Positions 1-64,000 of a DNA stretch of 64,000 nucleotides are shown here, piece after piece (the stretch's first letter is position 1; every line of letters starts with the position of its first letter). A model generated the notes under the pieces. That model worked only from the letters and a program-made list of their open reading frames with translations, searched no databases and was not told the origin of the DNA. Source of the DNA: Ferrimonas marina. Lineage in GTDB: Bacteria; Pseudomonadota; Gammaproteobacteria; Enterobacterales; Shewanellaceae. The stretch covers positions 496,001 to 560,000 of the forward strand of contig NZ_FQXG01000002.1 in the NCBI RefSeq assembly GCF_900129905.1, in the 5' to 3' direction. A program made the translations under genes and the position numbers.

Positions 1-1
1 G

Positions 2-235
2 GCTGGATTGCTGGTGGCCCTGCTCACCAGCACCGGGGTCACCATCATGGAGTGGCTGGAGAACCCCGGCGGGATCTTCCACGATGCCAGCGGCACACGC
101 TGGCGCTTTGTTTACGAGACCTATATCAGCTGGTTTATCCCCACTTGGATCACCACCAGCGGGATATGCCTGCTGCTGAGCTTAGGCCTCACCCTGCTCC
201 ATCACTACCACCTCAATAAGCCCGATCGGGACTGA
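2..235 (+). CDS. C-terminal part of a membrane protein (partial)
   Basis: The reading frame is open from the first base of the window and ends in TGA at 233-235, so only the last ~77 residues of a longer protein are visible. There are two hydrophobic segments, one at the start (LLVALLTSTGVTIM) and one near the end (WITTSGICLLLSLGLTLLHHY). They are separated by a polar loop rich in aromatic residues, and the tail is short and charged. This looks like the end of a polytopic inner-membrane protein. The family cannot be told from this fragment. It converges on the DUF917 gene, with 15 bases between the stops. Confidence 0.6.
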   Translation, partial: AGLLVALLTSTGVTIMEWLENPGGIFHDASGTRWRFVYETYISWFIPTWITTSGICLLLSLGLTLLHHYHLNKPDRD

Positions 236-250
236 GCCTGAGATAAAGGC

Positions 251-1351
251 TTAGTCGAGCACCGGGGTAAAGGGCCGGTCCAGCCCCAGATAGCTCGGGC
301 CAAAGGCCGCCAGGCCTCGCTCGGTCACAAAGGCCGCCGGAGCGGGGAGGATCACCACCGCCACGTTCATGCCCACCCGGTGGTTGGGGTTGAGTACCGG
401 CTCTCCCTTATCCAAGTCAATCAGACAGAGCAGCTCCGGAATGGTGGCGTGCAGCTGGCCATCGAGCCAACCGGCCAGGTTCTCGTTCTTGATGTCGATG
501 CGGTAATCATGGCTCTGAAACTCACCGCTGCCGTCGATGCTGACCTCGCCGAGGGTGAAGCCCCCCTCGGTACGCCAGTCAAACTCCGACACCTGACCGC
601 GAAACACCACCCGGCCCTGACCATGCTCGGCAATGGCCACGGCCACGTCCGAGCCCTCCTCTTTGGCCAGGCGCAGCGCCTTGCCCAGCGCCAGCGCCTT
701 GGAGATGGTGCCGGGGATCAGCGCCGAGCGCAGCTGCGAGACCGGCAGGGCATGGTCGATGGCGGCGATGTCGTTGCGACTGACCATCGACAGTGCCCGC
801 ACCAGGGTCTCGGCACGCTGATCGTCCACTACCTGCTCCAGCACGAAGCACTCGCCAAACTCGTTGGCGGCGACGATGGGGGCGGCGGGCAGATCATTGA
901 GATAGTAGGTGGAGTGGGTGATCTCCGGTACCGCCCGGCCAGCGGGATCGGCATCGATGATCATGCCGTCGTTCATCGCCGCCACGTAGAAAGAGATGGC
1001 GGTGTTGGAGCCCCCCAGTTCGCAGCAAACGGTACCGTAGAAGGGCTGGCCCAGGTACTGGCTCAAGCGGCGATAGGCGGTGTCGATGGGCGGCTCGCCA
1101 CTTTGCGGCAGGCGGCGATACTGGGCTTCCTGCTCCGGCGGCATCGGCGAGATCGCGCCCAGCATATAAGGGGTGCAGATCAGCGCCTCATCCGGTGCCT
1201 CGTCCAGGCTGACCAGACGAAAGGGTTTGTTGGCGGCAAAGGCCCGGTCCAGGTACTCAAACCCCTCATCCAGTTCACCGCCACCGCCGGTGCCGAGCAC
1301 GGCACAGCCGTGGAGGATGTCGATGAGATCTTGTTTATCGAGGTGTTTCAT
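251..1351 (-). CDS. DUF917 / S-methyl thiohydantoin desulfurase-family protein
   Basis: This 366-residue protein has the DUF917 start: an LIDILHGCAVLGTGGGG stretch near residues 9-25 followed by an acidic GF segment. The family was later linked to S-methyl-thiohydantoin desulfurase of ergothioneine breakdown, and members sit near hydantoinase/oxoprolinase genes. The N-terminal half carries Gly-rich loops (e.g. ELGGSNTA) and the C-terminal half a beta-rich domain, as expected. No signal peptide is seen, so it should be cytoplasmic. It is the last gene of a minus-strand run (TonB receptor, NCS1 permease, this gene), 83 bases after the permease. I infer that it acts on the imported compound. The exact substrate is not shown by the sequence. 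Confidence 0.8.
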   Translation of the reverse strand: MKHLDKQDLIDILHGCAVLGTGGGGELDEGFEYLDRAFAANKPFRLVSLDEAPDEALICTPYMLGAISPMPPEQEAQYRRLPQSGEPPIDTAYRRLSQYLGQPFYGTVCCELGGSNTAISFYVAAMNDGMIIDADPAGRAVPEITHSTYYLNDLPAAPIVAANEFGECFVLEQVVDDQRAETLVRALSMVSRNDIAAIDHALPVSQLRSALIPGTISKALALGKALRLAKEEGSDVAVAIAEHGQGRVVFRGQVSEFDWRTEGGFTLGEVSIDGSGEFQSHDYRIDIKNENLAGWLDGQLHATIPELLCLIDLDKGEPVLNPNHRVGMNVAVVILPAPAAFVTERGLAAFGPSYLGLDRPFTPVLD

Positions 1352-1434
1352 AACCCTTTACCGCCAATAGAGAAATCAACAAGGGGCCAACGCCCAGACC
1401 GCGCAACAGGGTAGCCGCACGGCCGCAAAACAAA

Positions 1435-2745
1435 TCAGCTGTCAGTGCCCGGTTGCGCTGGCCAGACCTTGGCCAGAACCCAGTAGCACAGCACGGTAAC
1501 CGCCAGCGCATCCAGCACCTCCTGACCCGAAAGCCGGGCCCAGCCCTGGTTTACCGCAACGGCCATGGCAACGCCGGCGGCCCAGGCCAGCAGTGCCGGC
1601 CCGTTCCAGCGCTTAGGCAGAGCGGCTTGGTCGTACGCCTGGCCGCCGCGCCGCCCCCAGAAATCCACTACCACGATGGCGGCCACCGGGGTAAACAGCA
1701 CCGACAGGCCAAACAGGAAATCGGTAAAGCTGTCGAGTAGGTTGAGCCAGGCTGCCAGGGTACCCAGCACCCCGGCCAGGGCGGCGATACGCCACATCTT
1801 CTGCCCGGTGAATACCGCGTTGAGCCCCAGGGCACTGCTGTAGAGATTGACCGCGGTGGAGAGCCAGCTGGAGAGCACCAGGGCGATAAAGGCCAGCTTG
1901 CCCATACCCAGCAGCAGCATCACCTGCAGCACGTCGTCGCTGCCGGTACGGGCGCCGGCGTAGGCGGCGATGACGTAGACCAGGGTGCACAGGCCAAGGA
2001 AAGGCCAGAAGCTGGCCACCACGGCATCACTCCGGTCTCGGGCGAAGCGGCTGAAGTCCGGCATCAGCACCACGCTGACGATAAAGCTGCCCACCACGAT
2101 GGAGATCGCCTCCGCCAGCCCCATCTCACCGCTGGGCGCAGGCAGAGCAGAGCCGCCCTGCCCCAGGCTCAGCCAGGCCATCGCCAGGGTGACCAGGATC
2201 AGCACCGGCACAAAGGCGGTGGAGAGGCGCTCAATCAAGCGGAATCCGTACAGCGCAGTGAGGGTGAACACCACGCCACCGAGTAGCTCAAACACCCAGG
2301 GGTTGGGGCTGCTGCCAAACAACGCCAGCGACCACTCGCCAGCGACATAGCTGAACAGGTTCATATTGACCCCGTACCAGCCCAGCAAGGCAGCGGCAAA
2401 AGCCAGGTTGAGCAGCACCGAGCCGTAGCGGCCAAATACACTGCGGTTGATCATGCAGGCGGTGAGTCGGTTGTCTCGCCCCACCACGCCCATCACGGCA
2501 CCGAGCAGCGACAGCAGCAGGCCGCCGAGGACAAAGGCCCATAGCGCCTGGTAAAAGCCCAGCGCCCGGCCCAGTTCCAGCCCGGTGATCAAGCCCGGAA
2601 CGGTGAAGGCCAGCCCGCCGTTGACCATCCCCACCCGCCAGCCATTGAGGGTGCGCGACTCCGGCACCCGAGTGGTGGCGAAATCTTCCAGCGGGCTGGG
2701 GTCATGGGGCTGCACGGCGGCGTTACAGGGTTGGCTCTTCATCAT
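1435..2745 (-). CDS. NCS1-family nucleobase/hydantoin permease (CodB-like)
   Basis: This 436-residue protein is very hydrophobic, with about 12 membrane segments, and has the layout of the nucleobase:cation symporter-1 family (cytosine permease type). The N-terminal region after the short hydrophilic lead (VPESRTLNGWRVGMVNGGLA) and the motif around GVVGRDNRLTACMINRSVFG resemble the family's TM1-TM3 region. It begins 10 bases after the stop of the TonB receptor, so the two are surely cotranscribed. Likely role: inner-membrane uptake of a nucleobase-, allantoin- or hydantoin-like compound brought into the periplasm by the receptor. NCS1 substrates cannot be assigned from sequence by eye. Confidence 0.85.
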   Translation of the reverse strand: MMKSQPCNAAVQPHDPSPLEDFATTRVPESRTLNGWRVGMVNGGLAFTVPGLITGLELGRALGFYQALWAFVLGGLLLSLLGAVMGVVGRDNRLTACMINRSVFGRYGSVLLNLAFAAALLGWYGVNMNLFSYVAGEWSLALFGSSPNPWVFELLGGVVFTLTALYGFRLIERLSTAFVPVLILVTLAMAWLSLGQGGSALPAPSGEMGLAEAISIVVGSFIVSVVLMPDFSRFARDRSDAVVASFWPFLGLCTLVYVIAAYAGARTGSDDVLQVMLLLGMGKLAFIALVLSSWLSTAVNLYSSALGLNAVFTGQKMWRIAALAGVLGTLAAWLNLLDSFTDFLFGLSVLFTPVAAIVVVDFWGRRGGQAYDQAALPKRWNGPALLAWAAGVAMAVAVNQGWARLSGQEVLDALAVTVLCYWVLAKVWPAQPGTDS

Positions 2746-2755
2746 TCAAACGGGC

Positions 2756-4882
2756 TCAGAAGCGGTAGTTCATCTCAACGCCAAAGGTACGCGGTTGGTT
2801 GGGCAGACGCACCAGCTCGGTGACGCCATCGTCCAGCAGGAACAGATCCTCCGCGGTACGCTCGTCGGTCAGGTTGTCGACGTAGGCGGTCAGACGCCAC
2901 TGGTCGGCCACCAGGCCGATATTGGCGTTAAGGAAGGTGGTGGTGTTGGAGCGGATCTCCGGGAGGAAGATATCAAAGCTGCGCGGCCCGTTGACCTGCA
3001 GATCCACCCGTGACTCCAGTTGCCAGCCGTTGTTTAGCGGCAGGCTGTGGTTTAACGCGGCGTTGAAATTGAAGTCCGACACCCACAGCTGCGGCTCCCC
3101 CACCAGTTCTGGCATCCGCTCAAACTCGTTGATCTCGGAGTCGATGATGCCACCGGTAAGCTGCAGGTTAAGCTGACGGGTCAGGTCAATGGCCAGCTCC
3201 GCTTCCAGCCCCTGCAGGGTCACGTCGTCCACCGACAGGTTCTCCAGGGTGAAGGTGTCGACGTTGAACTGGGTGATCTGGGCATTCTCCTGCTCGATGT
3301 AGAAGGCGGCGCCGTTCAAGGTCACCCGGCCATCCCAGAAATCGGTCTTGAAGCCGGCCTCGAAGCTGTCGGACACCTCCTTGTCGTAGATGCGCGACAC
3401 ATCCGGATGGGGCTCGTTAAAGCCGCCGGAGCGGAAGCCCTTGGAGTAACCGGTGTAGAGCAGGGTCCGGTCGGTGATCTGGTAGGCCAGGGAGACCTTG
3501 GGCTGCCACTGGCTGAAGGTATCCTCGGCGTAGGTGCCGGCCACATCCTGCGGGTCCACCGAGCTGCGCTTGTCCTCGTCATAGCGCAGCGCGCCGGTCA
3601 GTTCGAGGCGGTCGGTCAGGTCGTAGTTGAGCTGGCCGGCCAGGCCCCAGGCCTGGCTGCGGTTGTCATCGAGGATGCTGAACAGCAGCAGGTCATCGCC
3701 GAAATCGCTGCGGGTCAGGCGCTGATCGCCGATGGGGTCGTCGTAGCTGTGGGTAGCGGTGTAGCGGGTCCGGTCCTGGTAGAAGGCGGACACCGCCCAG
3801 CGCAGCGGCTGGTCGTCGTGAGAGGTGAAACGGCTCTCGAAGGTCCAGGCATCCACGTTGGCAATCCCCTCGATGGCTCCGGCGTAGTGGAAGATGAAAT
3901 CCGAGGGCACGGCGGAGTAATCGGAGTCGTAGAAGCTGTCCTGCTTGGACTCGCTATAGCCGGCGATCAGTTCAAACTGGCCCAGCTCCAGGTACTGGTT
4001 GAGGCGGGCGGAGAACTCCATCACATCGCGGTTGTCCTCGTTGACCACGTTCTGCGACATCTGCAGAGAGAAGTCGTCCCAGCTGTCGGCGGTGACCCCC
4101 TGGTAGTAGGCCAGGCCACCCTCGCTGCTGCCATAGCGGCCACGCAGGTTCAGCTCGGTGTCGTCGCCCAATTCAAAGCGCAGCTGACCAAACAGGCCGT
4201 GCTCCTTGAAGTGATCGGCCATCTCGCCGGTGAAGGTGTTCTCAATCTGGCCATCGGTGCCGCGGGTGTAGCCACCGAGGCGGAAGAAGGCGTTGTCGCT
4301 GATGGCGCCGGAGGTCACACCGGTAAGGCGATAGCTGTTGGCGTGGCCGTAGCTGGCCGACAGCTGGGTTTCCGGCACGTCACTGGGCGGCTTGGTGTTG
4401 AGGATCATCGCCCCACCGATGGCGCCACGACCGTACAGCGCGCCCTGGGCACCGCGCATCACCTCGATGCGCTCGATGTCCACCAGATCCTGGTTGATGA
4501 ACTCCAGGTCCGGTGCAGTCACCCCGTCGACCACCACCGCCAGCGGGGCTTCGCCCACCTGGGGGGTGATCATGCCGCGGATCTGGATCCGCGCCAGGCC
4601 CGGACGGAAGTTATCGAGCTGGCTGAAGTTGGGGGTCAGATCTGCCACGTCCCGGACATTACGGATCCGCGCCTTCTCAATCATCGCTTCGTCATACACA
4701 GAGACACTGTCCGGGATGGATTGCAGGGTCTCGACCCGGCCCCGGGCGACCACGGTGATCTTCTCAATCTCCGCCTGCTCCAGAACCTCTTCCGCCAGCA
4801 CCTGGCTTGGCAGGGCGACGCCCATCAGTGATGCGGCGATGGCACAGGACAGCAGGGTGGGACGAAACAGGGCAGATTCCAT
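2756..4882 (-). CDS. TonB-dependent outer-membrane receptor
   Basis: The protein has 708 residues. A signal peptide ends near ALPSQVLAEE (~residues 22-31). A plug domain follows (IEKITVVARGRVETLQSIPDSVSVYDE; then GVTAPDLEF and RIEVMRGAQGALYGRGAIGG, the classic plug motif). The rest is a 22-strand-type barrel ending in an aromatic residue (EMNYRF). It is the first gene of the minus-strand operon with the NCS1 permease and DUF917 protein, so the imported ligand is probably a small heterocycle rather than a siderophore, although the fold alone does not exclude iron chelates. A 344-base gap separates it from the divergent Lrp-type regulator, which may control it. Confidence 0.92.
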   Translation of the reverse strand: MESALFRPTLLSCAIAASLMGVALPSQVLAEEVLEQAEIEKITVVARGRVETLQSIPDSVSVYDEAMIEKARIRNVRDVADLTPNFSQLDNFRPGLARIQIRGMITPQVGEAPLAVVVDGVTAPDLEFINQDLVDIERIEVMRGAQGALYGRGAIGGAMILNTKPPSDVPETQLSASYGHANSYRLTGVTSGAISDNAFFRLGGYTRGTDGQIENTFTGEMADHFKEHGLFGQLRFELGDDTELNLRGRYGSSEGGLAYYQGVTADSWDDFSLQMSQNVVNEDNRDVMEFSARLNQYLELGQFELIAGYSESKQDSFYDSDYSAVPSDFIFHYAGAIEGIANVDAWTFESRFTSHDDQPLRWAVSAFYQDRTRYTATHSYDDPIGDQRLTRSDFGDDLLLFSILDDNRSQAWGLAGQLNYDLTDRLELTGALRYDEDKRSSVDPQDVAGTYAEDTFSQWQPKVSLAYQITDRTLLYTGYSKGFRSGGFNEPHPDVSRIYDKEVSDSFEAGFKTDFWDGRVTLNGAAFYIEQENAQITQFNVDTFTLENLSVDDVTLQGLEAELAIDLTRQLNLQLTGGIIDSEINEFERMPELVGEPQLWVSDFNFNAALNHSLPLNNGWQLESRVDLQVNGPRSFDIFLPEIRSNTTTFLNANIGLVADQWRLTAYVDNLTDERTAEDLFLLDDGVTELVRLPNQPRTFGVEMNYRF

Positions 4883-5226
4883 GGCAAGCCTCGATTGTTG
4901 TTGGTTTTTTCAGCAGGCTCATCCGCGAGCCCCAAGTGACTAAGACCTCATTGTCGGACTTTGCAGAAAAATGATATTTTGTAGATTGCCAATTTGAAAA
5001 AAGGATATTGAAAAGAGCTAGGCATTTTGAGAAACAATTTTTTGAAGAATGCCGTACGTGATCGCGATCGCCCAATATCCAGTCATTTCGGGTGAATAAA
5101 GCAGCAACCACTGTCTGCCGCGAAAAGCTCCAGCTTTCGCATAAGCACTGCCAGAGACGCGCCGACGGATACGTACCGCCGCTAAGGCATTTTCTGGCCA
5201 ACAGACCATCCATACAGAGGCCCCCT
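4883..5226. promoter_or_regulatory. Divergent intergenic region, TonB receptor / Lrp regulator
   Basis: These 344 bases are AT-richer than the genes on both sides. They must hold the promoters of the leftward receptor operon and the rightward regulator. A perfect 10-base palindrome, GATCGCGATC, lies at 5060-5069. A longer open frame runs from 5092 into the regulator, but the ribosome-binding site AGAGG at 5216-5220 places the real start at 5227. No promoter boxes could be fixed with confidence. Confidence 0.5.
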
Positions 5227-5736
5227 ATGGCAAGCAAACCGGTCAAGGTCGACCGCATCAATCGCAAGATCCTGGCAACCCTCCACCTGGAGGCGGACCT
5301 CACCAACGTGGAACTGGCGGAGCGGGTCAATCTCTCCCCCAGTGCCTGCTTCCAGCGGGTCAAAGCGCTGAAGGAAGCCGGCTACTTTAAGCACTTTCAC
5401 GCCGAGGTGGATCTGGACCAGTTGTGCGAACATATGCTGGCTTACGTGGAGTTCACCCTGGCGGACAACGGGGCCCCGGCCCGGCGCCGGTTCGAGGCCG
5501 CCATCGCAGAGATCCCGGAGATCATGGACTGCCTGCGGGTGGCCGGTGACATCGACTACATATCCTTCACCTGTTTTCCCAACGTGGACGCGCTCAATGC
5601 CTGCTGCGACCGACTGACCGACGATCCCAAGCTGGCCATCCGCTCGATCCGTACCCGTATCGTGGTGGAGCGGGCCAAGTGGTTCTTTGGCTACCCGCTG
5701 GACCAGCTCACCTGGCACGCCGACCGCACCGGCTGA
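5227..5736 (+). CDS. Lrp/AsnC-family transcription regulator
   Basis: This is a 169-residue protein, the usual Lrp/AsnC length. The N-terminal part is the family's winged HTH (DRINRKILATLHLEADLTNVELAERVNLSPSACFQRVKAL...). The C-terminal part is a RAM/AsnC effector domain (AYVEFTL... DCLRVAGDIDYISFTCF...). I chose the ATG at 5227 because it has AGAGG six bases upstream and gives the normal length; the open frame itself extends 45 codons further upstream without a good start. It is divergent from the TonB/NCS1/DUF917 operon and is probably its regulator, responding to an amino acid or the imported compound. The target is inferred from position only. Confidence 0.88.
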   Translation: MASKPVKVDRINRKILATLHLEADLTNVELAERVNLSPSACFQRVKALKEAGYFKHFHAEVDLDQLCEHMLAYVEFTLADNGAPARRRFEAAIAEIPEIMDCLRVAGDIDYISFTCFPNVDALNACCDRLTDDPKLAIRSIRTRIVVERAKWFFGYPLDQLTWHADRTG

Positions 5737-5760
5737 GCCCATCGGCCCTCTTCGCCCACA

Positions 5761-5790
5761 AAAAAGCCCGCTCAAGGCGGGCTTTTTGTT
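5761..5790 (+). terminator. Rho-independent terminator (bidirectional)
   Basis: The 11-base arms AAAAAGCCCGC (5761-5771) and GCGGGCTTTTT (5777-5787) enclose a 5-base loop. It lies between the convergent Lrp regulator and the YitT gene and has T-runs on both strands. Confidence 0.9.
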
Positions 5791-5797
5791 TCGGCAG

Positions 5798-6412
5798 CTA
5801 AGTTCTTACCAGGCCCGGCTGGGCGGTGTAGCGCCCCGGCCGGTGGTTGACCCCCAGCACCCCGTTCATCAGCACGATACAGAGGGTGGAGGCCAGCAAT
5901 GTCTCGGCACTGAACAGCAAGAAGGTGGCTACCAGGATAACCAGGTCCAGCCCCATCTGCAGGTAGCCAGCGCGCAGGTTAAATCGCTCCTGGCAGTACA
6001 TCACCAGCACGTTGAAGCCGCCGGCGCTGGCGTTGTGGCGAAACAGCGCCAGCAACCCCAGGCCACAGAGCACGCCGCCCACCACCGCCGCCATCATCGG
6101 ACTTAAGCCATCAATGGCAATACGCTGACCCAGCAGCTCAGACAGCCAGGCGATGAGGCCAACGCAGCCGAGGCTCTTCAGGGTAAAGACCCGGTTCATG
6201 CGGAACCAGGCCATCAGGTAGAAGGGGGCGCTGAGGGCAAAGAACAGCGGGCCAAACTCCAGCTCGAACACCCGACCAATCAGCAGGGCCAAACCGGCAA
6301 CGCCGCCCACCAGGACACCGGCCTGCTTGAGCACCACGATGGCCACCGACACCACCAGAACACCAATGGCCAGGGAGAACAGATCCTCCAGCCAGGAATG
6401 AGAGGGACTCAC
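5798..6412 (-). CDS. YitT family membrane protein
   Basis: About 204 residues with five or six membrane segments. The pattern GVLVGGVAGLALLIGR near the N-terminus and the HNASAGGFNVLVMYCQERF segment with NGVLGVNHRPGRY at the end match the small YitT-type (DUF161) membrane proteins without the DUF2179 domain. The open frame reaches 6490, but its first 26 residues (rich in Arg) look atypical. A GTG at 6412 preceded by AGGTGG gives a protein starting just before SHSWLEDLFSL, which is more usual, so I favour it. Function is unknown; the family is thought to be transporters. It is monocistronic, ending at the shared terminator. Confidence 0.75.
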   Translation of the reverse strand: MSPSHSWLEDLFSLAIGVLVVSVAIVVLKQAGVLVGGVAGLALLIGRVFELEFGPLFFALSAPFYLMAWFRMNRVFTLKSLGCVGLIAWLSELLGQRIAIDGLSPMMAAVVGGVLCGLGLLALFRHNASAGGFNVLVMYCQERFNLRAGYLQMGLDLVILVATFLLFSAETLLASTLCIVLMNGVLGVNHRPGRYTAQPGLVRT

Positions 6413-6664
6413 ACACCACCTCGCACGTCGAGTGAGTTGAAAATTCGCGCCGATTCTAGCGAGCAGCAAGGCGATCACAAGGGCGTGCAACGGTAGGATC
6501 CACCGAACCTGCCAGCCCGATCAGAAGCTGGCGCCAAAAGCCCTGCTCCGATCCAATCATCAGGCCAAAAACATCCCAGCCAACAACAGATGGCTCCGTT
6601 CTGCCCAGAGGAGTAAAAGCTCAGGCTATCAATGGATAAACGAGCGCAATGCCAGACGGCAGAG

Positions 6665-6700
6665 ACAAAAACGCCCAGGGCAGCCAAGCCGCCCTGGGCG
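6665..6700 (-). terminator. Rho-independent terminator of the GntP gene
   Basis: The arms CGCCCAGGGC (6672-6681) and GCCCTGGGCG (6691-6700) are followed, on the minus strand, by TTTTTGTC. It lies 30 bases downstream of the GntP stop codon. Confidence 0.85.
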
Positions 6701-6730
6701 TGATTTATCAGCAGGAATTGCAGCTGTGGC

Positions 6731-8089
6731 TTACAACAGCACCAGGCTCATCAGGTAGATCAGGGTGATAGCGGTCAGACCCTGCACCAGGGTGGCCATG
6801 GTCTGGGCCTTGTAGGCCTGCTTCACGCTCATGCGGCTGAACTGGGTCACAACCCAGAAGAAGCTGTCATTGGCGTGGGACACGGTCATGGCACCGGCAC
6901 CGATGGCCATCACGGTCAGCACGCGGCCCATCTCACTGGCCAGGCCGATGTCACCCAGCATGGGGGCCACCAGCGCAGAGGTTGCTACCAGCGCCACGGT
7001 GGAGGAGCCCTGGGCGGATTTCAGCGCCGCAGCCACCACGAAGGGCATCAGGATACCGATGCCCAAGGCGGACAGGGACTCACCCAGCACGGTACCGATG
7101 TCCGCCGCCTTGAGCACCGCACCGAAAGCACCACCGGCACCGGTGATCAGCAGGATCGGGGCAGCAATCACGATGCCCTGGCTGATGCGCTCACTGAACT
7201 CTTGCACCTTGTCGTCACTCTTGAGCAGACGCAGGGCCAGGAACAGGCCCACCAGCAGTGCGTTCACCGGCTGGCCCAGGAAGGCCAGTACGTCAAACAG
7301 CAGGCCGTCACCTAGCGGGGCGGAGGGGAAGTTGGCGATGGAGCCCAGGCAGATCAGCAGGATCGGCACAAAGATCGGGGCAAAGGCACTGCCAGCGCTG
7401 GGCAGCACACCGTACTCGGCCTTGAGCTTGTCAAAATCTTCCACCTGCTGCTTGAGCTGCTCGGCACCCTCACCGTCCGGCTCAACGTTGGTGAAGCGGT
7501 TGGCCCACAGCACCCCGGCCAGGGCCGCGATGGCAGCAACAAACACACCCACGAAGATCACCAGGCCCAAGGAGGACTCCAGCCCCAGGTTACCGGCAGC
7601 GGCAATGGGGCCCGGCGTCGGCGGCACAAAGGTGTGGGTGGCGTACAGGCCGGTGGCCAGGGCCACGCTCATGGCCACGCTGGAGACGCGCATGCGGTTG
7701 GCCATGGACTGCTTCAGCGAGTTGAGGATGACGTAGCCGGAATCACAGAACACCGGAATGGAGACGATGTAGCCGATGATGGACATGGTCAGGGTGGGGA
7801 AGCGTTTGCCCAGCACCCGGATTACGGTATCCGCCATGGTGATGGCAGCGCCACTCTTCTCCAGGATCACACCGATGATGGTACCCAGCACGATCACCAG
7901 CCCGATATAACCGAGGATGCCGCCAAAGCCCGAGGCGATGGTCTTGGCAATGTCGGCACTGGGCAGGCCATAGGCGAAGGCCGCGATAAAGGAGGCCAGC
8001 AACAGAGTGAGGAAGGGGTGTAGCTTGAACTTGGAGGTGGCCACCACGATAAAGGCGATCACCAGCAGTAGGATGAGTGCGAGGCTCAT
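6731..8089 (-). CDS. GntP-family gluconate/organic acid permease
   Basis: This 452-residue polytopic protein has the hallmarks of the gluconate:H+ symporter family: the start LILLLVIAFIVVATSKFKLHPFL, the GGILGYIGLVIVLGTIIGVILEKSGAA block, SIPVFCDSGYVIL, THTFVPPTPGPIAAAGNLG, and near the end SHANDSFFWVVTQFS. The length matches the family. It is an inner-membrane transporter of gluconate or a related sugar acid; relatives move D-serine or idonate, so the substrate is not certain. It stands alone, with its own terminator downstream. No gluconate kinase or regulator gene is next to it. Confidence 0.9.
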   Translation of the reverse strand: MSLALILLLVIAFIVVATSKFKLHPFLTLLLASFIAAFAYGLPSADIAKTIASGFGGILGYIGLVIVLGTIIGVILEKSGAAITMADTVIRVLGKRFPTLTMSIIGYIVSIPVFCDSGYVILNSLKQSMANRMRVSSVAMSVALATGLYATHTFVPPTPGPIAAAGNLGLESSLGLVIFVGVFVAAIAALAGVLWANRFTNVEPDGEGAEQLKQQVEDFDKLKAEYGVLPSAGSAFAPIFVPILLICLGSIANFPSAPLGDGLLFDVLAFLGQPVNALLVGLFLALRLLKSDDKVQEFSERISQGIVIAAPILLITGAGGAFGAVLKAADIGTVLGESLSALGIGILMPFVVAAALKSAQGSSTVALVATSALVAPMLGDIGLASEMGRVLTVMAIGAGAMTVSHANDSFFWVVTQFSRMSVKQAYKAQTMATLVQGLTAITLIYLMSLVLL

Positions 8090-8305
8090 ATCGGATCCTT
8101 GTTATCTTTTTTTGTCATTGCCTCGCTTTGGGAACGACAGCGAGGCAGCGCTGCCCTCGCCGCGCGAACTGCCACATCCGCCGGGGTCAGGCCCCCGCAT
8201 TATGCGTATCCTGCTGATGAATTGTTGCGCACCAGATCACTATTCAATGACCCAGTGTGATGGCTCAGGGTATTGATTTATTGAGCCAAACTTTGGCAGG
8301 TAGCC

Positions 8306-8860
8306 TCACTCGACCGGCCGGATCACCCGTGCTGGGTTGCCCGCACACACCGTATTGGCCGGCAGATCCCGGGTCACCACGCTGCCCGCCCCCACCACCA
8401 CGTTATCGCCGATGGTCACACCGGGGCAGACGGAGACGTTGGCACCGAGCCAGACCCGATTGCCGATGGTGATCGCCTGGGCAGACTCCTCGCCGGCAGC
8501 CCGACGCTCAGGATCTATGGGATGGGTGGCGGTGGCGATCACCACGCCGGGGGCCAGCAGCACGTCATCGCCGATGACGATGGCAGCGGGATCGAGCAAG
8601 GTGCAGCCGTGGTTGGCATAGAAGCGCTTGCCCAGCTTGAGGTTGCTGCCATAGTCACAATGAAATGGCGCCTCGATGTGGGCGTCACTTTCCTGCCCCA
8701 GCAGCTGCGCCAGCAAGGCACGGCGCTGCGACTCCTCACTGGGGCAGGTTTGATTGAAGCGATGACAGATCACCTTGGCCTGCTGGCGCTTGGCCGTCAG
8801 CTCCGCATCCCAAGGCTGGTAGTTCTGCCCGCTCACCATCTTTTGCCACTGCTCTGACAT
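8306..8860 (-). CDS. maa: Maltose/galactoside O-acetyltransferase family protein
   Basis: This 184-residue protein has an N-terminal Mac domain (SEQWQKMVSGQNYQPWDAEL...) and a left-handed beta-helix of hexapeptide repeats (IGDDVLLAPGVVIATATHP, IGNRVWLGANVSVCPGVTIG, DNVVVGAGSVVTRDLPAN). The His in ATATHPID is the expected catalytic residue, and the tail GNPARVIRPVE is typical. It transfers acetyl from acetyl-CoA to sugars such as maltose or glucose in the cytoplasm. Length and start agree with E. coli Maa. It lies in the same direction as the GntP gene but 216 bases upstream of that gene's start, so cotranscription is not clear. Confidence 0.87.
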   Translation of the reverse strand: MSEQWQKMVSGQNYQPWDAELTAKRQQAKVICHRFNQTCPSEESQRRALLAQLLGQESDAHIEAPFHCDYGSNLKLGKRFYANHGCTLLDPAAIVIGDDVLLAPGVVIATATHPIDPERRAAGEESAQAITIGNRVWLGANVSVCPGVTIGDNVVVGAGSVVTRDLPANTVCAGNPARVIRPVE

Positions 8861-9144
8861 ACCGACTCCTTAACCCCCGTGACGACAAGCCGCCATTATG
8901 GCGCCCAGCAGCAACAGATTGCCAAGCGACAGCTCACATCGCCAGGTATCGGCCGTCTAGCGAGCACTGCGTGAGAAAAAGTATGCAGACCAACCCCTTG
9001 GCGGCAGGCTTTAGGCCATGAGCTGGAGCCGAGTCAGGTGGTTTGAAACGGTGAGCGAAATTCATTCTTGACCCTTTGTTGAATTCCTGCCCCACCAAAC
9101 ATGGGCTACAGTAGGGCTATGCCAACCCCACCAAAGGAGTTGTG

Positions 9145-9702
9145 ATGCGGCATTTTTTAAGACCCTCGCTGCTGGTTTGCCTGCTGCTTGCCCTGCCCCA
9201 AAACACCCTCGCCGATAGCTACCCCACCCCGGCTGCCATCAAAGCCGCCCGAGCCGCCGATGCCCTTGGCGAGCAACTCGAGGAGATGGGCTATGCGGTG
9301 GCGCCATTAACGCGGATGCGTTCGGGCCACCTGGTGGCAGAGGTGAAGATCAACGGCAGCGAGCCGATGCGTTTTGTCTGCGACTCCGGCTCCGGCGCCA
9401 CCCTGATCACCCCACAAACCAGCCAGCGCTTGCAGTTGCAATCAGAAGACACCGGCAGCACCGCCGCCGGCGTCGGAGGCCAGGGCCTGCAGGTGGACAG
9501 CGCCGAGATCAGCAGCTTCCAGATTGGCGGTAAGGCGCTGCCGATGGAGGTGATCCTGGTGGTGGATATCTCACATGTGAACGCCCAGTTCGTGGTAGCC
9601 GGCGAACAGCCTATTGAGGGGATCATCGGCAGCGACTGGATGAAAGCACACCAGGTGCTGCTGGACGTGGCCCACGGCCGGATGTTCTTTAAACCCATCT
9701 AA
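9145..9702 (+). CDS. Periplasmic retropepsin-like aspartic protease
   Basis: About 185 residues. A signal peptide (LLVCLLLALPQNTLA, cleaved near DSYPTP) is followed by a helical segment and a retropepsin-like domain. The active-site-type motif FVCDSGSGATLITP holds the D80-S-G triad, with flap- and psi-loop-like strands after it (VSAEISSFQIGG..., GIIGSDWM). Single-domain bacterial proteins of this type act as dimers. I chose the ATG at 9145 (GGAG at 9136-9139) over the GTG one codon earlier. The substrate is unknown. It stands alone, facing the patatin gene tail to tail. Confidence 0.78.
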   Translation: MRHFLRPSLLVCLLLALPQNTLADSYPTPAAIKAARAADALGEQLEEMGYAVAPLTRMRSGHLVAEVKINGSEPMRFVCDSGSGATLITPQTSQRLQLQSEDTGSTAAGVGGQGLQVDSAEISSFQIGGKALPMEVILVVDISHVNAQFVVAGEQPIEGIIGSDWMKAHQVLLDVAHGRMFFKPI

Positions 9703-9741
9703 CCCCCCGCCCGGCACCCTGGCGTGCCGGGTCTGTCCATC

Positions 9742-11031
9742 TCAAGGAGCCGCCTGGCCCAGCACCTCCAATCCCTCGAACTGATCTAACTGCTGGCTAT
9801 AGCTCTCCAGCTTGCGCAGGCTGGGGGGTACCGTCTCCCACACCGCGCCTTTACGGAACTTGTCCTGACCATAGGCAAACAACGCCTGCATGTAGTCCAG
9901 GCTCATGGGCGGGTGCGGCACCTGGAAATCGGTGTCGATGTGCGCCACCCGAAACTCGAACTCATTGGCCAGGGCATAGTGGTAGATAAACTCCACGTCA
10001 CCGTTGCCCTGACTCATGAACAGCGACTCCATGGAGCGGGCGGCGATCTGGGTCATGGTGATGGTGGTGGCCTGATAGCTTGGCAGCATCGGACCGTTGC
10101 GGATGACGTAAACCCGGTTAGGGTTGTCCGGTGCCAACTCATGCAGATTCAACCACTGGGGCATCAGGAACACCTGGCGCAATACGCCGCCATCCACGTG
10201 CATCTCGTCGAACTGCTCGCCGCCGGAAGAGACCGACAACAACTTGGCCGGGAAGGCGCCGGGGACTGAGCTGCTGGCGATCACCAGGTCCTGTAGCAGG
10301 GTCAGTGCTTGTGGGGTGCCCACCTGGGCGATGCGGCCCAGATCCCAGATGGCCAGCCTCTGGTTGTCCAGGTTGGCGGTGCCGATCAGCAGCAATCGAC
10401 CACTGGCTCGCACCGCCGCCATCCGGGTCATCACCTCCCAGTTGACCGTCTCACGCACCTCCTGCTCGAAGCGTTCGGTATCGAAAAACGATTTGGAGGA
10501 GAGGATACGGAAGGGATTGCGCAGACTGAACAGATCCTCCATCGAGGTGGTGGTGTAGTAGTCCACCATCGCCTGGTCATAGTCCTGGCCCAAGTAGGCG
10601 AAGATCCCGATGATCGCCCCGGTGGAGACCCCGGTGATGATATCAAACTGGGGTCGATCACCGCGCTCACTCCAGGCGGAGAGGATCCCGGCAGCATAGG
10701 CTCCGTTGGCGCCGCCACCGGACAGCGCCAGGTGATGCAGCGGGCGGGGCTGGCCCCGGCCATCAACAAAGTAATCCTGGCCCAGCTCGGCCATGCGCTG
10801 CTGGAGCCGCGCCTCGAATGCCGGGTCCTCCAGCTCACCATCCCAGATACGGATGTCGGTCATATCCAGTGGAAAGCCTGGCTGACCCGCCGGCAGTGGG
10901 GTGCGCTGCGGCGCCGCACAACCGCTCAGCAGCCAGGCCCACAGCAATACCCACAATAAGGGCCAGAGCTCGCCGGCCTTCGTTTTAACCCAATACACCC
11001 AATCACCCCGCAGATCGCGGCTTGCTGACAC
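9742..11031 (-). CDS. Patatin-like phospholipase, lipoprotein
   Basis: 429 residues. A hydrophobic stretch ends in the lipobox LLSGC with C38, so it is predicted to be a lipoprotein. The patatin domain starts near residue 98: the oxyanion loop SGGGANGAYAAG (104-115), the nucleophile elbow GVSTG with S136, and the second catalytic element, the Asp of VDGG around residue 278. Patatins use a Ser-Asp dyad to release fatty acids from lipids. The N-terminal ~30 residues before the lipobox are longer than usual, so translation may begin further in. It is monocistronic and its start is divergent from the DUF6151-like gene. Confidence 0.87.
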   Translation of the reverse strand: MSASRDLRGDWVYWVKTKAGELWPLLWVLLWAWLLSGCAAPQRTPLPAGQPGFPLDMTDIRIWDGELEDPAFEARLQQRMAELGQDYFVDGRGQPRPLHHLALSGGGANGAYAAGILSAWSERGDRPQFDIITGVSTGAIIGIFAYLGQDYDQAMVDYYTTTSMEDLFSLRNPFRILSSKSFFDTERFEQEVRETVNWEVMTRMAAVRASGRLLLIGTANLDNQRLAIWDLGRIAQVGTPQALTLLQDLVIASSSVPGAFPAKLLSVSSGGEQFDEMHVDGGVLRQVFLMPQWLNLHELAPDNPNRVYVIRNGPMLPSYQATTITMTQIAARSMESLFMSQGNGDVEFIYHYALANEFEFRVAHIDTDFQVPHPPMSLDYMQALFAYGQDKFRKGAVWETVPPSLRKLESYSQQLDQFEGLEVLGQAAP

Positions 11032-11165
11032 CTTAATCCTTTAACCTGCGGGCCGCAGATGACAGGGGTGTGATAATGCCGGGCGAGGCAACCTTGGGAC
11101 GGAATTTGCAGCCACAGCAGCACTGAGGCAGACTCGAACAACGCACATCAAGAAGGATTTTGACC

Positions 11166-11744
11166 ATGGCCGAGGTCGCACTCTCCTGCCAATGCGGTAC
11201 CGTCCAAGGCATTGCCCTGGATATCGAGCCGAGCATTGGTACCCGGGGGCGCTGCTATTGCGCCGATTGCCAGCGCTACGCCGAGCACCTGGGGCAGCCC
11301 GAACTGACGCTGGACCCCCAAGGCGGTACTGATGTCTACCAGCTAGCTCCGGCACAGATCCGCTTTACCCAGGGCCAGGAGCAGATCCGCTGTCTACGTT
11401 TGAGCGAAAAAGGGCCCTATCGCTGGTACGCCGGCTGCTGCAACACCCCCATCGCCAATACCCTATCGTCCCGCATCCCCTTTGTTGGCCTGATCCATCG
11501 CTTCCGCGCCGATCCGCAAGCCGCCGATCAGGCGATGGGGCCAGTGCGAGTGGCGGTCCATCTCAAGGACGCCAAGAGCCGAGTACCCAAAGAGCAACTG
11601 GGTGATCTCTCCTCCAAGCGCTACATGATCAAGCTGTTGGCCCGGATGCTGAGCTGGAAGCTCAGCGGCAAGAACCGACCCAGCCCCTTCTTCGACAGCC
11701 AGGGCAAGCCACTGGTGACCCCTGAGATGCTCGACAAAGGGTGA
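11166..11744 (+). CDS. GFA-like / DUF6151 family protein
   Basis: 192 residues with an N-terminal cysteine cluster (SCQCGTVQG, then GRCYCADCQRYAEHLG) and a later CCNTPIANT. This spacing resembles the zinc-binding site of the glutathione-dependent formaldehyde-activating (GFA) fold, and the whole protein resembles DUF6151. A second true GFA protein lies at 28314. The ATG at 11166, with AGAAGGA 8 bases upstream, is preferred to a TTG two codons earlier. Its biochemical role is unknown; GFA-like proteins probably bind small thiols or metals. It lies upstream of the SDR gene in the same direction, with a 145-base gap. Confidence 0.7.
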   Translation: MAEVALSCQCGTVQGIALDIEPSIGTRGRCYCADCQRYAEHLGQPELTLDPQGGTDVYQLAPAQIRFTQGQEQIRCLRLSEKGPYRWYAGCCNTPIANTLSSRIPFVGLIHRFRADPQAADQAMGPVRVAVHLKDAKSRVPKEQLGDLSSKRYMIKLLARMLSWKLSGKNRPSPFFDSQGKPLVTPEMLDKG

Positions 11745-11889
11745 GATTAAGCAGTGGCGGCTAACCCCCTGCCCGGTATGGCGTTATTGTCAAAATCACA
11801 AAACTGTTTTGCCCTGGCAGCCCTGCCCAACTCAGCGCTTCAAGGCTACCCTGCAGCCATTGTAAAAACGCATCACCGAGGAAGCCGTC

Positions 11890-12582
11890 ATGCACACCGT
11901 CTTGATCACCGGGGCCAACCGTGGCCTGGGGCTGGAGTTTGTTCGCCAATACGCAGAGAAGGGCTGGCAGGTGCTGGCCTGCTGTCGTTCGCCCCAATCC
12001 GCCGAAGCCCTGAAGGCACTGGCCAACAGCCACTCCAATATTGAGCTGCTGCCGTTGGACGTGACCGATGAGGGTCAGATCCAGGCGCTGGCCGCGCAGC
12101 TGCAAGGCCGCGCCATTGACCATCTGCTGCTCAACGCCGGCGTGCTCGGTGAGCAGTGTGCGGATCTGGGCAGCATGACCCAGGCGGAGTGGCTCAAGGT
12201 GCTGAACATCAACACCGTGGCGCCGGCCTTGCTGATCCAGGCACTGCGGGACAACGTCGCCGCCAGTGAACTCAAGACTATCGCCGCCCTGTCCACCCGG
12301 GTGGCCAGCATCGACGATAACGGCTCCGGCGGCATGTACAGCTACCGCGCTTCCAAGGCAGCCCTGAACCAGATCCTGGTCAGCGCCGCACGTAACCTGG
12401 CGGAGCAAGGGGTGAAAACCGTGGCGCTGCACCCGGGCTGGGTACAGACCGACATGGGCGGCAGCAACGCCACCTTCACCCCACAAGAGAGCGTGGCGGG
12501 GATGATCTCGGTGATCAGCAACCTAGGCGAGGACGAGTCCGGCAGCTTCCGGGTGTTCGACGGCAGCACCATCCCCTGGTAA
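11890..12582 (+). CDS. SDR-family oxidoreductase (C-factor/sniffer type)
   Basis: 230 residues, a classical short-chain dehydrogenase. It has the Rossmann nucleotide motif TGANRGLG (residues 7-14), LPLDVTD, the LLLNAGVLG (NAG) motif, a catalytic serine in the ALSTRVASI strand, and YRASK with the catalytic Tyr and Lys. The form with ITGANRGLGLEFVRQY and the WVQTDMGG segment is like the C-factor/carbonyl-reductase-type SDRs. It is cytoplasmic and NAD(P)H dependent; the substrate cannot be predicted. GAGGAAG lies just before the ATG. A terminator follows 18 bases after the stop. Confidence 0.88.
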   Translation: MHTVLITGANRGLGLEFVRQYAEKGWQVLACCRSPQSAEALKALANSHSNIELLPLDVTDEGQIQALAAQLQGRAIDHLLLNAGVLGEQCADLGSMTQAEWLKVLNINTVAPALLIQALRDNVAASELKTIAALSTRVASIDDNGSGGMYSYRASKAALNQILVSAARNLAEQGVKTVALHPGWVQTDMGGSNATFTPQESVAGMISVISNLGEDESGSFRVFDGSTIPW

Positions 12583-12600
12583 GCCGCACCCAACACAATT

Positions 12601-12625
12601 AAGGCCCGCGAGTGCGGGCCTTTTT
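12601..12625 (+). terminator. Rho-independent terminator of the SDR gene
   Basis: The 9-base arms AAGGCCCGC (12601-12609) and GCGGGCCTT (12614-12622) enclose a 4-base loop and are followed by a T-run. It lies between the convergent SDR and subtilase genes. Confidence 0.88.
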
Positions 12626-12657
12626 GTTGCCGTTTAACTGACCTTCGCGCGATGGGC

Positions 12658-14532
12658 CTAGGGCTGGCACAGGCTCGGCTTGGCGACCGAGGCCAGGGGC
12701 AGCTCGGTCAGGGCGCCGCAGCTGCTGTCACGACAGGCGCGCACACCCATCCGGGCAAAGCCCTGGGTGTCGAGCGCCAGCTTGGGTTCGCTGCTTTGCT
12801 TAGCCACCGGGGCCGAGGCCAGGTCGCCATCCGCCAGCACCAGCTCGTAGTGAATCCCTGCGACAGCACCCTCCAGCCAGCCCAGCTCAACATCGATGGT
12901 GTCACACAGCCTTGGCAAATGGCTTTGCATCGCCAACAGGTATTGCTGCTGGGCCGGGGTGTCGAAGTCGGCGTGGCGGTGATAAAGCTGACTGCCGGAC
13001 AGATCAAGCGGGTCGGCCGACTTCAGCGCTGCCAGCGCATTGACCACGCCGTGGCCCGCGCCTAAAGCCGCCGCCCGGGAGGGGATCCCCTGGGTGGTAG
13101 TGTCAAAAGGCCGGGCGGTCTGGTACAGCATCGCCTCGCGCTCTTCGGCGCTGAGTTCCGGGTGGACCAGCTTCAGCATCCCCAGCACCGAGGCTACATT
13201 AGGGGTCGACATGGAGGTGCCGGTGCTGAAGCCATAGCAACCTTCCGCGCCCTGGCCACAATCCGGGTCTGTGAGCAGGTCCGTGCTGACGTACGCCGTG
13301 GTGATCCCCTCCCCGGCCATGGTGACGTCCACCGCGGCGCCGTAGTTGGAGAAGCTGGAGAGATCGCCCCCGATGTGGTTGCTGCCCACCGCCACCACGC
13401 CATCGCAGTAGGAGGGGGTAGACCAATCCGCGCTCATCTCCTCGTTGCCCACCGCCGCCACCACTGAGATCCCCTGCTGCTTGGCCGCCTGGATCGCCTC
13501 ATACAGGTAGCTTTCGGCCTCGCAGGAGAAGAACACGTGCGCCCCCAGGCTCATATTGATCACATCCACCGGCGCAGAGATGGGGGCCAGGTCGCTACCG
13601 GCGTATTGACCACTGACCCAGCGAATGCCGTCGGCGATGTCGATGGTGCTGCCTCCGGTAGCACCCAATACCCGCACCGGCACCAGCTCCAGCATCTGGT
13701 GGCTGAGGTTGCCCACCATGCCCAGGCCGTTATCGCTGATGGCGCCGATCTGGGAGGCCACCGCCAGGCCATGGCCGTCCACATACGGGGTGTACTTGCC
13801 CTCAAAGCTGTCGTACTGCCACTGCTTGTCGATGGCGTCGTTGGAGCGGGTCATCCGCTCCAGGTTGCCAGAGGGGCAATCGATAAGTGCCGAGCTATCC
13901 CGGCAGCGGTAGCCGTCCGCCACCATGTTGGCCTGGTCGCTGGACCACTGCATGTCCTCATGGGGCCAGGCACCGGTGTCCAGTATGGCGATCCGCACCT
14001 TACGCTCCAGGGTTCGGTGCTGCTCGGCATAGGCCCGGGCCTCGGCCATATTGGACAGGCCCCAGAACCCGGGCAGCTGCTCATCCAGGTAGTATTGCTT
14101 TGGGTAGAGCGGGTCGTTAAAGCGCTCGGTGGGCAGGGCGAAGGTACCAATGGGCGGCGTATCCCCCTTCACCTGTGGGATCGGTTCACTCACCACCGGC
14201 TTAGGTGGAGCGATGGTGCGCACCGGCTCCACATGGCGGAACTGACCGCTGTCGCTGAGCAAGGCGATCGCGCTGTCGCTCTCCCCTTCCACGCTGACCA
14301 GGGTAAAGGCGCTGTGCAGAGCACGACGATGCTCCAGCTCTAACCCCAGCTGATTGGAGAGGGTTTGCAGCTGGGCCGACTCATCCTCCGGTGCAGCGTC
14401 CCAATGGAGGATCAGCTCGGCCGCACTGACCGGCAACAGACAGGATCCCAGCATCAATGAACCCGCCAGCAGCGTCTGAATGCTCGAGCGACGACCCCGA
14501 TCAGGGGACGGACAAGGATTAAAACGTTCCAT
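12658..14532 (-). CDS. Secreted S8 (subtilisin-like) serine protease
   Basis: 624 residues. A signal peptide (SIQTLLAGSLMLGSCLLPVSAAE) is followed by a ~130-residue propeptide-like region and then the S8 domain. The triad is D185 (AILDTGAWP), H254 (DGHGLAVAS) and S440 (GTSMSTP), with the oxyanion Asn in AAVGNEE (N363). About 110 residues follow the domain and contain paired cysteines. It should be an exported, autoprocessed protease. Its ATG lies inside the last codons of the upstream lipoprotein gene (14-base overlap), so the two are translationally coupled. Confidence 0.92.
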   Translation of the reverse strand: MERFNPCPSPDRGRRSSIQTLLAGSLMLGSCLLPVSAAELILHWDAAPEDESAQLQTLSNQLGLELEHRRALHSAFTLVSVEGESDSAIALLSDSGQFRHVEPVRTIAPPKPVVSEPIPQVKGDTPPIGTFALPTERFNDPLYPKQYYLDEQLPGFWGLSNMAEARAYAEQHRTLERKVRIAILDTGAWPHEDMQWSSDQANMVADGYRCRDSSALIDCPSGNLERMTRSNDAIDKQWQYDSFEGKYTPYVDGHGLAVASQIGAISDNGLGMVGNLSHQMLELVPVRVLGATGGSTIDIADGIRWVSGQYAGSDLAPISAPVDVINMSLGAHVFFSCEAESYLYEAIQAAKQQGISVVAAVGNEEMSADWSTPSYCDGVVAVGSNHIGGDLSSFSNYGAAVDVTMAGEGITTAYVSTDLLTDPDCGQGAEGCYGFSTGTSMSTPNVASVLGMLKLVHPELSAEEREAMLYQTARPFDTTTQGIPSRAAALGAGHGVVNALAALKSADPLDLSGSQLYHRHADFDTPAQQQYLLAMQSHLPRLCDTIDVELGWLEGAVAGIHYELVLADGDLASAPVAKQSSEPKLALDTQGFARMGVRACRDSSCGALTELPLASVAKPSLCQP

Positions 14533-16177
14533 GGTAGCCCTCGTTCACCAGATCCGTGATCACCTCAAGCAGCGCCCATTCGGCGTGGTATTGCCACTGG
14601 CCGTCCACCTGTTCACCGTAAAGGGCATTGCCAGCAAAGCGGCTCCTGCGGCCATCGCTTAAGGTATTGAGTTGATAGTGTGTGCCCAAAGGGGCGATGG
14701 CCAGTTCGGGCACGTGCGCCTTGGCCAGGGCGATCAGCTCGTTGGTGAGGTCCGCCGTGTCCTTGCCCTCCATCTGACCGAGATCGAGATAGGCCTGGGC
14801 GATCTGCTCCAGCCCCGCTTGGGCCTGGGCCAGGTTATGGCTGTCGGCGTAGTGGTTGCTCATCTGCCCGGTCGACTCATCGGCGGTGCTGCGCTCGCCG
14901 GCAAAGCAGGTCTGGGCGCCCCACTGTCGGGTGTAGGGCGGCAGGCCCTGCTCCAGCGCCTGCTGCACACAGGCCAGTGCTTCGGCGTGGTAGCTGTAGA
15001 CCACAAAATGGGTGTCCTTAATCCGGTTGCGATGGCTGCGGGCCTCATCGCGGCTGAACTCGCCGCGCAGCTCCAGCAGGTCTATCAACCAGAACGCCAG
15101 CCGGTCGTACTCCATCCCCTGGGCCAGGCTCAGCCAGGTTTGATGCAACTGCTCCTCCAGCGCTGACTCCTGGGCCGATTGCGCCGCCTTGATCACCACC
15201 TGGTAGAAGCCGGTATACACAACGCTGGAGAGGTCCTCGGATTGGATCGCCAACTGCAACATCTCCGGCTGAGCATCGGCACTGGCGCTAAAGCGCAGCT
15301 GTCGGGCGTCATTATCAAAGGAGACCATCAAGCCGGCATCGCTGCCGATCCGCGTCTCCACCGACACCACCTTGAGCGCCGCCTCGTTAGCCGACAAGCC
15401 ACTGGCGTAATCGAACACCTTCTCCTGTCCCGGGGAGAGGAAGGTGATCAGGGGCAGATCCAGGATAGGGGCGCTGCCAGTGGAAACCACGGCATGGAAG
15501 CTGAAGGGCAACTCAACCCGGCTCACCCCATCGCTGATGCCCAGGATGGCGGTGTGCTGGTCATTGATGCTGAAATCCGGCCGGATGGTGATGGTCTGGT
15601 TGGTGAGATCGAGCTCATAGGGCACCGAGGAAGGGGCACCATAGGTCTCAAAGGTCAGATCAAACTGAAGCTGTTCCTTGGGTACAGTGCCCGCCTCCAG
15701 TTCGAACTGGAACACGCCCTGGCTGCCACGGAAGATCTGAAGATGGGTCTCCCCCACCATGCGCGCTGAGAGCGTCTGGAACGGCAATACCGTCACCGCC
15801 AGCTGAGCCTGGGCCTGCAGCGCTCCGTCTGAGACGGTCACCGTGACGATCGCCTCCAGTTGCTCCGCCACCGCCTTGGCACTGATGATCAGCTCGCCCT
15901 CCTGGTGCAGCGCACTGACCACCGGGTCAGAAGAGGCCAGCGAGACGGTTAATGCATCGCCGTCTTCGTCCTCCAGGGTGATGGCCACCCGGGTGCTGTC
16001 GCCAGCCAACAGCTCGATGGCATCGGTCGCCAAGCTAACGGTTGGGGCATTGTTGCTGCCGCCAGTGGTGCCGCTGCCGTTATTGTCACCATTGCCGCCG
16101 GTTGAAGATGAGCCCCCACTGCCGCCGCAGGCACTGACACAAAGCACCAGCATCAGGGTGCTAAACCACTTCTTCAT
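14519..16177 (-). CDS. Lipoprotein with cadherin/Ig-like domain, coupled to the S8 protease
   Basis: About 552 residues from the ATG at 16177; ten further in-frame codons upstream lack a signal sequence context. The signal peptide ends in the lipobox VSAC, then a Gly/Ser/Asn-rich linker. At residues ~35-130 is a cadherin-like or Ig-like beta domain (NAPTVSLATDAIELLAGD... LEDEDGDALTVSLAS... VTVSDG). The C-terminal ~200 residues are helical with two cysteines and no family I recognise. The gene overlaps the S8 protease start by 14 bases. I infer a surface partner, substrate or chaperone of the protease; the sequence does not prove it. Confidence 0.75.
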   Translation of the reverse strand: MKKWFSTLMLVLCVSACGGSGGSSSTGGNGDNNGSGTTGGSNNAPTVSLATDAIELLAGDSTRVAITLEDEDGDALTVSLASSDPVVSALHQEGELIISAKAVAEQLEAIVTVTVSDGALQAQAQLAVTVLPFQTLSARMVGETHLQIFRGSQGVFQFELEAGTVPKEQLQFDLTFETYGAPSSVPYELDLTNQTITIRPDFSINDQHTAILGISDGVSRVELPFSFHAVVSTGSAPILDLPLITFLSPGQEKVFDYASGLSANEAALKVVSVETRIGSDAGLMVSFDNDARQLRFSASADAQPEMLQLAIQSEDLSSVVYTGFYQVVIKAAQSAQESALEEQLHQTWLSLAQGMEYDRLAFWLIDLLELRGEFSRDEARSHRNRIKDTHFVVYSYHAEALACVQQALEQGLPPYTRQWGAQTCFAGERSTADESTGQMSNHYADSHNLAQAQAGLEQIAQAYLDLGQMEGKDTADLTNELIALAKAHVPELAIAPLGTHYQLNTLSDGRRSRFAGNALYGEQVDGQWQYHAEWALLEVITDLVNEGYHGTF

Positions 16178-16357
16178 GTTCAATTCCCTGAACTGCGCTG
16201 CCGCCATGCCTGGCCGCAGCCGACTCCCTAACGGCCTGATCCGGACGTTAGAACCCTGCTGTCACCTTACCCAATCGTGCTGGCAGTTGCATTACAAGTG
16301 GTTGATAAGAATCAAGCTTACTTCGAGGAAACCCCGGTCTGTCGGGCCCAAGCAACA

Positions 16358-16385
16358 AAAACGGGAAGCCCAGGCTTCCCGTTTT
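16358..16385 (-). terminator. Rho-independent terminator of the zinc-ribbon gene
   Basis: The 13-base arms AAAACGGGAAGCC (16358-16370) and GGCTTCCCGTTTT (16373-16385) form a near-perfect palindrome. On the minus strand the hairpin is followed by TTTTTG-like sequence, 18 bases after the stop of the small zinc-ribbon gene. Confidence 0.85.
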
Positions 16386-16402
16386 GTCTTGAGTCAGCGA
16401 GG

Positions 16403-16621
16403 TTAGGTGCCCGGCATCTCGCTCCAACCGCTGTCGATGATCATGCCATCCATCTTGCGCAGCACATGGCCGCAGCTTTGACAGCGATATTCATGCTCGG
16501 AGAAGCCGCCATCCACGGTACTGGCTTCGTGATGGGCAAACTCGGTGAGGTTGTGGTGTGGCTTATCGGTCTGTTGTTTCAACTGCGCCTGACAGTCATG
16601 GCACAAGGGCGTTGTCATCAT
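16403..16621 (-). CDS. Small zinc-ribbon-like protein
   Basis: About 72 residues with two CxxC pairs (LCHDCQAQ near the start, YRCQSCGHVLR in the second half), as in small zinc ribbons, plus several histidines between them. The open frame begins at 16633, but GGGGGA just upstream suits the ATG at 16621 or 16618 better. No signal peptide is present. No function is recognised; such proteins are often nucleic-acid- or protein-binding accessory factors. It has its own terminator and is divergent from the glycerophosphodiesterase gene. Confidence 0.65.
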   Translation of the reverse strand: MMTTPLCHDCQAQLKQQTDKPHHNLTEFAHHEASTVDGGFSEHEYRCQSCGHVLRKMDGMIIDSGWSEMPGT

Positions 16622-16741
16622 AATGTCCCCCATGGTTACCTAGTGTTGAGTATAGGGGGCAAAGGCAGACCGGGCCGGCGACAACAACCAGGGGCTTGCG
16701 CGGGATCAACCGGGTTGCACACAAGGAGCAGAAAACCGACG

Positions 16742-17770
16742 ATGCCAACATCGATGCTGACAAATCGCCAACACCCGAACCGAGTCATCGCCCAAGCTCT
16801 GTTGCTGTGCCTGGCTCTGGCTCTGAGTCTGGATTCGGTCATTTCAGTTCAAGCTCAGAGCAACCCGCTGCGCCAGACTGACACGCCGCTGAACATCGCC
16901 CATCGCGGTGCCTCCGCCTATGCCCCGGAGCACACCGCAGCCGCCTACCGAATGGCCATTGAGATGGGCGCGCCTTTTATCGAGCCGGATCTGCAGATGA
17001 CCCGGGATGGCGTTTTGATTGCGCTGCATGACCCCACGCTGGAGCGCACCACCAATGTGGCGACCCTGTTTCCCCAGCGCTACCGACGGGTGCAACGGGG
17101 CGCTAAGGCGGTTCGGCAATGGTTTGCCTACGACTTCAGCTTGGCGGAGATCAAACAGCTGGATGCGGGCAGCTGGCTGTCTGAGGCCTATGCCGGCGAG
17201 CGCATCCTCACCCTGGACGAGGTGATCGCCCTGGCTCAAGGTAAGGCGGACATCATGCCGGAGCTTAAGTATCCCGACCGTTACCTGGCGCAGGGGCTGG
17301 ATATGGCCCAGGCCTTTTGGCATGTGCTGGAACGACACCGGCTAACCCGGGGTGAGCACGGCCCCCAGGTGGTGGTGCAGTCGTTTCATTTCGACACCCT
17401 GGTGCGGCTTCGCCAGCAGTTCCAGTCGTCGTTGCCGCAGGTGTTCCTGGTGTATGGCGACAGCGCCGCGCCCTGGCTCAGCGATGAAGGGCTGGCCCGG
17501 GTCGCAACCATCGCCGACGCACTGGGTCCGAGCAAGCTACTGATTGAAGCCGACCCCACCCTGGTGTCTCGCAGTCATCAGCAGGGCCTGGCGGTGATCC
17601 CCTATACCTTCGCCTCACCCCACCGTGCCACCGACGCCGCGCTCATCAGGGAGATGCAAACCGCTCTTTGCCTCTGGCAGGTGGACGGCCTGTTCACCAA
17701 CAACCCGGATCTGTTCGGCCAGGTTGGCCCCTGTCGAGATGAGAGCAATGCCCCGGTGGCCACCCCATGA
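16742..17770 (+). CDS. Periplasmic glycerophosphodiester phosphodiesterase
   Basis: 342 residues from the ATG at 16742 (AAGGAG at 16723-16728, rather far upstream). The open frame runs back to 16277 but lacks signals there. A signal peptide (ALLLCLALALSLDSVISVQAQ) precedes the GDPD barrel: NIAHRGASAYAPEHT with H54-R55, FIEPDLQMTRDGVLIALHD with E81, D83 and H96, a long insertion, then MPELKYPDRY and the closing strand VDGLFTNNPDL. It hydrolyses glycerophosphodiesters to glycerol-3-phosphate and alcohol, like GlpQ, using a divalent metal. No glycerol-phosphate transporter is adjacent. Confidence 0.88.
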   Translation: MPTSMLTNRQHPNRVIAQALLLCLALALSLDSVISVQAQSNPLRQTDTPLNIAHRGASAYAPEHTAAAYRMAIEMGAPFIEPDLQMTRDGVLIALHDPTLERTTNVATLFPQRYRRVQRGAKAVRQWFAYDFSLAEIKQLDAGSWLSEAYAGERILTLDEVIALAQGKADIMPELKYPDRYLAQGLDMAQAFWHVLERHRLTRGEHGPQVVVQSFHFDTLVRLRQQFQSSLPQVFLVYGDSAAPWLSDEGLARVATIADALGPSKLLIEADPTLVSRSHQQGLAVIPYTFASPHRATDAALIREMQTALCLWQVDGLFTNNPDLFGQVGPCRDESNAPVATP

Positions 17771-17970
17771 CAAAGCGATGACAGCGCCACGGCGAGAAAT
17801 GCGATTCATGACCCCAGTTCAATCCTGAGACATGGAATCAGCAAAACTGTCGCCTGGATTACAATTGCGAGCATCATGGGTTTGGTTTTCCCGATGTATG
17901 GCATAGGGTTACGCCGAGTTTGGCGCCCAGTCGTCATCTCATCTCCTCAACACGAACAATGGAAATAACA

Positions 17971-18180
17971 ATGAAGCTGAGCGCACGCAATCAACTCAAG
18001 GGCACCATCAAGAGCATCACCCCCGGTGCCATCAACAGTGAAGTCGTGATCGAACTGGCCGAAGGCGTTGAGATCGCCTCTGTGATCACCAACGAGTCTG
18101 TTACCAACCTAGAGCTGGCCGTAGGTAAAGAAGCGTTCGCCGTGCTGAAGGCCTCCAACGTGATGGTGGGTGTGGCATAA
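17971..18180 (+). CDS. Mop-type molybdate-binding TOBE protein
   Basis: 69 residues forming a single TOBE/Mop domain: SARNQLKGTIKSITPGAINSEV, then IELAEGVEIASVITNESV and LELAVGKEAFAVLKASNVMVGV. Molbindins of this size store or buffer molybdate or tungstate in oligomers in the cytoplasm. The frame is open from 17920, but the ATG at 17971 gives the exact domain start. A TupA-like binding protein lies 4.4 kb further on. It is monocistronic and followed by a strong bidirectional terminator. Confidence 0.88.
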   Translation: MKLSARNQLKGTIKSITPGAINSEVVIELAEGVEIASVITNESVTNLELAVGKEAFAVLKASNVMVGVA

Positions 18181-18197
18181 CGCCCCTCCTCTGAATC

Positions 18198-18231
18198 AAA
18201 AAATCCCGCGACAAGGTCGCGGGATTTTTTT
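18198..18231 (+). terminator. Rho-independent terminator (bidirectional)
   Basis: A 15-base stem AAAAAATCCCGCGAC / GTCGCGGGATTTTTT (18198-18212 and 18216-18230) with a 3-base loop lies between the convergent Mop and beta-barrel genes. Confidence 0.93.
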
Positions 18232-18248
18232 GTGTCCGGTCAGCGCAT

Positions 18249-18845
18249 TCAGTAGCGATACTGGAAGCCAAAGGAGGCAGCGGCCAAGTCGTAGCGGTCA
18301 CCATCCAGGTAGGAGACGTACTCCAGCGCGATGCTAAAGCGCTCGCTGGAGGCCAGGCTGATACCACCGCCATAAGACAAACTGGTGGCGCTTTTCGAGC
18401 CGGACGGCGACGGACTTACCCGGCCACGGGTTACGCCGAACAGGGCATAGGGAGTGAACGGCGTGCGATTGGCCAGCCCGCCTTTAAGGTAGCCGCCGAA
18501 GAAGTAATCCACCTTGGCGCTTTGGCCGTCGCTGATGTCGTCCTTGATGATGGTGGTGCCCACCCGCCCTTCCAGGGCAAAGTAGTCATCGAACTGATAG
18601 CCGGAAACCAGGGTCAGGGCCTGCGGCTTGGCTGACGCCAACTCATCGTGGTCGTAGCGCATCAGGCTGTACTGGATGCCGCTGTAGCTGCGAGGTACCT
18701 CAGCTTCCACCGGTGGGCAGGGGTAGTGACCCGCGCCATACACCGGGGCCTGCACATCACCGTGAGTGGGCGCGTTAACGTGGATATGCACCTCGGCGGA
18801 TGCGTGGGCGCTGACCAGCAGCAACAGGGGAAGGCAAGATTTCAT
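18249..18845 (-). CDS. Small outer-membrane beta-barrel protein
   Basis: 198 residues. A signal peptide (SCLPLLLLVSAHASAE) precedes a ~45-residue spacer with two prolines and one cysteine, then eight predicted amphipathic strands (SGIQYSLMRYD, ALTLVSGYQFDDYFALEGRVG, VDYFFGGYLKGGL, FTPYALFGVTRGRV, SLSYGGGISLAS, FSIALEYVSYLD, ASFGFQYRY). The last residue is aromatic, as outer-membrane insertion requires. This is the OmpA/OmpX-like porin-family fold (8 strands); the role is unknown. It is monocistronic. Confidence 0.8.
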   Translation of the reverse strand: MKSCLPLLLLVSAHASAEVHIHVNAPTHGDVQAPVYGAGHYPCPPVEAEVPRSYSGIQYSLMRYDHDELASAKPQALTLVSGYQFDDYFALEGRVGTTIIKDDISDGQSAKVDYFFGGYLKGGLANRTPFTPYALFGVTRGRVSPSPSGSKSATSLSYGGGISLASSERFSIALEYVSYLDGDRYDLAAASFGFQYRY

Positions 18846-19084
18846 CGACGATACCGGCAGGATTCAGAAGTGGCGGGATCCTACCCATCCACCGGCCCGG
18901 GTTCTGTGACTCCGCTGGCACATCAACAAGACAAAAACATCATCAAAACCGTTATTTACCATGGTTCGTCGCCCACAAAACGACGTTCCCGCCGATTCCC
19001 AATCCGCCCTCCCCGGGTTAGAGTGAAGCGATCAGGCTCGCGACCATGCAGCTGACTGAATCCCCCACGCCAACAAGGAAGGCC

Positions 19085-19600
19085 ATGACCATCATTACTG
19101 AGACTCCCCGCCTGCTCATCCGCCGCTTCACCCTGGATGACGCCGCGGCTGTCTACCACTTCAATTCCCCGGAAGAGGTGAATCGCTATACCGGTGACGC
19201 CGGCATGTGCACCACCGTTGACCAGGCCCGTGGCATCATCACCGACATCTGGCTCAAGGAGTATCAGCAGTATGGCTACGCTCGCTGGGCGGTGGTTCTG
19301 AAGGAGACCGGCCAGATCATCGGTTTTTGCGGCTTCAAGTACGAGCCACACCTCAACGGCACCGACATCGGTTACCGCCTGCACCCGGACTTCTGGGGTA
19401 AAGGCTACGCCACCGAGGCCAACCAGGCCTGCCTGGAATACGCCCGCCGCAACATGGACTTCAAGGAGGTGTTTGGCGAGGTAGTGGCAGAGAACCACGC
19501 GTCGGCCCGGGTGCTGACCAAGTTAGGCCTCACCTATCAGCTGCAATACCAGGAGGATGGCTTCACCATCCACCGCTACGGGTTAAGTCTCAAGGACTGA
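19085..19600 (+). CDS. GNAT-family N-acetyltransferase (RimJ/RimL type)
   Basis: 171 residues. The pattern ETPRLLIRRFTLDDAAAVYHF at the start, GFCGFKYEPHLNGTDIGYRLHPDFWGKGYATEA (the acetyl-CoA loop region) and VVAENHASARVLTKLGL is that of RimJ/RimL-like acetyltransferases. These acetylate N-terminal residues of ribosomal proteins or small amines; the substrate is not predictable. The ATG at 19085, four bases after AAGGAAGG, is preferred to the in-frame ATG at 19046, which adds 13 residues without domain content. Confidence 0.87.
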   Translation: MTIITETPRLLIRRFTLDDAAAVYHFNSPEEVNRYTGDAGMCTTVDQARGIITDIWLKEYQQYGYARWAVVLKETGQIIGFCGFKYEPHLNGTDIGYRLHPDFWGKGYATEANQACLEYARRNMDFKEVFGEVVAENHASARVLTKLGLTYQLQYQEDGFTIHRYGLSLKD

Positions 19601-19798
19601 TGCCGTCGCGTTGCTGTTGGCACTGAACGGTGTCGACAGCAACACAGCCACAGGGCATTTGCACCGCACAGCCAGGGTCTTAACGCCCTGGCAGCATGCT
19701 GAGTGGCTTGGCTGCTCAAGTCGTGCGCAAACTCTCAACCTTGAACGCCGCTCAAGCAATCCGTGCGCTGCGCAATTATTCTACGCGCCTTCGCCTGA

Positions 19799-21775
19799 AT
19801 GAGAGACTCGCCCGTGCACAAACCTCTGGCCCTGTTGTTGTCCCTGTCGCTGCTGGCCGCCTGCAGCTCCGAATCCGATAGCCCCGACAATCCGGATATC
19901 CCCGATGAGAAGCCTGAGCTGGAACGCACCTATGGTCCGGCAGCGAGCGCCTACTTCGACGTACTGGACCGCCAGCTCTCCTTTGCTGAGCTGTTGCACG
20001 ACACCCACCTGCAACTGGCGCAGATCGGCCATATCGAGGAATCGATCTGCAGCAATGGCGGCCTCCTCTCAGCCCAATGGCACGACAACGATGGCAGTGA
20101 GGCGGTCAGCGCCGGCGACCAGTACCAGCTGCACCTGCGGGACTGCCAACTGCCCTGGTTTGCCGAGGTACTGGACGGTTCATTGCTGTTCGAGATCACT
20201 GAGGTTGAATCCCAGCAACAGGACCAGACCCTGTCGGTGCAGTTGGGACTGTCCGATATCGTGCTCAAGGACGGCGGTGAGTACCAACTGGACAACCACC
20301 TGGAACTGACCATGCGTTTGACCCCGAACCGCTACGCGCTCGAGGTGCACAACCCAGAGGCCATCACCCTGTATCACCGCTTTGAGGAGGAACAGATCCT
20401 GCAGCCCTCCACCTTCGGCAAGACCGTCGACTCAGAGCGGGCGTTCTACCAGGTCCAGGGCAGCGGTGAAGTTCAGGATCTGCTCAAGCAACAGACAGTA
20501 CAGTTCCAGCAAAGTACCCCCTGGCAGGGCTACCTGATGGAGTACCCGCACCAGGGTGCGGCTGAGCTGACACCGCAAGGGCTGCCACCGGTTACCCTGG
20601 CCAGCAACTTTGTGGTGGATTCCCGCATGATCAATTTCCAGCAGGGACAGTGGGTGGAGAAAAGCCAGTGGCTCAACCGGAGTCAGGGGGTGCTGTGGCG
20701 CGTCCCCGGCGTGACCAGCCCAAACAATCCGCGGGAGTACAAGGCCAGCAACCTGCAATTCGTCGCCCAACTAAACGCCTACCTCAATGGCGCCTACCCG
20801 ATCCAGGGCACCATGCAGGTACAGCTTTCTCGCCCGATCGAGCGGATCGCCACCAGTGTTAGCTTTCGGACAACCCAGAGTCCCTTTGACTACATCGATG
20901 CCCACAGCATTATAGAGGGCGGCCTGCTCTCCATTACCCCCACCCGGCCGCTGGAGCCGGGCCGGACGTACCAGTTGGAGTCCTTTGTTGCCTATGGCGA
21001 GAACGGGACGTCGCTGAGTGTCAGCACCCGCTCCAACTTTACTGTCAGCGACCAGGTGGTGCCGGTGCTCACGGCGCAAAGCGGTTTGTTCCGGGTTGAC
21101 GACACCCCCTGGCTCAGCGCCAAAGGCAGCCATGCTAAGGAGGGCGAAGCGATCGACATCGAATGGTTCGAGATCAGCGATACCGGCCTGGTGTTTGAGA
21201 CCCCAACGGAGCTGCACACCGGTTTCACCCCGGGACGGCCTGGCGACATCGAAATTGGCCTGAGAGTCACCAATGAGCTGGGCCAAAGCGATACCGTCAC
21301 TCAAACCCTGCGGGATGCGGCCGACGACCAGCGCTTTATCTATTTCGACAGCCCGGCTGGCGAGTACATCGGCCAGGGTAAGCGCCGTTACCTCAGCAGC
21401 CGCGACGGCTACTTCACCAACAACAGCAATAGCGAGCAGTTGGATACCATCAGACTGCGCTACGACAACGACCGCAACTGGAGCCTGGATCTGCAATCCG
21501 GCGACGGCACCCCGTTGCGCGAGGGTCGCTACGAAGGGGCAACCCGTTACCCGTTTAACCGCGATGGCGAGCCGGGGGTGAACTTCAGCGGCGAGGGGCG
21601 TGGTTGCAACACCATCAACGGTGAGTTTGAGATCCACCAGTTGCAACGGGACGCGCACGGCAACCTGTTGGCACTGGCCGTGGACTACACCCAGTACTGC
21701 AGCAACGGCACCGAGCCGCTGCGAGGCAAGCTGCGATACAACACCGATTACCCCATCAACCTTAATCATCGCTAA
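19799..21775 (+). CDS. Large lipoprotein of unknown function
   Basis: 658 residues. The N-terminus has a signal peptide ending in the lipobox LLAAC followed by [11 protein letters not shown], a typical flexible tether. The mature part is mostly beta-strand. Around residues 340-420 is an Ig-like segment ([14 protein letters not shown]... [26 protein letters not shown]), then a possible PKD-like part and a C-terminal barrel-like domain with two cysteines ([12 protein letters not shown]...[10 protein letters not shown]). A GTG at 19814 is an alternative start. No family is recognised. It probably sits on the outer membrane and stands alone between the GNAT gene and ppiB. Confidence 0.7.
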
Positions 21776-21897
21776 GGGAAGCTACCCTCCCCTGCGCACA
21801 ACGCCCTGACTCTGTCGGGGCGTTCTGCTATCTTTGCGCCACTTTCTTTTCCCTGGGCGGGCTCTCACCCGCCCCGGCCAGCAATCAAGGCAATCCC

Positions 21898-22392
21898 ATG
21901 ATCATCTTCACCACCAACCTGGGCGACATCACCATCGAACTGGACAGCGAGCGCGCTCCGGTCACCGCCCGCAACTTCCGCAAATACTGCGAGGATGGCT
22001 TCTTCGAAGGCACCATCTTCCACCGGGTGATCAAGGGCTTCATGATCCAAGGCGGTGGATTGACCGCCAAGATGCGGGAGAAGCCCACCCGCGCGCCCAT
22101 CGCCAACGAGGCCAACAAGGGGCTGAAAAACCTCACCGGCACCATCGCCATGGCCCGCACCGACGCGCCCCACTCCGCCACCGCCCAGTTCTTTATCAAC
22201 GTGGCGGACAACAACTTCCTCGACCACATCGCCACCACCAATGCCGGCTGGGGCTACGCGGTGTTTGGCAAGGTGACCGCCGGCATGGACGTGGTGAAGC
22301 AGATTGAAGGGGTGAAAACCGACACCATCGCCGGCCACGAGGATGTACCGGTGGAGCCCATCATCATCGAGAAGGTGACCATCCAGGACTGA
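21898..22392 (+). CDS. ppiB: Peptidyl-prolyl cis-trans isomerase B (cyclophilin)
   Basis: 164 residues, the same length as E. coli PpiB and close to it along the whole sequence: [30 protein letters not shown] (with the catalytic Arg of FHRVI), [34 protein letters not shown] and WGYAVFGKV. It lacks a signal peptide, so it is the cytoplasmic cyclophilin that speeds proline isomerisation during folding. It is monocistronic; a GC-rich imperfect hairpin lies about 20-50 bases downstream. Confidence 0.95.
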
Positions 22393-22592
22393 GCCCTGAC
22401 TTTGCTATGACCCGCTGGCGCGACCGGCCAGCCGGGTCATTCTGTCCTTGCGGCCACAGACCCTGAGCGACTTATTCGGCAAGGGCAAAAAAACACAGAA
22501 AACCCATCACATTTCCGCAGTTTGCGTTCGCAACGACATTTCGGCCCTGGCCATACTCCAGCACGAGAAAGGACATCCACTGGAGAAATGAA

Positions 22593-23438
22593 ATGCGACA
22601 CGCAACCAGCTTGCTGATACTGGCGATGGCCACCGCCCCGGCCCTGGCCGCCCCTCAATGCACCGAAAACTACGGCACCGGTGCCACCACGGTGACCCTG
22701 GCCACCGGCAGCCCCGGTGAACTAGGCCTGCTCAAGGCCCTGGCCGATGCCTTTAACGCGCAGCACGACACCCGCCTGTGCTGGGTCAAGGCCGGCTCCG
22801 GCAAGTCTCTGCAACTGCTTAAGGACAAGCAGGTCGATCTGGTGCTGGTGCACGCTCCAGACGCAGAGAAACGCGCCGTGGCCGAAGGCTGGGCCATCAA
22901 CCGCACCCTGATTGGCTCCAACGAGTTCTATCTGGTCGGCCCAAGTACCGACCCTGCCGGCATTCGCAACGCCAAGAACGCCGCCGATGCCTACCACCTG
23001 ATTGCCCAATCCGCCTCACCCTTCCTGTCTCGGGGCGACAACTCGGGAACTCATAAAAAGGAGCTGTCTATCTGGAAGATGGCGGCCGAACAGCCCAAAG
23101 GCAGTTGGTACAAGGAGACCCAGGACTTCATGCTGGCCACCCTGCTCCAGGCCGACAAGCAAGCGGCCTACTTCATGACCGACAGCAGCACCTGGGTAGT
23201 GGGCCAGTCCGAGCTGAAAGACACCCAGATCCTGTTCCGCGGTGATACCTACCTGGTCAATACCTACAACGGCCTGGTTCAGCCCAAGGGCGCTACCCCG
23301 GCTCAGCCCTACGCTGAGAAGCTGCTGGCGTTCATCGCCTCTGATGCGGGTCAAACCGTGTTCCGCGGCTTTGGTGCCGAGCGCTATGGAGAAGCCATGT
23401 ACAACGATGCAGTGTACGCCGAGCAGTACGCGGACTGA
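22593..23438 (+). CDS. TupA-like tungstate/molybdate-binding periplasmic protein
   Basis: 281 residues. A signal peptide (LLILAMATAPALAAP) precedes a type-2 periplasmic binding fold: TVTLATGSPGELGLLKALADAFN, GSGKSLQLLKDKQVDLVLVHAPDAEKRAVAEG, FYLVGPSTDPAGI, and FLSRGDNSGTHKKELSIW, which is the oxyanion-binding motif shared by TupA/WtpA-like proteins. In the usual system it passes tungstate to the TupB/TupC ABC transporter. No permease or ATPase gene lies next to it here; the next gene is dbpA on the other strand. It may work with a distant transporter or act in another oxyanion process. Confidence 0.82.
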   Translation: MRHATSLLILAMATAPALAAPQCTENYGTGATTVTLATGSPGELGLLKALADAFNAQHDTRLCWVKAGSGKSLQLLKDKQVDLVLVHAPDAEKRAVAEGWAINRTLIGSNEFYLVGPSTDPAGIRNAKNAADAYHLIAQSASPFLSRGDNSGTHKKELSIWKMAAEQPKGSWYKETQDFMLATLLQADKQAAYFMTDSSTWVVGQSELKDTQILFRGDTYLVNTYNGLVQPKGATPAQPYAEKLLAFIASDAGQTVFRGFGAERYGEAMYNDAVYAEQYAD

Positions 23439-23458
23439 GTGATTGGCGTCCGACCAAT

Positions 23459-23488
23459 AAAAAGGGCCCTCGCTTGAGGGCCCTTTTT
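23459..23488 (+). terminator. Rho-independent terminator (bidirectional)
   Basis: The 13-base arms AAAAAGGGCCCTC and GAGGGCCCTTTTT enclose a 4-base loop. It lies between the convergent TupA-like gene and dbpA, with T-runs in both directions. Confidence 0.92.
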
Positions 23489-23498
23489 GTCTGCAATC

Positions 23499-24887
23499 TT
23501 AGTCTCGGATCAAGCGCGCCTTGAAGCTGCGACCTTTGAGCTTGCCCTTGCTGATCTGGTTCACCGCCTTGTTGCCGCTGCGACGGTCCACCGCCACGAA
23601 GGCGCGGATGTCGGTCACCTGGATCTTACCTATCTTGTCGCCAGCCACGGCGCCATCGCGGGTCAGGGCACCGACGATGTCCCCCGGGCGCAGCTTCTGC
23701 TTCTTACCGCCATTGATCTCCACCGTCACCATCGGCGCCGGGGCCGGCTGCTGATTGAGCACGCTGGCCGGCGGCAGCGCTTCGCCGTCGATCTTGATGC
23801 CCAGGTAGTCTTCCAGTCGCGCCACCTTGGCCGCTTCCTTGACGCTGAACAGGGAGAACGCCATGCCACGGCTGCCAGCCCGGCCGGTACGACCAACCCG
23901 ATGCACGTGCACCTCGCTGTCGTGGGCGATGTGGTAGTTGAACACCGCATCCAGATCGTCGATATCCAGGCCACGGGCCGCTACGTCGGTGGCCACCAGC
24001 ACCGAGGCACTCTTGTTGGCAAAGCGGGTCAGCATCTGGTCGCGGTCGCGCTGGTCCAGATCGCCGTGCAGTGCCAGTACGCTAAAGCCATAACGATGCA
24101 GCTCACCGGCCACCGCCTTCACCTCTTTCTTGGTGTTGCAGAACACCACGCTGGATTGGGGCTGGTGCTGCAGCAGCAGTCGGGTCAGGGCCGGGGTGCG
24201 CTCGTCGTTGTCCGCCACCTCGTAGAAGTGCTGTTCGATGTCGGCGTGGGTGGCCTGGCCCGCCACTTTCACCATCACCGGGCGCAGCATGAAGCTGTCG
24301 GCGATCTGCTTGATCTCCTCCGGGAAGGTGGCACTGAACAGCAGGGTCTGACGCATCTCCGGCAGCCGTGCCAGGATGTAATCCAGCTCGTCCTGGAAGC
24401 CCATCTCCAGCATCCGGTCTGCCTCGTCCAGCACCAGCGCGCTGATCCCGCTCAGGTCCAGGGTTTCCCGGCTGATGTGATCCTGGATGCGCCCCGGCGT
24501 GCCCACTACGATGTGCGCACCGTGCTCCAGCGAGGCCGCCTGCGGCCCCAGCGGCGAGCCGCCACAGAGGCTCAGGATCTTGATGTTAGGGATGGCACGG
24601 GCCAGTCGGCGCAGCTCCGCCGCCACCTGATCCGCCAGCTCGCGGGTGGGGCACAGCACCAGGGATTGCACCTGGAACTGCTTGGGCTGCAACCGGGCCA
24701 GCAGCCCCAGACCGAAGGCAGCGGTCTTGCCGGAGCCGGTGCGGGCCTGGCCCACCAGATCGGCACCGGCCAGGATGCTGGGCAGCGCCTGCTGCTGGAT
24801 CGGCGTCATCTGCCGGTAACCCAGGGTGTCCAGGTTGGCCAGCAGGGCCTCAGACAGATTCAAATTGGAGAAGGCGGTATCGGACAT
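23499..24887 (-). CDS. dbpA: ATP-dependent RNA helicase DbpA
   Basis: 462 residues with all DEAD-box motifs: the Q motif (MTPIQQQALP), ARTGSGKT, PTRELADQ, DEADRMLEMGF, FSATFP, and HRVGRTGRAG. The C-terminal ~75 residues (KLRPGDIVGALTRDGAVAGDKIGKIQVTD... KGKLKGRSFKARLI) are the DbpA RNA-binding domain that targets hairpin 92 of 23S rRNA. It acts in 50S subunit assembly in the cytoplasm. It is monocistronic with a strong downstream terminator. Confidence 0.96.
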   Translation of the reverse strand: MSDTAFSNLNLSEALLANLDTLGYRQMTPIQQQALPSILAGADLVGQARTGSGKTAAFGLGLLARLQPKQFQVQSLVLCPTRELADQVAAELRRLARAIPNIKILSLCGGSPLGPQAASLEHGAHIVVGTPGRIQDHISRETLDLSGISALVLDEADRMLEMGFQDELDYILARLPEMRQTLLFSATFPEEIKQIADSFMLRPVMVKVAGQATHADIEQHFYEVADNDERTPALTRLLLQHQPQSSVVFCNTKKEVKAVAGELHRYGFSVLALHGDLDQRDRDQMLTRFANKSASVLVATDVAARGLDIDDLDAVFNYHIAHDSEVHVHRVGRTGRAGSRGMAFSLFSVKEAAKVARLEDYLGIKIDGEALPPASVLNQQPAPAPMVTVEINGGKKQKLRPGDIVGALTRDGAVAGDKIGKIQVTDIRAFVAVDRRSGNKAVNQISKGKLKGRSFKARLIRD

Positions 24888-25071
24888 GGTCGCAGCTCAC
24901 GGTGGCGCCGGGTTCACACCCAGCATAGGGACGAAATGCGCAGCTCGCCCCTACCATCGAGGTGCCCAGCGCAACAAAGCCGGCGAGTCTACCACAGACA
25001 CCCGCCCTCTGCTGCTCTGCCTCGCCAGGATGTGGGATGTGGCGCGGTCGCCACCTACGAGCAAAGTCCAC

Positions 25072-25812
25072 CTACCGCAGCTCGCCGGTCTCCAGGTAGA
25101 GGGTCTGCAGTTGTAAGGCCTGGAATGAAACGCCGCTGTTTGGTTCAGCCAAAGCGTCGGGACCGGTGAGCAAGACCTGCCGCAGTGACGCCTCCGAGGC
25201 CGCCCCCTGGTCATCCACCGCCACCGGTAAACATCCCGTCGGTGAGCCTGCGGCACCATCAAGCCGGATGAAGTGGTCCGCCTCCGGCCGCTGCCCCAGC
25301 CGTTTATAGAGGAATTGGCTATCACCGATGCTCAGCGTGCAGTAGTGGCCCACGGCTCGATTCGGCTGCGCCGGCTCCAGCGACAGCAGGGCAAACCGCT
25401 CTATAAGCTCCACTTCCACCCACACCGACGAGTATCGCCGCTGGCCACCCCGCTCGAAGTGGTCCTGGTACAGGTCCGCCTGGAAGCGACGCAGAGGCTC
25501 GGGGTGATCCGGGGCCAGCCGCATCAGATCAAAGGGCTTAGGCACCAAGGTCCAGTAGCCGTCGTAGCCATCCAGTGTCTGTCGCAGCTTGGCATCTAAT
25601 GTCTTATCGGAAAGGGAGAGGCGTAGCAGCACCTGGGCATTGTGGGGAACGTGGTACATCGGCAGATGAGAGGCAACCAGCCCCGCTTCGCCACCGAACA
25701 GCAGCATGCCATGGGTCCCCATGTGGCTGTGTGGCGCAGCGGTCAAGAAAGAGGAACAAAGCAACAGGCACGCCATCAGTGCGGCGCGCAACAAAGAGAA
25801 AGAGTGAGCCAT
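25072..25812 (-). CDS. Exported protein of unknown function
   Basis: About 246 residues from the ATG at 25812; the frame continues upstream to 25935 but without a signal sequence. The start FSLLRAALMACLLLCSSFLTAAPHSH is a signal peptide. The mature protein begins with a His/Gly-rich segment (HSHMGTHGMLLFGG) followed by VASHLPMYHVPHNAQVLLRLSL. This His/Met pattern is seen in exported proteins near metal-related genes, but I do not recognise the family. Two identical short hairpins lie in its leader (see repeat at 25837). It is likely periplasmic. Confidence 0.65.
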   Translation of the reverse strand: MAHSFSLLRAALMACLLLCSSFLTAAPHSHMGTHGMLLFGGEAGLVASHLPMYHVPHNAQVLLRLSLSDKTLDAKLRQTLDGYDGYWTLVPKPFDLMRLAPDHPEPLRRFQADLYQDHFERGGQRRYSSVWVEVELIERFALLSLEPAQPNRAVGHYCTLSIGDSQFLYKRLGQRPEADHFIRLDGAAGSPTGCLPVAVDDQGAASEASLRQVLLTGPDALAEPNSGVSFQALQLQTLYLETGELR

Positions 25813-25836
25813 CCTGGCCTCGAAAACTTGGGATAG

Positions 25837-25897
25837 CGGGGTCGTCCCCGTCATAAGGTGCTGCCCCAACCCTCGGAGCAGATCGGGGTCGTCCCCG
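25837..25897. repeat. Two copies of a 14-base hairpin
   Basis: CGGGGTCGTCCCCG occurs at 25837-25850 and again at 25884-25897. Each copy is a perfect 5-bp stem with a TCGT loop. They lie 25-85 bases upstream of the start codon of the exported protein (minus strand), so they would be in its leader RNA or promoter. Function unknown. Confidence 0.6.
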
Positions 25898-26001
25898 ATG
25901 GCGAACAGTAAATCGCTTTGCCGATGGGGATTCAATCTTCACTGGCAACTCACCGAGTCGCTACCGTAAAGCCAACACACCAGCTGCCGCCCGCTCTGCC
26001 T

Positions 26002-26907
26002 CTACTCTGCCTGGGCCTTGAGCTGGGCCCGAAGCCAGCGTCGCAGTGGGTCGCGATGGGTCCGTTCATGCCAAATCTGCACGATCTGCACCGGTGCCAG
26101 CTCGATGGGGCAGGGGTAGATGGCCAGCTGCGGGTTGGCTGCCACCGCGCGCTGAGCCAACGAGGCCAGACAGGTGAGCACGAAGGGCTGGTTCACCAGC
26201 ATCAGCGGCGGGGTCATAAAGCTACTGAGGCCCGCCACAACCCGACGCTGCCGGTTCTGGCGGCGCAGCGCCTTATCCACCAAGCCATCGAGATCGCCGG
26301 TGAGCGTGGTCACCAGGTGCGGACAGTCCAGGTAGGCTTGCAGGCTCATCTTGCCCGCTAAAATCGGGTTGTCGCGGTCCGCCAGCACCACAAACTCATC
26401 CTGCCAAAGCGCCTGCTGGTAAAAGCTCTGCGGCAGGTCTTGGTAGAACCCGGCAATGGCCAGGTCACACCGGCCTTGCTGCAGCGCCTCTTTGGGCAGC
26501 TCGCCGGTGGTGGGGTGCGTCACCAACTGTACCTTGGGCGCTTGCTGTTCCAGTGTGGCCAGCAGTCCCGGTAACAGATGCTGCTCCATGTAGTCGGTGG
26601 TGTAGAGCCGCAACAGCTCCTGGCTATGCAGGAAGTCACTGGCATCCGACTGCTGATAGAACTGCTCCAACTGTGCCATCAACGCACCGATCTGAGGCGC
26701 CAGCGTGTGTGCCAGCGGTGTCGGTGTAAGCCCCCGCGGTGCCCGCACAAACAGCGGGTCATCAAACTCATGTCGCAGCTTGGCCAGGCGATGGGACAGC
26801 GCAGGCTGGCTGATCATCAGCTCCTTGGCGGCAGCGGAGAGGGAGCGGAGTCGATAGAGCAGATCGAACAGGCGCAACAGGTTGAGATCCCGACCCTGGA
26901 TATTCAT
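26002..26907 (-). CDS. LysR-family transcription regulator
   Basis: 301 residues from the ATG at 26907, which gives the usual LysR start (NIQGRDLNLLRLFDLLYRLRSLSAAAKELMISQPALSHRLAKLR). The open frame reaches 26976 but would add 23 atypical residues. The C-terminal part is the LysR effector-binding domain with its two alpha/beta lobes. The form of the HTH resembles the NodD/LeuO-like group. It is divergent from the exported DJ-1 gene (100 bases between starts) and probably controls it and itself. Confidence 0.9.
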   Translation of the reverse strand: MNIQGRDLNLLRLFDLLYRLRSLSAAAKELMISQPALSHRLAKLRHEFDDPLFVRAPRGLTPTPLAHTLAPQIGALMAQLEQFYQQSDASDFLHSQELLRLYTTDYMEQHLLPGLLATLEQQAPKVQLVTHPTTGELPKEALQQGRCDLAIAGFYQDLPQSFYQQALWQDEFVVLADRDNPILAGKMSLQAYLDCPHLVTTLTGDLDGLVDKALRRQNRQRRVVAGLSSFMTPPLMLVNQPFVLTCLASLAQRAVAANPQLAIYPCPIELAPVQIVQIWHERTHRDPLRRWLRAQLKAQAE

Positions 26908-27007
26908 TTTCTGAATGGACTTTATAGATGCAATAGAATTCTCATGATACTGCCCGCCGCCTAGACTGGCCAACAATCGCTATCCAACTCATCAAAAGGA
27001 AGATGCC

Positions 27008-27772
27008 ATGAGCCGAATCACCTCCGTCCTGGCCGCTGCCAGCCTTACCTTGGGTGCTGCCGCACTCCCCGCCAACGCCGCCGATAAGGTGCTGCTGGTC
27101 TCCACCAGCCACGACACCATGGGCGACACCGCCAAGCCCACCGGCCTGTTCCTGTCCGAGCTGGTCCACCCCTACTTTGTCCTGACCGAGGCCGGCTACC
27201 AGGTCGACGTGGTGAGCATCGCCGGCGGCGACATCCCGGTGGATCCCTCCAGCTTTCGCGAAGCCGATGCCGGGGTGGATCGCTTCCTGGCGGATGACCA
27301 GCTCAGCGCCTTGCTGAAGAACACTAACGCGCTGGCCAGCGTCGACAGCGCAGATTACCAAGCCGTGGTATACGCCGGCGGTCACGGCACCATGTGGGAT
27401 TTTCGCCAATCCGAGGCGGTACAGCAGGTGAGTACCGAGGTCTACCAGGCCGGTGGGGTAGTGGCGGCGGTTTGTCATGGCCCGGCCGCGCTGGTGGATG
27501 TGCAGCTGGCCGATGGCCGCTACCTGATCGACGGCGTTAAGGTGACCGGCTTCAGCAATAAAGAAGAGGAGATGGTGCAGCTGACCGACGTGGTGCCCTA
27601 CCTGCTGGAGGATGCCATGCAACAGCGCGGTGGCCAGTTCAGTGCCGCTGCTCCCTGGAATGAGCACGTGGTGGTGGACCAACGCGTAGTCACCGGGCAA
27701 AACCCGCAATCCGCCCACGCCCTGGGCGAGGCCGTGGTGCAACAGCTCAAAGCGCTCCAACCCAAGTCGTAA
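27008..27772 (+). CDS. Secreted DJ-1/PfpI (Hsp31-like) family protein
   Basis: 254 residues. A cleavable signal peptide (RITSVLAAASLTLGAAALPANAA) is unusual for this mostly cytoplasmic family. The domain has E51 (FLSELVHPYF), the nucleophile elbow with C156-H157 (AAVCHGPAAL), and YAGGHGTMWDF, as in Hsp31/DJ-1 type 1 glutamine-amidotransferase-like proteins (glyoxalase III, deglycase or chaperone). It is likely periplasmic and may handle reactive carbonyls. A LysR gene is divergent at its 5' end. Confidence 0.87.
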   Translation: MSRITSVLAAASLTLGAAALPANAADKVLLVSTSHDTMGDTAKPTGLFLSELVHPYFVLTEAGYQVDVVSIAGGDIPVDPSSFREADAGVDRFLADDQLSALLKNTNALASVDSADYQAVVYAGGHGTMWDFRQSEAVQQVSTEVYQAGGVVAAVCHGPAALVDVQLADGRYLIDGVKVTGFSNKEEEMVQLTDVVPYLLEDAMQQRGGQFSAAAPWNEHVVVDQRVVTGQNPQSAHALGEAVVQQLKALQPKS

Positions 27773-27876
27773 CCTGACCCGCCCCAACCCACGTCGGACC
27801 GAGTTCGCCATTCACTCAGATGAGCAGCTCGGTCCGCAGCAAAGCCGATAAACCTAGGTCAGTACATCAGCCCAGC

Positions 27877-28188
27877 TCAGTACATCAGGGATTTCGCGTT
27901 CGCTTGGGGGCGGTGGTGTACCCAACTGGTGAGCACGTACATCCAAGCCATCAGCCCCAAAAGCGGGCCAAACAGCAGCCAAAACACACAATCCAATGCA
28001 GGCCAGCTCGAGCGAGGCAGTTTCCCCTTCAAGCAGCCATAGACTCCGGCCAACGCGGCAGCAAAACCAATCAGCAGGTGGGAGTTCAGCACGCCAAAGC
28101 AATTAACGATAAGGCCGGACTGGAGGGCGATAAGGGCAAAGAAGGCAAACAACGCCAGATATAAACGGTTGTGAGGAATCAGACTCAT
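27877..28188 (-). CDS. Small membrane protein of unknown function
   Basis: 103 residues with three hydrophobic segments (YLALFAFFALIALQSGLIV, LLIGFAAALAGVYGCL, VFWLLFGPLLGLMAWMYVLTSWV), short charged ends and no recognisable domain. The ATG at 28188 is the only good start. Other frames in the region are less hydrophobic. It lies between the DJ-1 gene and the GFA gene and is transcribed against both. Confidence 0.6.
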   Translation of the reverse strand: MSLIPHNRLYLALFAFFALIALQSGLIVNCFGVLNSHLLIGFAAALAGVYGCLKGKLPRSSWPALDCVFWLLFGPLLGLMAWMYVLTSWVHHRPQANAKSLMY

Positions 28189-28313
28189 CGGAAATGTTCG
28201 CTATTATTATTGTTTTTGAGGGAGTTTAACCGAGGCAACAGGTCACAAGGTGACAATCTCGCCGCAAAAAAGCGATCGGCCCAATCGAGTCAAATGATCT
28301 CTAGGAGAGCCCC

Positions 28314-28808
28314 ATGCATCTCACCGGTTCCTGCCACTGCGGCAAAGTGCGCTTTGCCGTCGACTCGCCTCACCCCTGCCCCTTCAATCGTTGTTACTGC
28401 TCTATCTGTCGCAAGGTGGCGGGCAGTGGCGGTTATGCAGTGAACCTCAGTGGTCACTACCCCAGTCTGAAGGTAGAGGGCCAGGAACACGTCAAGGTGT
28501 ACCAGGTGGAGCACGAAGGGCAGCGCAGCCCTCTGCAGCGCCACTTCTGCGGCCACTGCGGCAGCATGCTTTGGGTGTATGACCCACGCTGGCCGGAACT
28601 GGTGCACCCCTTTGCCTCCGCCATCGACACCGAACTGCCCACCCCGCCGGAGTACACCCACCTGATGCTGGGCAGTAAAGCCAACTGGGTGCAGGTGGAG
28701 GGCAATCCGGGCGACCCCTGCTTTGCCGAATACCCCAAGGAGAGCATCGCCGCCTGGCATGACCGGCTGGGCCTGACCCACCCTATCGAAAGCCCAGACA
28801 ACGACTGA
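28314..28808 (+). CDS. GFA family (CENP-V/GFA-type) protein
   Basis: 164 residues with the complete GFA cysteine set: GSCHCGKVRF, CYCSICRKVAG and HFCGHCGSMLW, which bind two zinc ions. The length is typical. The family includes the glutathione-dependent formaldehyde-activating enzyme, but most members have unknown substrates. It is cytoplasmic and monocistronic, with a bidirectional terminator downstream. Confidence 0.9.
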   Translation: MHLTGSCHCGKVRFAVDSPHPCPFNRCYCSICRKVAGSGGYAVNLSGHYPSLKVEGQEHVKVYQVEHEGQRSPLQRHFCGHCGSMLWVYDPRWPELVHPFASAIDTELPTPPEYTHLMLGSKANWVQVEGNPGDPCFAEYPKESIAAWHDRLGLTHPIESPDND

Positions 28809-28830
28809 GCTCCCCCTAACACCACAACGC

Positions 28831-28874
28831 AAAAGCCCCGGGAGCGATCCTCTCTGATCACCCCCGGGGCTTTT
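28831..28874 (+). terminator. Rho-independent terminator (bidirectional)
   Basis: The 12-base arms AAAAGCCCCGGG (28831-28842) and CCCGGGGCTTTT (28863-28874) have a 20-base apical part that can itself pair (GATC...GATC). It lies between the convergent GFA and amidase genes. Confidence 0.85.
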
Positions 28875-28898
28875 CTTCGATGGCAACGCCTTGCGCTG

Positions 28899-29960
28899 TT
28901 AGCCGTCGATGCGGAACTGGGCCATCACCCCATCGCGCTGCTCCATCCGCTCGGTGACATCGCCAAACAGGTCCGGGCGATCCGCCGGAATGCTGTAGTT
29001 GTGGCCGTCGTTCAGACGCTTCAGATCCACACTGAAGTGGGTGAAGGTGTCACCAAACTGGTAGCGCATGTTCAGCACCTGCTGGTCGAGGTTGTACACC
29101 ACCCCGTAGATGGTGGCATAGCCGGTCATCACTCCACCCAGCTCGCGGTTAGCGGCATCCAGCGGGATCTTGTAGGTGACGCTGTCCAGCTTGGCCAGGC
29201 CGTTGGTGTAGCTGCTGGGCTGCTCCAGTTGCTCGAACATGTAGCGGTTCCAGATGAAACGCTGGGCCGAATTGATGTTGCCCGGCAGCGCAAAGTTGCC
29301 ATGCACATCGGCTTTGCTCTCAGGCTTTGATGATTCCCAGTTGGCCAGGTGCTCGGCAAAGGTGGGGCTGTTGGTCATCACGTTGTACTGCTTACCGTGG
29401 TAAACCTGCCACTGGCCATCGATGTACTCCAGCACCGCCGCATCACCGCTGGCGTCCTGCAGCGAGTAGTGGCCGCGCATTGCCATGCCGTCAACACTGA
29501 ACTGCTGGATCTGCAGACTCTCGATGTTCTCCAGCGCCTCTTTCACCGTGGCGAAGCTGTCCAGCAGGTAGGCAACAAAGCGGGCGTTGACGATCTGATC
29601 CTTGCCGGCCTGCTTCTCCCCCGGGACCTCTTCGTCCAGGTAGAGTGCATTGGCGGAGAAGCCCACCTCGTTAAAGCCATCCACCAGGCCAACACCATAC
29701 AGGGTGGCGCCGATGGAGGCGTACTTGGCGGTCCACTCCAGGGCGTCGTCACCGTCGTAGCCGCGGTAGCTCTGGCCCTTGGCACGCACGTCGATGGTGG
29801 GCTGGTTCTCCTCCATCCAATCCATGGTGCGGGAGACGAACACGCCGTGCTCTTCGGTCTCCCAAACAATGCGGGAACAGGCGGAGGCAGCAGTAGAAAA
29901 GCCAGACAGTGCAGTGGCAACGGATGCCACCAGCAGCAGCTTTTTAGAGAATTGGGCCAT
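28899..29960 (-). CDS. Exported linear amide C-N hydrolase (choloylglycine hydrolase family)
   Basis: 353 residues. A signal peptide (LLLVASVATALSGFSTAASA) is directly followed by C28 in ACSRIVWETEEHG, so cleavage leaves the catalytic Cys as the N-terminal nucleophile, as in this Ntn family. Family signatures follow: VSRTMDWME, GYDGDDALEW, DGFNEVGFSANALYL, and YNVMTNSPTF. Members include penicillin V acylase, bile salt hydrolase and acyl-homoserine-lactone acylases. It acts in the periplasm or outside; the substrate is unknown. A LysR gene is divergent, with a palindromic operator between them. Confidence 0.88.
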   Translation of the reverse strand: MAQFSKKLLLVASVATALSGFSTAASACSRIVWETEEHGVFVSRTMDWMEENQPTIDVRAKGQSYRGYDGDDALEWTAKYASIGATLYGVGLVDGFNEVGFSANALYLDEEVPGEKQAGKDQIVNARFVAYLLDSFATVKEALENIESLQIQQFSVDGMAMRGHYSLQDASGDAAVLEYIDGQWQVYHGKQYNVMTNSPTFAEHLANWESSKPESKADVHGNFALPGNINSAQRFIWNRYMFEQLEQPSSYTNGLAKLDSVTYKIPLDAANRELGGVMTGYATIYGVVYNLDQQVLNMRYQFGDTFTHFSVDLKRLNDGHNYSIPADRPDLFGDVTERMEQRDGVMAQFRIDG

Positions 29961-30031
29961 GGGATAGCACCTTTGTAACTGTGAAGGTTGGCCCTATTGT
30001 AGGAATCCCATCCCGCATGTAACCTCGCCTT

Positions 30032-30050
30032 TGTTGGAAATTTTCCAACA
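30032..30050. promoter_or_regulatory. Palindromic operator between amidase and LysR genes
   Basis: The perfect inverted repeat TGTTGGAAA / TTTCCAACA has one base in the centre and includes the LysR-type T-N11-A pattern. It lies 82 bases upstream of the amidase start and 72 bases upstream of the LysR start, the usual place for a shared LysR site. Confidence 0.7.
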
Positions 30051-30121
30051 CAATAAGACAACTACTGGCTGAGTCATTGGCATAACCCATCCGCCAGACC
30101 AGCCTATAACCGGAGTGTGGG

Positions 30122-31012
30122 ATGCCCAGAACCAGCCTTGATCAACTCAACGCCTTCGTTGCAGTGGCGCAGCATGGCTCATTCAGCCAGGCCGCCCGGG
30201 TACTGAGAAAGGACCGCGCCACCTTGCACTCCCAGGTGGGGGATCTGGAGATCGACTGGGGCGTCACCCTGTTTGATCGCAGTGGCCGCTCACCCTCGCT
30301 CACCGCCGAGGGCCACAGCCTGCTCAGCCAGGCTCGTCATATCCTCTACCAGCTCAATGCGCTGGAAAACGCCTGCGATGCCATCGCCCAGGGGCACGAG
30401 CATGAGCTCACCGTGCACCATGATATGTCGATCCCCTGCGAGATGATCCGCAGTTTGGATGCGCAGGTTCGCGACGCCTTTCCCCACACCCAGCTCAACT
30501 GGCTGCATCGCAGCCGGGAGGAGTCGGCAGCGGCCTTACTGCGCAAGGAAGCGGATCTGGCCGTGATGCTCACCGCCGGACAGGTGGTACCCACCGAGGG
30601 CTTGAGCTTCACCAACCTTGGCTATCCCCGCTTTGCCTTCTTTGCCTACAAGGATGCGCCGCTGGCCCAGCAACAGAGCGTGTCACTGGCGGATCTGGAG
30701 CGCCATCGCCAGTACCTCGCCGAGAACTTTGCCGACATCCTCAAAACCCCGCTGGCGATGTCGGCCCAAACGGTACGGGTGAGCAACACCGACGTGCTGC
30801 TGGCGCTGCTCAAAAACGGTGGTTATGCCCTGCTGCCCTACCACCTGTTGGACGCCGAACCCTATCGCGACCAGTACCGACCGTTGCCGCTGGACTTCAT
30901 GGTGCAGGATGGTCGGGTCGGCTACGTGCTGCTGAGCCTCAGCCGCAGCGGCGGGCCAGCTAAGGCATTCCTGCAGCAGCGTATTGAGGAGGCTTTTAGG
31001 ACTATGTGCTAA
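30122..31012 (+). CDS. LysR-family transcription regulator
   Basis: 296 residues. The N-terminal HTH is SLDQLNAFVAVAQHGSFSQAARVLRKDRATLHSQVGDLEIDWG, with GVTLFDRSGRSPSLTAEG completing the winged helix. The remainder is the substrate-binding-like effector domain. It is divergent from the exported amidase gene and has a perfect palindrome in the shared intergenic region. Probably it senses the amidase's substrate or product. It is the last GC-rich gene before the AT-rich island. Confidence 0.9.
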   Translation: MPRTSLDQLNAFVAVAQHGSFSQAARVLRKDRATLHSQVGDLEIDWGVTLFDRSGRSPSLTAEGHSLLSQARHILYQLNALENACDAIAQGHEHELTVHHDMSIPCEMIRSLDAQVRDAFPHTQLNWLHRSREESAAALLRKEADLAVMLTAGQVVPTEGLSFTNLGYPRFAFFAYKDAPLAQQQSVSLADLERHRQYLAENFADILKTPLAMSAQTVRVSNTDVLLALLKNGGYALLPYHLLDAEPYRDQYRPLPLDFMVQDGRVGYVLLSLSRSGGPAKAFLQQRIEEAFRTMC

Positions 31013-31455
31013 TCCCCAACAACTAACTAAAAAAATAATCAGGCAGCACACGATTCACTCAAATTACAGCTTTTAATCACAGTTTTCACTGAGTTGCACA
31101 AAAACTGTTCTATCATGTTGATATATATTGCTCATCTGATAAGTTCAAGCTAGCAAGTTATCGCTAGGATACATCAATTTTATGATGTAACGCTGTATTG
31201 CTAGCTCTTAGAGAGTCATCTTATCAAAGTACTTCACTTGATATCTTCGATGAGAGTGATGTGAAAATGAGTCGCCCGAATACAATGTACCTACACAGTA
31301 AGCGATTTATAATTAATTTATATTTTTCCACATCCAAACCCTCTTCTTTAATATGGTAGAAAAGCAATCTTAAGCAGTATATTGGATTAATTTAATTTTA
31401 TAAGTAAACAACCACAACCAAGATACATGGCCACGTAAAAAAACAGGCATATAAA
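31013..31455. other. AT-rich intergenic stretch at the left edge of the island
   Basis: 443 bases without a convincing gene. Base composition changes sharply here from GC-rich to strongly AT-rich. It contains a nested inverted-repeat structure at 31137-31226 (separate entry) and must hold the promoter of the two-gene operon. No integrase gene or tRNA is seen. Confidence 0.6.
31137..31226. repeat. Nested inverted repeats (possible structured RNA or operator)
   Basis: Three pairs of arms lie one inside the other: TGATAAG (31137-31143) with CTTATCA (31220-31226); AGCTAGCAA (31148-31156) with TTGCTAGCT (31198-31206); ACATCA (31171-31176) with TGATGT (31183-31188). Together they could fold into one 90-base branched structure upstream of the island operon. 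Role unknown. Confidence 0.55.
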
Positions 31456-32052
31456 ATGTATGAAACAATATCCACACTACCACAAACAGTATATATTGGA
31501 ATCGGAACTGTAATAGCCGCATTTGTTGCCGGGTTAATATCGGTGGTTAATACAACGATATCCAAAGAAAACAAAATATCAGAATTTAGACAGGCTTGGA
31601 GTGAAGCTATTATCGATGAGGTATCGACATATATAAGCCTAGTTTCAAAAATTCATGTCTCATGGTTAACATCAAGATCTAAAGGAATATCAGGAGCAAC
31701 ATTCTTAGAGAGTGAAGTAAATACTATAAGAGAAATGCAGGCTTTACAGCACAAAATAACCCTTAGATTACATGAAGAAAAACATGCCAAAATAATAGAG
31801 CATTTAAAGAGAATTGACTTAATAATATGCAACAACAATATAGAGCAAAAAGAAGCAGACCTAGAACATCTAATTGAGTCACTCTCATCAGATACAAAAA
31901 CAACAATTAAGCAAGAATGGATAAAAGTTAAGCTAGGAGAAATTCATTTTATTTGGCTTAGAAGAATAGGGTACTTCCTTTCAGTTTCTTTAGCATCTCT
32001 AATATTCTCAACTTGCTTGTTATATATTTACTTTATGATTAAACAGGGTTAA
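31456..32052 (+). CDS. Two-TM protein, partner of the Sll1717-type ATPase
   Basis: 198 residues. One hydrophobic helix is near the N-terminus (VYIGIGTVIAAFVAGLISVV, ~12-31) and another at the C-terminus (IGYFLSVSLASLIFSTCLLYIYFMI, ~170-194). Between them is a ~130-residue, highly charged, helical region, likely cytoplasmic. No family is recognised. The gene is strongly AT-rich, like the ATPase gene that follows 3 bases after its stop, so the two form an operon acquired together. In known two-gene defence systems such a protein would be a membrane effector or anchor controlled by the ATPase; this is inference. Confidence 0.7.
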   Translation: MYETISTLPQTVYIGIGTVIAAFVAGLISVVNTTISKENKISEFRQAWSEAIIDEVSTYISLVSKIHVSWLTSRSKGISGATFLESEVNTIREMQALQHKITLRLHEEKHAKIIEHLKRIDLIICNNNIEQKEADLEHLIESLSSDTKTTIKQEWIKVKLGEIHFIWLRRIGYFLSVSLASLIFSTCLLYIYFMIKQG

Positions 32053-32055
32053 GAA

Positions 32056-33609
32056 ATGAACAACCTAAGAAGCTTGAGTAATCTTTTCTTTGGCGATTCA
32101 GCGGAAAAAGAAGCCAGAATCAGAAACGAGGTTTTTGTAGAACCCAGACAATTTAAAAAGTTGCTTAAATTTCCTAGATCCAATCACAAAATTATTGTTG
32201 GAGACAAAGGTTGTGGTAAATCTATGCTGCTCAATGTCATAAATGAGTCAGTTCTTGACTCAAATACACTATCGATGCTGATAACGCCACACAATATAGT
32301 TTGTGATCCTATAGGTGAGCAGTCTACTATATCTGACAAACAGTCAGTCGCTTATGATCTTCTTCTCGAACTTGCAGTTAAAGAGATAGATAGAATCTGT
32401 AATACATCAGAGACAAATATCATAAATAATGAGCAAAACAAAGAGGTTAAGGCAGCAAGATTTAGAGCATTCCTTGAGGAAAAAGGAAATGTATCTGATT
32501 ATTTCAATGACCATTCCGAAGGAATAAGCTTTAAGAGAAACAATCGAAGCCGGCTTGCCAATAAACTAAAGAACATGTTGGTGGAAAAAGATGACAACAT
32601 ATGGATCATGATTGACGATGTAGACACTGCATCGATACTAAAAAGCACCTCCAATTCGTATGATTACTCAGTTTGCTGGGCGATAATAAGTGCCGCAATT
32701 AAATTATCAAATGATTTTTTTAAAATCAGGGTTTTGATATCTGTGAGAACGGATATATGGCACATAATGGAAAAGAATAAATTCCTTGGTCGAGACATAA
32801 GAGACAAAATAACCAACCCTTTCAGACTAAACTTCACTGAAGAGGAGATTGAAGCCATCTTCCTAGTTCGGCTTAATAGAGCTGCTTTAGACCTCGATCC
32901 AAGCTACATCATAGGTGAGGGACGAGTTCCATATCGACAATTTTTTGCTGATAGTAATTATAACCTACCAGGTAAGAAAGGTAGCAAGAAGTATTGGTCA
33001 AAATGGATTGCCCAACAGTCAAGAAATAAGCCTAGGGACATGGTTCAGTTAGTACAAAATTTAATTGAATCAGCTGAGGATGAAGCTGAAAAAAATGGAG
33101 TTAATGGTGAAGCTCTTATAAATGACGAATGTGCTAACAAAGTAATTCTTGATTTTGCTAAAAGCAGGATTGATAATCTTGAGACAGAATTTCAAGAGAT
33201 TTGCCCTCAAATAGGATATCTCGTTAAAGATGTCTCTAAGCACATGTGTATACTTAGAAAACAATACAGAGGACAAGGAAGAGACTATAGTTTTTCGTAT
33301 CAAGAAATCATAGAGTATTTATCAAAGTACCCGTCAAGACGAAAAATAACTATTGATAAAATTTCAATGTCATCAGGAAAAAACACTGATGCCATCAAAC
33401 TACTCGGGTTGCTTTATATGTCTAATTTTATAAATGCAAGAAAGCTAGTGGACTCAGGGAAAAGTGACCTTTACACACATGAGACCTATAACGAGTATCC
33501 AGACCTAATTAGTGAAGACAAGATTAACGATCTACAAAGTTATCGATGGGAAATCCATCCTGTTTTTCGCTCTTACCTTGATTCTATCAAAGATGACCTT
33601 ACCGCTTAG
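32056..33609 (+). CDS. P-loop ATPase, Sll1717-like
   Basis: 517 residues. The start NLFFGDSAEKEARIRNEVFV is like the Sll1717-type P-loop ATPases. Walker A is GDKGCGKS (49-56); Walker B is IWIMIDDVD with D187-D188; a sensor-like VLISVRTDIW follows. The C-terminal ~130 residues look like winged-helix domains (YSFSYQEIIEYLSKYPSRRKITID...). This layout resembles STAND/KAP-type regulatory ATPases. It lies 3 bases after the two-TM gene and has no known function. Codon use is AT-rich, unlike neighbours, pointing to transfer. A phage-defence role is possible but unproven. Confidence 0.8.
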   Translation: MNNLRSLSNLFFGDSAEKEARIRNEVFVEPRQFKKLLKFPRSNHKIIVGDKGCGKSMLLNVINESVLDSNTLSMLITPHNIVCDPIGEQSTISDKQSVAYDLLLELAVKEIDRICNTSETNIINNEQNKEVKAARFRAFLEEKGNVSDYFNDHSEGISFKRNNRSRLANKLKNMLVEKDDNIWIMIDDVDTASILKSTSNSYDYSVCWAIISAAIKLSNDFFKIRVLISVRTDIWHIMEKNKFLGRDIRDKITNPFRLNFTEEEIEAIFLVRLNRAALDLDPSYIIGEGRVPYRQFFADSNYNLPGKKGSKKYWSKWIAQQSRNKPRDMVQLVQNLIESAEDEAEKNGVNGEALINDECANKVILDFAKSRIDNLETEFQEICPQIGYLVKDVSKHMCILRKQYRGQGRDYSFSYQEIIEYLSKYPSRRKITIDKISMSSGKNTDAIKLLGLLYMSNFINARKLVDSGKSDLYTHETYNEYPDLISEDKINDLQSYRWEIHPVFRSYLDSIKDDLTA

Positions 33610-34061
33610 CCGATGGAAAAACCATCCCATAATAGGAATAGCCGCAGAATAGAGAAGCATTAATATTCTGCGGTATCAATTCCCTTATTGAAAATTAAAA
33701 TATTCAAAGGGCGACCGCAATGCCAAAAACACATTTTAAGTATATTTGCAAATACTTACGTTAACTGTTTTTGCTCTGCTAGCTAGATGAGTGGCTTGTA
33801 TTTTTTTTGGCGCAGTCTAACCATTAAATATGCTCACAGCCTTTAATTACTCTAGACAACTTACAAGAGCCTTTCTTTTGCTGCAAGAAGGAAACAAACT
33901 GCCAAGTCTTACCCTTCTCTGCGAAAACCGAACGGGGTAATCGCTTCACCACACTTCCGCTTGCGCATCTTTCTCAGCCATAATCAGGTTAACTGATTGT
34001 TTTAATGATGACTTGCGCTGAAGGTTCAGGTCATCGCAAGCACCTACTGAGGTCGATACCG
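33610..34061. other. AT-rich intergenic stretch at the right edge of the island
   Basis: 452 bases with no convincing gene. An inverted repeat, CCGCAGAATA (33642-33651) / TATTCTGCGG (33664-33673), lies 33 bases after the ATPase stop and may end transcription, though no T-run follows. Composition returns to GC-rich near 33,900. The promoter of the RND operon must lie at the right end. Confidence 0.55.
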
Positions 34062-35153
34062 ATGCATCGCACGCTCAACAAACTGGTTTCCACCACCCTA
34101 CTGGCCAGCGCCCTGTTCGTGGGGCCGCTGGCCAGTGTCTTCGCCGAAGAGGCCACGCAGGTCGACGTCTACTACCCCACCACCGACCGCCACCAGCGTA
34201 GTCTGACGCTCACCGGCACGGTTGAGGCAGTCCAGCACTCCCAGCTCGCCACCCTGCGCGATGGTGTGGTGGCGGAGATCTACGTCGACCGGGGCGACCG
34301 GGTGGAGAAGGGCCAGAAGTTGCTCAAGCTCGATGCCCGATTGATGGAGCTGGAGATCGAGCGCTACCAGGCCGAGGTGCGCTCCGCCAAGGCGGCCAAA
34401 ACCGAGGCCACTCGCCTGTACGAAGAGGTGCTGGGGCTGTCGGAGCAGCAGTTGATCCCCAAAACCCAGATGGAGGAGCGGCTGTCGGCGGCGGTGGTGG
34501 CGGACGCCGAGCTTAACCGGGTCGAGGCGCTGCTGGCCCTGCGTGAGGAGATCCTCGACCGGCATATCCTGTACGCGCCCTTTGCCGGGGTGATCTCAGA
34601 GCGCCAGATCAACCTGGGGGAATGGGTTACCCCGGAGGCGAGCGTGTTTACCCTGGTCGACCAACAAAACCTGCGCCTCTCGTTGCAGGTGCCGCAGGAA
34701 TACTACGCCCGCCTGGCGGATGTCTCGGACGCCACCGTCACCCTGCTGCCGGAAACCCCCACCCAACAACCCAGCGAAGCCAAACTCAGCACCCTGGTTG
34801 AGGTGGTGAACGACAACAGTCGAACCCTGACCGCACTGGTAGACCTGCCGCCCAACTCCGGCTGGCTGGCCGGCATGTCGGCACGGGCGGTGATCCAGCT
34901 GCCCCGCAGCGATCTCAGCATCAGCTGGATCCCCCAGTCCGCAGTCAAATCCCATCCCGATGGTGGCGCCAGCGTGTTCGCGGTTGAGCAGGACACCGCC
35001 AAGCGCTACCAGGTGACCATCATCGAACGCCAAGGCGAGCGCCTGGCGGTACAGGGCCTGCCGATTGGCCCCGGCGTGGTGATCACCGGCATCGAGCTGC
35101 TCAACGACGGCGATCCGGTGCAGATCCAGAACATCACCGGTAACTCGCTATGA
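34062..35153 (+). CDS. RND efflux periplasmic adaptor (membrane fusion protein)
   Basis: 363 residues from the ATG at 34062 (GAGGT 8 bases upstream); the frame is open from 34005. A signal peptide (LVSTTLLASALFVGPLASVFAEE) precedes the lipoyl half-motif (GTVEAVQHSQLATLRDGVVAEIYVDRGDRVEKGQ), an alpha-helical hairpin, the second lipoyl half (DRHILYAPFAGVISERQINLGEWVTP), and beta-barrel and proximal domains. No lipobox is seen. It links the inner-membrane pump encoded next to an outer-membrane channel. The stop overlaps the permease start by 4 bases (ATGA). Confidence 0.92.
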   Translation: MHRTLNKLVSTTLLASALFVGPLASVFAEEATQVDVYYPTTDRHQRSLTLTGTVEAVQHSQLATLRDGVVAEIYVDRGDRVEKGQKLLKLDARLMELEIERYQAEVRSAKAAKTEATRLYEEVLGLSEQQLIPKTQMEERLSAAVVADAELNRVEALLALREEILDRHILYAPFAGVISERQINLGEWVTPEASVFTLVDQQNLRLSLQVPQEYYARLADVSDATVTLLPETPTQQPSEAKLSTLVEVVNDNSRTLTALVDLPPNSGWLAGMSARAVIQLPRSDLSISWIPQSAVKSHPDGGASVFAVEQDTAKRYQVTIIERQGERLAVQGLPIGPGVVITGIELLNDGDPVQIQNITGNSL

Positions 35154-38100
35154 TTGCCGCTGCCGTCAAACACAGCACCCTGGTGGTGGTGATCACCCTG
35201 ATCGCCACCGTGCTGGGCGTAGTCGCCGCGATCAATATCCCGGTGCAGATGATCCCGGACTTGGAGGTGCGCACCATCACCGTCCAAACCGGCTGGCCCG
35301 GCGCGACCCCCCAGGACGTGGAGAAGGAGATCCTGATTGAGCAGGAACGCTACCTGCGCAGCCTGCCCAACCTCAATCGTATGGTCTCTTACGCCCGCAT
35401 GGGCCAGGCCACCATCGAGCTGGAGTTTCCCTTCGGCGTGGAGGTGAACGATGCCCTGATCCGGGTGAACAACGCCCTGAGTCAGGTGCCCGCCTACCCG
35501 GAAAACGTCGACCAGCCCCGGCTCTATTCCAGCGCCTTCTCCTCCAACGCCTTCATGTTCTTTGTGCTGCAACCCCTGCCGGGCAATCCGCTGCAGCTGG
35601 ATGTCGACATGCTGCGGGATTTCGCCGATGACTATGTCCGGCCCCGGATGGAGAGCGTCGAGGGCGTCTCCGAGGTCAGCGTCAATGGCGGGGCCGAGCG
35701 GCAGCTGCAGATCCGGGTCGATGCAGCCAAGCTGGCCAAGCGTGGCATCAGCCTGACCGAGCTGCGCAGCGCCATCCGCAGTCGCAATAACGACACCTCG
35801 GCCGGAGACATCGAAAGCGGGTCCAGCCGTTACCTGCTGCGGGTGATCGGCCGGTTTGAGCAGGTCAGTGAGCTGGAGAACCTCATCATCAGCCGCCGCG
35901 GCGACGCCAACATCCTGCTGCGCGATGTCGCCACCGTCACCCTAGACCATTTTGAAACCCGCTCCATGGCCTACTACAACGGCCAGCGCTCGCTGAGCCT
36001 GCGGGTGATGCGGGAGAGTGGCTCCAACGTGCTGGCCATCAAGGAGGCGATGGTGCCACTGGTGGCCGAGATCAACGAGCAACTGCTGCAGCGCAATGGC
36101 CTGGAGCTGAAGCTCACCTCCGACGACGTACGCTACGTGCAAAGCTCGCTGAAAAACGTCTGGATCAACCTCTCCCTCGGTGCTCTGCTCGCTACCCTGG
36201 TGATGTACCTGTTCCTGCGCTCCGGCCGCGCCACCCTGGTGGGGGTGATCGGCATCCCCATCTGTACCATCGCCGCCTTCTTCGCCCTGATGATGACCGG
36301 CCGCACCATCAACGTGATCTCCCTGGCCGGCATCGCCTTTGCCATCGGCATGACGGTGGACAACACCATCGTGGTGCTCGAGTCCATCATGCAGGCCCGG
36401 GCCAAAGGGGTCAGCAAGGTGCAAGCGGCCATCGACGGCGCCAAAGAGGTGTGGCCGGCGGTGCTCGCCTCCACCGCCACCACGGTGATGGTGTTCGCCC
36501 CCATCCTGTTTGTGGTGCAGGAAGCGGGGCAGCTCTACTCCGACATCGCCATCGCCATCTCCGGCGCCATCATCGCCTCCATGCTGGTGGCGATGTTCCT
36601 GGTGCCGGTCGCCCTGGCCCACTTCACCCGGGAAAACGGCGCCAAGCAGCTCAAGGAGATGAAGCTATCCAGCCGCTTCCTTAGCTTGGCCAGCTTCTTT
36701 GCCCAGTCCCGCCGCCGGGCACGGCTGTGGTCGCTGGGCTTTATCGTCCTAATTTTGGGTGGGGCCTACCTGCTGATGCCCGCCGCCGAGTACCTGCCCG
36801 AGGGGGAGGAGCCCAAGGCGTTCTCCATGATGATTGCGCCGCCAAGCTACAACCTCAGTGAGATGGCGGTGATCGGGGCCGAGCTGCGGGAATACTTCGA
36901 GGGCCATCTCAATGCCGATGAGGCAGACTTCCGCGCCGGCAAAACCGACATGCCGCCACTGGCCTACTACTCCATGGACGTCTCCATTGGTCGCATCTGG
37001 TTCTTGAGCGCACCGGTGGACTCCGCCCACATCACCCAGATGATGAAGGCCATCACCGAGAAGTTTCAGAGCTACCCCAACATGCGCGCCTTCTCCTCCC
37101 GCGGTTCCATCATCTCCAGTAACGATGGCGGCACCCGGGCGGTGGTGGTCGACCTCTCCGGCAGCGAAACTGTGCCGCTGTACCAGGCGGCGGATGCGGT
37201 CTACCGCAAGGCTGACGAGCTGTTTGACGACCCCCAGCTCAACTCCGCCCCGGGCTCGCTCAGCCTCGACCAGCCGCTGATTGAGATCTTCCCCCGCTGG
37301 CACCGCCTGGCGGAGCTGGGCATCGACAGCAGCGACTTTGGCTACGCCATTGCGGCGATGAGTGACGGTGCCTTTGTCGACGAGTTCATCCTCGGTGACG
37401 ACAAGGTGGATATCTTCCTGTTCAGCGGTGCCGGCAACGAGCAGAGCATCGACCAACTGGCGGAAACCCCGCTGGTGACCCCGGCGGGCAACGTGCTGCC
37501 GCTGCACGCCCTGGCGGATCTCAAGCGCAGCCGCGACAGCAACTCGATTCGACGGGTTGGCGGCAACAAGACCGTCAGCGTCTACATCATCCCGCCGCGG
37601 GACATCGCGCTGGAAACCGCCGAGCAGATGGTGCGTGAGCAGTTGCTGCCGGAGCTGTGGAGTGAGGGCAAGATCCCCCAGGGCATTCGAGTGGAGATCA
37701 GCGGTGCCGCCGATCTGCTCGACGCCACCCGCGCCTCGCTGTCGAACAACTTCGCCGTGGCGCTGATCCTCATCTACCTGCTGCTAGTGGCGATCTTTAC
37801 CCACTGGCGCTATCCGCTGTTTATCCTCGCCACCGTGCCGCTGGGCATGGCCGGCGGCCTGCTCGGGCTGGTGCTGGTGAACACCATTAACCTGGGCTTT
37901 GCCGCCATCGGCCTCAACAGTACCCACCAGCCGTTCGATATGATCACCATGCTCGGCTTCCTGATCCTGTTGGGGACCGTGGTCAACAACCCCATCCTTA
38001 TCGTCGACCAGACCCGGCGCAACGTGGTGGAACAGGGCATGGCGGTGCGAGAGGCGGTGGTCAATGCCGTCAGTAAGCGGCTCAAACCCATATTGATGTC

Positions 38101-38332
38101 CAGCGCCACCACCATCTTTGGCCTGGCACCGCTGGTATTGATCCCCGGTGAGGGCACCGAGCTGTATCGCGGCGTGGGCGTTATCGTACTGTCCGGGATC
38201 TTCGCCTCGGCGCTGCTGACCCTGACCTTCCTGCCGGCGCTGCTGGTGGCGGTACTGAAGGACCCGCCAATCCGCCAGGTCGCATCGGCAGAACAGGAGA
38301 TGCCCGAACAACGGGTGGCTAACCATGGTTAG
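35150..38332 (+). CDS. RND efflux permease (AcrB/MexB superfamily)
   Basis: 1060 residues, the usual RND length, with 12 TM segments and two large periplasmic loops. Family motifs are present: GWPGATPQDVEKEILIEQE near the start, GIAFAIGMTVDNTIVVLES in TM4, and STATTVMVFAPI. In TM4 the usual Asp-Asp pair of HAE pumps is Asp-Asn (TVDN), so the proton path may differ and the pump belongs to a divergent clade. No outer-membrane factor gene is adjacent. The substrate (drug, lipid, or metal) is unknown. It is cotranscribed with the adaptor. Confidence 0.92.
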   Translation: MIAAAVKHSTLVVVITLIATVLGVVAAINIPVQMIPDLEVRTITVQTGWPGATPQDVEKEILIEQERYLRSLPNLNRMVSYARMGQATIELEFPFGVEVNDALIRVNNALSQVPAYPENVDQPRLYSSAFSSNAFMFFVLQPLPGNPLQLDVDMLRDFADDYVRPRMESVEGVSEVSVNGGAERQLQIRVDAAKLAKRGISLTELRSAIRSRNNDTSAGDIESGSSRYLLRVIGRFEQVSELENLIISRRGDANILLRDVATVTLDHFETRSMAYYNGQRSLSLRVMRESGSNVLAIKEAMVPLVAEINEQLLQRNGLELKLTSDDVRYVQSSLKNVWINLSLGALLATLVMYLFLRSGRATLVGVIGIPICTIAAFFALMMTGRTINVISLAGIAFAIGMTVDNTIVVLESIMQARAKGVSKVQAAIDGAKEVWPAVLASTATTVMVFAPILFVVQEAGQLYSDIAIAISGAIIASMLVAMFLVPVALAHFTRENGAKQLKEMKLSSRFLSLASFFAQSRRRARLWSLGFIVLILGGAYLLMPAAEYLPEGEEPKAFSMMIAPPSYNLSEMAVIGAELREYFEGHLNADEADFRAGKTDMPPLAYYSMDVSIGRIWFLSAPVDSAHITQMMKAITEKFQSYPNMRAFSSRGSIISSNDGGTRAVVVDLSGSETVPLYQAADAVYRKADELFDDPQLNSAPGSLSLDQPLIEIFPRWHRLAELGIDSSDFGYAIAAMSDGAFVDEFILGDDKVDIFLFSGAGNEQSIDQLAETPLVTPAGNVLPLHALADLKRSRDSNSIRRVGGNKTVSVYIIPPRDIALETAEQMVREQLLPELWSEGKIPQGIRVEISGAADLLDATRASLSNNFAVALILIYLLLVAIFTHWRYPLFILATVPLGMAGGLLGLVLVNTINLGFAAIGLNSTHQPFDMITMLGFLILLGTVVNNPILIVDQTRRNVVEQGMAVREAVVNAVSKRLKPILMSSATTIFGLAPLVLIPGEGTELYRGVGVIVLSGIFASALLTLTFLPALLVAVLKDPPIRQVASAEQEMPEQRVANHG

Positions 38333-38403
38333 TGTTTTGGTGTGAAACCTGTCGATGAAAGAGGTTAGAGTGGAGTGAAACCCAAGCCCACAGGAGTGCT
38401 GCA

Positions 38404-38640
38404 GTGACCGACGCCAGGCTCATCGTGATCCTCAAAAGCTGCATCACCCTGGGGCTTATCCTGATTTTGCTTGGGATCTACCTGCACAACTTCAGCGACA
38501 CCATCGATGCCATGGGCGTCACCGGCATCATCATCAGTGCCGTCTGTGTCGCCATCGGCATGGTGCTGTCCCTGCCCACCAAGATGTACCTAACCTTCCT
38601 ACTGGTGAAGCGCGAAGCCGACAAGGCCGAAAAGAAGTAG
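38404..38640 (+). CDS. Small two-TM membrane protein
   Basis: 78 residues starting at GTG 38404, with AGGAG at 38392-38396. Two hydrophobic helices (LIVILKSCITLGLILILLGIYL and GVTGIIISAVCVAIGMVLSL) are followed by a lysine-rich tail (KREADKAEKK). No family is recognised. It lies 71 bases after the RND permease in the same direction and may be cotranscribed. Confidence 0.65.
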   Translation: MTDARLIVILKSCITLGLILILLGIYLHNFSDTIDAMGVTGIIISAVCVAIGMVLSLPTKMYLTFLLVKREADKAEKK

Positions 38641-38747
38641 TCCGCCAGCGCCTCATTCGACTCAGTAACCCCGCTCAGCGGATGTATCACGGTCTGGGTT
38701 TGATGGTTTGTTAGCTTTAGTGGTTTCCCCGTCGCTTGAAGACTGCC

Positions 38748-39053
38748 ATGAGCTTCAGATTCTCTGTCCGGGCACTGTGCCCCTATACCCACATTTTCCG
38801 GCTTATCCGCCAGGCCATCCGCACTCGCTCACTGCCCGCCAGCGCTCGCAGCGGTGCCTTAATCACCCTGCTTGGTCTGTGCTGCCCACTGTTCTGGTAC
38901 GCCCTGTTCACTGGCGCCAGCAAGGCGGAGCTGATCCTTCATGCCATTCACTCCGGCCTGGTGATGCTGATTGGCGTTGCCCTGACCATATCGGGGTTGC
39001 TTAAAGAGGCAGAAACACAGGAAGCTGGTAAACCGCAGACCAAGAAGGCCTGA
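38748..39053 (+). CDS. Small membrane protein (uncertain)
   Basis: 101 residues from ATG 38748. It has an Arg-rich N-terminal part, two hydrophobic segments (ALITLLGLCCPLFWYALFTGA, ILHAIHSGLVMLIGVALTISGLL) and a charged tail. No clear ribosome-binding site and no recognised family. It lies 34 bases before the next membrane-protein gene. Confidence 0.5.
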   Translation: MSFRFSVRALCPYTHIFRLIRQAIRTRSLPASARSGALITLLGLCCPLFWYALFTGASKAELILHAIHSGLVMLIGVALTISGLLKEAETQEAGKPQTKKA

Positions 39054-39087
39054 ACAATCCCCCATACGGTTCAATGAGAAGGACATC

Positions 39088-39933
39088 ATGAGACCCACCA
39101 CCGACACCCTCGCTGCCGGTCAGCACTCGCAAACGGCCGCCATTGCACGAAACCTGCTGATCAACCTGTTCGCCTTTGCGGTGGGACTGGGCAGCGCCTA
39201 CCTGTTTGATTGGCAGATTACCGATCTGGTCTGGGGGCTGTGGCTTTGCAGCCTGGTGCTGGGCTACCTGACGATTCTTTCGGCAATCGGCGGTGGGGCT
39301 GTCGCGGCCTCGCAGCTCATTCGCTCCGGAGACTTCGACAAAAAGATCAGGACAGTGGCCACCATTGGCGGTATCGCCTTCGGCACCTTTTTGCTTGGCT
39401 TCTTCACCGTCCACTTCTTTGGCTTTCACGCGGCCCACGCACTGTTTCTGAGCATGTTCTTCCCGCTGGGTGAAACCACCGAGACCGCCAACGATCTGTT
39501 CGGACATCTGCCCTTCTCGTCTATGGCCACCTTCCAACAGCTGGTGGCCAGCTACGGCATCTTCCTCTTTGCGGTACTGATCGCCGAGCGCAAGCAGGTG
39601 TTTGGCCCCCTGCTCGACGCGCTGCGAAGTGTGCGCCAGAACGCTAGCCCCACCCAGCTCAACAAACCAGACCGCCACTCAGGGAAGCGGCCAACGCGCA
39701 CCGCCGCGCCAGAGCTGGAACTTCTCGCCTCCCAGTGCGTGGGGGATGCGATGAAACGCCCCTACGTCAACGTGATGCGCATGCACATGCTGATCTTCTT
39801 TTTTGCCTTCTGCCATATCGCCAGCGTCGACTCGTTTGCCGTGTACGCCGTTGTCTCCCTTGTCTACTTCTTTCCCTGGAGTGAGCTGGCCAATATTCGC
39901 AGTGCTATCGGTGCCAATCCTTCAACAAGCTAG
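39088..39933 (+). CDS. Multi-pass membrane protein (DUF6498-like?)
   Basis: 281 residues with about six to seven membrane segments (LLINLFAFAVGLGSAYLF; GLWLCSLVLGYLTILSAIGGG; TIGGIAFGTFLLGFFTVHFFGFHAAHALFLSMFFPL; VASYGIFLFAVLIAERK; MHMLIFFFAFCHIA; VYAVVSLVYFFPW). There is a hydrophilic loop at ~175-225 and the motif PYVNVMRMHMLIFF near the end, which recalls DUF6498-type proteins, but this match is from memory and tentative. GAGAAGG precedes the ATG. Function is unknown. Confidence 0.7.
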   Translation: MRPTTDTLAAGQHSQTAAIARNLLINLFAFAVGLGSAYLFDWQITDLVWGLWLCSLVLGYLTILSAIGGGAVAASQLIRSGDFDKKIRTVATIGGIAFGTFLLGFFTVHFFGFHAAHALFLSMFFPLGETTETANDLFGHLPFSSMATFQQLVASYGIFLFAVLIAERKQVFGPLLDALRSVRQNASPTQLNKPDRHSGKRPTRTAAPELELLASQCVGDAMKRPYVNVMRMHMLIFFFAFCHIASVDSFAVYAVVSLVYFFPWSELANIRSAIGANPSTS

Positions 39934-40180
39934 ACCACCGAGAAGCTAGGCCGTCAATCAGCCAGACACACACTCCAGGCTGGCCAGGGCAGCAGCGGCT
40001 TACCCTTTACCGTGCAAAAATACATCGGTAGTTTAGTCACTTACATGGAAGCAGCTTGGGCGATGGGGCACTGACTATCGAGGCGAGAGGCACCCGTTTG
40101 GGAAAGGTCATCGGATGGCCTCCCCTGCCCTTCCAATCCTGCCCCCTCATTGGATTAACATGGAGCTAAAAGGAATTCAC

Positions 40181-42118
40181 ATGGGTAAACACCACACTAC
40201 GGCCCTGGCACTGATCCTCAGTGGCGGCCTCTTTGCGTGTTCCAACGCACCGGAGCAAGCCAGCAGCGCGCCGGCTCCGGAGAGCACCGTCGCCGAGTTT
40301 AAGCAGTACTCAGCCGCCGACTTTTTTGAGACCACCACCGTCTATGGCAGCTCCATCAACCACGATGGCAGCGCCGTGCTGGTTACCAGCGACGCCACCG
40401 GGGTATTCAACGCCTACCGCTACCCCATTGATGGCAGCGCACCGACCCAGCTGACCCAGTCCAGCAATGACGCCAACCACGGCGTGAGCTGGTTCCCCAA
40501 GGATGACCGCATCCTGTTCACCGCCGACCAGGGCGGTAACGAGCTGAACCACCTCTATGTGCTCAATGCCGACGGCAGCACCACCGATCTCACCCCCGGT
40601 GAGGAACATCGTGCCCTGTTCTATGGCTGGCACGAGAACGACATGCAGTTCTTTGTCGCCACCAACGAGCGCGACAACAAGGCGATGGATCTCTACCTCT
40701 ACAGCGCCACCGATTTCTCCCGGGCCATGATGTTCGAAAACAGCGATGCCGAGAGCCTGCAAGGCATCAGCCCGGACGGCCGCTGGGTGGTCACCCAGGT
40801 GGTGCACAGCAACGCCGATAACGATCTCTACGTCATCGACCTGAGCGCCGAGGTGCCCGTTCGCACTCACGTTACCCCCCATGAGGGCAACGTCAGCCAC
40901 ACCACCTTCACCTTTACCCCCGACAGCCAGCAGCTGATCTACGGCAGCAACGAAGGCAGTGAGTTCGAGAAAGCCTACCGCTACGATCTGATCAGTGGCG
41001 ACACCAGCGAAGACTTCAGCGCCGATTGGGACGTGGTGTTCTACTACTTCTCCGAGAACGGCAAGTACCGTGTTGCTGGTGTTAACGCCGATGCGCAAAC
41101 CGTGCTGGACATCATCGATACCAGTACTGGCGAAAGCCTGAGCCTGCCTGAATTACCAGCGGGCGATCTGCGCGGCGTGAACTTCAATAAGAGCGAAGAC
41201 GCCTTGGTGTTCTACATCAACTCCGACGTCTCCCCCTCCAACCTGTTCAGCTACACCCTGGGGGACGAGGCCGCCAAGCGCCTGACCAACACCCTGTCGC
41301 CCTCGATGAACGAGGCGGATCTGGTTACCAGCGAGGTGGTGCGCTACCCCAGCTTTGATGAGCTGGAAATCCCCTCCCTGCTGTTTAAGCCCAAGCAGGC
41401 CAGCGCCGACAACAAGGTACCGGCGATCATCTTCATCCACGGCGGCCCCGGCGGCCAGACCCGCAAAGGCTACTCCGCCCTGCTGCAGCACCTGGTCAAC
41501 CACGGCTATGGCATGCTCGGCGTGAACAACCGTGGCTCCAGCGGCTACGGCACCACCTTCTACCATCTGGACGACAAGCGTCACGGCGAGGATGACCTGC
41601 AAGACATCGTCTACGGCAAGAAGTACCTGCAGAGCCTGGATTGGGTCGATGGCGACAACATCGTGGTGATGGGCGGCAGCTACGGCGGCTACCTGACCAT
41701 GGCGGCCATGACCTTCACCGATGAGTTCCAGCTGGGCATCAACATCTTTGGCGTAACCAACTGGGTTCGTACCCTGGAGAGCATCCCGCCCTGGTGGGAG
41801 GCCTTCCGCCAGTCGCTGTACGACGAGCTGGGCGACCCGGCAGTAGATGGTGAGCGCCTGCGCCGTATCTCTCCACTGTTCCATGCCAGCAACGTGAAGA
41901 AGCCGGTGCTGGTGGTCCAGGGCGCCAACGACCCCCGCGTGCTGCAGGTGGAAAGCGATGAGATGGTGGCCGCCATCCGCGCCAACAACGTGCCGGTGGA
42001 GTACGTGTTGTTCGACGACGAGGGCCACGGCTTCCGCAAGAAGGCTAACCGCATCACCGCACAGGAAGCCTACCTGTCATTCCTGCAGACCCACCTGGGC
42101 AGCGAAGCTGCCCAGTGA
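40181..42118 (+). CDS. S9-family peptidase (prolyl oligopeptidase type), lipoprotein
   Basis: 645 residues from ATG 40181 (AAAAGGA six bases upstream). The signal peptide ends in the lipobox GLFAC. Residues ~40-380 form a seven-bladed beta-propeller (TolB/WD40-like: INHDGSAVLVTSDATG, NHGVSWFPKDDRILFTAD, and so on). The C-terminal alpha/beta hydrolase has S500 in GGSYGGY, an Asp in GANDPRV and a His in DEGHGF. It cleaves short peptides, as dipeptidyl or acylaminoacyl peptidases do. It is probably outer-membrane anchored. A perfect terminator follows. Confidence 0.92.
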   Translation: MGKHHTTALALILSGGLFACSNAPEQASSAPAPESTVAEFKQYSAADFFETTTVYGSSINHDGSAVLVTSDATGVFNAYRYPIDGSAPTQLTQSSNDANHGVSWFPKDDRILFTADQGGNELNHLYVLNADGSTTDLTPGEEHRALFYGWHENDMQFFVATNERDNKAMDLYLYSATDFSRAMMFENSDAESLQGISPDGRWVVTQVVHSNADNDLYVIDLSAEVPVRTHVTPHEGNVSHTTFTFTPDSQQLIYGSNEGSEFEKAYRYDLISGDTSEDFSADWDVVFYYFSENGKYRVAGVNADAQTVLDIIDTSTGESLSLPELPAGDLRGVNFNKSEDALVFYINSDVSPSNLFSYTLGDEAAKRLTNTLSPSMNEADLVTSEVVRYPSFDELEIPSLLFKPKQASADNKVPAIIFIHGGPGGQTRKGYSALLQHLVNHGYGMLGVNNRGSSGYGTTFYHLDDKRHGEDDLQDIVYGKKYLQSLDWVDGDNIVVMGGSYGGYLTMAAMTFTDEFQLGINIFGVTNWVRTLESIPPWWEAFRQSLYDELGDPAVDGERLRRISPLFHASNVKKPVLVVQGANDPRVLQVESDEMVAAIRANNVPVEYVLFDDEGHGFRKKANRITAQEAYLSFLQTHLGSEAAQ

Positions 42119-42171
42119 TGGCTCTGGCTTAGGCCGGCACTCAGTTCAATCTGAGGCTTAAGCACAAACAC

Positions 42172-42206
42172 AACCGCCGTCTCCAATTGGAGACGGCGGT
42201 TTTTTA
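42172..42206 (+). terminator. Rho-independent terminator of the S9 peptidase gene
   Basis: A perfect 15-base palindromic stem, AACCGCCGTCTCCAA / TTGGAGACGGCGGTT (42172-42201), is followed by a T-run. Confidence 0.93.
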
Positions 42207-42343
42207 TGGAAGCTTTTCAAAAGCCAACTTGGCCATTGGAGGTTGTGCCCAATGGGCTTTTTTGCGAAGTTCTATACATTAGCGCCACGGATTGGCGCAG
42301 TAACTAAGCGCAGCTTAATCTGGTTTGTCCATGGAGTGGCCCA

Positions 42344-42733
42344 TTGCCCCAATCTGCCCTATACCAAGCGCCCGATTACACCAAATACGACAACCAAGCA
42401 CTGCTCGAAGCCTTCGACGGCATCGATGGCAAGCGCTTCCCCGCGCGTAAGGCCTCCATCGCCAAGGAGTTGCACCGGCGCAAGCTTTGGCGGCGATACT
42501 GGGCCTGGCACAAAGCGAATCAGCGCGCGGAAGAACAACTGGAGCAAGAAGCGGCGAACGAACTGCCCGGCCTGCTGTTACGCGCTGTATTGTGGATTGC
42601 CACCAGCAGCACGGTTTTTACGATACTAATCGACTGGCAGCAAAGCCGAGGCCTCTACATCGGCCTTGCCATCATCGCTGGCCTGGTGGGATTTATCTGG
42701 CTGGCAGGGAAGAAAGCCCCGAGTAATCAATAA
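42344..42733 (+). CDS. Small membrane protein of unknown function (TTG start)
   Basis: 129 residues if translated from TTG 42344; no ATG lies in frame near it. The first ~75 residues are hydrophilic and helical (ALYQAPDYTKYDNQALLEAF, then Arg-rich), followed by two membrane helices (LLRAVLWIATSSTVFTILI and GLYIGLAIIAGLVGFIWLAG) and a short basic tail. No family is recognised. The start is uncertain and the ribosome-binding site weak. Confidence 0.5.
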   Translation: MPQSALYQAPDYTKYDNQALLEAFDGIDGKRFPARKASIAKELHRRKLWRRYWAWHKANQRAEEQLEQEAANELPGLLLRAVLWIATSSTVFTILIDWQQSRGLYIGLAIIAGLVGFIWLAGKKAPSNQ

Positions 42734-43025
42734 CAGCCTGTTTCAGCCAAAACAGAGCGAATATCACGGTCAGAGTCCGTCAGTGCAACTCAAGGAATGA
42801 TATCCGTACAAAGGCGAAGCTGACTGAATATTTTTCACTCCAAGCCCACATGTTGAATTGAGAGCCAACAAAAGGTTATCGGAAAGTAAGGACGGCCAAG
42901 GGGTAGCGGGCCTATTTCAACGGCTCCGCCCCCCTGAAGCCAATTTGTTAAATTCACCTATCCATCGATACCAATCTCGTGGTGTCGTATTGGGACAGGG
43001 TGATATGCGATTCAGGGAAGACGCA

Positions 43026-45695
43026 ATGAAACTCATACCAGTAACCCTCCTGAGTATTTTCCTTCTCACTGCCTGTGGTGGGGGTGGCGAAGGCGGAAGC
43101 AACGAAAACAATGGAAGCAATGGAAGCAATGGAAACACAGGGGATAAGTCATCTGTGACCGAAAACATCGATGGACTCTGGTACATCGAGTACGAAAACT
43201 GCTTAGAAACTATTCAATTTGATGATGACGGAACGTTTCGACTGGACTCCGGAGAGTTTTATGCGCATGGGGATTACCAATTTGAGCAGACCGTTTCCGC
43301 CGGCGATCGGCACCGTCTCGATTTGAAACTGACCCAATGGAATGGTGGTGAAGATTGTATCATTGAACCCGGAACAATCGAGAGGGAAGTCACCGCTCAT
43401 ATTAGTTTTCCCAATGGTATGACCATGACTTGGTATGAAGACGAAGAGACAGAATCGGCCGTCGGAAGTTATACCCGAGACAATCCGCTACAGCTGGATC
43501 AAACCGAGATCACTGTAACGGGTGAAGAAACCATTCAGTTGGCGATACAAGGAAAGTTCGCACCTGCAGTCAATCCTAAACTACTTTATGGCCCCGACGG
43601 AGCGTCGCTGAACGAAAAGGGTGAAGTCATCTGGGCAGCGAAAACCCCATTATTTGGCCCCCAGCAGTTCCGGCTGGGAGTTTCAAGTGACGACAGCCTA
43701 TCTTCCGCGGAATTAGTCCTAACCGTACAGCCACCACAAGCCAAACTTCCAACCACCCGTGTCACTCCTCAAATCAACCATCGTGCTCACTCAATCTTTG
43801 TCGGTGACTTTGTCGGAAATGGCAAGAAACAGGTTTTGCTATCCGGTGCCCAACGGCAACTTACCATTTTGGAATACCAAGGAGGTGACTACCGGCAGAT
43901 CTGGAGTTACCCATTTGATTTTGAAACCATCTATGGGGATATCTTGGTTCAAACAATTGATCTCGACGGCGATGGGAAAAGCGAAATCCTGCTACGAAAT
44001 CAGGAGGGAATCTATCTGATCACCGATCTGAACGAACCCGCCACACTGCTGCTCCCCTTAGAGGATAGCGCGTTTGGTCACTTTGAGATTGCTACACATA
44101 AGGACAGCAGCCACTCACTGGTGGTTGGAGAAGGATATAAACTCCAAGTCTGGTCACTGGAAGAGCTCACATTGTCCCATGAGTTCAGCGTCAATAGTAA
44201 TGGGCTTTTTCAACTCGGTGATGTAGTTGGCGATCAACAACTGGAAGCCGTCTTTGCTAACGGCCAAGTATACAGATTGGCCGATGGAAACCTACTGTGG
44301 CACCACTCCGAAGAGTTTGGCAAACAGTTGGTACTGGCCGACGCCAGTGGCAATGGCCGCCTAGACATCATCGGCGCGCCAGATTGGGGTGACATTGTAA
44401 TATACGATGCACTACAACAGAGTGCAGTACAGACGATCCCCGGTTATAACAACTGCGGACTCCAAACAGCTGATCTTACAGGCAATGGAGATCTGGAAAT
44501 CGTAATCGGATTTTGCCAAGCGGGGACAGCCAAAGCTTTTGTTAAGGGTACCGACGGTTACAGCGAGTTGTGGCACAAAGAAGATGCGCTTCGTGGCCGG
44601 GACATTCAGTCCATCACCGTCGCTGACAGCAACAGTGATGGCGAACAGGAATTACTCTGGGGCTCTGATAGTAAACGTCTCTCTATCTTCAAACAAATCT
44701 CCTCTCCAGAGCTTGCTTGGAGCACTGGCTCTTCTCCAAAAGCCGAATCTTTTATGGCTGCCGGTTGGGGGCAAATCCGCCCAGGTTATGAAGCCGCTGT
44801 ATTCATCACGCCTCGTAGTCACTTCCCCATCACACCCGATGATCCTCATAGCAGAGAGGGGCAACGCTACATCCAAATGAACGAGCAGGGGGAACTAACC
44901 TTTAGTGGTCCGTTAGGAGATAGCTGGGATGACCTGTTAGCTGGAAAGTTGGCGGACATTGATCATGACGGATTTACCGAACTTGTATTTGCCCACGGAG
45001 AAAATTACGACTCCCAAGTGCTTGCCCATGAAGTAGACTCGAATACGGTGCGTTACAGTGAACCGCTTAGCAGCTACTCTAAAATCAGCCATATCCTGCT
45101 GCACGATCTCAATAACGATGGTTTTATGGATGCCATTGTCGCAGGCGAAAAAACAATACGGTTTATCGATATTAAAAACCATGTGGAGTTAGGCCGGTAC
45201 GAATTTCCCGATAATATCTCCGCAATCGCTCTCCAAACAGTGGGTGAAGAAATACAGATCGCAGTCTCCCTATACTACTCCAACCTAATGATGCTATCAG
45301 GGCAATCCGGAAGCTATCGACAATCAGCGAATCTGAACAATCGCACCTGTGAACAACTGGCTTTTAAAGGCGGCCAACTTATCTGTGCACAAGGTAGCGT
45401 AATTTATCGCTTCGACGCCGGTCTTAGCCCTATTTCAGAAACAGACTTTCGAACAGTGCAACTTGGAGATATACGCAAGATCATCCCCTTAGAACACGGC
45501 AACCTGATACTGGCGGCCACCCTAAATGAGCAGTACAAGATTGTTGAAGTCAACGAAGCTGCGCAAAAGGTAATCTGGCAAAGTCCACCATTGCTGGGGC
45601 GCGTGCTATCTGACTCTATGCACCTGATCAAGTCTGAAGAGGGACGCCATCGCTTACAAATAGGTACTGAGTCAGCTATGTATCTCACCCACTGA
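43026..45695 (+). CDS. FG-GAP/VCBS repeat lipoprotein
   Basis: About 889 residues from ATG 43026; the frame is open further upstream. The signal peptide ends in the lipobox LLTAC, then a Gly/Asn/Ser-rich tether. Residues ~35-150 resemble a lipocalin-like or C-terminal-type beta domain, then an Ig-like segment. The rest carries repeated Asp-rich loops of the FG-GAP/VCBS type: DLDGDGKSEILLRN, DASGNGRLDIIG, DLTGNGDLEIVIG, DSNSDGEQELLWG, DIDHDGFTELVFA and DLNNDGFMDAIVAG. They would form calcium-binding beta-propeller blades. It is clearly AT-richer than its neighbours. A surface adhesion or binding role is likely; the ligand is unknown. Confidence 0.8.
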   Translation: MKLIPVTLLSIFLLTACGGGGEGGSNENNGSNGSNGNTGDKSSVTENIDGLWYIEYENCLETIQFDDDGTFRLDSGEFYAHGDYQFEQTVSAGDRHRLDLKLTQWNGGEDCIIEPGTIEREVTAHISFPNGMTMTWYEDEETESAVGSYTRDNPLQLDQTEITVTGEETIQLAIQGKFAPAVNPKLLYGPDGASLNEKGEVIWAAKTPLFGPQQFRLGVSSDDSLSSAELVLTVQPPQAKLPTTRVTPQINHRAHSIFVGDFVGNGKKQVLLSGAQRQLTILEYQGGDYRQIWSYPFDFETIYGDILVQTIDLDGDGKSEILLRNQEGIYLITDLNEPATLLLPLEDSAFGHFEIATHKDSSHSLVVGEGYKLQVWSLEELTLSHEFSVNSNGLFQLGDVVGDQQLEAVFANGQVYRLADGNLLWHHSEEFGKQLVLADASGNGRLDIIGAPDWGDIVIYDALQQSAVQTIPGYNNCGLQTADLTGNGDLEIVIGFCQAGTAKAFVKGTDGYSELWHKEDALRGRDIQSITVADSNSDGEQELLWGSDSKRLSIFKQISSPELAWSTGSSPKAESFMAAGWGQIRPGYEAAVFITPRSHFPITPDDPHSREGQRYIQMNEQGELTFSGPLGDSWDDLLAGKLADIDHDGFTELVFAHGENYDSQVLAHEVDSNTVRYSEPLSSYSKISHILLHDLNNDGFMDAIVAGEKTIRFIDIKNHVELGRYEFPDNISAIALQTVGEEIQIAVSLYYSNLMMLSGQSGSYRQSANLNNRTCEQLAFKGGQLICAQGSVIYRFDAGLSPISETDFRTVQLGDIRKIIPLEHGNLILAATLNEQYKIVEVNEAAQKVIWQSPPLLGRVLSDSMHLIKSEEGRHRLQIGTESAMYLTH

Positions 45696-46158
45696 TTCAC
45701 TCAAGAGAATAGTTAGGTAGTACGACTCGCTGTCTTAAGCACACTAAGGAGCAGTGGGGAGGAGCGACCCAAATCCGGTGCTCCACCCACTTTTACTTTT
45801 GGGCAAGATTTGGGTTTGCAGTAGTCGCTACTATCCGAAACCAACAGCGAGGCATAGGGGATACCAAGGAGCCTAAAGGAGTACAAGAGGGACTCAGAGG
45901 CGAAGGCGCGAACACGCTAGAGAATCGGTCGCCGGACCACTGCCGGCAAAGTGAAGATGCAAACCTAAGAGTCTCGCAGCTCTGCCGCCTCTCTCTCCCT
46001 ACCCAAGACTCAGCACCTAAGACTCAGCGCCTACCGCACCGCGCCTGGCATTCGGCATCTAGCAATCAAAGGGGCGACAAAGTAAGTGGCCGGCAACGCC
46101 AAATAAGAGTGAGCTAGCCAGGGCCAACCTGAGTTAACAGCTCTGACCCCCGGTTCTT
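45696..46158. other. Intergenic stretch, no gene seen
   Basis: 463 bases between the FG-GAP lipoprotein and the outer-membrane barrel gene, which converge. No frame has a convincing start or composition. A short imperfect direct repeat, AAGACTCAGC (~46003-46030), is the only pattern noted. No clear terminator was found. Confidence 0.5.
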
Positions 46159-47403
46159 CTAATAGATGCCACTCAACACCAGTTGCCATTGGTTACGGCT
46201 TCCTTGTTGAGGCCAATCGAAACCCTGGTGACCAAGCTGCGCCGTGCTCATCCGATTGGCATTCCAGCTGCTGGCATATAGATATTCCAGCGCCACCTCA
46301 ATATGTTGGGAAGCCTGGTAACGCCAGGCAAAGGTCCAAGCTTTGCCATGACTGTCGTTGATATCAACCGGGTTTTGGTCGGTGTCGACGGTTTTGAAGT
46401 CGTCATAACGCAGGCTGAACCGATGTTGGTGATGTTTGTAGCTGGTGAGCACATACCAGGCATCGAAATCGACGTTTACCCCTTTGCTATCCCCCATCAC
46501 GGTGCTGCCATCCATCCACTGGGCGAGGATACGCCATTGTCGATTCAGCAGGTGTTTAGCAGAGACCGTCCAAAATTTGGTGTGCCAAGCGTATTGGCCC
46601 TCATCATTGACAGCGAACGGGTCAGCTCGATTGTCATACCGGTACAGGCGTACCTCGGTATTGCGCCGGTGACGCCAATGGCCACCGAGGTAGTAGCCAA
46701 CGCGGTTGTCTGTTTCTATAAATGGCTCTACCCAGTTAGGTTGCAACTCAATGGGGCCGGTGATACCGGGATAATCAGCGAAGGCAACACGTTCGCCCAA
46801 TAGTGTTTGCCGGTTATGCAGCGCCCAGCCACGCCAGCTGAGCAGCGTCCCGGCGCCGTCATTGGCGCCGAAAACCGAAGACACAAAACTCAGGGTGTGA
46901 TTGGAGTGATATAACTTGCCGGGAACGGTGATCTGCCATTCGCCGCCGATGGCCCGAACCTCTTCGGCAATCCAGCTGTTTATCGCGGAAAAGGTATAGG
47001 TATAGGGCGATTGCCAGCCGGGCTTGGGGTTCTCAAAGCCAAAGTTAGGGTAGAACGCGCCGACACGAACTTTGTGCTTCACGCCCGAAGTCAGCGGCTG
47101 GAAGGTCAATGCCGCCTCGGTGAATCCCAGATGCTTTTGACCGTCGGGATAGTAGTAAGCGGTTGCCTGGAGTTGCCAAGGGTTATCGAAATCGATCTGC
47201 GCCTCCAGCATCGCTTGCGACAGGACAAGCCCATCCGAGTGGGGATCGTAGCGTGTGATCCCGGTGCCTTCCCTAATCCAGCTTTGCATCCAAGGTGCAT
47301 CATTGCTGGTTTGGACCCAGGCAACATCGGCAGCCGCCTCAACACTGAACTCCGCCGCCAGAGAAATGGGGCTGAACAGAAAAAGGAGCGCCAATCTTCT
47401 CAT
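46159..47403 (-). CDS. Outer-membrane beta-barrel protein of the cupredoxin/GGDEF-EAL operon
   Basis: About 414 residues from ATG 47403, whose A overlaps the stop of the GGDEF-EAL gene (TAATG). The signal peptide is LALLFLFSPISLAAE. The mature protein is full of alternating aromatic strands (LQATAYYYPDG, GYYLGGHWRHRRNTEVRLYRYDN, HTKFWTVSAKHLL, HRFSLRYDDF, AWTFAWRYQ, HIEVALEYLYAS), and its last residue is Tyr (QLVLSGIY), as in outer-membrane barrels. It is porin-like of unknown substrate. The frame upstream to 47481 lies inside the neighbour and is not used. Confidence 0.8.
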   Translation of the reverse strand: MRRLALLFLFSPISLAAEFSVEAAADVAWVQTSNDAPWMQSWIREGTGITRYDPHSDGLVLSQAMLEAQIDFDNPWQLQATAYYYPDGQKHLGFTEAALTFQPLTSGVKHKVRVGAFYPNFGFENPKPGWQSPYTYTFSAINSWIAEEVRAIGGEWQITVPGKLYHSNHTLSFVSSVFGANDGAGTLLSWRGWALHNRQTLLGERVAFADYPGITGPIELQPNWVEPFIETDNRVGYYLGGHWRHRRNTEVRLYRYDNRADPFAVNDEGQYAWHTKFWTVSAKHLLNRQWRILAQWMDGSTVMGDSKGVNVDFDAWYVLTSYKHHQHRFSLRYDDFKTVDTDQNPVDINDSHGKAWTFAWRYQASQHIEVALEYLYASSWNANRMSTAQLGHQGFDWPQQGSRNQWQLVLSGIY

Positions 47404-49751
47404 TATGCCGGGGTCCTCTGGTGCGAGAACTCTTCGAGCCAGGCGCTGAAATCGGCAGGCTTCAATGGTCGGCTCATCCAATAACCCTGGGCATATTCCA
47501 CCCCATAACGCTTGAGGATTTGGAGTGATGCTTCATCCTCAACGCCCTCAGCCACAACCGAGAGCCCCAGGTTATGTGCCAGCTCAACACAGGCTTTGAC
47601 CAGGATGCAGTCCTGTTGATCCGAGGCGAGGTTGAGCACAAAGGATTTGTCGATTTTCAGCTCGCTCACGGGCATTTGCTTAAGCTGGCTCATGGAGGAG
47701 TAGCCAGTGCCAAAGTCATCAATGGACAGCGCAATCCCCATGTAACTGAGCAGGCTAAGGGCGCTCATGGCTTGCTCAGGCTCAGCCATCAGTGCGCTTT
47801 CGGTTACTTCAAACGTCAACACGGAAGGCGACAGCCGCCGTTTGGACAACGCCTCACTGACGAAAGCCGGCAGCTCGTTATCGACCAGGTCCAAAGCTGA
47901 AATATTCACGGCGACTTGAACGTCTATGCCATCTGATCGCCACCGCAGATGCTGATCAAGTGCGGTAAGGATCACCCATTTAGTCAGTTCCCGAATCGCC
48001 CCGCTTTGTTCAGCCAGGGGGATAAACTCATCGGGCCCTACCAAGCCATGCTCCGGGTGGTACCACCGAACCAGACACTCCGCTTTGCTAACCACACCCT
48101 CCGAGATGTTGAGCTTGGGTTGGTACAGCAGCTGAAGCTCGTCTCGTTCAATCGCTCCGCGTAACTCCGTCATTAGGCTCAGGCGCTGTACCGAGTGCTG
48201 ATTAAGCTCTTCACGGTAGAAGACCACCTTGTGGTGAGAGCGCTTGGCGTGCCCAAGCGCGATATCAACGCTCTGCATCATGCCACCGACGTCCTGCGCA
48301 TTCTTGGGATAGAGGGAAACACCGAACCCCGCTTCGATATCAATCAGTACACCATCGATGTCAAACGCAGGCTCAAAAAGCTTACGGTATTGATCTACGT
48401 CGTCACTTAACCGGTGCTCATGGATATCGGTCAGCAGGATCATAAATTCGTCCTCACCAACGTGCGCAGAATAGGCATTGGCATCAGCCTGATTTTTTAT
48501 ACGCTGGGCCACTAGCTGCAGCAACTTGTCACCCACATCGTGACCCAAGGTGTCATTGATTTCTTTAAACCGATCAAGGTCTAAGGTGAGCACCGCGAAA
48601 GCTCGACCAGGCTGCATCTCAATCAACCTGGCCATGTACTTAACGAACGCATTTCGGTTGGGCAAGCCACTGAGACTGTCGAAATAAGCGAGTGTATTAA
48701 TTTCCTGCTCGCGCTGAATAATGCCCTGTTGCATCGACTGAAACGCACTGCTCAAGCTTTGCACTTCGGTTGTTTCATAGGCCGGCAGGGAACTGGAATA
48801 ATCACCACGCTGGATCAACTCCGCCTTCGCTACCAACTGGCGCAAAGGCCGACTGATGCTGTTAGCGACATACACGCTCACCACACTTGCAATGATTGCC
48901 ACAATGATTAAAACAAGCACGAACTCATCGAGCAGATTAATAAAATTCAGATAGGCCGTATCACTGGGCAAGACATAAGCGAATTGGAGATCAGAGCCAG
49001 ACACGGCGTCGGTATGAAAGCGCCAGATCAAGTGCTCTTCGGGTAACAGTATTTTGCCAATGCGATGTTCGGCATGATCTAGATAGTTTTGTTCTTGTTG
49101 CTGATCCAGCAATGACTTGAGTGTACTAGAGATGGTTTGACCTGCTTTGAATGCCACCAGATCCAAACCAAGCAGCTGGCGGGTCTGCTGGCTGACCAGA
49201 TTGCGCTCAAGCGCCTCACCGATCACCAGCCAACCATCGGGGGTCGGTTTTTGTTCCAAAAATCGATAAGGTGCCGCTGTCACCAGAAAGGCTTTGTTAT
49301 TGAGGGTAATGAAGCTATACCCCGGGCGGCTTAACCTAGCGGGCAGATCGTCAGGTAGCGCAATGGAGCTCCCGGCCAAACGCCGATACTCGGCGTCGTA
49401 AGCAACGATGAAGTCCGTTTGACTGCGTTGTTGCAGGTTATACAGAGCAGCATTGAGTGACGCGGGATCATCTTGCGCATCGCCCAGTAGCTGTTTGGTA
49501 TTGAAGTCTTTAGCGAACGTCGTCAGCGCATTTATTAAGCTGCTGGCCTGGTTATCTATCATCAACAGAAAGACGGAACTGGCCACGTTAAGCCGCGTCT
49601 CAAGTTGGTTGTTGGTATGACGAAAGGCAGCGTTCAGCGTTGTGATGGATACCAAGGTCAGACCGAGAAACAGCACCAGGGCAAAGGACAACAAAATCCG
49701 TCGCCGTAGGCTGGTTCCGCTCGAACTTGATCCCCGATTAATAATCATCAA
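47403..49751 (-). CDS. GGDEF-EAL c-di-GMP signalling protein with periplasmic sensor
   Basis: 782 residues. TM1 (~20-40), a periplasmic Cache/sensor-like region (~45-265), TM2 (~272-296), HAMP (~297-350), GGDEF (~355-510) and EAL (~525-775). The GGDEF signature is HVGEDEF (430-436), so the second Gly is Glu and cyclase activity is doubtful. The EAL motif reads ECL (E558-C-L) with its catalytic Glu kept; N616, E648, D678-D679 (IDDFGTGYS) and K699/K702 are also present, so phosphodiesterase activity is likely. It overlaps the cupredoxin gene by 14 bases and the barrel gene by one. Confidence 0.9.
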   Translation of the reverse strand: MMIINRGSSSSGTSLRRRILLSFALVLFLGLTLVSITTLNAAFRHTNNQLETRLNVASSVFLLMIDNQASSLINALTTFAKDFNTKQLLGDAQDDPASLNAALYNLQQRSQTDFIVAYDAEYRRLAGSSIALPDDLPARLSRPGYSFITLNNKAFLVTAAPYRFLEQKPTPDGWLVIGEALERNLVSQQTRQLLGLDLVAFKAGQTISSTLKSLLDQQQEQNYLDHAEHRIGKILLPEEHLIWRFHTDAVSGSDLQFAYVLPSDTAYLNFINLLDEFVLVLIIVAIIASVVSVYVANSISRPLRQLVAKAELIQRGDYSSSLPAYETTEVQSLSSAFQSMQQGIIQREQEINTLAYFDSLSGLPNRNAFVKYMARLIEMQPGRAFAVLTLDLDRFKEINDTLGHDVGDKLLQLVAQRIKNQADANAYSAHVGEDEFMILLTDIHEHRLSDDVDQYRKLFEPAFDIDGVLIDIEAGFGVSLYPKNAQDVGGMMQSVDIALGHAKRSHHKVVFYREELNQHSVQRLSLMTELRGAIERDELQLLYQPKLNISEGVVSKAECLVRWYHPEHGLVGPDEFIPLAEQSGAIRELTKWVILTALDQHLRWRSDGIDVQVAVNISALDLVDNELPAFVSEALSKRRLSPSVLTFEVTESALMAEPEQAMSALSLLSYMGIALSIDDFGTGYSSMSQLKQMPVSELKIDKSFVLNLASDQQDCILVKACVELAHNLGLSVVAEGVEDEASLQILKRYGVEYAQGYWMSRPLKPADFSAWLEEFSHQRTPA

Positions 49752-50385
49752 ATTCGTCTGCTAAGCCACCAAAGTTCGGGGAGTGTAAAGGTGCTTTGAG
49801 CATCCATTCTTGTTGAAGCGCTGCACCAATGGTGACGTCTTGCTCGCGCTGTAAGTCGATCTCTTGCATCAATGGATGCCATACCTTCAATCGGTACTCA
49901 CCCGCTGGCAGGTCAATCCCGATCTCACCATCGGCTGCGCTGATCCCGAACCAGGGTGATTCGGCCACATAGATATAGCCAATCATCCAATCATGGATGT
50001 TGCAGCCCAGCGCCACAATCCCAGGGGTTTCGAACTCCAAGGGTTCCGGGATCTTGTCTTTATACAGTCGCAGCTCAAAGGTCTTGGGATCCGAAAACGA
50101 ATAAACGTGGTGCTTAATGGAGTCCGAGTTGGGGAAACTGACGCGCTGTCCGGCCTGGATCGCCAATACATAGGGCTTGAACTGCCGGTCAATTTGGTCG
50201 AGCACGGCGGGCTCTGATGGAATAAGCGGCGGGATCGTCGTGCTGTCTTTGGGGATTAACGCAGCGACGGCATGCTCAATGGGCTCTCCTTTCGAAGTAA
50301 GCACCTTGATACCAAAGCGTTCCGCTTGCGCCCCGGTTGAGACAACAAGACAAAATATGGCAATCATCGCTGTTTGAGCTGACAT
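49738..50385 (-). CDS. Cupredoxin-like periplasmic protein (methylamine utilization-type)
   Basis: About 215 residues from ATG 50385. A signal peptide (AMIAIFCLVVSTGAQAE) precedes a transthyretin-like strand region and a cupredoxin domain. Potential type-1 copper ligands are His92/His93 (SIKHHVYSFSD) and C128, H131, M134 (GCNIHDWM). Similar proteins are annotated as methylamine utilization proteins. The tail has an acidic end (GLADEFDDY). It is the first gene of a three-gene operon; its stop overlaps the GGDEF-EAL start. I infer it senses or binds copper or redox state and reports to the sensor; not proven. Confidence 0.82.
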   Translation of the reverse strand: MSAQTAMIAIFCLVVSTGAQAERFGIKVLTSKGEPIEHAVAALIPKDSTTIPPLIPSEPAVLDQIDRQFKPYVLAIQAGQRVSFPNSDSIKHHVYSFSDPKTFELRLYKDKIPEPLEFETPGIVALGCNIHDWMIGYIYVAESPWFGISAADGEIGIDLPAGEYRLKVWHPLMQEIDLQREQDVTIGAALQQEWMLKAPLHSPNFGGLADEFDDY

Positions 50386-50844
50386 GTCCCAGGTCACGTT
50401 TTTTTTATTTATGTTATCTGGATTTAGCTCTAGGCAACAACCTGTATTTTATCGACTTTATCAGTCCAGCCTGGGCAGCTAGCCCGCGATTAGATGCTCG
50501 AGTATCAAGCCAAAAACGGCCCATACCTTTGCTTCAGTGGGCTGCCGCTGGGTGAGCGAAGCGAAGGTACTAGAAAAGCGCTGTCGCTGTTGCCATGGTT
50601 GAGTACCCACAACAAATCACCCGTCGGCAAAAAAGGGAACTTGGCAGCAGGGGAGATGCGCACCTCGCCGTCCTGTCATGTGGCGGTGAATCCCTCAGGC
50701 TCCCCCCGTCTCAACGACAAAAAGCCCGAAGGCTTCCACCTTCGGGCTTTTGTGTTCAGTCACCACAGGTTAGCACCGGCTCATGTTCTCCTGGCGCCAA
50801 AAAGCGTCGCTACCAAGCGGTGGGTCTGGCTGGGTATCCAAGCA
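50386..50844. other. Intergenic stretch with terminator
   Basis: 459 bases. It holds the promoter of the cupredoxin operon (left part) and a terminator for the thioredoxin-like gene (50719-50751). I see no gene in it; the open frames here overlap the terminator and lack good starts. Confidence 0.55.
50719..50751 (-). terminator. Rho-independent terminator
   Basis: The 13-base arms AAAAGCCCGAAGG (50720-50732) and CCTTCGGGCTTTT (50739-50751) enclose a 6-base loop. On the minus strand they are followed by a T-run, ending transcription of the thioredoxin-like gene. Confidence 0.88.
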
Positions 50845-51270
50845 CTAAAGAGCGTCGCTGGCTGCCGTTACCCACTGTACGATGTTGGCCTCACGCAGCA
50901 CGGCCCGGTCTCTCTCCAGCAGCTCGCCAGAGGGCGAAAACAGCAGGATGTCAGAGGAGGCAGCCCGGTAGCGGGTCTGGAACTGGTCACCGGCCGGGGT
51001 ACCGACTCGGGCAATCAGGAAGAACGCGGCATCGCCTACCTGGCGTCGCGCGGCATTCATCTGCTCGGTTTGGGTGTGGCTCGAGGTAAAGTTGGGGTCG
51101 TACACGAACACCACCGCCGGCTTGCCGGTGCCAATCTCTTCGTGCGTGGTCTTGAACCCTTTCGGGATCACGTTGAAGACCACGACGACCACCAGAACCA
51201 GGGTGGCGATGACGCCGATCTTGAACCAAGGGCTACGGCGAGATGATGTGGCAGTCTGATTCTGTTTGAT
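50845..51270 (-). CDS. Membrane-anchored thioredoxin-fold-like protein, probable ATC start
   Basis: 141 residues if started at ATC 51270-51268. With only normal starts the frame begins at GTG 51192, which would cut off the front of the TM segment (WFKIGVIATLVLVVVVFNVI). In the longer reading a short basic lead (KQNQTATSSRRS) precedes the complete TM helix, and AAGAGGA lies exactly 7 bases before the ATC; a stop lies just upstream, so no earlier start exists. The periplasmic part (KPAVVFVYDPNFTSSH...) looks like a thioredoxin fold without CxxC. Function is unknown. Confidence 0.6.
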   Translation of the reverse strand: MKQNQTATSSRRSPWFKIGVIATLVLVVVVVFNVIPKGFKTTHEEIGTGKPAVVFVYDPNFTSSHTQTEQMNAARRQVGDAAFFLIARVGTPAGDQFQTRYRAASSDILLFSPSGELLERDRAVLREANIVQWVTAASDAL

Positions 51271-51298
51271 AGTGGGATCCTCTTATCTGGGTTCATTA

Positions 51299-51327
51299 GC
51301 CGCTGTTTAATATACATAAACAGCGGC
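51299..51327. promoter_or_regulatory. Inverted repeat in divergent promoter region
   Basis: Perfect 10-base arms GCCGCTGTTT (51299-51308) and AAACAGCGGC (51318-51327) are separated by 9 bases. They lie 29 bases upstream of the ATC-start gene and 270 bases before the YfcC gene, so this may be an operator. A hairpin in RNA is the alternative. Confidence 0.5.
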
Positions 51328-51398
51328 AAGCTTGCTTCGACTCTGTCTCAGTTCTCTTGACCGACATCGCGATTCAACAGTACGACGCCTGCCGTACT

Positions 51399-51424
51399 CG
51401 CAGATCAGACCCGCAGATCAGGCC
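51399..51424. repeat. Tandem 13-base direct repeat upstream of the YfcC gene
   Basis: CGCAGATCAGACC (51399-51411) is directly followed by CGCAGATCAGGCC (51412-51424), with one base different. It lies 176 bases before the YfcC start. It could bind a regulator; otherwise this 329-base gap (51271-51599) contains no gene. Confidence 0.45.
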
Positions 51425-51599
51425 CAAAGTTCAGGTGCACGACAACCCCACTCCTTCCGGGTGCAAATTCAACTCACCCACACCTCACAAAAACCTACTA
51501 ATGCAGGGTGAAAATCCCGTTTACAAAAAGCCTTTTCATATTTTTTTAACCGATTACACTGGCGATTCGCTCGAAAAGCAGTTTTTGGACAAAGAGAAC

Positions 51600-53039
51600 A
51601 TGGAAAAAACAACAAAAACAAAGAAAGTTCCACATACCCTTATCTTGCTCCTGGGCATGATGCTGGTGGCCTACATCGCCACCTGGCTGGTGCCGCAAGG
51701 GGCATTTGAGATGGTGGCAAACGACGCCGGCCGCCTCTCCGTTGTGCCCGGCACCTACCATGCCGTTGAAAGCACCACCAGCATGACCCCATGGGATCTG
51801 CTTCAAGTCATCCCGCGGGCCTTTGCCGCCGCCCAAGACGTGATCTTCTTTGTCTTGATTGTGGGTGGTGTACTGGCAGTCGCGCGGGCTACTGGCACTG
51901 TGGATGCGCTGATTGGCCGCATGCTTGAGCGCTTTGGTGACTCGCCGCAGAAGCTGATCTTTGCCGTGGTGTTTGTCTTTGCCATGGCCTCCAGCAGCAT
52001 CGGCACCGCCGGGGAGTACATCCCCTTCGTGCTCATCCTGGTGGCGCTGTGTCGGGCGATGAAGCTGGATGCCATGACCGCAGTGGGGATGATCGTCGCC
52101 GGCTACGGCATCGGCTACGGCGTGTCGGCGTTTAATCCCTTCACCGTATTGATTGCCCAGCAGATCGCAGAGATCCCGGCCTACTCCGGGCTCGGCCTGC
52201 GCCTGGCCATCTTCGTCCCCTTCGTGCTGATTGGCTTCCACCACGTGTGGCAGTACACCAAGAACGTTCAGAACAACCCGGGCGCCTCAATGATGGCCGG
52301 TATCCCCTGCCCACTGGGTGACAAGCCAACCCACAACTACCCGCAACTGAACGGCCGCCACAAGCTGATCCTGGCCAGCTTCGTTGCCACCCTGGCCATC
52401 GCTGTGGCCGGTATCGCCACCCAGGGCTGGTACCTGTACGAGCTGGGCGCAGTGTTCATCGCCTGGGGCATCCTGGTGGCCATTATCGGCAAACTCAGCC
52501 CGGATACCGCCGCCAACAAGTTCATCGAAGGCACCTCCGAACTGGTGATGACCGCGGTGCTGATTGGCGTGGCCCGAGGCATTGCCCTGGTAATGGAAGA
52601 TGGCCAGATCCTGCACACCCTGGTGCACGGGATGAGCCTGCCGCTGTCCTACGTTAGCGCCGAACTCTCCGCAGTAGGCATGCTGGTGATCCAGACCCTG
52701 CTCAACACCTTTATCCCCTCCGGCTCCGGCCAGGCCTTTGTCACCATGCCGCTGATGGCCCCGCTGGGTGACTTGGTGGGTGTGCCGCGTCAGGTAGCCG
52801 TATTGGCTTACCAGTTTGGTGATGGCTTCTCCAACATGATCATCCCGACCAACGCGGTACTGATGGGGATCCTCGGCATGGCCGGTGTGCCCTACAGCCA
52901 GTGGTTCAAGTTCTGCCTGCCGCTGCTGGTTAAGTTGATGGTGGCCGCCGCGCTGGTGCTGGTTGGCGCTACCATGTTCGGCTACGGCCTCGACGTACAG
53001 CCACAAGTTACTGCCATGATGGAAGCAGCCAACGGCTAA
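51600..53039 (+). CDS. YfcC-family transporter (DcuC-like)
   Basis: 479 residues from ATG 51600 (AAAGAG just upstream); the frame is open from 51357. About 11-12 membrane segments. Family features include KVPHTLILLLGMMLVAYIATWLVPQGAF, GGVLAVARATGTVDALIGRML, FNPFTVLIAQ, and SGSGQAFVTMPLMAPLGDLVGVPRQVAVLAYQFGDGFSNMI. YfcC-like proteins are thought to exchange or take up basic amino acids or dicarboxylates. It converges on the ablB operon, so lysine or a derivative is a plausible substrate; this is inference from position. Confidence 0.87.
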   Translation: MEKTTKTKKVPHTLILLLGMMLVAYIATWLVPQGAFEMVANDAGRLSVVPGTYHAVESTTSMTPWDLLQVIPRAFAAAQDVIFFVLIVGGVLAVARATGTVDALIGRMLERFGDSPQKLIFAVVFVFAMASSSIGTAGEYIPFVLILVALCRAMKLDAMTAVGMIVAGYGIGYGVSAFNPFTVLIAQQIAEIPAYSGLGLRLAIFVPFVLIGFHHVWQYTKNVQNNPGASMMAGIPCPLGDKPTHNYPQLNGRHKLILASFVATLAIAVAGIATQGWYLYELGAVFIAWGILVAIIGKLSPDTAANKFIEGTSELVMTAVLIGVARGIALVMEDGQILHTLVHGMSLPLSYVSAELSAVGMLVIQTLLNTFIPSGSGQAFVTMPLMAPLGDLVGVPRQVAVLAYQFGDGFSNMIIPTNAVLMGILGMAGVPYSQWFKFCLPLLVKLMVAAALVLVGATMFGYGLDVQPQVTAMMEAANG

Positions 53040-53085
53040 GCAGATGCTGTAGCGCTAACAGTCAGAGAGCTTTAATGTCGACACG

Positions 53086-53114
53086 AAAAACGCGCCCAAA
53101 TGGGCGCGTTTTTT
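53086..53114 (+). terminator. Rho-independent terminator (bidirectional)
   Basis: The 13-base arms AAAAACGCGCCCA (53086-53098) and TGGGCGCGTTTTT (53101-53113) lie between the convergent YfcC gene and ablB, with T-runs on both strands. Confidence 0.92.
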
Positions 53115-53140
53115 ACAAAGCAAAAGGGGCACCTTTGGTC

Positions 53141-54013
53141 TTATAAAGGCTTATACCAAACGTTCATCGACTCAATCTGGCCACCAATCTGCGTGTTGTT
53201 GATCAACCGACCAGCCATGCTGTATTGCCGCTGAGCAAAGGTTCGATTCATCCCCGTGGAACCCGCTCGAGCGATGGTATAGGCCATATGATGCCCTGCC
53301 GCTTCCATATCCTGCTCCATATGGGCCAAAAGGCGTTGAGCCCAGCCCTGGCCCCGCGCAGAGGGCGCTGTCGCAAAGTCGGTCATCTCGACCGTTTTGG
53401 TCTCAAAACACTGCTCCGCCGAGGCCAGCGCGACCAACTTGCCCTCCCGTACTCCCCCAAAGTACGCCACATTGTCAGCCATCGTCTCCAGCAGAAATTG
53501 GGGGTGGGTGATCGGAAATGGGTAGCTGGGAAACACCTGAGCATAGAGTTGCGCCATGGCATCGACGTCACTGGGCGCCATCCGGCAGATATCGAGATCA
53601 GGCTCTACCTTGTTAACCAGGCTGAGCCCGGATGTCGCTGCCGTCAGTACCTGGTCAAGGTGAGCACCCTCGGTGGCCTGGGCGCGGTCGTTGTCTGCGT
53701 AGAACGCCAGAAACAGCGCATCGGCATCCCGGTAAAAGTTCGGGATCCGAGCTTCAATCCGATAGCCCTGGCTTAGAAAGAGCTCACTTTGCGTGTCGCG
53801 CACCTTGGCGAAAACCTTGCCGTAGCCGTGCTGGTCAACCAGGTGATGCGCTTCGTACAGCACCTGTTGCGGATCCGAGCTACCCAAGGACATCAGGTAA
53901 ACCCGGTCGTTGTTGGGGCCATGTTGCAGTGTGGCGCCCAATCGCTGCTCCACCTTATCAAAAAGAAAATCCGCTTGAGTGGGGTTCTTGGGCATGACAG
54001 CTTGGGAGTTCAT
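53141..54013 (-). CDS. ablB: Beta-lysine N-acetyltransferase (AblB)
   Basis: 290 residues in two parts: an N-terminal region typical of AblB (ERVEQRLGA-like, YGKVFAKVRD, FLSQGYRIEARIPNFYRDADALFLAFY) and a C-terminal GNAT domain (CRMAPSDVDAMAQLYAQVFPSYPFPITHPQFL..., TDFATAPSARGQGWAQRLLAHME). It acetylates the epsilon-amino group of beta-lysine with acetyl-CoA to make N-acetyl-beta-lysine, a compatible solute. It is the last gene of the kamA - symporter - ablB operon and its start overlaps the symporter stop by 4 bases (ATGA). Confidence 0.92.
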   Translation of the reverse strand: MNSQAVMPKNPTQADFLFDKVEQRLGATLQHGPNNDRVYLMSLGSSDPQQVLYEAHHLVDQHGYGKVFAKVRDTQSELFLSQGYRIEARIPNFYRDADALFLAFYADNDRAQATEGAHLDQVLTAATSGLSLVNKVEPDLDICRMAPSDVDAMAQLYAQVFPSYPFPITHPQFLLETMADNVAYFGGVREGKLVALASAEQCFETKTVEMTDFATAPSARGQGWAQRLLAHMEQDMEAAGHHMAYTIARAGSTGMNRTFAQRQYSMAGRLINNTQIGGQIESMNVWYKPL

Positions 54014-55449
54014 TCCATTACCTCAACAACGTCGGTTCGGCGAAAAAGACTGAGCCTATGGGCCAGGCCCAGGGTCAACAAAGAAAGAGCAAGGCCATAC
54101 ACGCTGGGTTCCAGCCCCCATCGCTGAAGTGGCTCCGGCAGGGAAACCCACTGCAGCATCAGCAGGGTCACGGTCACGCACCCCACCAGCATGGCGGCCA
54201 TCGCGGCACCAGCTTGGATCCTGGGCCAGAACAAACAGGCCAATGTGGGGGCCACCAATCCAGACACCATCAGGCCGTAGGCCATCAAGATGGCGTCCAA
54301 CACCGAAGTGGCTTTGGATGCCAGTAATATGGCGACCAGCCCCAGCGACAAAGTAAACAGCATCGATAGGCGAACGGTGCGGGGTGAGTCATCGCGGATC
54401 CCCAGCAGATCGTTGAGCAGGTTCCCCGAGCTGGCCATCAGGCAACTGTCAGCCGTCGACATGATGGCCGAGAAATAGGCGGCGATGACAATGCCCGTCA
54501 GCCCCAAGGGCAACACATCCCGGATCATTATCGGCACCGCACTCTCCGCATCGGCCTCAGGCAGCAAAACCCGGGCACACATCCCCAGCAGGACACCGGA
54601 AAAGGCCATCAATGGGTATTCCAGAAACCCTGCCAGATACCAGGCGCGCTTGGCTGTGCGGATGTCCCTGCAGGCATAGATCCGCTGATAAAGGGTCATC
54701 GCCACCAGCCAGATAGGGGTAATGGTGAGCAACCAATTGAGCGCCGTCGCCGGGGCCAGCTGAGTCAGTGAGCCATGGCCCTCTGGCAGGGCCACGAACA
54801 ACGCTGTCAGGCCGCCAATCTCAGCAAGCGCAAAGGGCAGCGCCAATGCTCCCAACCCCAATAGCAGGATGAGCCATTGCACGCTGTCGGTGTAGATCAC
54901 CGCTTTAAGCCCGCCAAAAGCGGTATAGAGGATGGTGGCGCCGCCGATCAGCCAAAGTGCCAGGTTCATCGGTTCGACGGTACTGAAGTCGGGGGAAATC
55001 AGGGTATTGGCCGCCAGCTTTGCCCCCGCCAACAGCTGCGCGGCGGTAAAGCCCAGGTAGCCAATGGCGGAGATCGCCGCGGCCACCATAGCAACCCGCC
55101 CACCGTAGCGATGGCGCAGCAGATCCGGGTAGGTAAAGAAGCGCTGACTCGCTTCCCGTGACTTCACCTTGGGGATCATCCACACCGCGGCCAGCCAGGC
55201 ACCGAGCAAGCCGGTAAAGAGCAGCCAACTGGCGGAAAGGCCCATGGTGAAGCCCAACCCCGCCAGGCCAATGGAAAAGCCACCACCAACGTCGGTGGCG
55301 GCGATGGAGAAGCCGACGTGGCGCGCGCCCAGAGCGCGCCCGGCCAGGAAGAAGTCCTCGCCGCCACGATGGCGCCGATAGAAGTAGTACCCCACCCCGA
55401 CCAGCGCCAGAAGGTAGGCGGCAAACAGCGCGTAATCCAGCGGATGCAT
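54010..55449 (-). CDS. Sodium:solute symporter (SSS family)
   Basis: 479 residues with about 13 membrane segments. Family signatures include DYALFAAYLLALVGVGYYFYRRHRGGEDFFLAGRALG, ISAIGYLGFTAAQLLAGAKL, TDSVQWLILLLGLGALALPFAL, and FSAIMSTADSCLMASSGNLLNDL. It should bring a solute in with Na+. Being between kamA and ablB suggests uptake of lysine, beta-lysine or the osmolyte itself; the closest known SSS proteins take up proline or other amino acids. It starts 8 bases after the kamA stop. Confidence 0.9.
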   Translation of the reverse strand: MHPLDYALFAAYLLALVGVGYYFYRRHRGGEDFFLAGRALGARHVGFSIAATDVGGGFSIGLAGLGFTMGLSASWLLFTGLLGAWLAAVWMIPKVKSREASQRFFTYPDLLRHRYGGRVAMVAAAISAIGYLGFTAAQLLAGAKLAANTLISPDFSTVEPMNLALWLIGGATILYTAFGGLKAVIYTDSVQWLILLLGLGALALPFALAEIGGLTALFVALPEGHGSLTQLAPATALNWLLTITPIWLVAMTLYQRIYACRDIRTAKRAWYLAGFLEYPLMAFSGVLLGMCARVLLPEADAESAVPIMIRDVLPLGLTGIVIAAYFSAIMSTADSCLMASSGNLLNDLLGIRDDSPRTVRLSMLFTLSLGLVAILLASKATSVLDAILMAYGLMVSGLVAPTLACLFWPRIQAGAAMAAMLVGCVTVTLLMLQWVSLPEPLQRWGLEPSVYGLALSLLTLGLAHRLSLFRRTDVVEVME

Positions 55450-55457
55450 GACAGCGC

Positions 55458-56660
55458 TTAAAGCAGGAAGGAGACGTCAGCCGTGCGGCCTTCAAAGTTG
55501 GTGGCCATCAGTTTGGTTTGCCCATCCTGCTCCACCTTCTTCACATACTCGGGCTGCACCGGCATCTTGCCCAGGCCGCCGATCCCATCAACGATGAAGG
55601 TGGGAATGGCAGGGCCGGATACCCAACCGCGGATCCCATGGTAGATCTCCAACATACGGTCATAGCTGACCATAAACTTGCTGTTCCCCGGTGCCGGATC
55701 CATGGAATAAACGTAGTAAGGACGGATCCCGTTGGAGACCAAGTCCATCACCAGATCTCGCATCACTGCCACGTCGTCGTTCACCCCCTTGATCAGCACA
55801 CTCTGGTTGCCCAGCATGACGCCCGCACGGCGCAGCATGCCGGTGCGCTCGATGAACAGCGGGGTGATTTCACGGGGGTGATTGACCTGGGTGTTGATCA
55901 GGGTGACACGGTTTTTCACCAACACGTCCACCAGCTCCGGTGTGACACGGGTGGGCAGCTGAGCCAGCAAGCGGCTGCCGATGCGGAGGATCTTCAGGTC
56001 CGGACGGGCCTGGCGGATCATCGACAGGATCTCATCCAATTTGCTGTCGGTCAGCAGTAAGGGATCGCCCCCCGAGAGCAGCACATCTTGCACCTCTGGA
56101 TGGTCTCGGAGGTACTCGACCGAGCGGCGGATCCGAGCCATATCGATCACGTTCAGCGGATCAGACACCATGCGTTTGCGGGTGCAGTGACGGCAGTAGG
56201 CACCACAGATGTTGTGCACCAGAAAGAGCACCCGATTGGGGTATCGATGCACCAGGGAAGTCCCCTCCGGCATCATGTCATCCTCCGCCAGCTGGTCGCC
56301 CATTTCGTGGGGCGCGACATGCAGCTCGTCCTGCTCGGGCACGTACTGGAGACGAATGGGGCAAGCGGGATCGTTCTTGTCCATCAATTGAGCCACGTAA
56401 GGCGTGACACGGGCAGCGATAACGTCGTAGACCTCTTCATCAACCGGACGAATCCCGTGCAGCACCTTAGCCAAATCCTTATCTGTCTTAAAGGACTTGG
56501 CTAAGGTCTCACGCCAGGAGTGGTTGGCAACGTCAAACGCCATCAACTCATCGTGGTTATTAAAGTGGAATGGGGCTTCTGGTTGGGTATCCACCAGTTT
56601 CAGTGGAATGGACTGGGCAGAGGGTACTTCATGGCGTACAGGAGCCAATGTGGAAGACAT
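55458..56660 (-). CDS. kamA: L-lysine 2,3-aminomutase (KamA/AblA)
   Basis: 400 residues. The radical-SAM cluster motif is CGAYCRHC (C152, C156, C159), with upstream YPNRVLFLVHN and downstream VLLSGGDPLLLTD. The end carries the PLP-lysine region DGIGGLGKMPV. It converts L-lysine to L-beta-lysine using SAM, a [4Fe-4S] cluster and PLP. In front of ablB it is the first enzyme of N-acetyl-beta-lysine synthesis; without ablB it would serve lysine fermentation. It is the first gene of the operon; a weak AAGGA lies 11 bases before the ATG. Confidence 0.95.
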   Translation of the reverse strand: MSSTLAPVRHEVPSAQSIPLKLVDTQPEAPFHFNNHDELMAFDVANHSWRETLAKSFKTDKDLAKVLHGIRPVDEEVYDVIAARVTPYVAQLMDKNDPACPIRLQYVPEQDELHVAPHEMGDQLAEDDMMPEGTSLVHRYPNRVLFLVHNICGAYCRHCTRKRMVSDPLNVIDMARIRRSVEYLRDHPEVQDVLLSGGDPLLLTDSKLDEILSMIRQARPDLKILRIGSRLLAQLPTRVTPELVDVLVKNRVTLINTQVNHPREITPLFIERTGMLRRAGVMLGNQSVLIKGVNDDVAVMRDLVMDLVSNGIRPYYVYSMDPAPGNSKFMVSYDRMLEIYHGIRGWVSGPAIPTFIVDGIGGLGKMPVQPEYVKKVEQDGQTKLMATNFEGRTADVSFLL

Positions 56661-57133
56661 GGTGAAACAATCCTTCGTCTAAGCAATAGAGTCAATACCA
56701 TTAGAATGCGAACGATCCTAACGCCAGCTTTAACAGAAAATCAACCAGACGCCGCCATTGCAGATACAAAGCTAAGGCTCAATTGCTGTAAAGCATCTGT
56801 AACGTGTAGATAAAAGATCGCATTGAGTAGCTAAAGGTGGGCAGATACGTATTTGCGCCAGCTCAGAAAAAAGAATGTGCACTAACTATTTTCCCTGACA
56901 GCGCCAAGGTAATCATTAGAGTCCAGCGCAAGTGAAGCCCCCGGGCAAGAGAGGTCCTGAGCTGGATAAGCAGGCAACCCAATTCGTCGCTCTTATACCG
57001 GGTGAACTCGCGAAGCCGCCCGTCGTGGTTCTCACCAGCAACCCAGCTCCCAACGGGCCTCTTGGGCCGACGGCTCCGGTACTGGCTTGAGGGCGGATTT
57101 TTGTTACAGTACCGGTGATTAACTGGAGCAACT
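56661..57133. promoter_or_regulatory. Divergent intergenic region, kamA operon / MarR gene
   Basis: 473 bases with no gene that I can support; a long minus-strand frame (56863-57426) is a shadow of the MarR gene and lacks a signal. It must hold both promoters. Composition is AT-rich near kamA and GC-rich near the MarR gene. No clear operator was identified. Confidence 0.5.
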
Positions 57134-57610
57134 ATGGACAAACACGAGCAACTGCTGATCTCCCTGCGCAAGGTGATACGTGCGATCGATCTGCACAGCC
57201 GGAAACTGAGCAAGGAATCAGGCCTGACCGGCCCACAGTTGGTGGTAATGCAAAAGATCCGGCAACTGGATGGCCCCATCGCCCGCCAGATCGCTTCCGA
57301 GGTCAATCTGAGCCCGGCGACGGTCACCTCCATTGTCGACCGCCTGGAATCCCGAGGCCTGGTAACCAGGGTCCGGGACGACGCAGACAAACGCCGCGTG
57401 CAGTTATTCGTCAGCGAGGCCGGCAAGAGCCTACTGGCTACCGCACCTCAGCCTCTGCAAGAGCATTTCATACAGCGCTACCAATCCCTTGAAGAGTGGG
57501 AACAGAGTCTGCTGCTCTCCTCCGTTGAACGGATCGCGGCCATGATGGACGCCGAAGAGCTCGATGCCGCCGCCATGCTGATGGTGGGTCAGATGCAGGA
57601 CTCTCATTGA
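57134..57610 (+). CDS. MarR-family transcription regulator
   Basis: 158 residues. The winged-helix MarR core is complete: LSKESGLTGPQLVVMQKIRQLDGPIARQIASEVNLSPATVTSIVDRLESRGLVTRVRDDADKRRVQLFVSEAG, with the D-x-R-x-R wing motif. It is divergent from kamA and is the likely regulator of osmolyte synthesis, but this rests on position. A ligand cannot be predicted. A strong terminator follows about 50 bases later. Confidence 0.9.
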   Translation: MDKHEQLLISLRKVIRAIDLHSRKLSKESGLTGPQLVVMQKIRQLDGPIARQIASEVNLSPATVTSIVDRLESRGLVTRVRDDADKRRVQLFVSEAGKSLLATAPQPLQEHFIQRYQSLEEWEQSLLLSSVERIAAMMDAEELDAAAMLMVGQMQDSH

Positions 57611-57658
57611 GCCCCAGCGGCAGCCATTGAACGGCAGCACCCCTGGCAATACCCGGTA

Positions 57659-57706
57659 AAAAAGCCCTGAGCCCGATCCTCGCAGATCCGGCTCAGGGCT
57701 TTTTAG
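57659..57706 (+). terminator. Rho-independent terminator of the MarR gene
   Basis: The stem AAAAGCCCTGAGCC / GGCTCAGGGCTTTT has a second short stem inside (GATC...GATC) and is followed by a T-run (57659-57706). Confidence 0.87.
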
Positions 57707-57893
57707 TTCATGGGGCGCTGGTTGGACATAGGCATCGTCTGCTGTTTACGATGGGGAATGGTGTGATGCGCTTCCGTGCTGGGCCAACCGGAACCCGCAA
57801 TAAAAGCGGGATCCGTCCGGTTTTGCGTGAGCGAGCAACTTGTTTGCCGGCGGCCCCTTTGCGAAAATCGCCTCCACTTATCAGGAGCGCTAT

Positions 57894-58433
57894 GTGAACC
57901 AGTTAGAATTTGAGCTGTTTGACCAGAATCGGTCGGTGTCGTTGATGGCCCGGCAGGCCTATGCCTTCGCCCTGGCCCGAAAGGCGGTGCGCGGTCGGAT
58001 CCGCGGGTTGGATTTGCTCGATCTGCAGCGCTTACTGGTCATCGAGGTCGACGGTAAGCCCCGGACCCCGAATCAACAACAGCTCCAGGGTTACCTGGAT
58101 GAGCTGAAGGCGCTGGGTCTGTTGGTTAACGAAAGCGGATCTGCACAGTGGCAAGGTGCCGATGTGGCGCTGCCAATGCGACTGCAGGCCGACCCCGAGG
58201 GGCACGTCTTTGAGATGACCCCTGACTGGAAGCCAAGCTCAGACGTGCTGCTCCACCTGCGTCTGCAAGGTATCCAGGCGGAGGGAGCAATCCAAAACTC
58301 GGATCTCTACGACTTCATCAGCTACTGGGTTAGCCAACCCCACAAGCAGTGCACCCAATCCGAGTGGGACCACCAGTTTGCCAAGAACATTGCCCGACGC
58401 CGTAACCGTGCGACCGGCATCAACCGCCGCTGA
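57894..58433 (+). CDS. dnaT: DnaT-like primosomal protein
   Basis: 179 residues from GTG 57894 (AGGAG at 57883-57887); the frame is open from TTG 57840. The N-terminal half is a winged-helix-like region, and the C-terminal ~65 residues (FEMTPDWKPSSDVLLHLRLQ..., LYDFISYWVSQPHKQCTQSEWDHQFAKNIARRR) match the single-stranded-DNA-binding domain of DnaT. It lies 54 bases before the dnaC-like gene, the order seen in E. coli dnaTC. Its role is to help load the replicative helicase at restart. Confidence 0.8.
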   Translation: MNQLEFELFDQNRSVSLMARQAYAFALARKAVRGRIRGLDLLDLQRLLVIEVDGKPRTPNQQQLQGYLDELKALGLLVNESGSAQWQGADVALPMRLQADPEGHVFEMTPDWKPSSDVLLHLRLQGIQAEGAIQNSDLYDFISYWVSQPHKQCTQSEWDHQFAKNIARRRNRATGINRR

Positions 58434-58487
58434 TGTTGAGCTGGCGCAACAACACTAAGTGCAACGCTCCGCGTTGAAGGGATAAAG

Positions 58488-59537
58488 ATGAGCATCAAAA
58501 AGGTTCAACCCAGCCTTGCCGACTTGCAAGAAAAGCTCAACAAGATGAAGGCAAAGCAACAGGTCGAGAAGGACGCTGCTGCCAGCAGTGCGCCGCAGCC
58601 TGCGGTTGCCGTTCAACCCTCACCGGTGCAGCAAGCCCCGGTTAAGAGCGAACAGCGACCCGTGGTTAAGCCCTCAGGTGGTGCTGCCCGTCGGCCCAGC
58701 GATGGCAAGAAACGCTCTGGCCCGGTTGATATCACTCAGTTCATCGACAAGATCGGCAAAGGCCGCCGGATGGGTAAAGAGGAGTTGGCGGCAGCCATTG
58801 CCGCTCAGGACCGCAAGGCTCAAGAAGAGCTCGATAAAGAGAACGCGGATCGCCGCGCCCGTGTGACGGAAGAGCTATTGAAAGGCTCCGATGTTGATCC
58901 AAGCTGGACGCTGGAGAACTGTTACGCCATTGCCGCCACCGGCGATGCCAGTGAGGACTTTGAGAACGCCATCGCGGCCTTGCAGGTGATGATCCCTCGG
59001 GTCTTGACCTCACATGAGCAGGATGGGTACGCCCTCGGAGCCCTGTTCATGGGGGCCTACGGCTGCGGTAAGAGTACCGTTGCCGGAGCACTGCACCACG
59101 AGGTGATTGCTGCCGGAAAAAGCTCGATGATGGTGCAGTTCAAGCGCTTTGTAGACACCGTGTTTTACGACAAAGAGAACGGTGAGGCGCTGCGCGAACG
59201 GGCCAGTAAAGTCGATCTGCTCATCTTCGACGAAGTGGGCTTCGATGAGCAGATGCTGACCCCACCGATGAAGACGGCGATCGGCACCATGATCCGTAGC
59301 CGCCAGTCTCAGGGTCGCTCCACCGTGCTGGTCACCAACCACAAGCCCAACTCACTGCGCTCTGCGATTGGCCATGCCTCTATGGAAGGTCTGCTGCAGT
59401 ACCAGGGCATGATCACCGTGCCTTTCCGTGGGCAAAGCAAGCGCCAGCAGCAGCTCACCGACCACCTGGGTCGTCCGGTCGAATTCGGCGAGAGCGATAG
59501 CGGCTTGTCTTGGATGCCCGGTGGTGACCCAGTTTGA
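58488..59537 (+). CDS. dnaC: DnaC-like helicase loader ATPase
   Basis: 349 residues. The first ~110 residues are Gln/Ala/Lys-rich and probably disordered, longer than in E. coli DnaC (245 residues). The AAA+ domain has Walker A GAYGCGKS, Walker B LLIFDEVGF, a sensor-1-like TVLVTNHKPNSL and an arginine-finger-type region downstream. With the dnaT-like gene in front this is the DnaB helicase loader. A separate role in a mobile element is less likely because both genes look native in composition. A terminator follows. Confidence 0.85.
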   Translation: MSIKKVQPSLADLQEKLNKMKAKQQVEKDAAASSAPQPAVAVQPSPVQQAPVKSEQRPVVKPSGGAARRPSDGKKRSGPVDITQFIDKIGKGRRMGKEELAAAIAAQDRKAQEELDKENADRRARVTEELLKGSDVDPSWTLENCYAIAATGDASEDFENAIAALQVMIPRVLTSHEQDGYALGALFMGAYGCGKSTVAGALHHEVIAAGKSSMMVQFKRFVDTVFYDKENGEALRERASKVDLLIFDEVGFDEQMLTPPMKTAIGTMIRSRQSQGRSTVLVTNHKPNSLRSAIGHASMEGLLQYQGMITVPFRGQSKRQQQLTDHLGRPVEFGESDSGLSWMPGGDPV

Positions 59538-59574
59538 GGTAGCGGCCTGAGAGGCATCTCCCCTTCTGACATCC

Positions 59575-59611
59575 AGCGCCTGCCCCCTACCTGGGGCAGG
59601 CGCTTTCTTTT
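59575..59611 (+). terminator. Rho-independent terminator of the dnaT-dnaC operon
   Basis: The arms AGCGCCTGCCCC (59575-59586) and GGGGCAGGCGCT (59593-59604) with a 6-base loop are followed by TTCTTTT. Confidence 0.85.
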
Positions 59612-59655
59612 GGCCTACTGCTGGGGCCAAAGCGGACCAAAGAGTTCAGGAAATG

Positions 59656-60504
59656 TTAACTCGCCAGTTTTGCCTCAATAGACTCTAACTTTGCCAATAT
59701 CTCTTCATTCTGACTCTTGATGGCTTTGTTACTAAAAGATTCGTAATTCCAGCCTTCGCCCATTCGTGAGTATTCTTCTTCAACCTCGTTACTGAGGGTC
59801 GGAATATCCTCGTGCCACAGTCGTTCGAAATCAAACGCTAATACACCGCAGCCGGTCAGCAAAGCCTGCATCAATTCAGTAGTGAGATGATTAAAATCGT
59901 TAAAAACAGTTATCTGCCCTTCTTGGATAGCCTCACTAGAAGCGCCAAGTTCTTCTAGTACGGCATTTTCAATGCTCATGGCCGCCAGGTTAGGAGTAAT
60001 TTGTAAGAGCTTGGCCACGGCCTCTGTTTCCGCCTTGGTGCAGATCGGAGCATACTCAGCAGTGATAGTGAGTAGGCGAGAAGTGACGATGTAGCTGTAG
60101 CTGATGGCCTCGACCAACTTTGGCAGCCTTTCATCTCCTTTATCAGCGGGAAATTTTGCACCACAGGCCACCATCATTTCTATGCAGGCCTTGCGCAGGG
60201 CCTTCATGCCTTTATCGCCTTTCAGACTCCCACCCTCATAACTGTGACGTTCATCCAGATAGGACATAAATGTCTTTCGCTGCTTGAGCTCCTCTTCAAC
60301 TAGCTGCCATTGCGCCAAGTGAGGACCCATTACGGCCTCGTCAAAGGTAAGTTCACCTGATACTAGGGCCAGTAATTGGTCAGCACGGTCATCGGGCATG
60401 TCCTCAAAGTTGGCCCAGCGGGACAGCTGTGATCGGCTAACGCCGATCGCCGCCGCCATCTGTGACTGGTTCACGACCAAAGGGGTCAGAGTGGATTGAA
60501 TCAT
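59656..60504 (-). CDS. HTH protein overlapping the RAYT transposase
   Basis: 282 residues. The N-terminus holds an XRE-like helix-turn-helix (NQSQMAAAIGVSRSQLSRWANFEDMP, ~13-38), and the rest is helical with no family I recognise. The first helix before the HTH is short. Its ATG overlaps the stop of the transposase gene by 4 bases (ATGA), and codons 1-10 (IQSTLTPLV) are encoded by a copy of the transposase's repeat (60475-60502). So this start region was probably created or replaced by the RAYT insertion. It is AT-richer than the dnaC gene. Function unknown. Confidence 0.7.
   Translation of the reverse strand: MIQSTLTPLVVNQSQMAAAIGVSRSQLSRWANFEDMPDDRADQLLALVSGELTFDEAVMGPHLAQWQLVEEELKQRKTFMSYLDERHSYEGGSLKGDKGMKALRKACIEMMVACGAKFPADKGDERLPKLVEAISYSYIVTSRLLTITAEYAPICTKAETEAVAKLLQITPNLAAMSIENAVLEELGASSEAIQEGQITVFNDFNHLTTELMQALLTGCGVLAFDFERLWHEDIPTLSNEVEEEYSRMGEGWNYESFSNKAIKSQNEEILAKLESIEAKLAS
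60475..60502 (-). repeat. REP-like motif at the RAYT 3' end
   Basis: Inverted copy of the 27-base motif whose core is CCACTCTGACCCCTTTGGTC. It spans the RAYT stop and the first codons of the HTH gene, with one extra base. With the copy at 61287 it flanks the transposase in opposite orientation. Confidence 0.85.
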
Positions 60505-61220
60505 TTCCCCTGACGGAACTGCTCAGAACGATGGTCTCCTCCACGGGGCAAGGGTGACAGTCGCCGCGCCGTTTGGCGCTGGATCTCTGACTCAAAATGG
60601 CCATCCCCAAGCACCCAAAGCTTGTTGGTCGCCTCACGGATTTCTGCAAGGGTACGCTCAGGGATCTGACCATCAAACAGGGAGCGATAAGCTGCTGTAC
60701 GCTGCTCGTTGCAAGGGCCCAAAGACAGGTAGCTAGCGTGTGGCTGGATAAGTGAATCGGTCTGACTCGAGCCTGCGCCAGTTGCGTTCACTCGGTAGCT
60801 CGACCATGGATACTCCGATGGATGCTCTACCATGGCGGCACGCACGGGATTCAATTCGATATAACGACTCACCGTCAGAAAGTAGCGCTCTGAATCCACT
60901 AGTGTTGATTTGAATCGCCCTTCCCACAGGGAGCCGGTTCTTCGATAAGTCTTGTTGATGTAGTGGACATAGACCCGGCCAAGACTCTGCATCATCCGGC
61001 CGACTCCACCCTCCTCGCCAGGAGTCACCAACAGATGGACATGGTTGGTCATCAGAACATACGCGTGGATAGCCACATCGTACTTACCACTCGCCTCGCG
61101 AAGCTTATTGAGGTAGCAGTGCCTGTCTTCGTCCCCGAAGAAACAGGCCTGACGATTGTTGCCTCTCTGTATGACGTGCTGCGGGATCCCCGCCAAATCC
61201 AATCGACGTAACCTAGCCAT
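60501..61220 (-). mobile_element. REP-associated tyrosine transposase (RAYT)
   Basis: 239 residues of the Y1/RAYT family (TnpA_REP). The N-terminus RLRRLDLAGIPQHVIQRGNN is typical; HUH is in MTNHVHLLV; the catalytic Tyr is in RYIELNPVRA. The C-terminal part is basic. RAYTs nick and join single strands at REP hairpins and drive their spread. It is flanked by two motif copies (60475 inverted, 61287 direct). It overlaps the HTH gene by 4 bases. A second, incomplete copy of its 5' end lies at 62295-62597. Confidence 0.92.
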
Positions 61221-61286
61221 CCTAACTTCCCTGTTATCAAGCTTGGACAGGTAAGCCTAGCAGGCTGGGTATCACAGCCAGCGTAC

Positions 61287-61313
61287 GATCAATCCACTCT
61301 GACCCCTTTGGTC
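61287..61313 (+). repeat. REP-like motif copy (upstream of RAYT)
   Basis: Full 27-base copy: GATCAAT plus the core CCACTCTGACCCCTTTGGTC. The palindromic part GACC-CCTTT-GGTC can form a short hairpin. It is the reference copy for the family in this window. Confidence 0.9.
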
Positions 61314-61532
61314 ACCATGACAAGAGTCACGCGACGCGCCTAAAGGAGAGTGAATGAAACTCAACGCTTTGTCAGTAGATCTGACTTTGATAAAGTCGAT
61401 CACTACAAAATCGAGACCCGTCAGAGCCACCAGCCATCCTGCTGGAGTGCGGAGCGTATCTGAGATTCAGAGTCATAATTTGGCTGAATTGGTAAATGAC
61501 TGGCCCCACGGGGTTAGTAGCTACTAACCAAA
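61314..61532 (+). repeat. Diverged repeat unit, copy 1
   Basis: About 220 bases between motif copies at 61287 and 61533. The block ACCATGACAAGAGTCACG, GATAAAGTCGATCAC, CAGAGCCACCAG and TTTGGCTGAATTG recurs in the same order at 63041-63260 and, in part, at 62598-62670. No gene is visible. Together with the flanking motifs it forms a ~270-base repeated unit. Confidence 0.7.
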
Positions 61533-61552
61533 CCACTCTGACCCCTTTGGTC
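61533..61552 (+). repeat. REP-like motif core copy
   Basis: Exact 20-base core CCACTCTGACCCCTTTGGTC; the bases before it (ACTAACCAAA) differ from the full copies. Confidence 0.85.
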
Positions 61553-61738
61553 ACAAAGGGCGGTATCAGCTTAGATAAAGCGCCTGTGCCAAGGGTACGC
61601 AGCGCTACGCTTGAGACATTGAAACAGCACCGGCAGAGCGTAGTGGATGAAGACTATCGTATGGTTGGAATTTACGAGTGATACCGAGTAATACGCCGAT
61701 TAACCAAGTAATACATAGATGTACAGAGAATTACAATA

Positions 61739-62155
61739 ATGAACAAACTTAGCAAGATTACGATTGCAGCGGTGATTGCCGCTAGTACGTACAGCACTGC
61801 GGCGGCAGCAGCTTACAGTGATTACAGCTGCAGTCAGTACCTGTCTGATTCATCTAGCAGTAACGCTATGCAGTACGCTCGGGGACAGGAGGCGTGGAAC
61901 AGCGCCACCGACCGGCTTAAAGACGATGCTTTCTATGAGCTGGTGGGGTCCGTATGGGACTTCGATCAGGCGTACGCGAAGGCGTTGATTCGTATCAGTG
62001 CTGTATTCACAAACGAGAGTTGTCGTGAGGATACCAGCGCCACTCTGTACGATGCAGCGCAGTACGCTAGGGCAACCGCAGCGAGTGCGTTTATCGATGG
62101 GAAGATCGACGATCTGCTTGAAAACATGGCGCAGCATTACAGGGTTGGAGAGTAA
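61739..62155 (+). CDS. Small exported protein of unknown function
   Basis: 138 residues. A signal peptide (KITIAAVIAASTYSTAAAAAY) is followed by a short helical protein with two cysteines (SCSQYLSD and NESCRED) that could pair. No family is recognised. It lies between motif copies of the RAYT family and looks like cargo or a hitchhiking gene. A weak context precedes the ATG. Confidence 0.65.
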   Translation: MNKLSKITIAAVIAASTYSTAAAAAYSDYSCSQYLSDSSSSNAMQYARGQEAWNSATDRLKDDAFYELVGSVWDFDQAYAKALIRISAVFTNESCREDTSATLYDAAQYARATAASAFIDGKIDDLLENMAQHYRVGE

Positions 62156-62182
62156 GTACAGCCCGGTGAATTAAAGACGAAT

Positions 62183-62209
62183 GATCAATCCACTCTGACC
62201 CCTTTGGTC
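62183..62209 (+). repeat. REP-like motif copy
   Basis: Full 27-base copy, identical to that at 61287. A 7-base tandem array begins one base later. Confidence 0.9.
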
Positions 62210-62210
62210 A

Positions 62211-62248
62211 AATAGCCAATAGCCAATAGCCAATAGCCAATAGCCAAT
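62211..62248 (+). repeat. 7-base tandem repeat array, AATAGCC x5
   Basis: Five perfect units of AATAGCC (62211-62245) plus AAT, followed by GGATACCACGGCCCACCT and a motif copy. The sequence after the array is homologous to that after the GTAGCCC array at 62931, although the units differ. Confidence 0.92.
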
Positions 62249-62266
62249 GGATACCACGGCCCACCT

Positions 62267-62293
62267 GATCAATCCACTCTGACCCCTTTGGTC
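62267..62293 (+). repeat. REP-like motif copy (left boundary of duplicated RAYT end)
   Basis: Full 27-base copy, identical to that at 61287. The truncated transposase copy begins immediately after it. Confidence 0.9.
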
Positions 62294-62294
62294 A

Positions 62295-62597
62295 CTCCTC
62301 GCCAGGAGTCACCAACAGATGGACATGGTTGGTCATCAGAACATACGCGTGGATAGCCACATCGTACTTACCACTCGCCTCGCGAAGCTTATTGAGGTAG
62401 CAGTGCCTGTCTTCGTCCCCGAAGAAACAGGCCTGACGATTGTTGCCTCTCTGTATGACGTGCTGCGGGATCCCCGCCAAATCCAATCGACGTAACCTAG
62501 CCATCCTAACTTCCCTGTTATCAAGCTTGGACAGGTAAGCCTAGCAGGCTGGGTATCACAGCCAGCGTACGATCAATCCACTCTGACCCCTTTGGTC
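62295..62597 (-). pseudogene. Truncated RAYT copy, perfect 303-bp duplication
   Basis: Bases 62295-62597 are identical to 61011-61313 by direct comparison. They encode the first 70 residues of the RAYT (start 62504), including HUH (NHVHLLV), and then run into a stop just at the junction with the motif at 62267. The catalytic Tyr is missing, so it cannot work alone. Motif copies at both ends suggest movement or copying as a unit. The perfect identity means it is recent. Confidence 0.93.
62571..62597 (+). repeat. REP-like motif copy (right boundary of duplicated RAYT end)
   Basis: Full 27-base copy, identical to that at 61287 and part of the 303-bp duplication. Confidence 0.9.
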
Positions 62598-62690
62598 TTG
62601 AGATTCAGAGCGATGATTTAGCCAAACTGGACACTGACTGGTACCACGGAGTTAGCGATTGCTAACTAAACCGCTCTGATTCCTTTGGCC
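62598..62690 (+). repeat. Diverged repeat unit, short copy with degraded motif
   Basis: TTGAGATTCAGAG...ACTGACTGGTACCACGG...GTTAG matches the last third of the unit at 61314-61532. It ends in a degraded motif core, CCGCTCTGATTCCTTTGGCC (62671-62690). The first part of the unit is missing, as if deleted. Confidence 0.7.
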
Positions 62691-62754
62691 CTCGTGGCCC
62701 CCAAACATGGGGCAGCCGCACTGGCCGACCCACCACCGACAAGGAGTCGAGATC

Positions 62755-62934
62755 ATGACCTTTGGACAAAAATACCTAGTTACCCTAAACGCCATCTGCC
62801 TGGCCGTGGTGCTGTTCATCGTGTGCATGGGCGGCAAAGCCGGTTTCTTCTTTGGTTGGTATGCCCTTTGTGTGGGCCTGCCCACCGTACTGGCCTTCTG
62901 GCCCCAGATCCGCGCCAAACTCATAGGCCAGTAG
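62755..62934 (+). CDS. Small two-TM membrane protein
   Basis: 59 residues from ATG 62755, with AAGGAG at 62741-62746 (8-base spacer). Two hydrophobic segments (LVTLNAICLAVVLFIVCMG and FFFGWYALCVGLPTVLAFW) are followed by a basic end (RAKLIGQ). The stop codon TAG is the start of the GTAGCCC tandem array. No family is recognised; similar short proteins occur in many marine gammaproteobacteria as orphans. Confidence 0.65.
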   Translation: MTFGQKYLVTLNAICLAVVLFIVCMGGKAGFFFGWYALCVGLPTVLAFWPQIRAKLIGQ

Positions 62935-62993
62935 CCCGTAGCCCGTAGCCCGTAGCCCGTAGCCCGTAGCCCGTAGCCCGTAGCCCGTAGCCC
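62931..62993 (+). repeat. 7-base tandem repeat array, GTAGCCC x9
   Basis: Nine perfect units of GTAGCCC, starting at the stop codon of the small membrane-protein gene. The array is followed by ATGGATACCATGTCCCACATGATCAA and a motif copy, homologous to the sequence after the AATAGCC array at 62211. Confidence 0.93.
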
Positions 62994-63013
62994 ATGGATA
63001 CCATGTCCCACAT

Positions 63014-63040
63014 GATCAATCCACTCTGACGCCTGTGGTC
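63014..63040 (+). repeat. REP-like motif copy, two changes
   Basis: GATCAAT plus CCACTCTGACGCCTGTGGTC: two bases differ from the full copy, and the hairpin arms GACC/GGTC are affected at one place. Confidence 0.85.
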
Positions 63041-63260
63041 CGCTGACCATGACAAGAGTCACGCTACCCGCACTAAGAAAAATGTATGCAACTCAGAACT
63101 TTGTCAGAAAACCCGATTTTGATAAGGTCGATCACGACAAGATCGAAACCATTCAGAGCCACCAGACATCGTGCTGGAGAGAGTCGCGTATCTGGGATTC
63201 AAAGCCATTATTTGGCTGAATTGTACACTGACTGGCACCACGGGTTAGTGACTACCAACC
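63041..63260 (+). repeat. Diverged repeat unit, copy 2
   Basis: About 220 bases that line up with 61314-61532 along the whole length (ACCATGACAAGAGTCACG, TTTGATAAGGTCGATCACGAC, CAGAGCCACCAG, TATTTGGCTGAATTG, GGTTAGTGACTACCAACCA). Roughly three quarters of the bases agree by eye. No gene is supported in it. Confidence 0.7.
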
Positions 63261-63282
63261 AATCCACTCTGGCCCTTTGGTC
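63261..63282 (+). repeat. REP-like motif copy, one-base deletion
   Basis: AATCCACTCTGGCCCTTTGGTC: the core with one base lost in the GACC arm. It lies 26 bases before the AAA ATPase start codon. Confidence 0.8.
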
Positions 63283-63308
63283 CCCCATATTAGAATAAGT
63301 AGGAACGT

Positions 63309-64000
63309 ATGAAGATTACAAAGTTAAAACTAAAGAATTGGAGGAACTTCGATGAAGTCGAAGTTTCTTTGGGAGACCGGGTTTTTATTGTTGGACCTAA
63401 TGCGTCAGGAAAATCTAACCTGCTTGATGCCCTCAGATTTCTGAGAGACATCGCTAACACCGATGGCGGTGGCTTTCAAAAAGCCGTGTCCACTCGGAGA
63501 GGCGTTAAAAAAATTCGCTGGCTAGGTGCAAGACGGAGCCCACAAGTAGGAATTGAAATAGAATTATTCGATGGGGATACAAAATGGTCGTATTCATTGG
63601 AATTTATACAGGAGACCTATGGAACAAGGCGCACACTTGTTACCAAAGAAAAGGTCGTAAAGAATGGAAAAACTGTTTTAAATAGACCCAATAAGGACGA
63701 CAAGTCAGACTCTGATCTACTGACACAAACTCATCTGGAACATACATTCTTAAACAGAAAATTTAAATCAATCGCAGAATGGCTAGGCGAGGTCAGTTAT
63801 CTTCATTTGGTTCCACAAGTATTAAAACATCCTGACTTATTTTTACAACATGAAGAAACAACTGCAGACTCCTTTGGCCAGTCTTTTCTTTCAAAAATAT
63901 CTAAATCAACTAAGTCAGTATTAGAGAGCCGCCTAGGAAAAATTGAAAAAGCTCTAATGGTTGCAGTTCCAAATCTAAAAGAACTTGGGTTTGAAAGAGA
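63309..64000 (+). CDS. AAA-family (SMC/RecF/OLD-like) ATPase, N-terminal part (cut by window)
   Basis: The frame starts at ATG 63309 (AGGA at 63301-63304) and is open for 230 codons to the window end. Residues ~1-45 are KITKLKLKNWRNFDEVEVSLG then Walker A VGPNASGKSN with LLDALRFLRDI, the layout of AAA_21/RecF-like ATPases. A GGGFQKAVSTRRG loop and beta segments (VGIEIELFDG) follow. It is AT-richer than the genome and lies directly after the last REP-like motif. Such ATPases often come with a nuclease or TOPRIM partner gene in defence pairs (for example DUF4276- or DUF4435-linked types); the partner would be beyond the window. Confidence 0.85.
   Translation, partial: MKITKLKLKNWRNFDEVEVSLGDRVFIVGPNASGKSNLLDALRFLRDIANTDGGGFQKAVSTRRGVKKIRWLGARRSPQVGIEIELFDGDTKWSYSLEFIQETYGTRRTLVTKEKVVKNGKTVLNRPNKDDKSDSDLLTQTHLEHTFLNRKFKSIAEWLGEVSYLHLVPQVLKHPDLFLQHEETTADSFGQSFLSKISKSTKSVLESRLGKIEKALMVAVPNLKELGFER

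What the first reader, a model, noticed from the sequence alone, without database searches (positions are those of the whole stretch)
31013..34000. AT-rich two-gene island: two-TM protein plus Sll1717-like ATPase
Two genes 3 bases apart encode a two-TM protein with a large charged middle part and a P-loop ATPase with GDKGCGKS, an IDDVD Walker B and C-terminal winged-helix-like regions. Both are strongly AT-rich, while the LysR gene and RND operon on each side are GC-rich. No transposase or integrase is present. A membrane protein paired with a STAND/KAP-like ATPase is a typical design of anti-phage systems, but this pair matches no named system that I know. I rate it the strongest candidate for an undescribed system.
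Basis: partly seen in the sequence, partly recalled or inferred. Interest (0 to 1): 0.72.

Follow-up and report, generated by a model that had tools for sequence, protein, structure and literature searches.

The report
Foreign ATPase and membrane gene pair
Two foreign-looking neighbouring genes, one for an ATP-driven protein and one for a small membrane protein of a kind often seen in viral DNA, may form a virus-defence device, but the pairing turned up in no other sequence examined, so it cannot yet be called a conserved system.

Summary
In detail: two intact genes 3 bp apart (31456-32052, 32056-33609) in a 35% GC stretch within about 59% GC surroundings. The larger encodes a full-length member of NCBIfam's Sll1717 P-loop ATPase family (NF047389). 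Its model is nearest to RdrA (RADAR) and ORC/Cdc6 AAA+ ATPases, and it resembles, far below cut-off, the model of the validated anti-phage protein DS-41. It is accessory: found in 0 of 39 other relatives' genomes, and as a distant relative in 4 of 393 others in the order. The small gene belongs to a helical two-TM family without a convincing match in Pfam, NCBIfam, PHROGs or PADLOC; relatives are frequent in viral contigs and one is a single-gene cassette. The key claim, a conserved pair, is not supported: of 180 fetched loci, 75 hold the ATPase family, 98 the two-TM family, none both. Three other Sll1717 ATPases adjoin a different ~200-aa membrane family, but such neighbours are not above background. 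Best reading: a recently assembled two-gene defence cargo, AAA+ sensor plus membrane effector (0.42). Main rival: two self-sufficient cargo genes sharing a promoter (0.35).

The parts
31013..31455 (.). AT-rich upstream intergenic stretch (33% GC), presumed promoter region
   Evidence: promoter-like matches in the region no more than in shuffles (13 found, mean 11.2)
31456..32052 (+). gene 1: 198-aa two-TM protein of an unnamed family frequent in viral contigs
   Evidence: no convincing match in Pfam, PADLOC, NCBIfam, PHROGs
31483..31551 (+). TM helix 1 (about residues 10-32)
   Evidence: hydropathy scan; within helix 10-75 of the model
31564..31614 (+). family motif 1 (about residues 37-53); this protein alone of 62 lacks the Arg at residue 53
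   Evidence: part of this motif was also a search pattern
31906..31941 (+). family motif 2 (about residues 151-162), just before TM helix 2
   Evidence: partly a search pattern
31963..32034 (+). TM helix 2 (about residues 170-193)
32045..32048 (+). AGGG, likely ribosome-binding site of gene 2 inside the end of gene 1
   Evidence: read from the sequence; inference
32056..33609 (+). gene 2: 517-aa P-loop ATPase, Sll1717 family (NF047389)
32200..32223 (+). Walker A, GDKGCGKS (residues 49-56)
   Evidence: G52, K55, S56 invariant in 53 sequences
32599..32625 (+). Walker B strand and IDDVD (residues 182-190)
   Evidence: D187, D188, D190 invariant in 53 sequences
33211..33603 (+). C-terminal winged-helix-like region with the WEIHP..R motif
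   Evidence: secondary structure of the model; W498, E499, H501, P502, R505 invariant in 53 sequences, partly by construction, since this motif was the search pattern
33610..34004 (.). AT-rich downstream stretch (39% GC) up to the RND operon

Best explanation
A horizontally acquired two-gene operon, probably an anti-phage device. The Sll1717 ATPase is a soluble AAA+ protein of the RdrA/ORC-Cdc6 kind that would sense infection (through its winged-helix end) and assemble on binding ATP. The two-TM protein, with its conserved helices on the cytoplasmic face of the membrane, would be the effector: once engaged it would disturb the membrane or block phage DNA entry. Shown here: gene structure, ATPase family, predicted folds, foreign composition, sporadic distribution, presence of relatives in viral contigs and gene cassettes. 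Inferred: co-transcription, physical partnership, topology, sensing, membrane effect, protection against phage.
For: 3-bp spacing, same strand, like composition. Foreign GC; ATPase in 0 of 39 other relatives' genomes. Family membership. 39 of 53 family members, P0002 included, match the DS41_1 anti-phage model at E<=1e-3, best E 1e-14. RdrA of RADAR is the best structural match (E 5e-7), and RADAR has subtypes with Csx27 or SLATT proteins (one passage of PMC7699616; that these are small membrane proteins is recalled). Two-TM relatives: 117 matching stretches in viral contigs, with opposite-strand tail-like genes nearby in 14 and 15 of 74 cases for two neighbour clusters (identities by eye). 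Three other Sll1717 ATPases adjoin a ~200-aa membrane protein of one family (homology of the three: leave-out profile E 4e-39), in two separate parts of the tree.
Against: No other instance of the pair in 180 loci. Small membrane neighbours are not above background: 3 of 65 ATPases against 6 of 227 other ORFs, p=0.42. Of six further members of that second membrane family none lies by an Sll1717 ATPase, and it is not related to the two-TM family by profile comparison (probability about 1%). An ATPase relative and a two-TM relative each occur as a one-gene cassette. No sign of a defence island among the window's other ORFs (25 of 38 families listed). 145 sampled neighbours of Sll1717 ATPases are mixed. 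P0001 lacks an Arg kept in 61 of 62.
Confidence: 0.42

Rival explanations
1. Two self-sufficient cargo genes that arrived together or one after another and share a promoter. The two-TM protein acts alone, as its relatives in viral contigs presumably do (for example superinfection exclusion), and the ATPase acts alone, as most relatives seen here appear to.
For: 0 of 180 loci hold both. The ATPase is a single-gene cassette in L138, between repeats at 3383-3462 and 4985-5066, and the two-TM gene is one in L027, between repeats at 5991-6113 and 6704-6826 (ORFs). Neighbours of Sll1717 ATPases are mixed. None of the four other members of P0002's clade (L133, L048, L034, L199) has a gene of the two-TM family on the stretch fetched; L133 has an ORF of 111 aa with two hydrophobic segments 233 bp upstream that the family profile does not match.
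Against: 3-bp spacing and a shared, strongly foreign composition.
Confidence: 0.35
2. A non-defence function, such as stress signalling, DNA uptake or a membrane-anchored regulator, that arrived by transfer.
For: Neighbours of Sll1717 ATPases include many housekeeping-type genes. The structural matches include ORC/Cdc6 and Vps4-like AAA+ proteins, so the fold does not decide the function. The two-TM model's weak best matches are mostly chemoreceptor ligand-binding bundles, with NarQ further down (E>0.1).
Against: Sporadic distribution, two plasmid relatives, viral contigs and a cassette fit defence or selfish cargo better; distant similarity to DS-41.
Confidence: 0.15
3. A decaying remnant of a larger mobile element, no longer functional.
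For: AT-rich non-coding flanks of about 440 and 395 bp; P0001 lacks the near-invariant Arg.
Against: Both frames are intact, the ATPase signature residues are kept, and both models are confident.
Confidence: 0.08

Closest known systems
NCBIfam NF047389, P-loop ATPase Sll1717 family
   Same: Nearly full-length match, 147.4 bits over a 75-bit cut-off; signature residues kept
   Different: P0002 lies on a very long branch (2.7) in a small deep clade with L133, L048, L034 and L199; no other member seen here has a two-TM-family gene beside it
DS-41 (DefensePredictor; NF053860 DS41_1)
   Same: Distant similarity over residues 10-142 around Walker A; DS-41 is among the systems reported as validated (PMC13092281, sections 5 and 15 read)
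RADAR (RdrA with RdrB; subtypes with Csx27 or SLATT)
   Same: RdrA is the best structural match of the ATPase; some subtypes add Csx27 or SLATT proteins, which are small membrane proteins (recalled)
   Different: No deaminase gene here; the ATPase is shorter (517 against about 780-850 residues); TM-scores to RdrA are low (about 0.2-0.3) and sequence identity 10-13%
SLATT-domain two-TM proteins
   Same: Small, two TM helices plus a helical part, found in defence operons (recalled)
   Different: P0001 matches no SLATT model; 2 of 62 in its alignment match SLATT_5 weakly (best E 7e-4)

Membership tests
Sll1717 P-loop ATPase (NF047389) | Score above the curated cut-off over the full length | tested here: met
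   147.4 bits, cut-off 75, residues 15-508; all 53 members of A3 match at E<=1e-3
DS-41 | NF053860 score above the cut-off | tested here: not met
   39.8 of 370 bits
RADAR | RdrB adenosine deaminase beside RdrA | tested here: not met
   Only two genes of any length in the island; PADLOC gives only a weak mad8 match for P0002 (E 1.3e-4) and no Rdr model
KAP/STAND NTPase | KAP or NACHT Pfam domain above the cut-off | tested here: not met
   No KAP match; NACHT at 15.3 bits under a 26.7 cut-off; only ORC-CDC6-like passes its cut-off, 28 against 27
SLATT | Match to a SLATT model | tested here: not met
   None for P0001
Conserved two-gene defence system | The two families found together in other genomes | tested here: not met
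   0 of 180 loci; 75 hold the ATPase (72 distinct), 98 the two-TM gene (90 distinct), 7 neither. Limited to the sequences fetched
Anti-phage system | Reduces phage plating | not testable with these tools
   Needs a plaque assay

The most novel reading that the evidence does not exclude
The two-TM family is an undescribed, widespread virus-carried immunity or exclusion effector with a strict signature at the cytoplasmic face of the membrane. In this genome an RdrA/DS-41-like AAA+ ATPase has captured it, giving a new sensor-effector defence system, a snapshot of how such systems are put together from single cargo genes.
Probability: 0.25. Interest if true: 0.68.

Novelty: new variant of a known kind. 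Interest (0 to 1): 0.43.

Why it matters
If right, it adds a membrane-coupled branch to a barely studied ATPase family that has one distant validated anti-phage relative. It also points to a two-TM family without a name in the four libraries searched, with 117 matching stretches in viral contigs, as a likely phage-exclusion or immunity effector that can be tested directly. A pair made of two families that elsewhere in the sample live apart bears on how multi-gene defence systems arise.

Tried and rejected
Conserved pairing: rejected within the sample. Of its 180 loci some are copies of one another (72 distinct among 75 ATPase loci, 90 among 98 two-TM loci), and many stretches are cut by contig ends, so a partner beyond the end would be missed. 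Known system: in PADLOC P0002 matched only mad8, weakly, and P0001 only LeoB at E 0.056. Membrane-neighbour enrichment of Sll1717 ATPases: none; the three cases are kept only because they share one neighbour family. That family is not a distant form of the two-TM family, and six further members, from 368 other genomes and the plasmid collection, lie by no Sll1717 ATPase. RNA partner: two sub-threshold matches in Rfam, taken as chance. Clean empty site: G004 carries a PhnA-like and a 148-aa gene (named by eye) where the window has island plus RND operon, so a simple insertion cannot be shown. RND gene in the genus: by DNA search only short partial matches elsewhere, the best 70% over 212 bp; a diverged orthologue could be missed. 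Structural relatives of the two-TM protein: none at E<=1e-3 in PDB or BFVD. Sequence search of solved structures with A3: only weak mS29 matches (best E 0.006). Single-protein genome-contig scan: 16 stretches, no relative. Phage records: no match for either protein. E. coli genomes: no near (megablast) match. Plasmids: 2 records for the ATPase, 3 for the two-TM protein, all distant. Viral scans with A7 (73 stretches, none confirmed) and A5 (17 stretches, only L048 again). Class-level search with A5: 1 other of 368 genomes (G632). Literature: no paper in the held open-licence library holds 'Sll1717'; nothing outside that library was searched.

Limits. The invariance of some motif residues is partly built in, because searched with those motifs. 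Viral contigs holds only viral contigs, so frequency there says nothing about frequency in chromosomes; that many are prophages is inferred. 37 of the 117 relatives were not returned. Two of the 12 genomes (G340, G240) are weak and their surroundings were not fetched; nor was a wider stretch fetched for every match. The greedy ORF caller can miss or mis-start genes (the L138 ATPase start lies inside its left repeat, so the true start is further in); one search repeated the co-occurrence count on all frames. For one search, 217 neighbours of 100-700 aa were candidates and 145 were sent; 25 of 148 matched families were listed. For one search, 25 of 38 were listed. In the ATPase tree P0002, L034 and L133 are long branches and their joining may be an artefact.
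Full report
The window carries two complete + strand genes, 31456-32052 and 32056-33609, three bases apart, in a stretch of 35.2% GC. 2.5-kb windows of the 64 kb that do not overlap it average 59.0% with a standard deviation of 4.0 and a minimum of 48.7%. Third-position GC is 0.25 and 0.33, against 0.78, 0.83 and 0.87 in the LysR and RND genes. A likely ribosome-binding site for gene 2 (AGGG, 32045-32048) lies inside the end of gene 1 (read). ARAGORN finds no tRNA in the window; I see no convincing terminal repeat; Rfam gives only two sub-threshold matches in 30900-34200. LysR and RND are named by eye.

The ATPase. P0002 is a member of NCBIfam's Sll1717 P-loop ATPase family: 147.4 bits against a 75-bit cut-off, nearly full length. 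In an alignment with 52 relatives the Walker A and B residues, R231, P326, R327 and the C-terminal WEIHP..R motif are kept; the motif's invariance is partly built in, because it was the search pattern. The AlphaFold2 model is good (mean pLDDT 81.7, pTM 0.82). Foldseek places it nearest to RdrA of RADAR (E 5e-7), archaeal ORC2/Cdc6 and eukaryotic ORC subunits, with BrxC at rank 38. TM-scores are low (about 0.2-0.55), so this says AAA+ of the ORC/RdrA kind and no more. A second NCBIfam model, DS41_1_antiphage, matches P0002 at E 2.8e-10 and 39 of the 53 aligned members at E<=1e-3, best E 1e-14, but P0002 scores 39.8 bits against a cut-off of 370. DS-41 is among the systems that the DefensePredictor authors report as validated against phage (PMC13092281: sections 5 and 15 read; passages). 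So the family has one distant anti-phage relative, and P0002 is not itself a DS-41. In a tree P0002 sits on a very long branch with L133, L048, L034 and L199; the clade has full support, but the tool warns that long branches meet there.

Distribution of the ATPase. It is in 0 of 39 other genomes of the relatives' set, and 4 of 393 other genomes of the order have a distant one. A profile of its own clade finds 1 other of 368 genomes of the class (G632). There are two distant plasmid relatives, five in viral contigs and 64 in genome contigs. In L138 it is a one-gene cassette of an integron-like array: repeats lie at both ends of the ORF. In G632 the gene lies in two pieces on two contigs, one beside an IS3-like ORF (by eye), and no two-TM-family gene is on the stretches fetched. 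Neighbours of Sll1717 ATPases are mixed: among 145 sampled neighbours (of 217 candidates) the commonest Pfam families occur 2-3 times, and the listed ones include many housekeeping types beside a few integrases, resolvases and a toxin (25 of 148 families listed). So it is accessory, but not visibly tied to defence islands.

The two-TM protein. P0001 belongs to a large family with two signatures, one just after TM1 and one just before TM2. P0001 had no convincing match in Pfam, PADLOC, NCBIfam or PHROGs, and the 62 members of its alignment gave only scattered weak hits; the most frequent was LeoBC, in 13 of 62, best E 3e-4. The model is confident and all-helical (mean pLDDT 92.9), with no match at E<=1e-3 in PDB or BFVD. 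By the positive-inside rule the conserved middle part should be cytoplasmic (inference). In viral contigs 251 stretches matched the search patterns, 117 encoded relatives and the best 80 were returned. Among 74 genes that my ORF calls recovered there, one opposite-strand neighbour cluster of 15 loci and one of 14 loci look like tail genes (by eye), a usual place for lysogenic cargo (recalled). In L027 a relative is a single cassette in an array with 20 repeat copies. P0001 falls with 20 sequences, all from viral contigs except one from a Proteus record identical to one of them, in a quick tree (SH-aLRT 86, long branches). It is the only one of 62 without the Arg at residue 53.

Is the pair a system? 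All frames of 180 fetched loci were scanned with both profiles: 75 hold the ATPase family (72 distinct), 98 the two-TM family (90 distinct), 7 neither, none both. The own genome has one match to each profile. A weaker claim, that Sll1717 ATPases tend to have some small membrane protein beside them, is not supported statistically: 3 of 65 against 6 of 227 other ORFs, p=0.42. Yet the three cases (L182, L141, L189) share one ~200-aa membrane family (a profile made without L182 finds it at E 4e-39 among 968 ORFs; pairwise E 2e-18), stand 21 bp away or overlap by a few bases, and fall in two separate parts of the ATPase tree. Six further members of that family (three in 368 other genomes, three plasmid records) lie by no Sll1717 ATPase. 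One follows an SMC-like 641-aa ATPase gene (L206, by eye), and another follows a 441-aa gene near an annotated restriction-modification system on a Vibrio plasmid (L209). It is not related to the two-TM family by profile comparison. So small membrane proteins do get attached to different cores, without a fixed rule. RADAR is a known parallel, with Csx27- and SLATT-associated subtypes (one passage of PMC7699616).

Genomic site. Of 13 other genomes of the genus only G004 has a long LysR match (84% over 866 bp). There the region runs from LysR through a PhnA-like gene and a 148-aa gene (by eye) to the sequence that in the window follows the RND operon. The RND gene has no close DNA match in the genus. 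So the whole block 31013-38335 differs between the two genomes, and a clean insertion of the two-gene island cannot be shown. The rest of the window gives no sign of a defence island: of 50 other ORFs, the listed PADLOC matches (25 of 38 families, each matched by one ORF) are mostly helicase models such as BrxH, DpdF and Cas3, with a phospholipase effector and a subtilase.

Verdict. Most likely a recently assembled, transferred two-gene defence cargo with an AAA+ sensor and a membrane effector (0.42). Two independent cargo genes sharing a promoter is nearly as likely (0.35). What is new is less the pair than the two-TM family itself, frequent in viral contigs and unnamed in the libraries searched, and the placing of Sll1717 ATPases near RdrA and DS-41.

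Noticed in passing
L182:5236-5847, L141:6939-7553, L189:6530-7129, L206:5291-6004, L209:3225-3839: A second ~200-aa membrane protein family (alignment A7) adjoins three Sll1717 ATPases, follows an SMC-like ATPase gene, and lies near a restriction-modification system on a Vibrio plasmid; it looks like a modular membrane partner.
   Followed up: partly
L138:3383-5066: An Sll1717 ATPase as a single-gene cassette in an integron-like array (Rhizobacter sp. Root1221).
   Followed up: partly
L027:5991-6826: A two-TM family gene as a single-gene cassette in an array with 20 copies of a 123-nt repeat.
   Followed up: partly
window 31013-38335: Island and RND operon together are replaced in the related genome G004 by a PhnA-like gene and a 148-aa gene (by eye); the RND gene has no close DNA match in 13 other genomes of the genus.
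   Followed up: partly
window 42858-50400: Several ORFs with lower third-position GC (0.49-0.63) than most of the window; possibly another acquired block.
   Followed up: no
L056:4925-5968, L058:2425-3375, L091:2245-4479: DNA cytosine methyltransferase-like ORFs (by eye) on the strand opposite to the two-TM gene in viral contigs; the largest neighbour cluster (15 loci) contains such an ORF.
   Followed up: no
L199:201-1682: A member of P0002's own clade lies at a contig end next to an IS3-like ORF, its tail on another contig; probably interrupted by the element.
   Followed up: no
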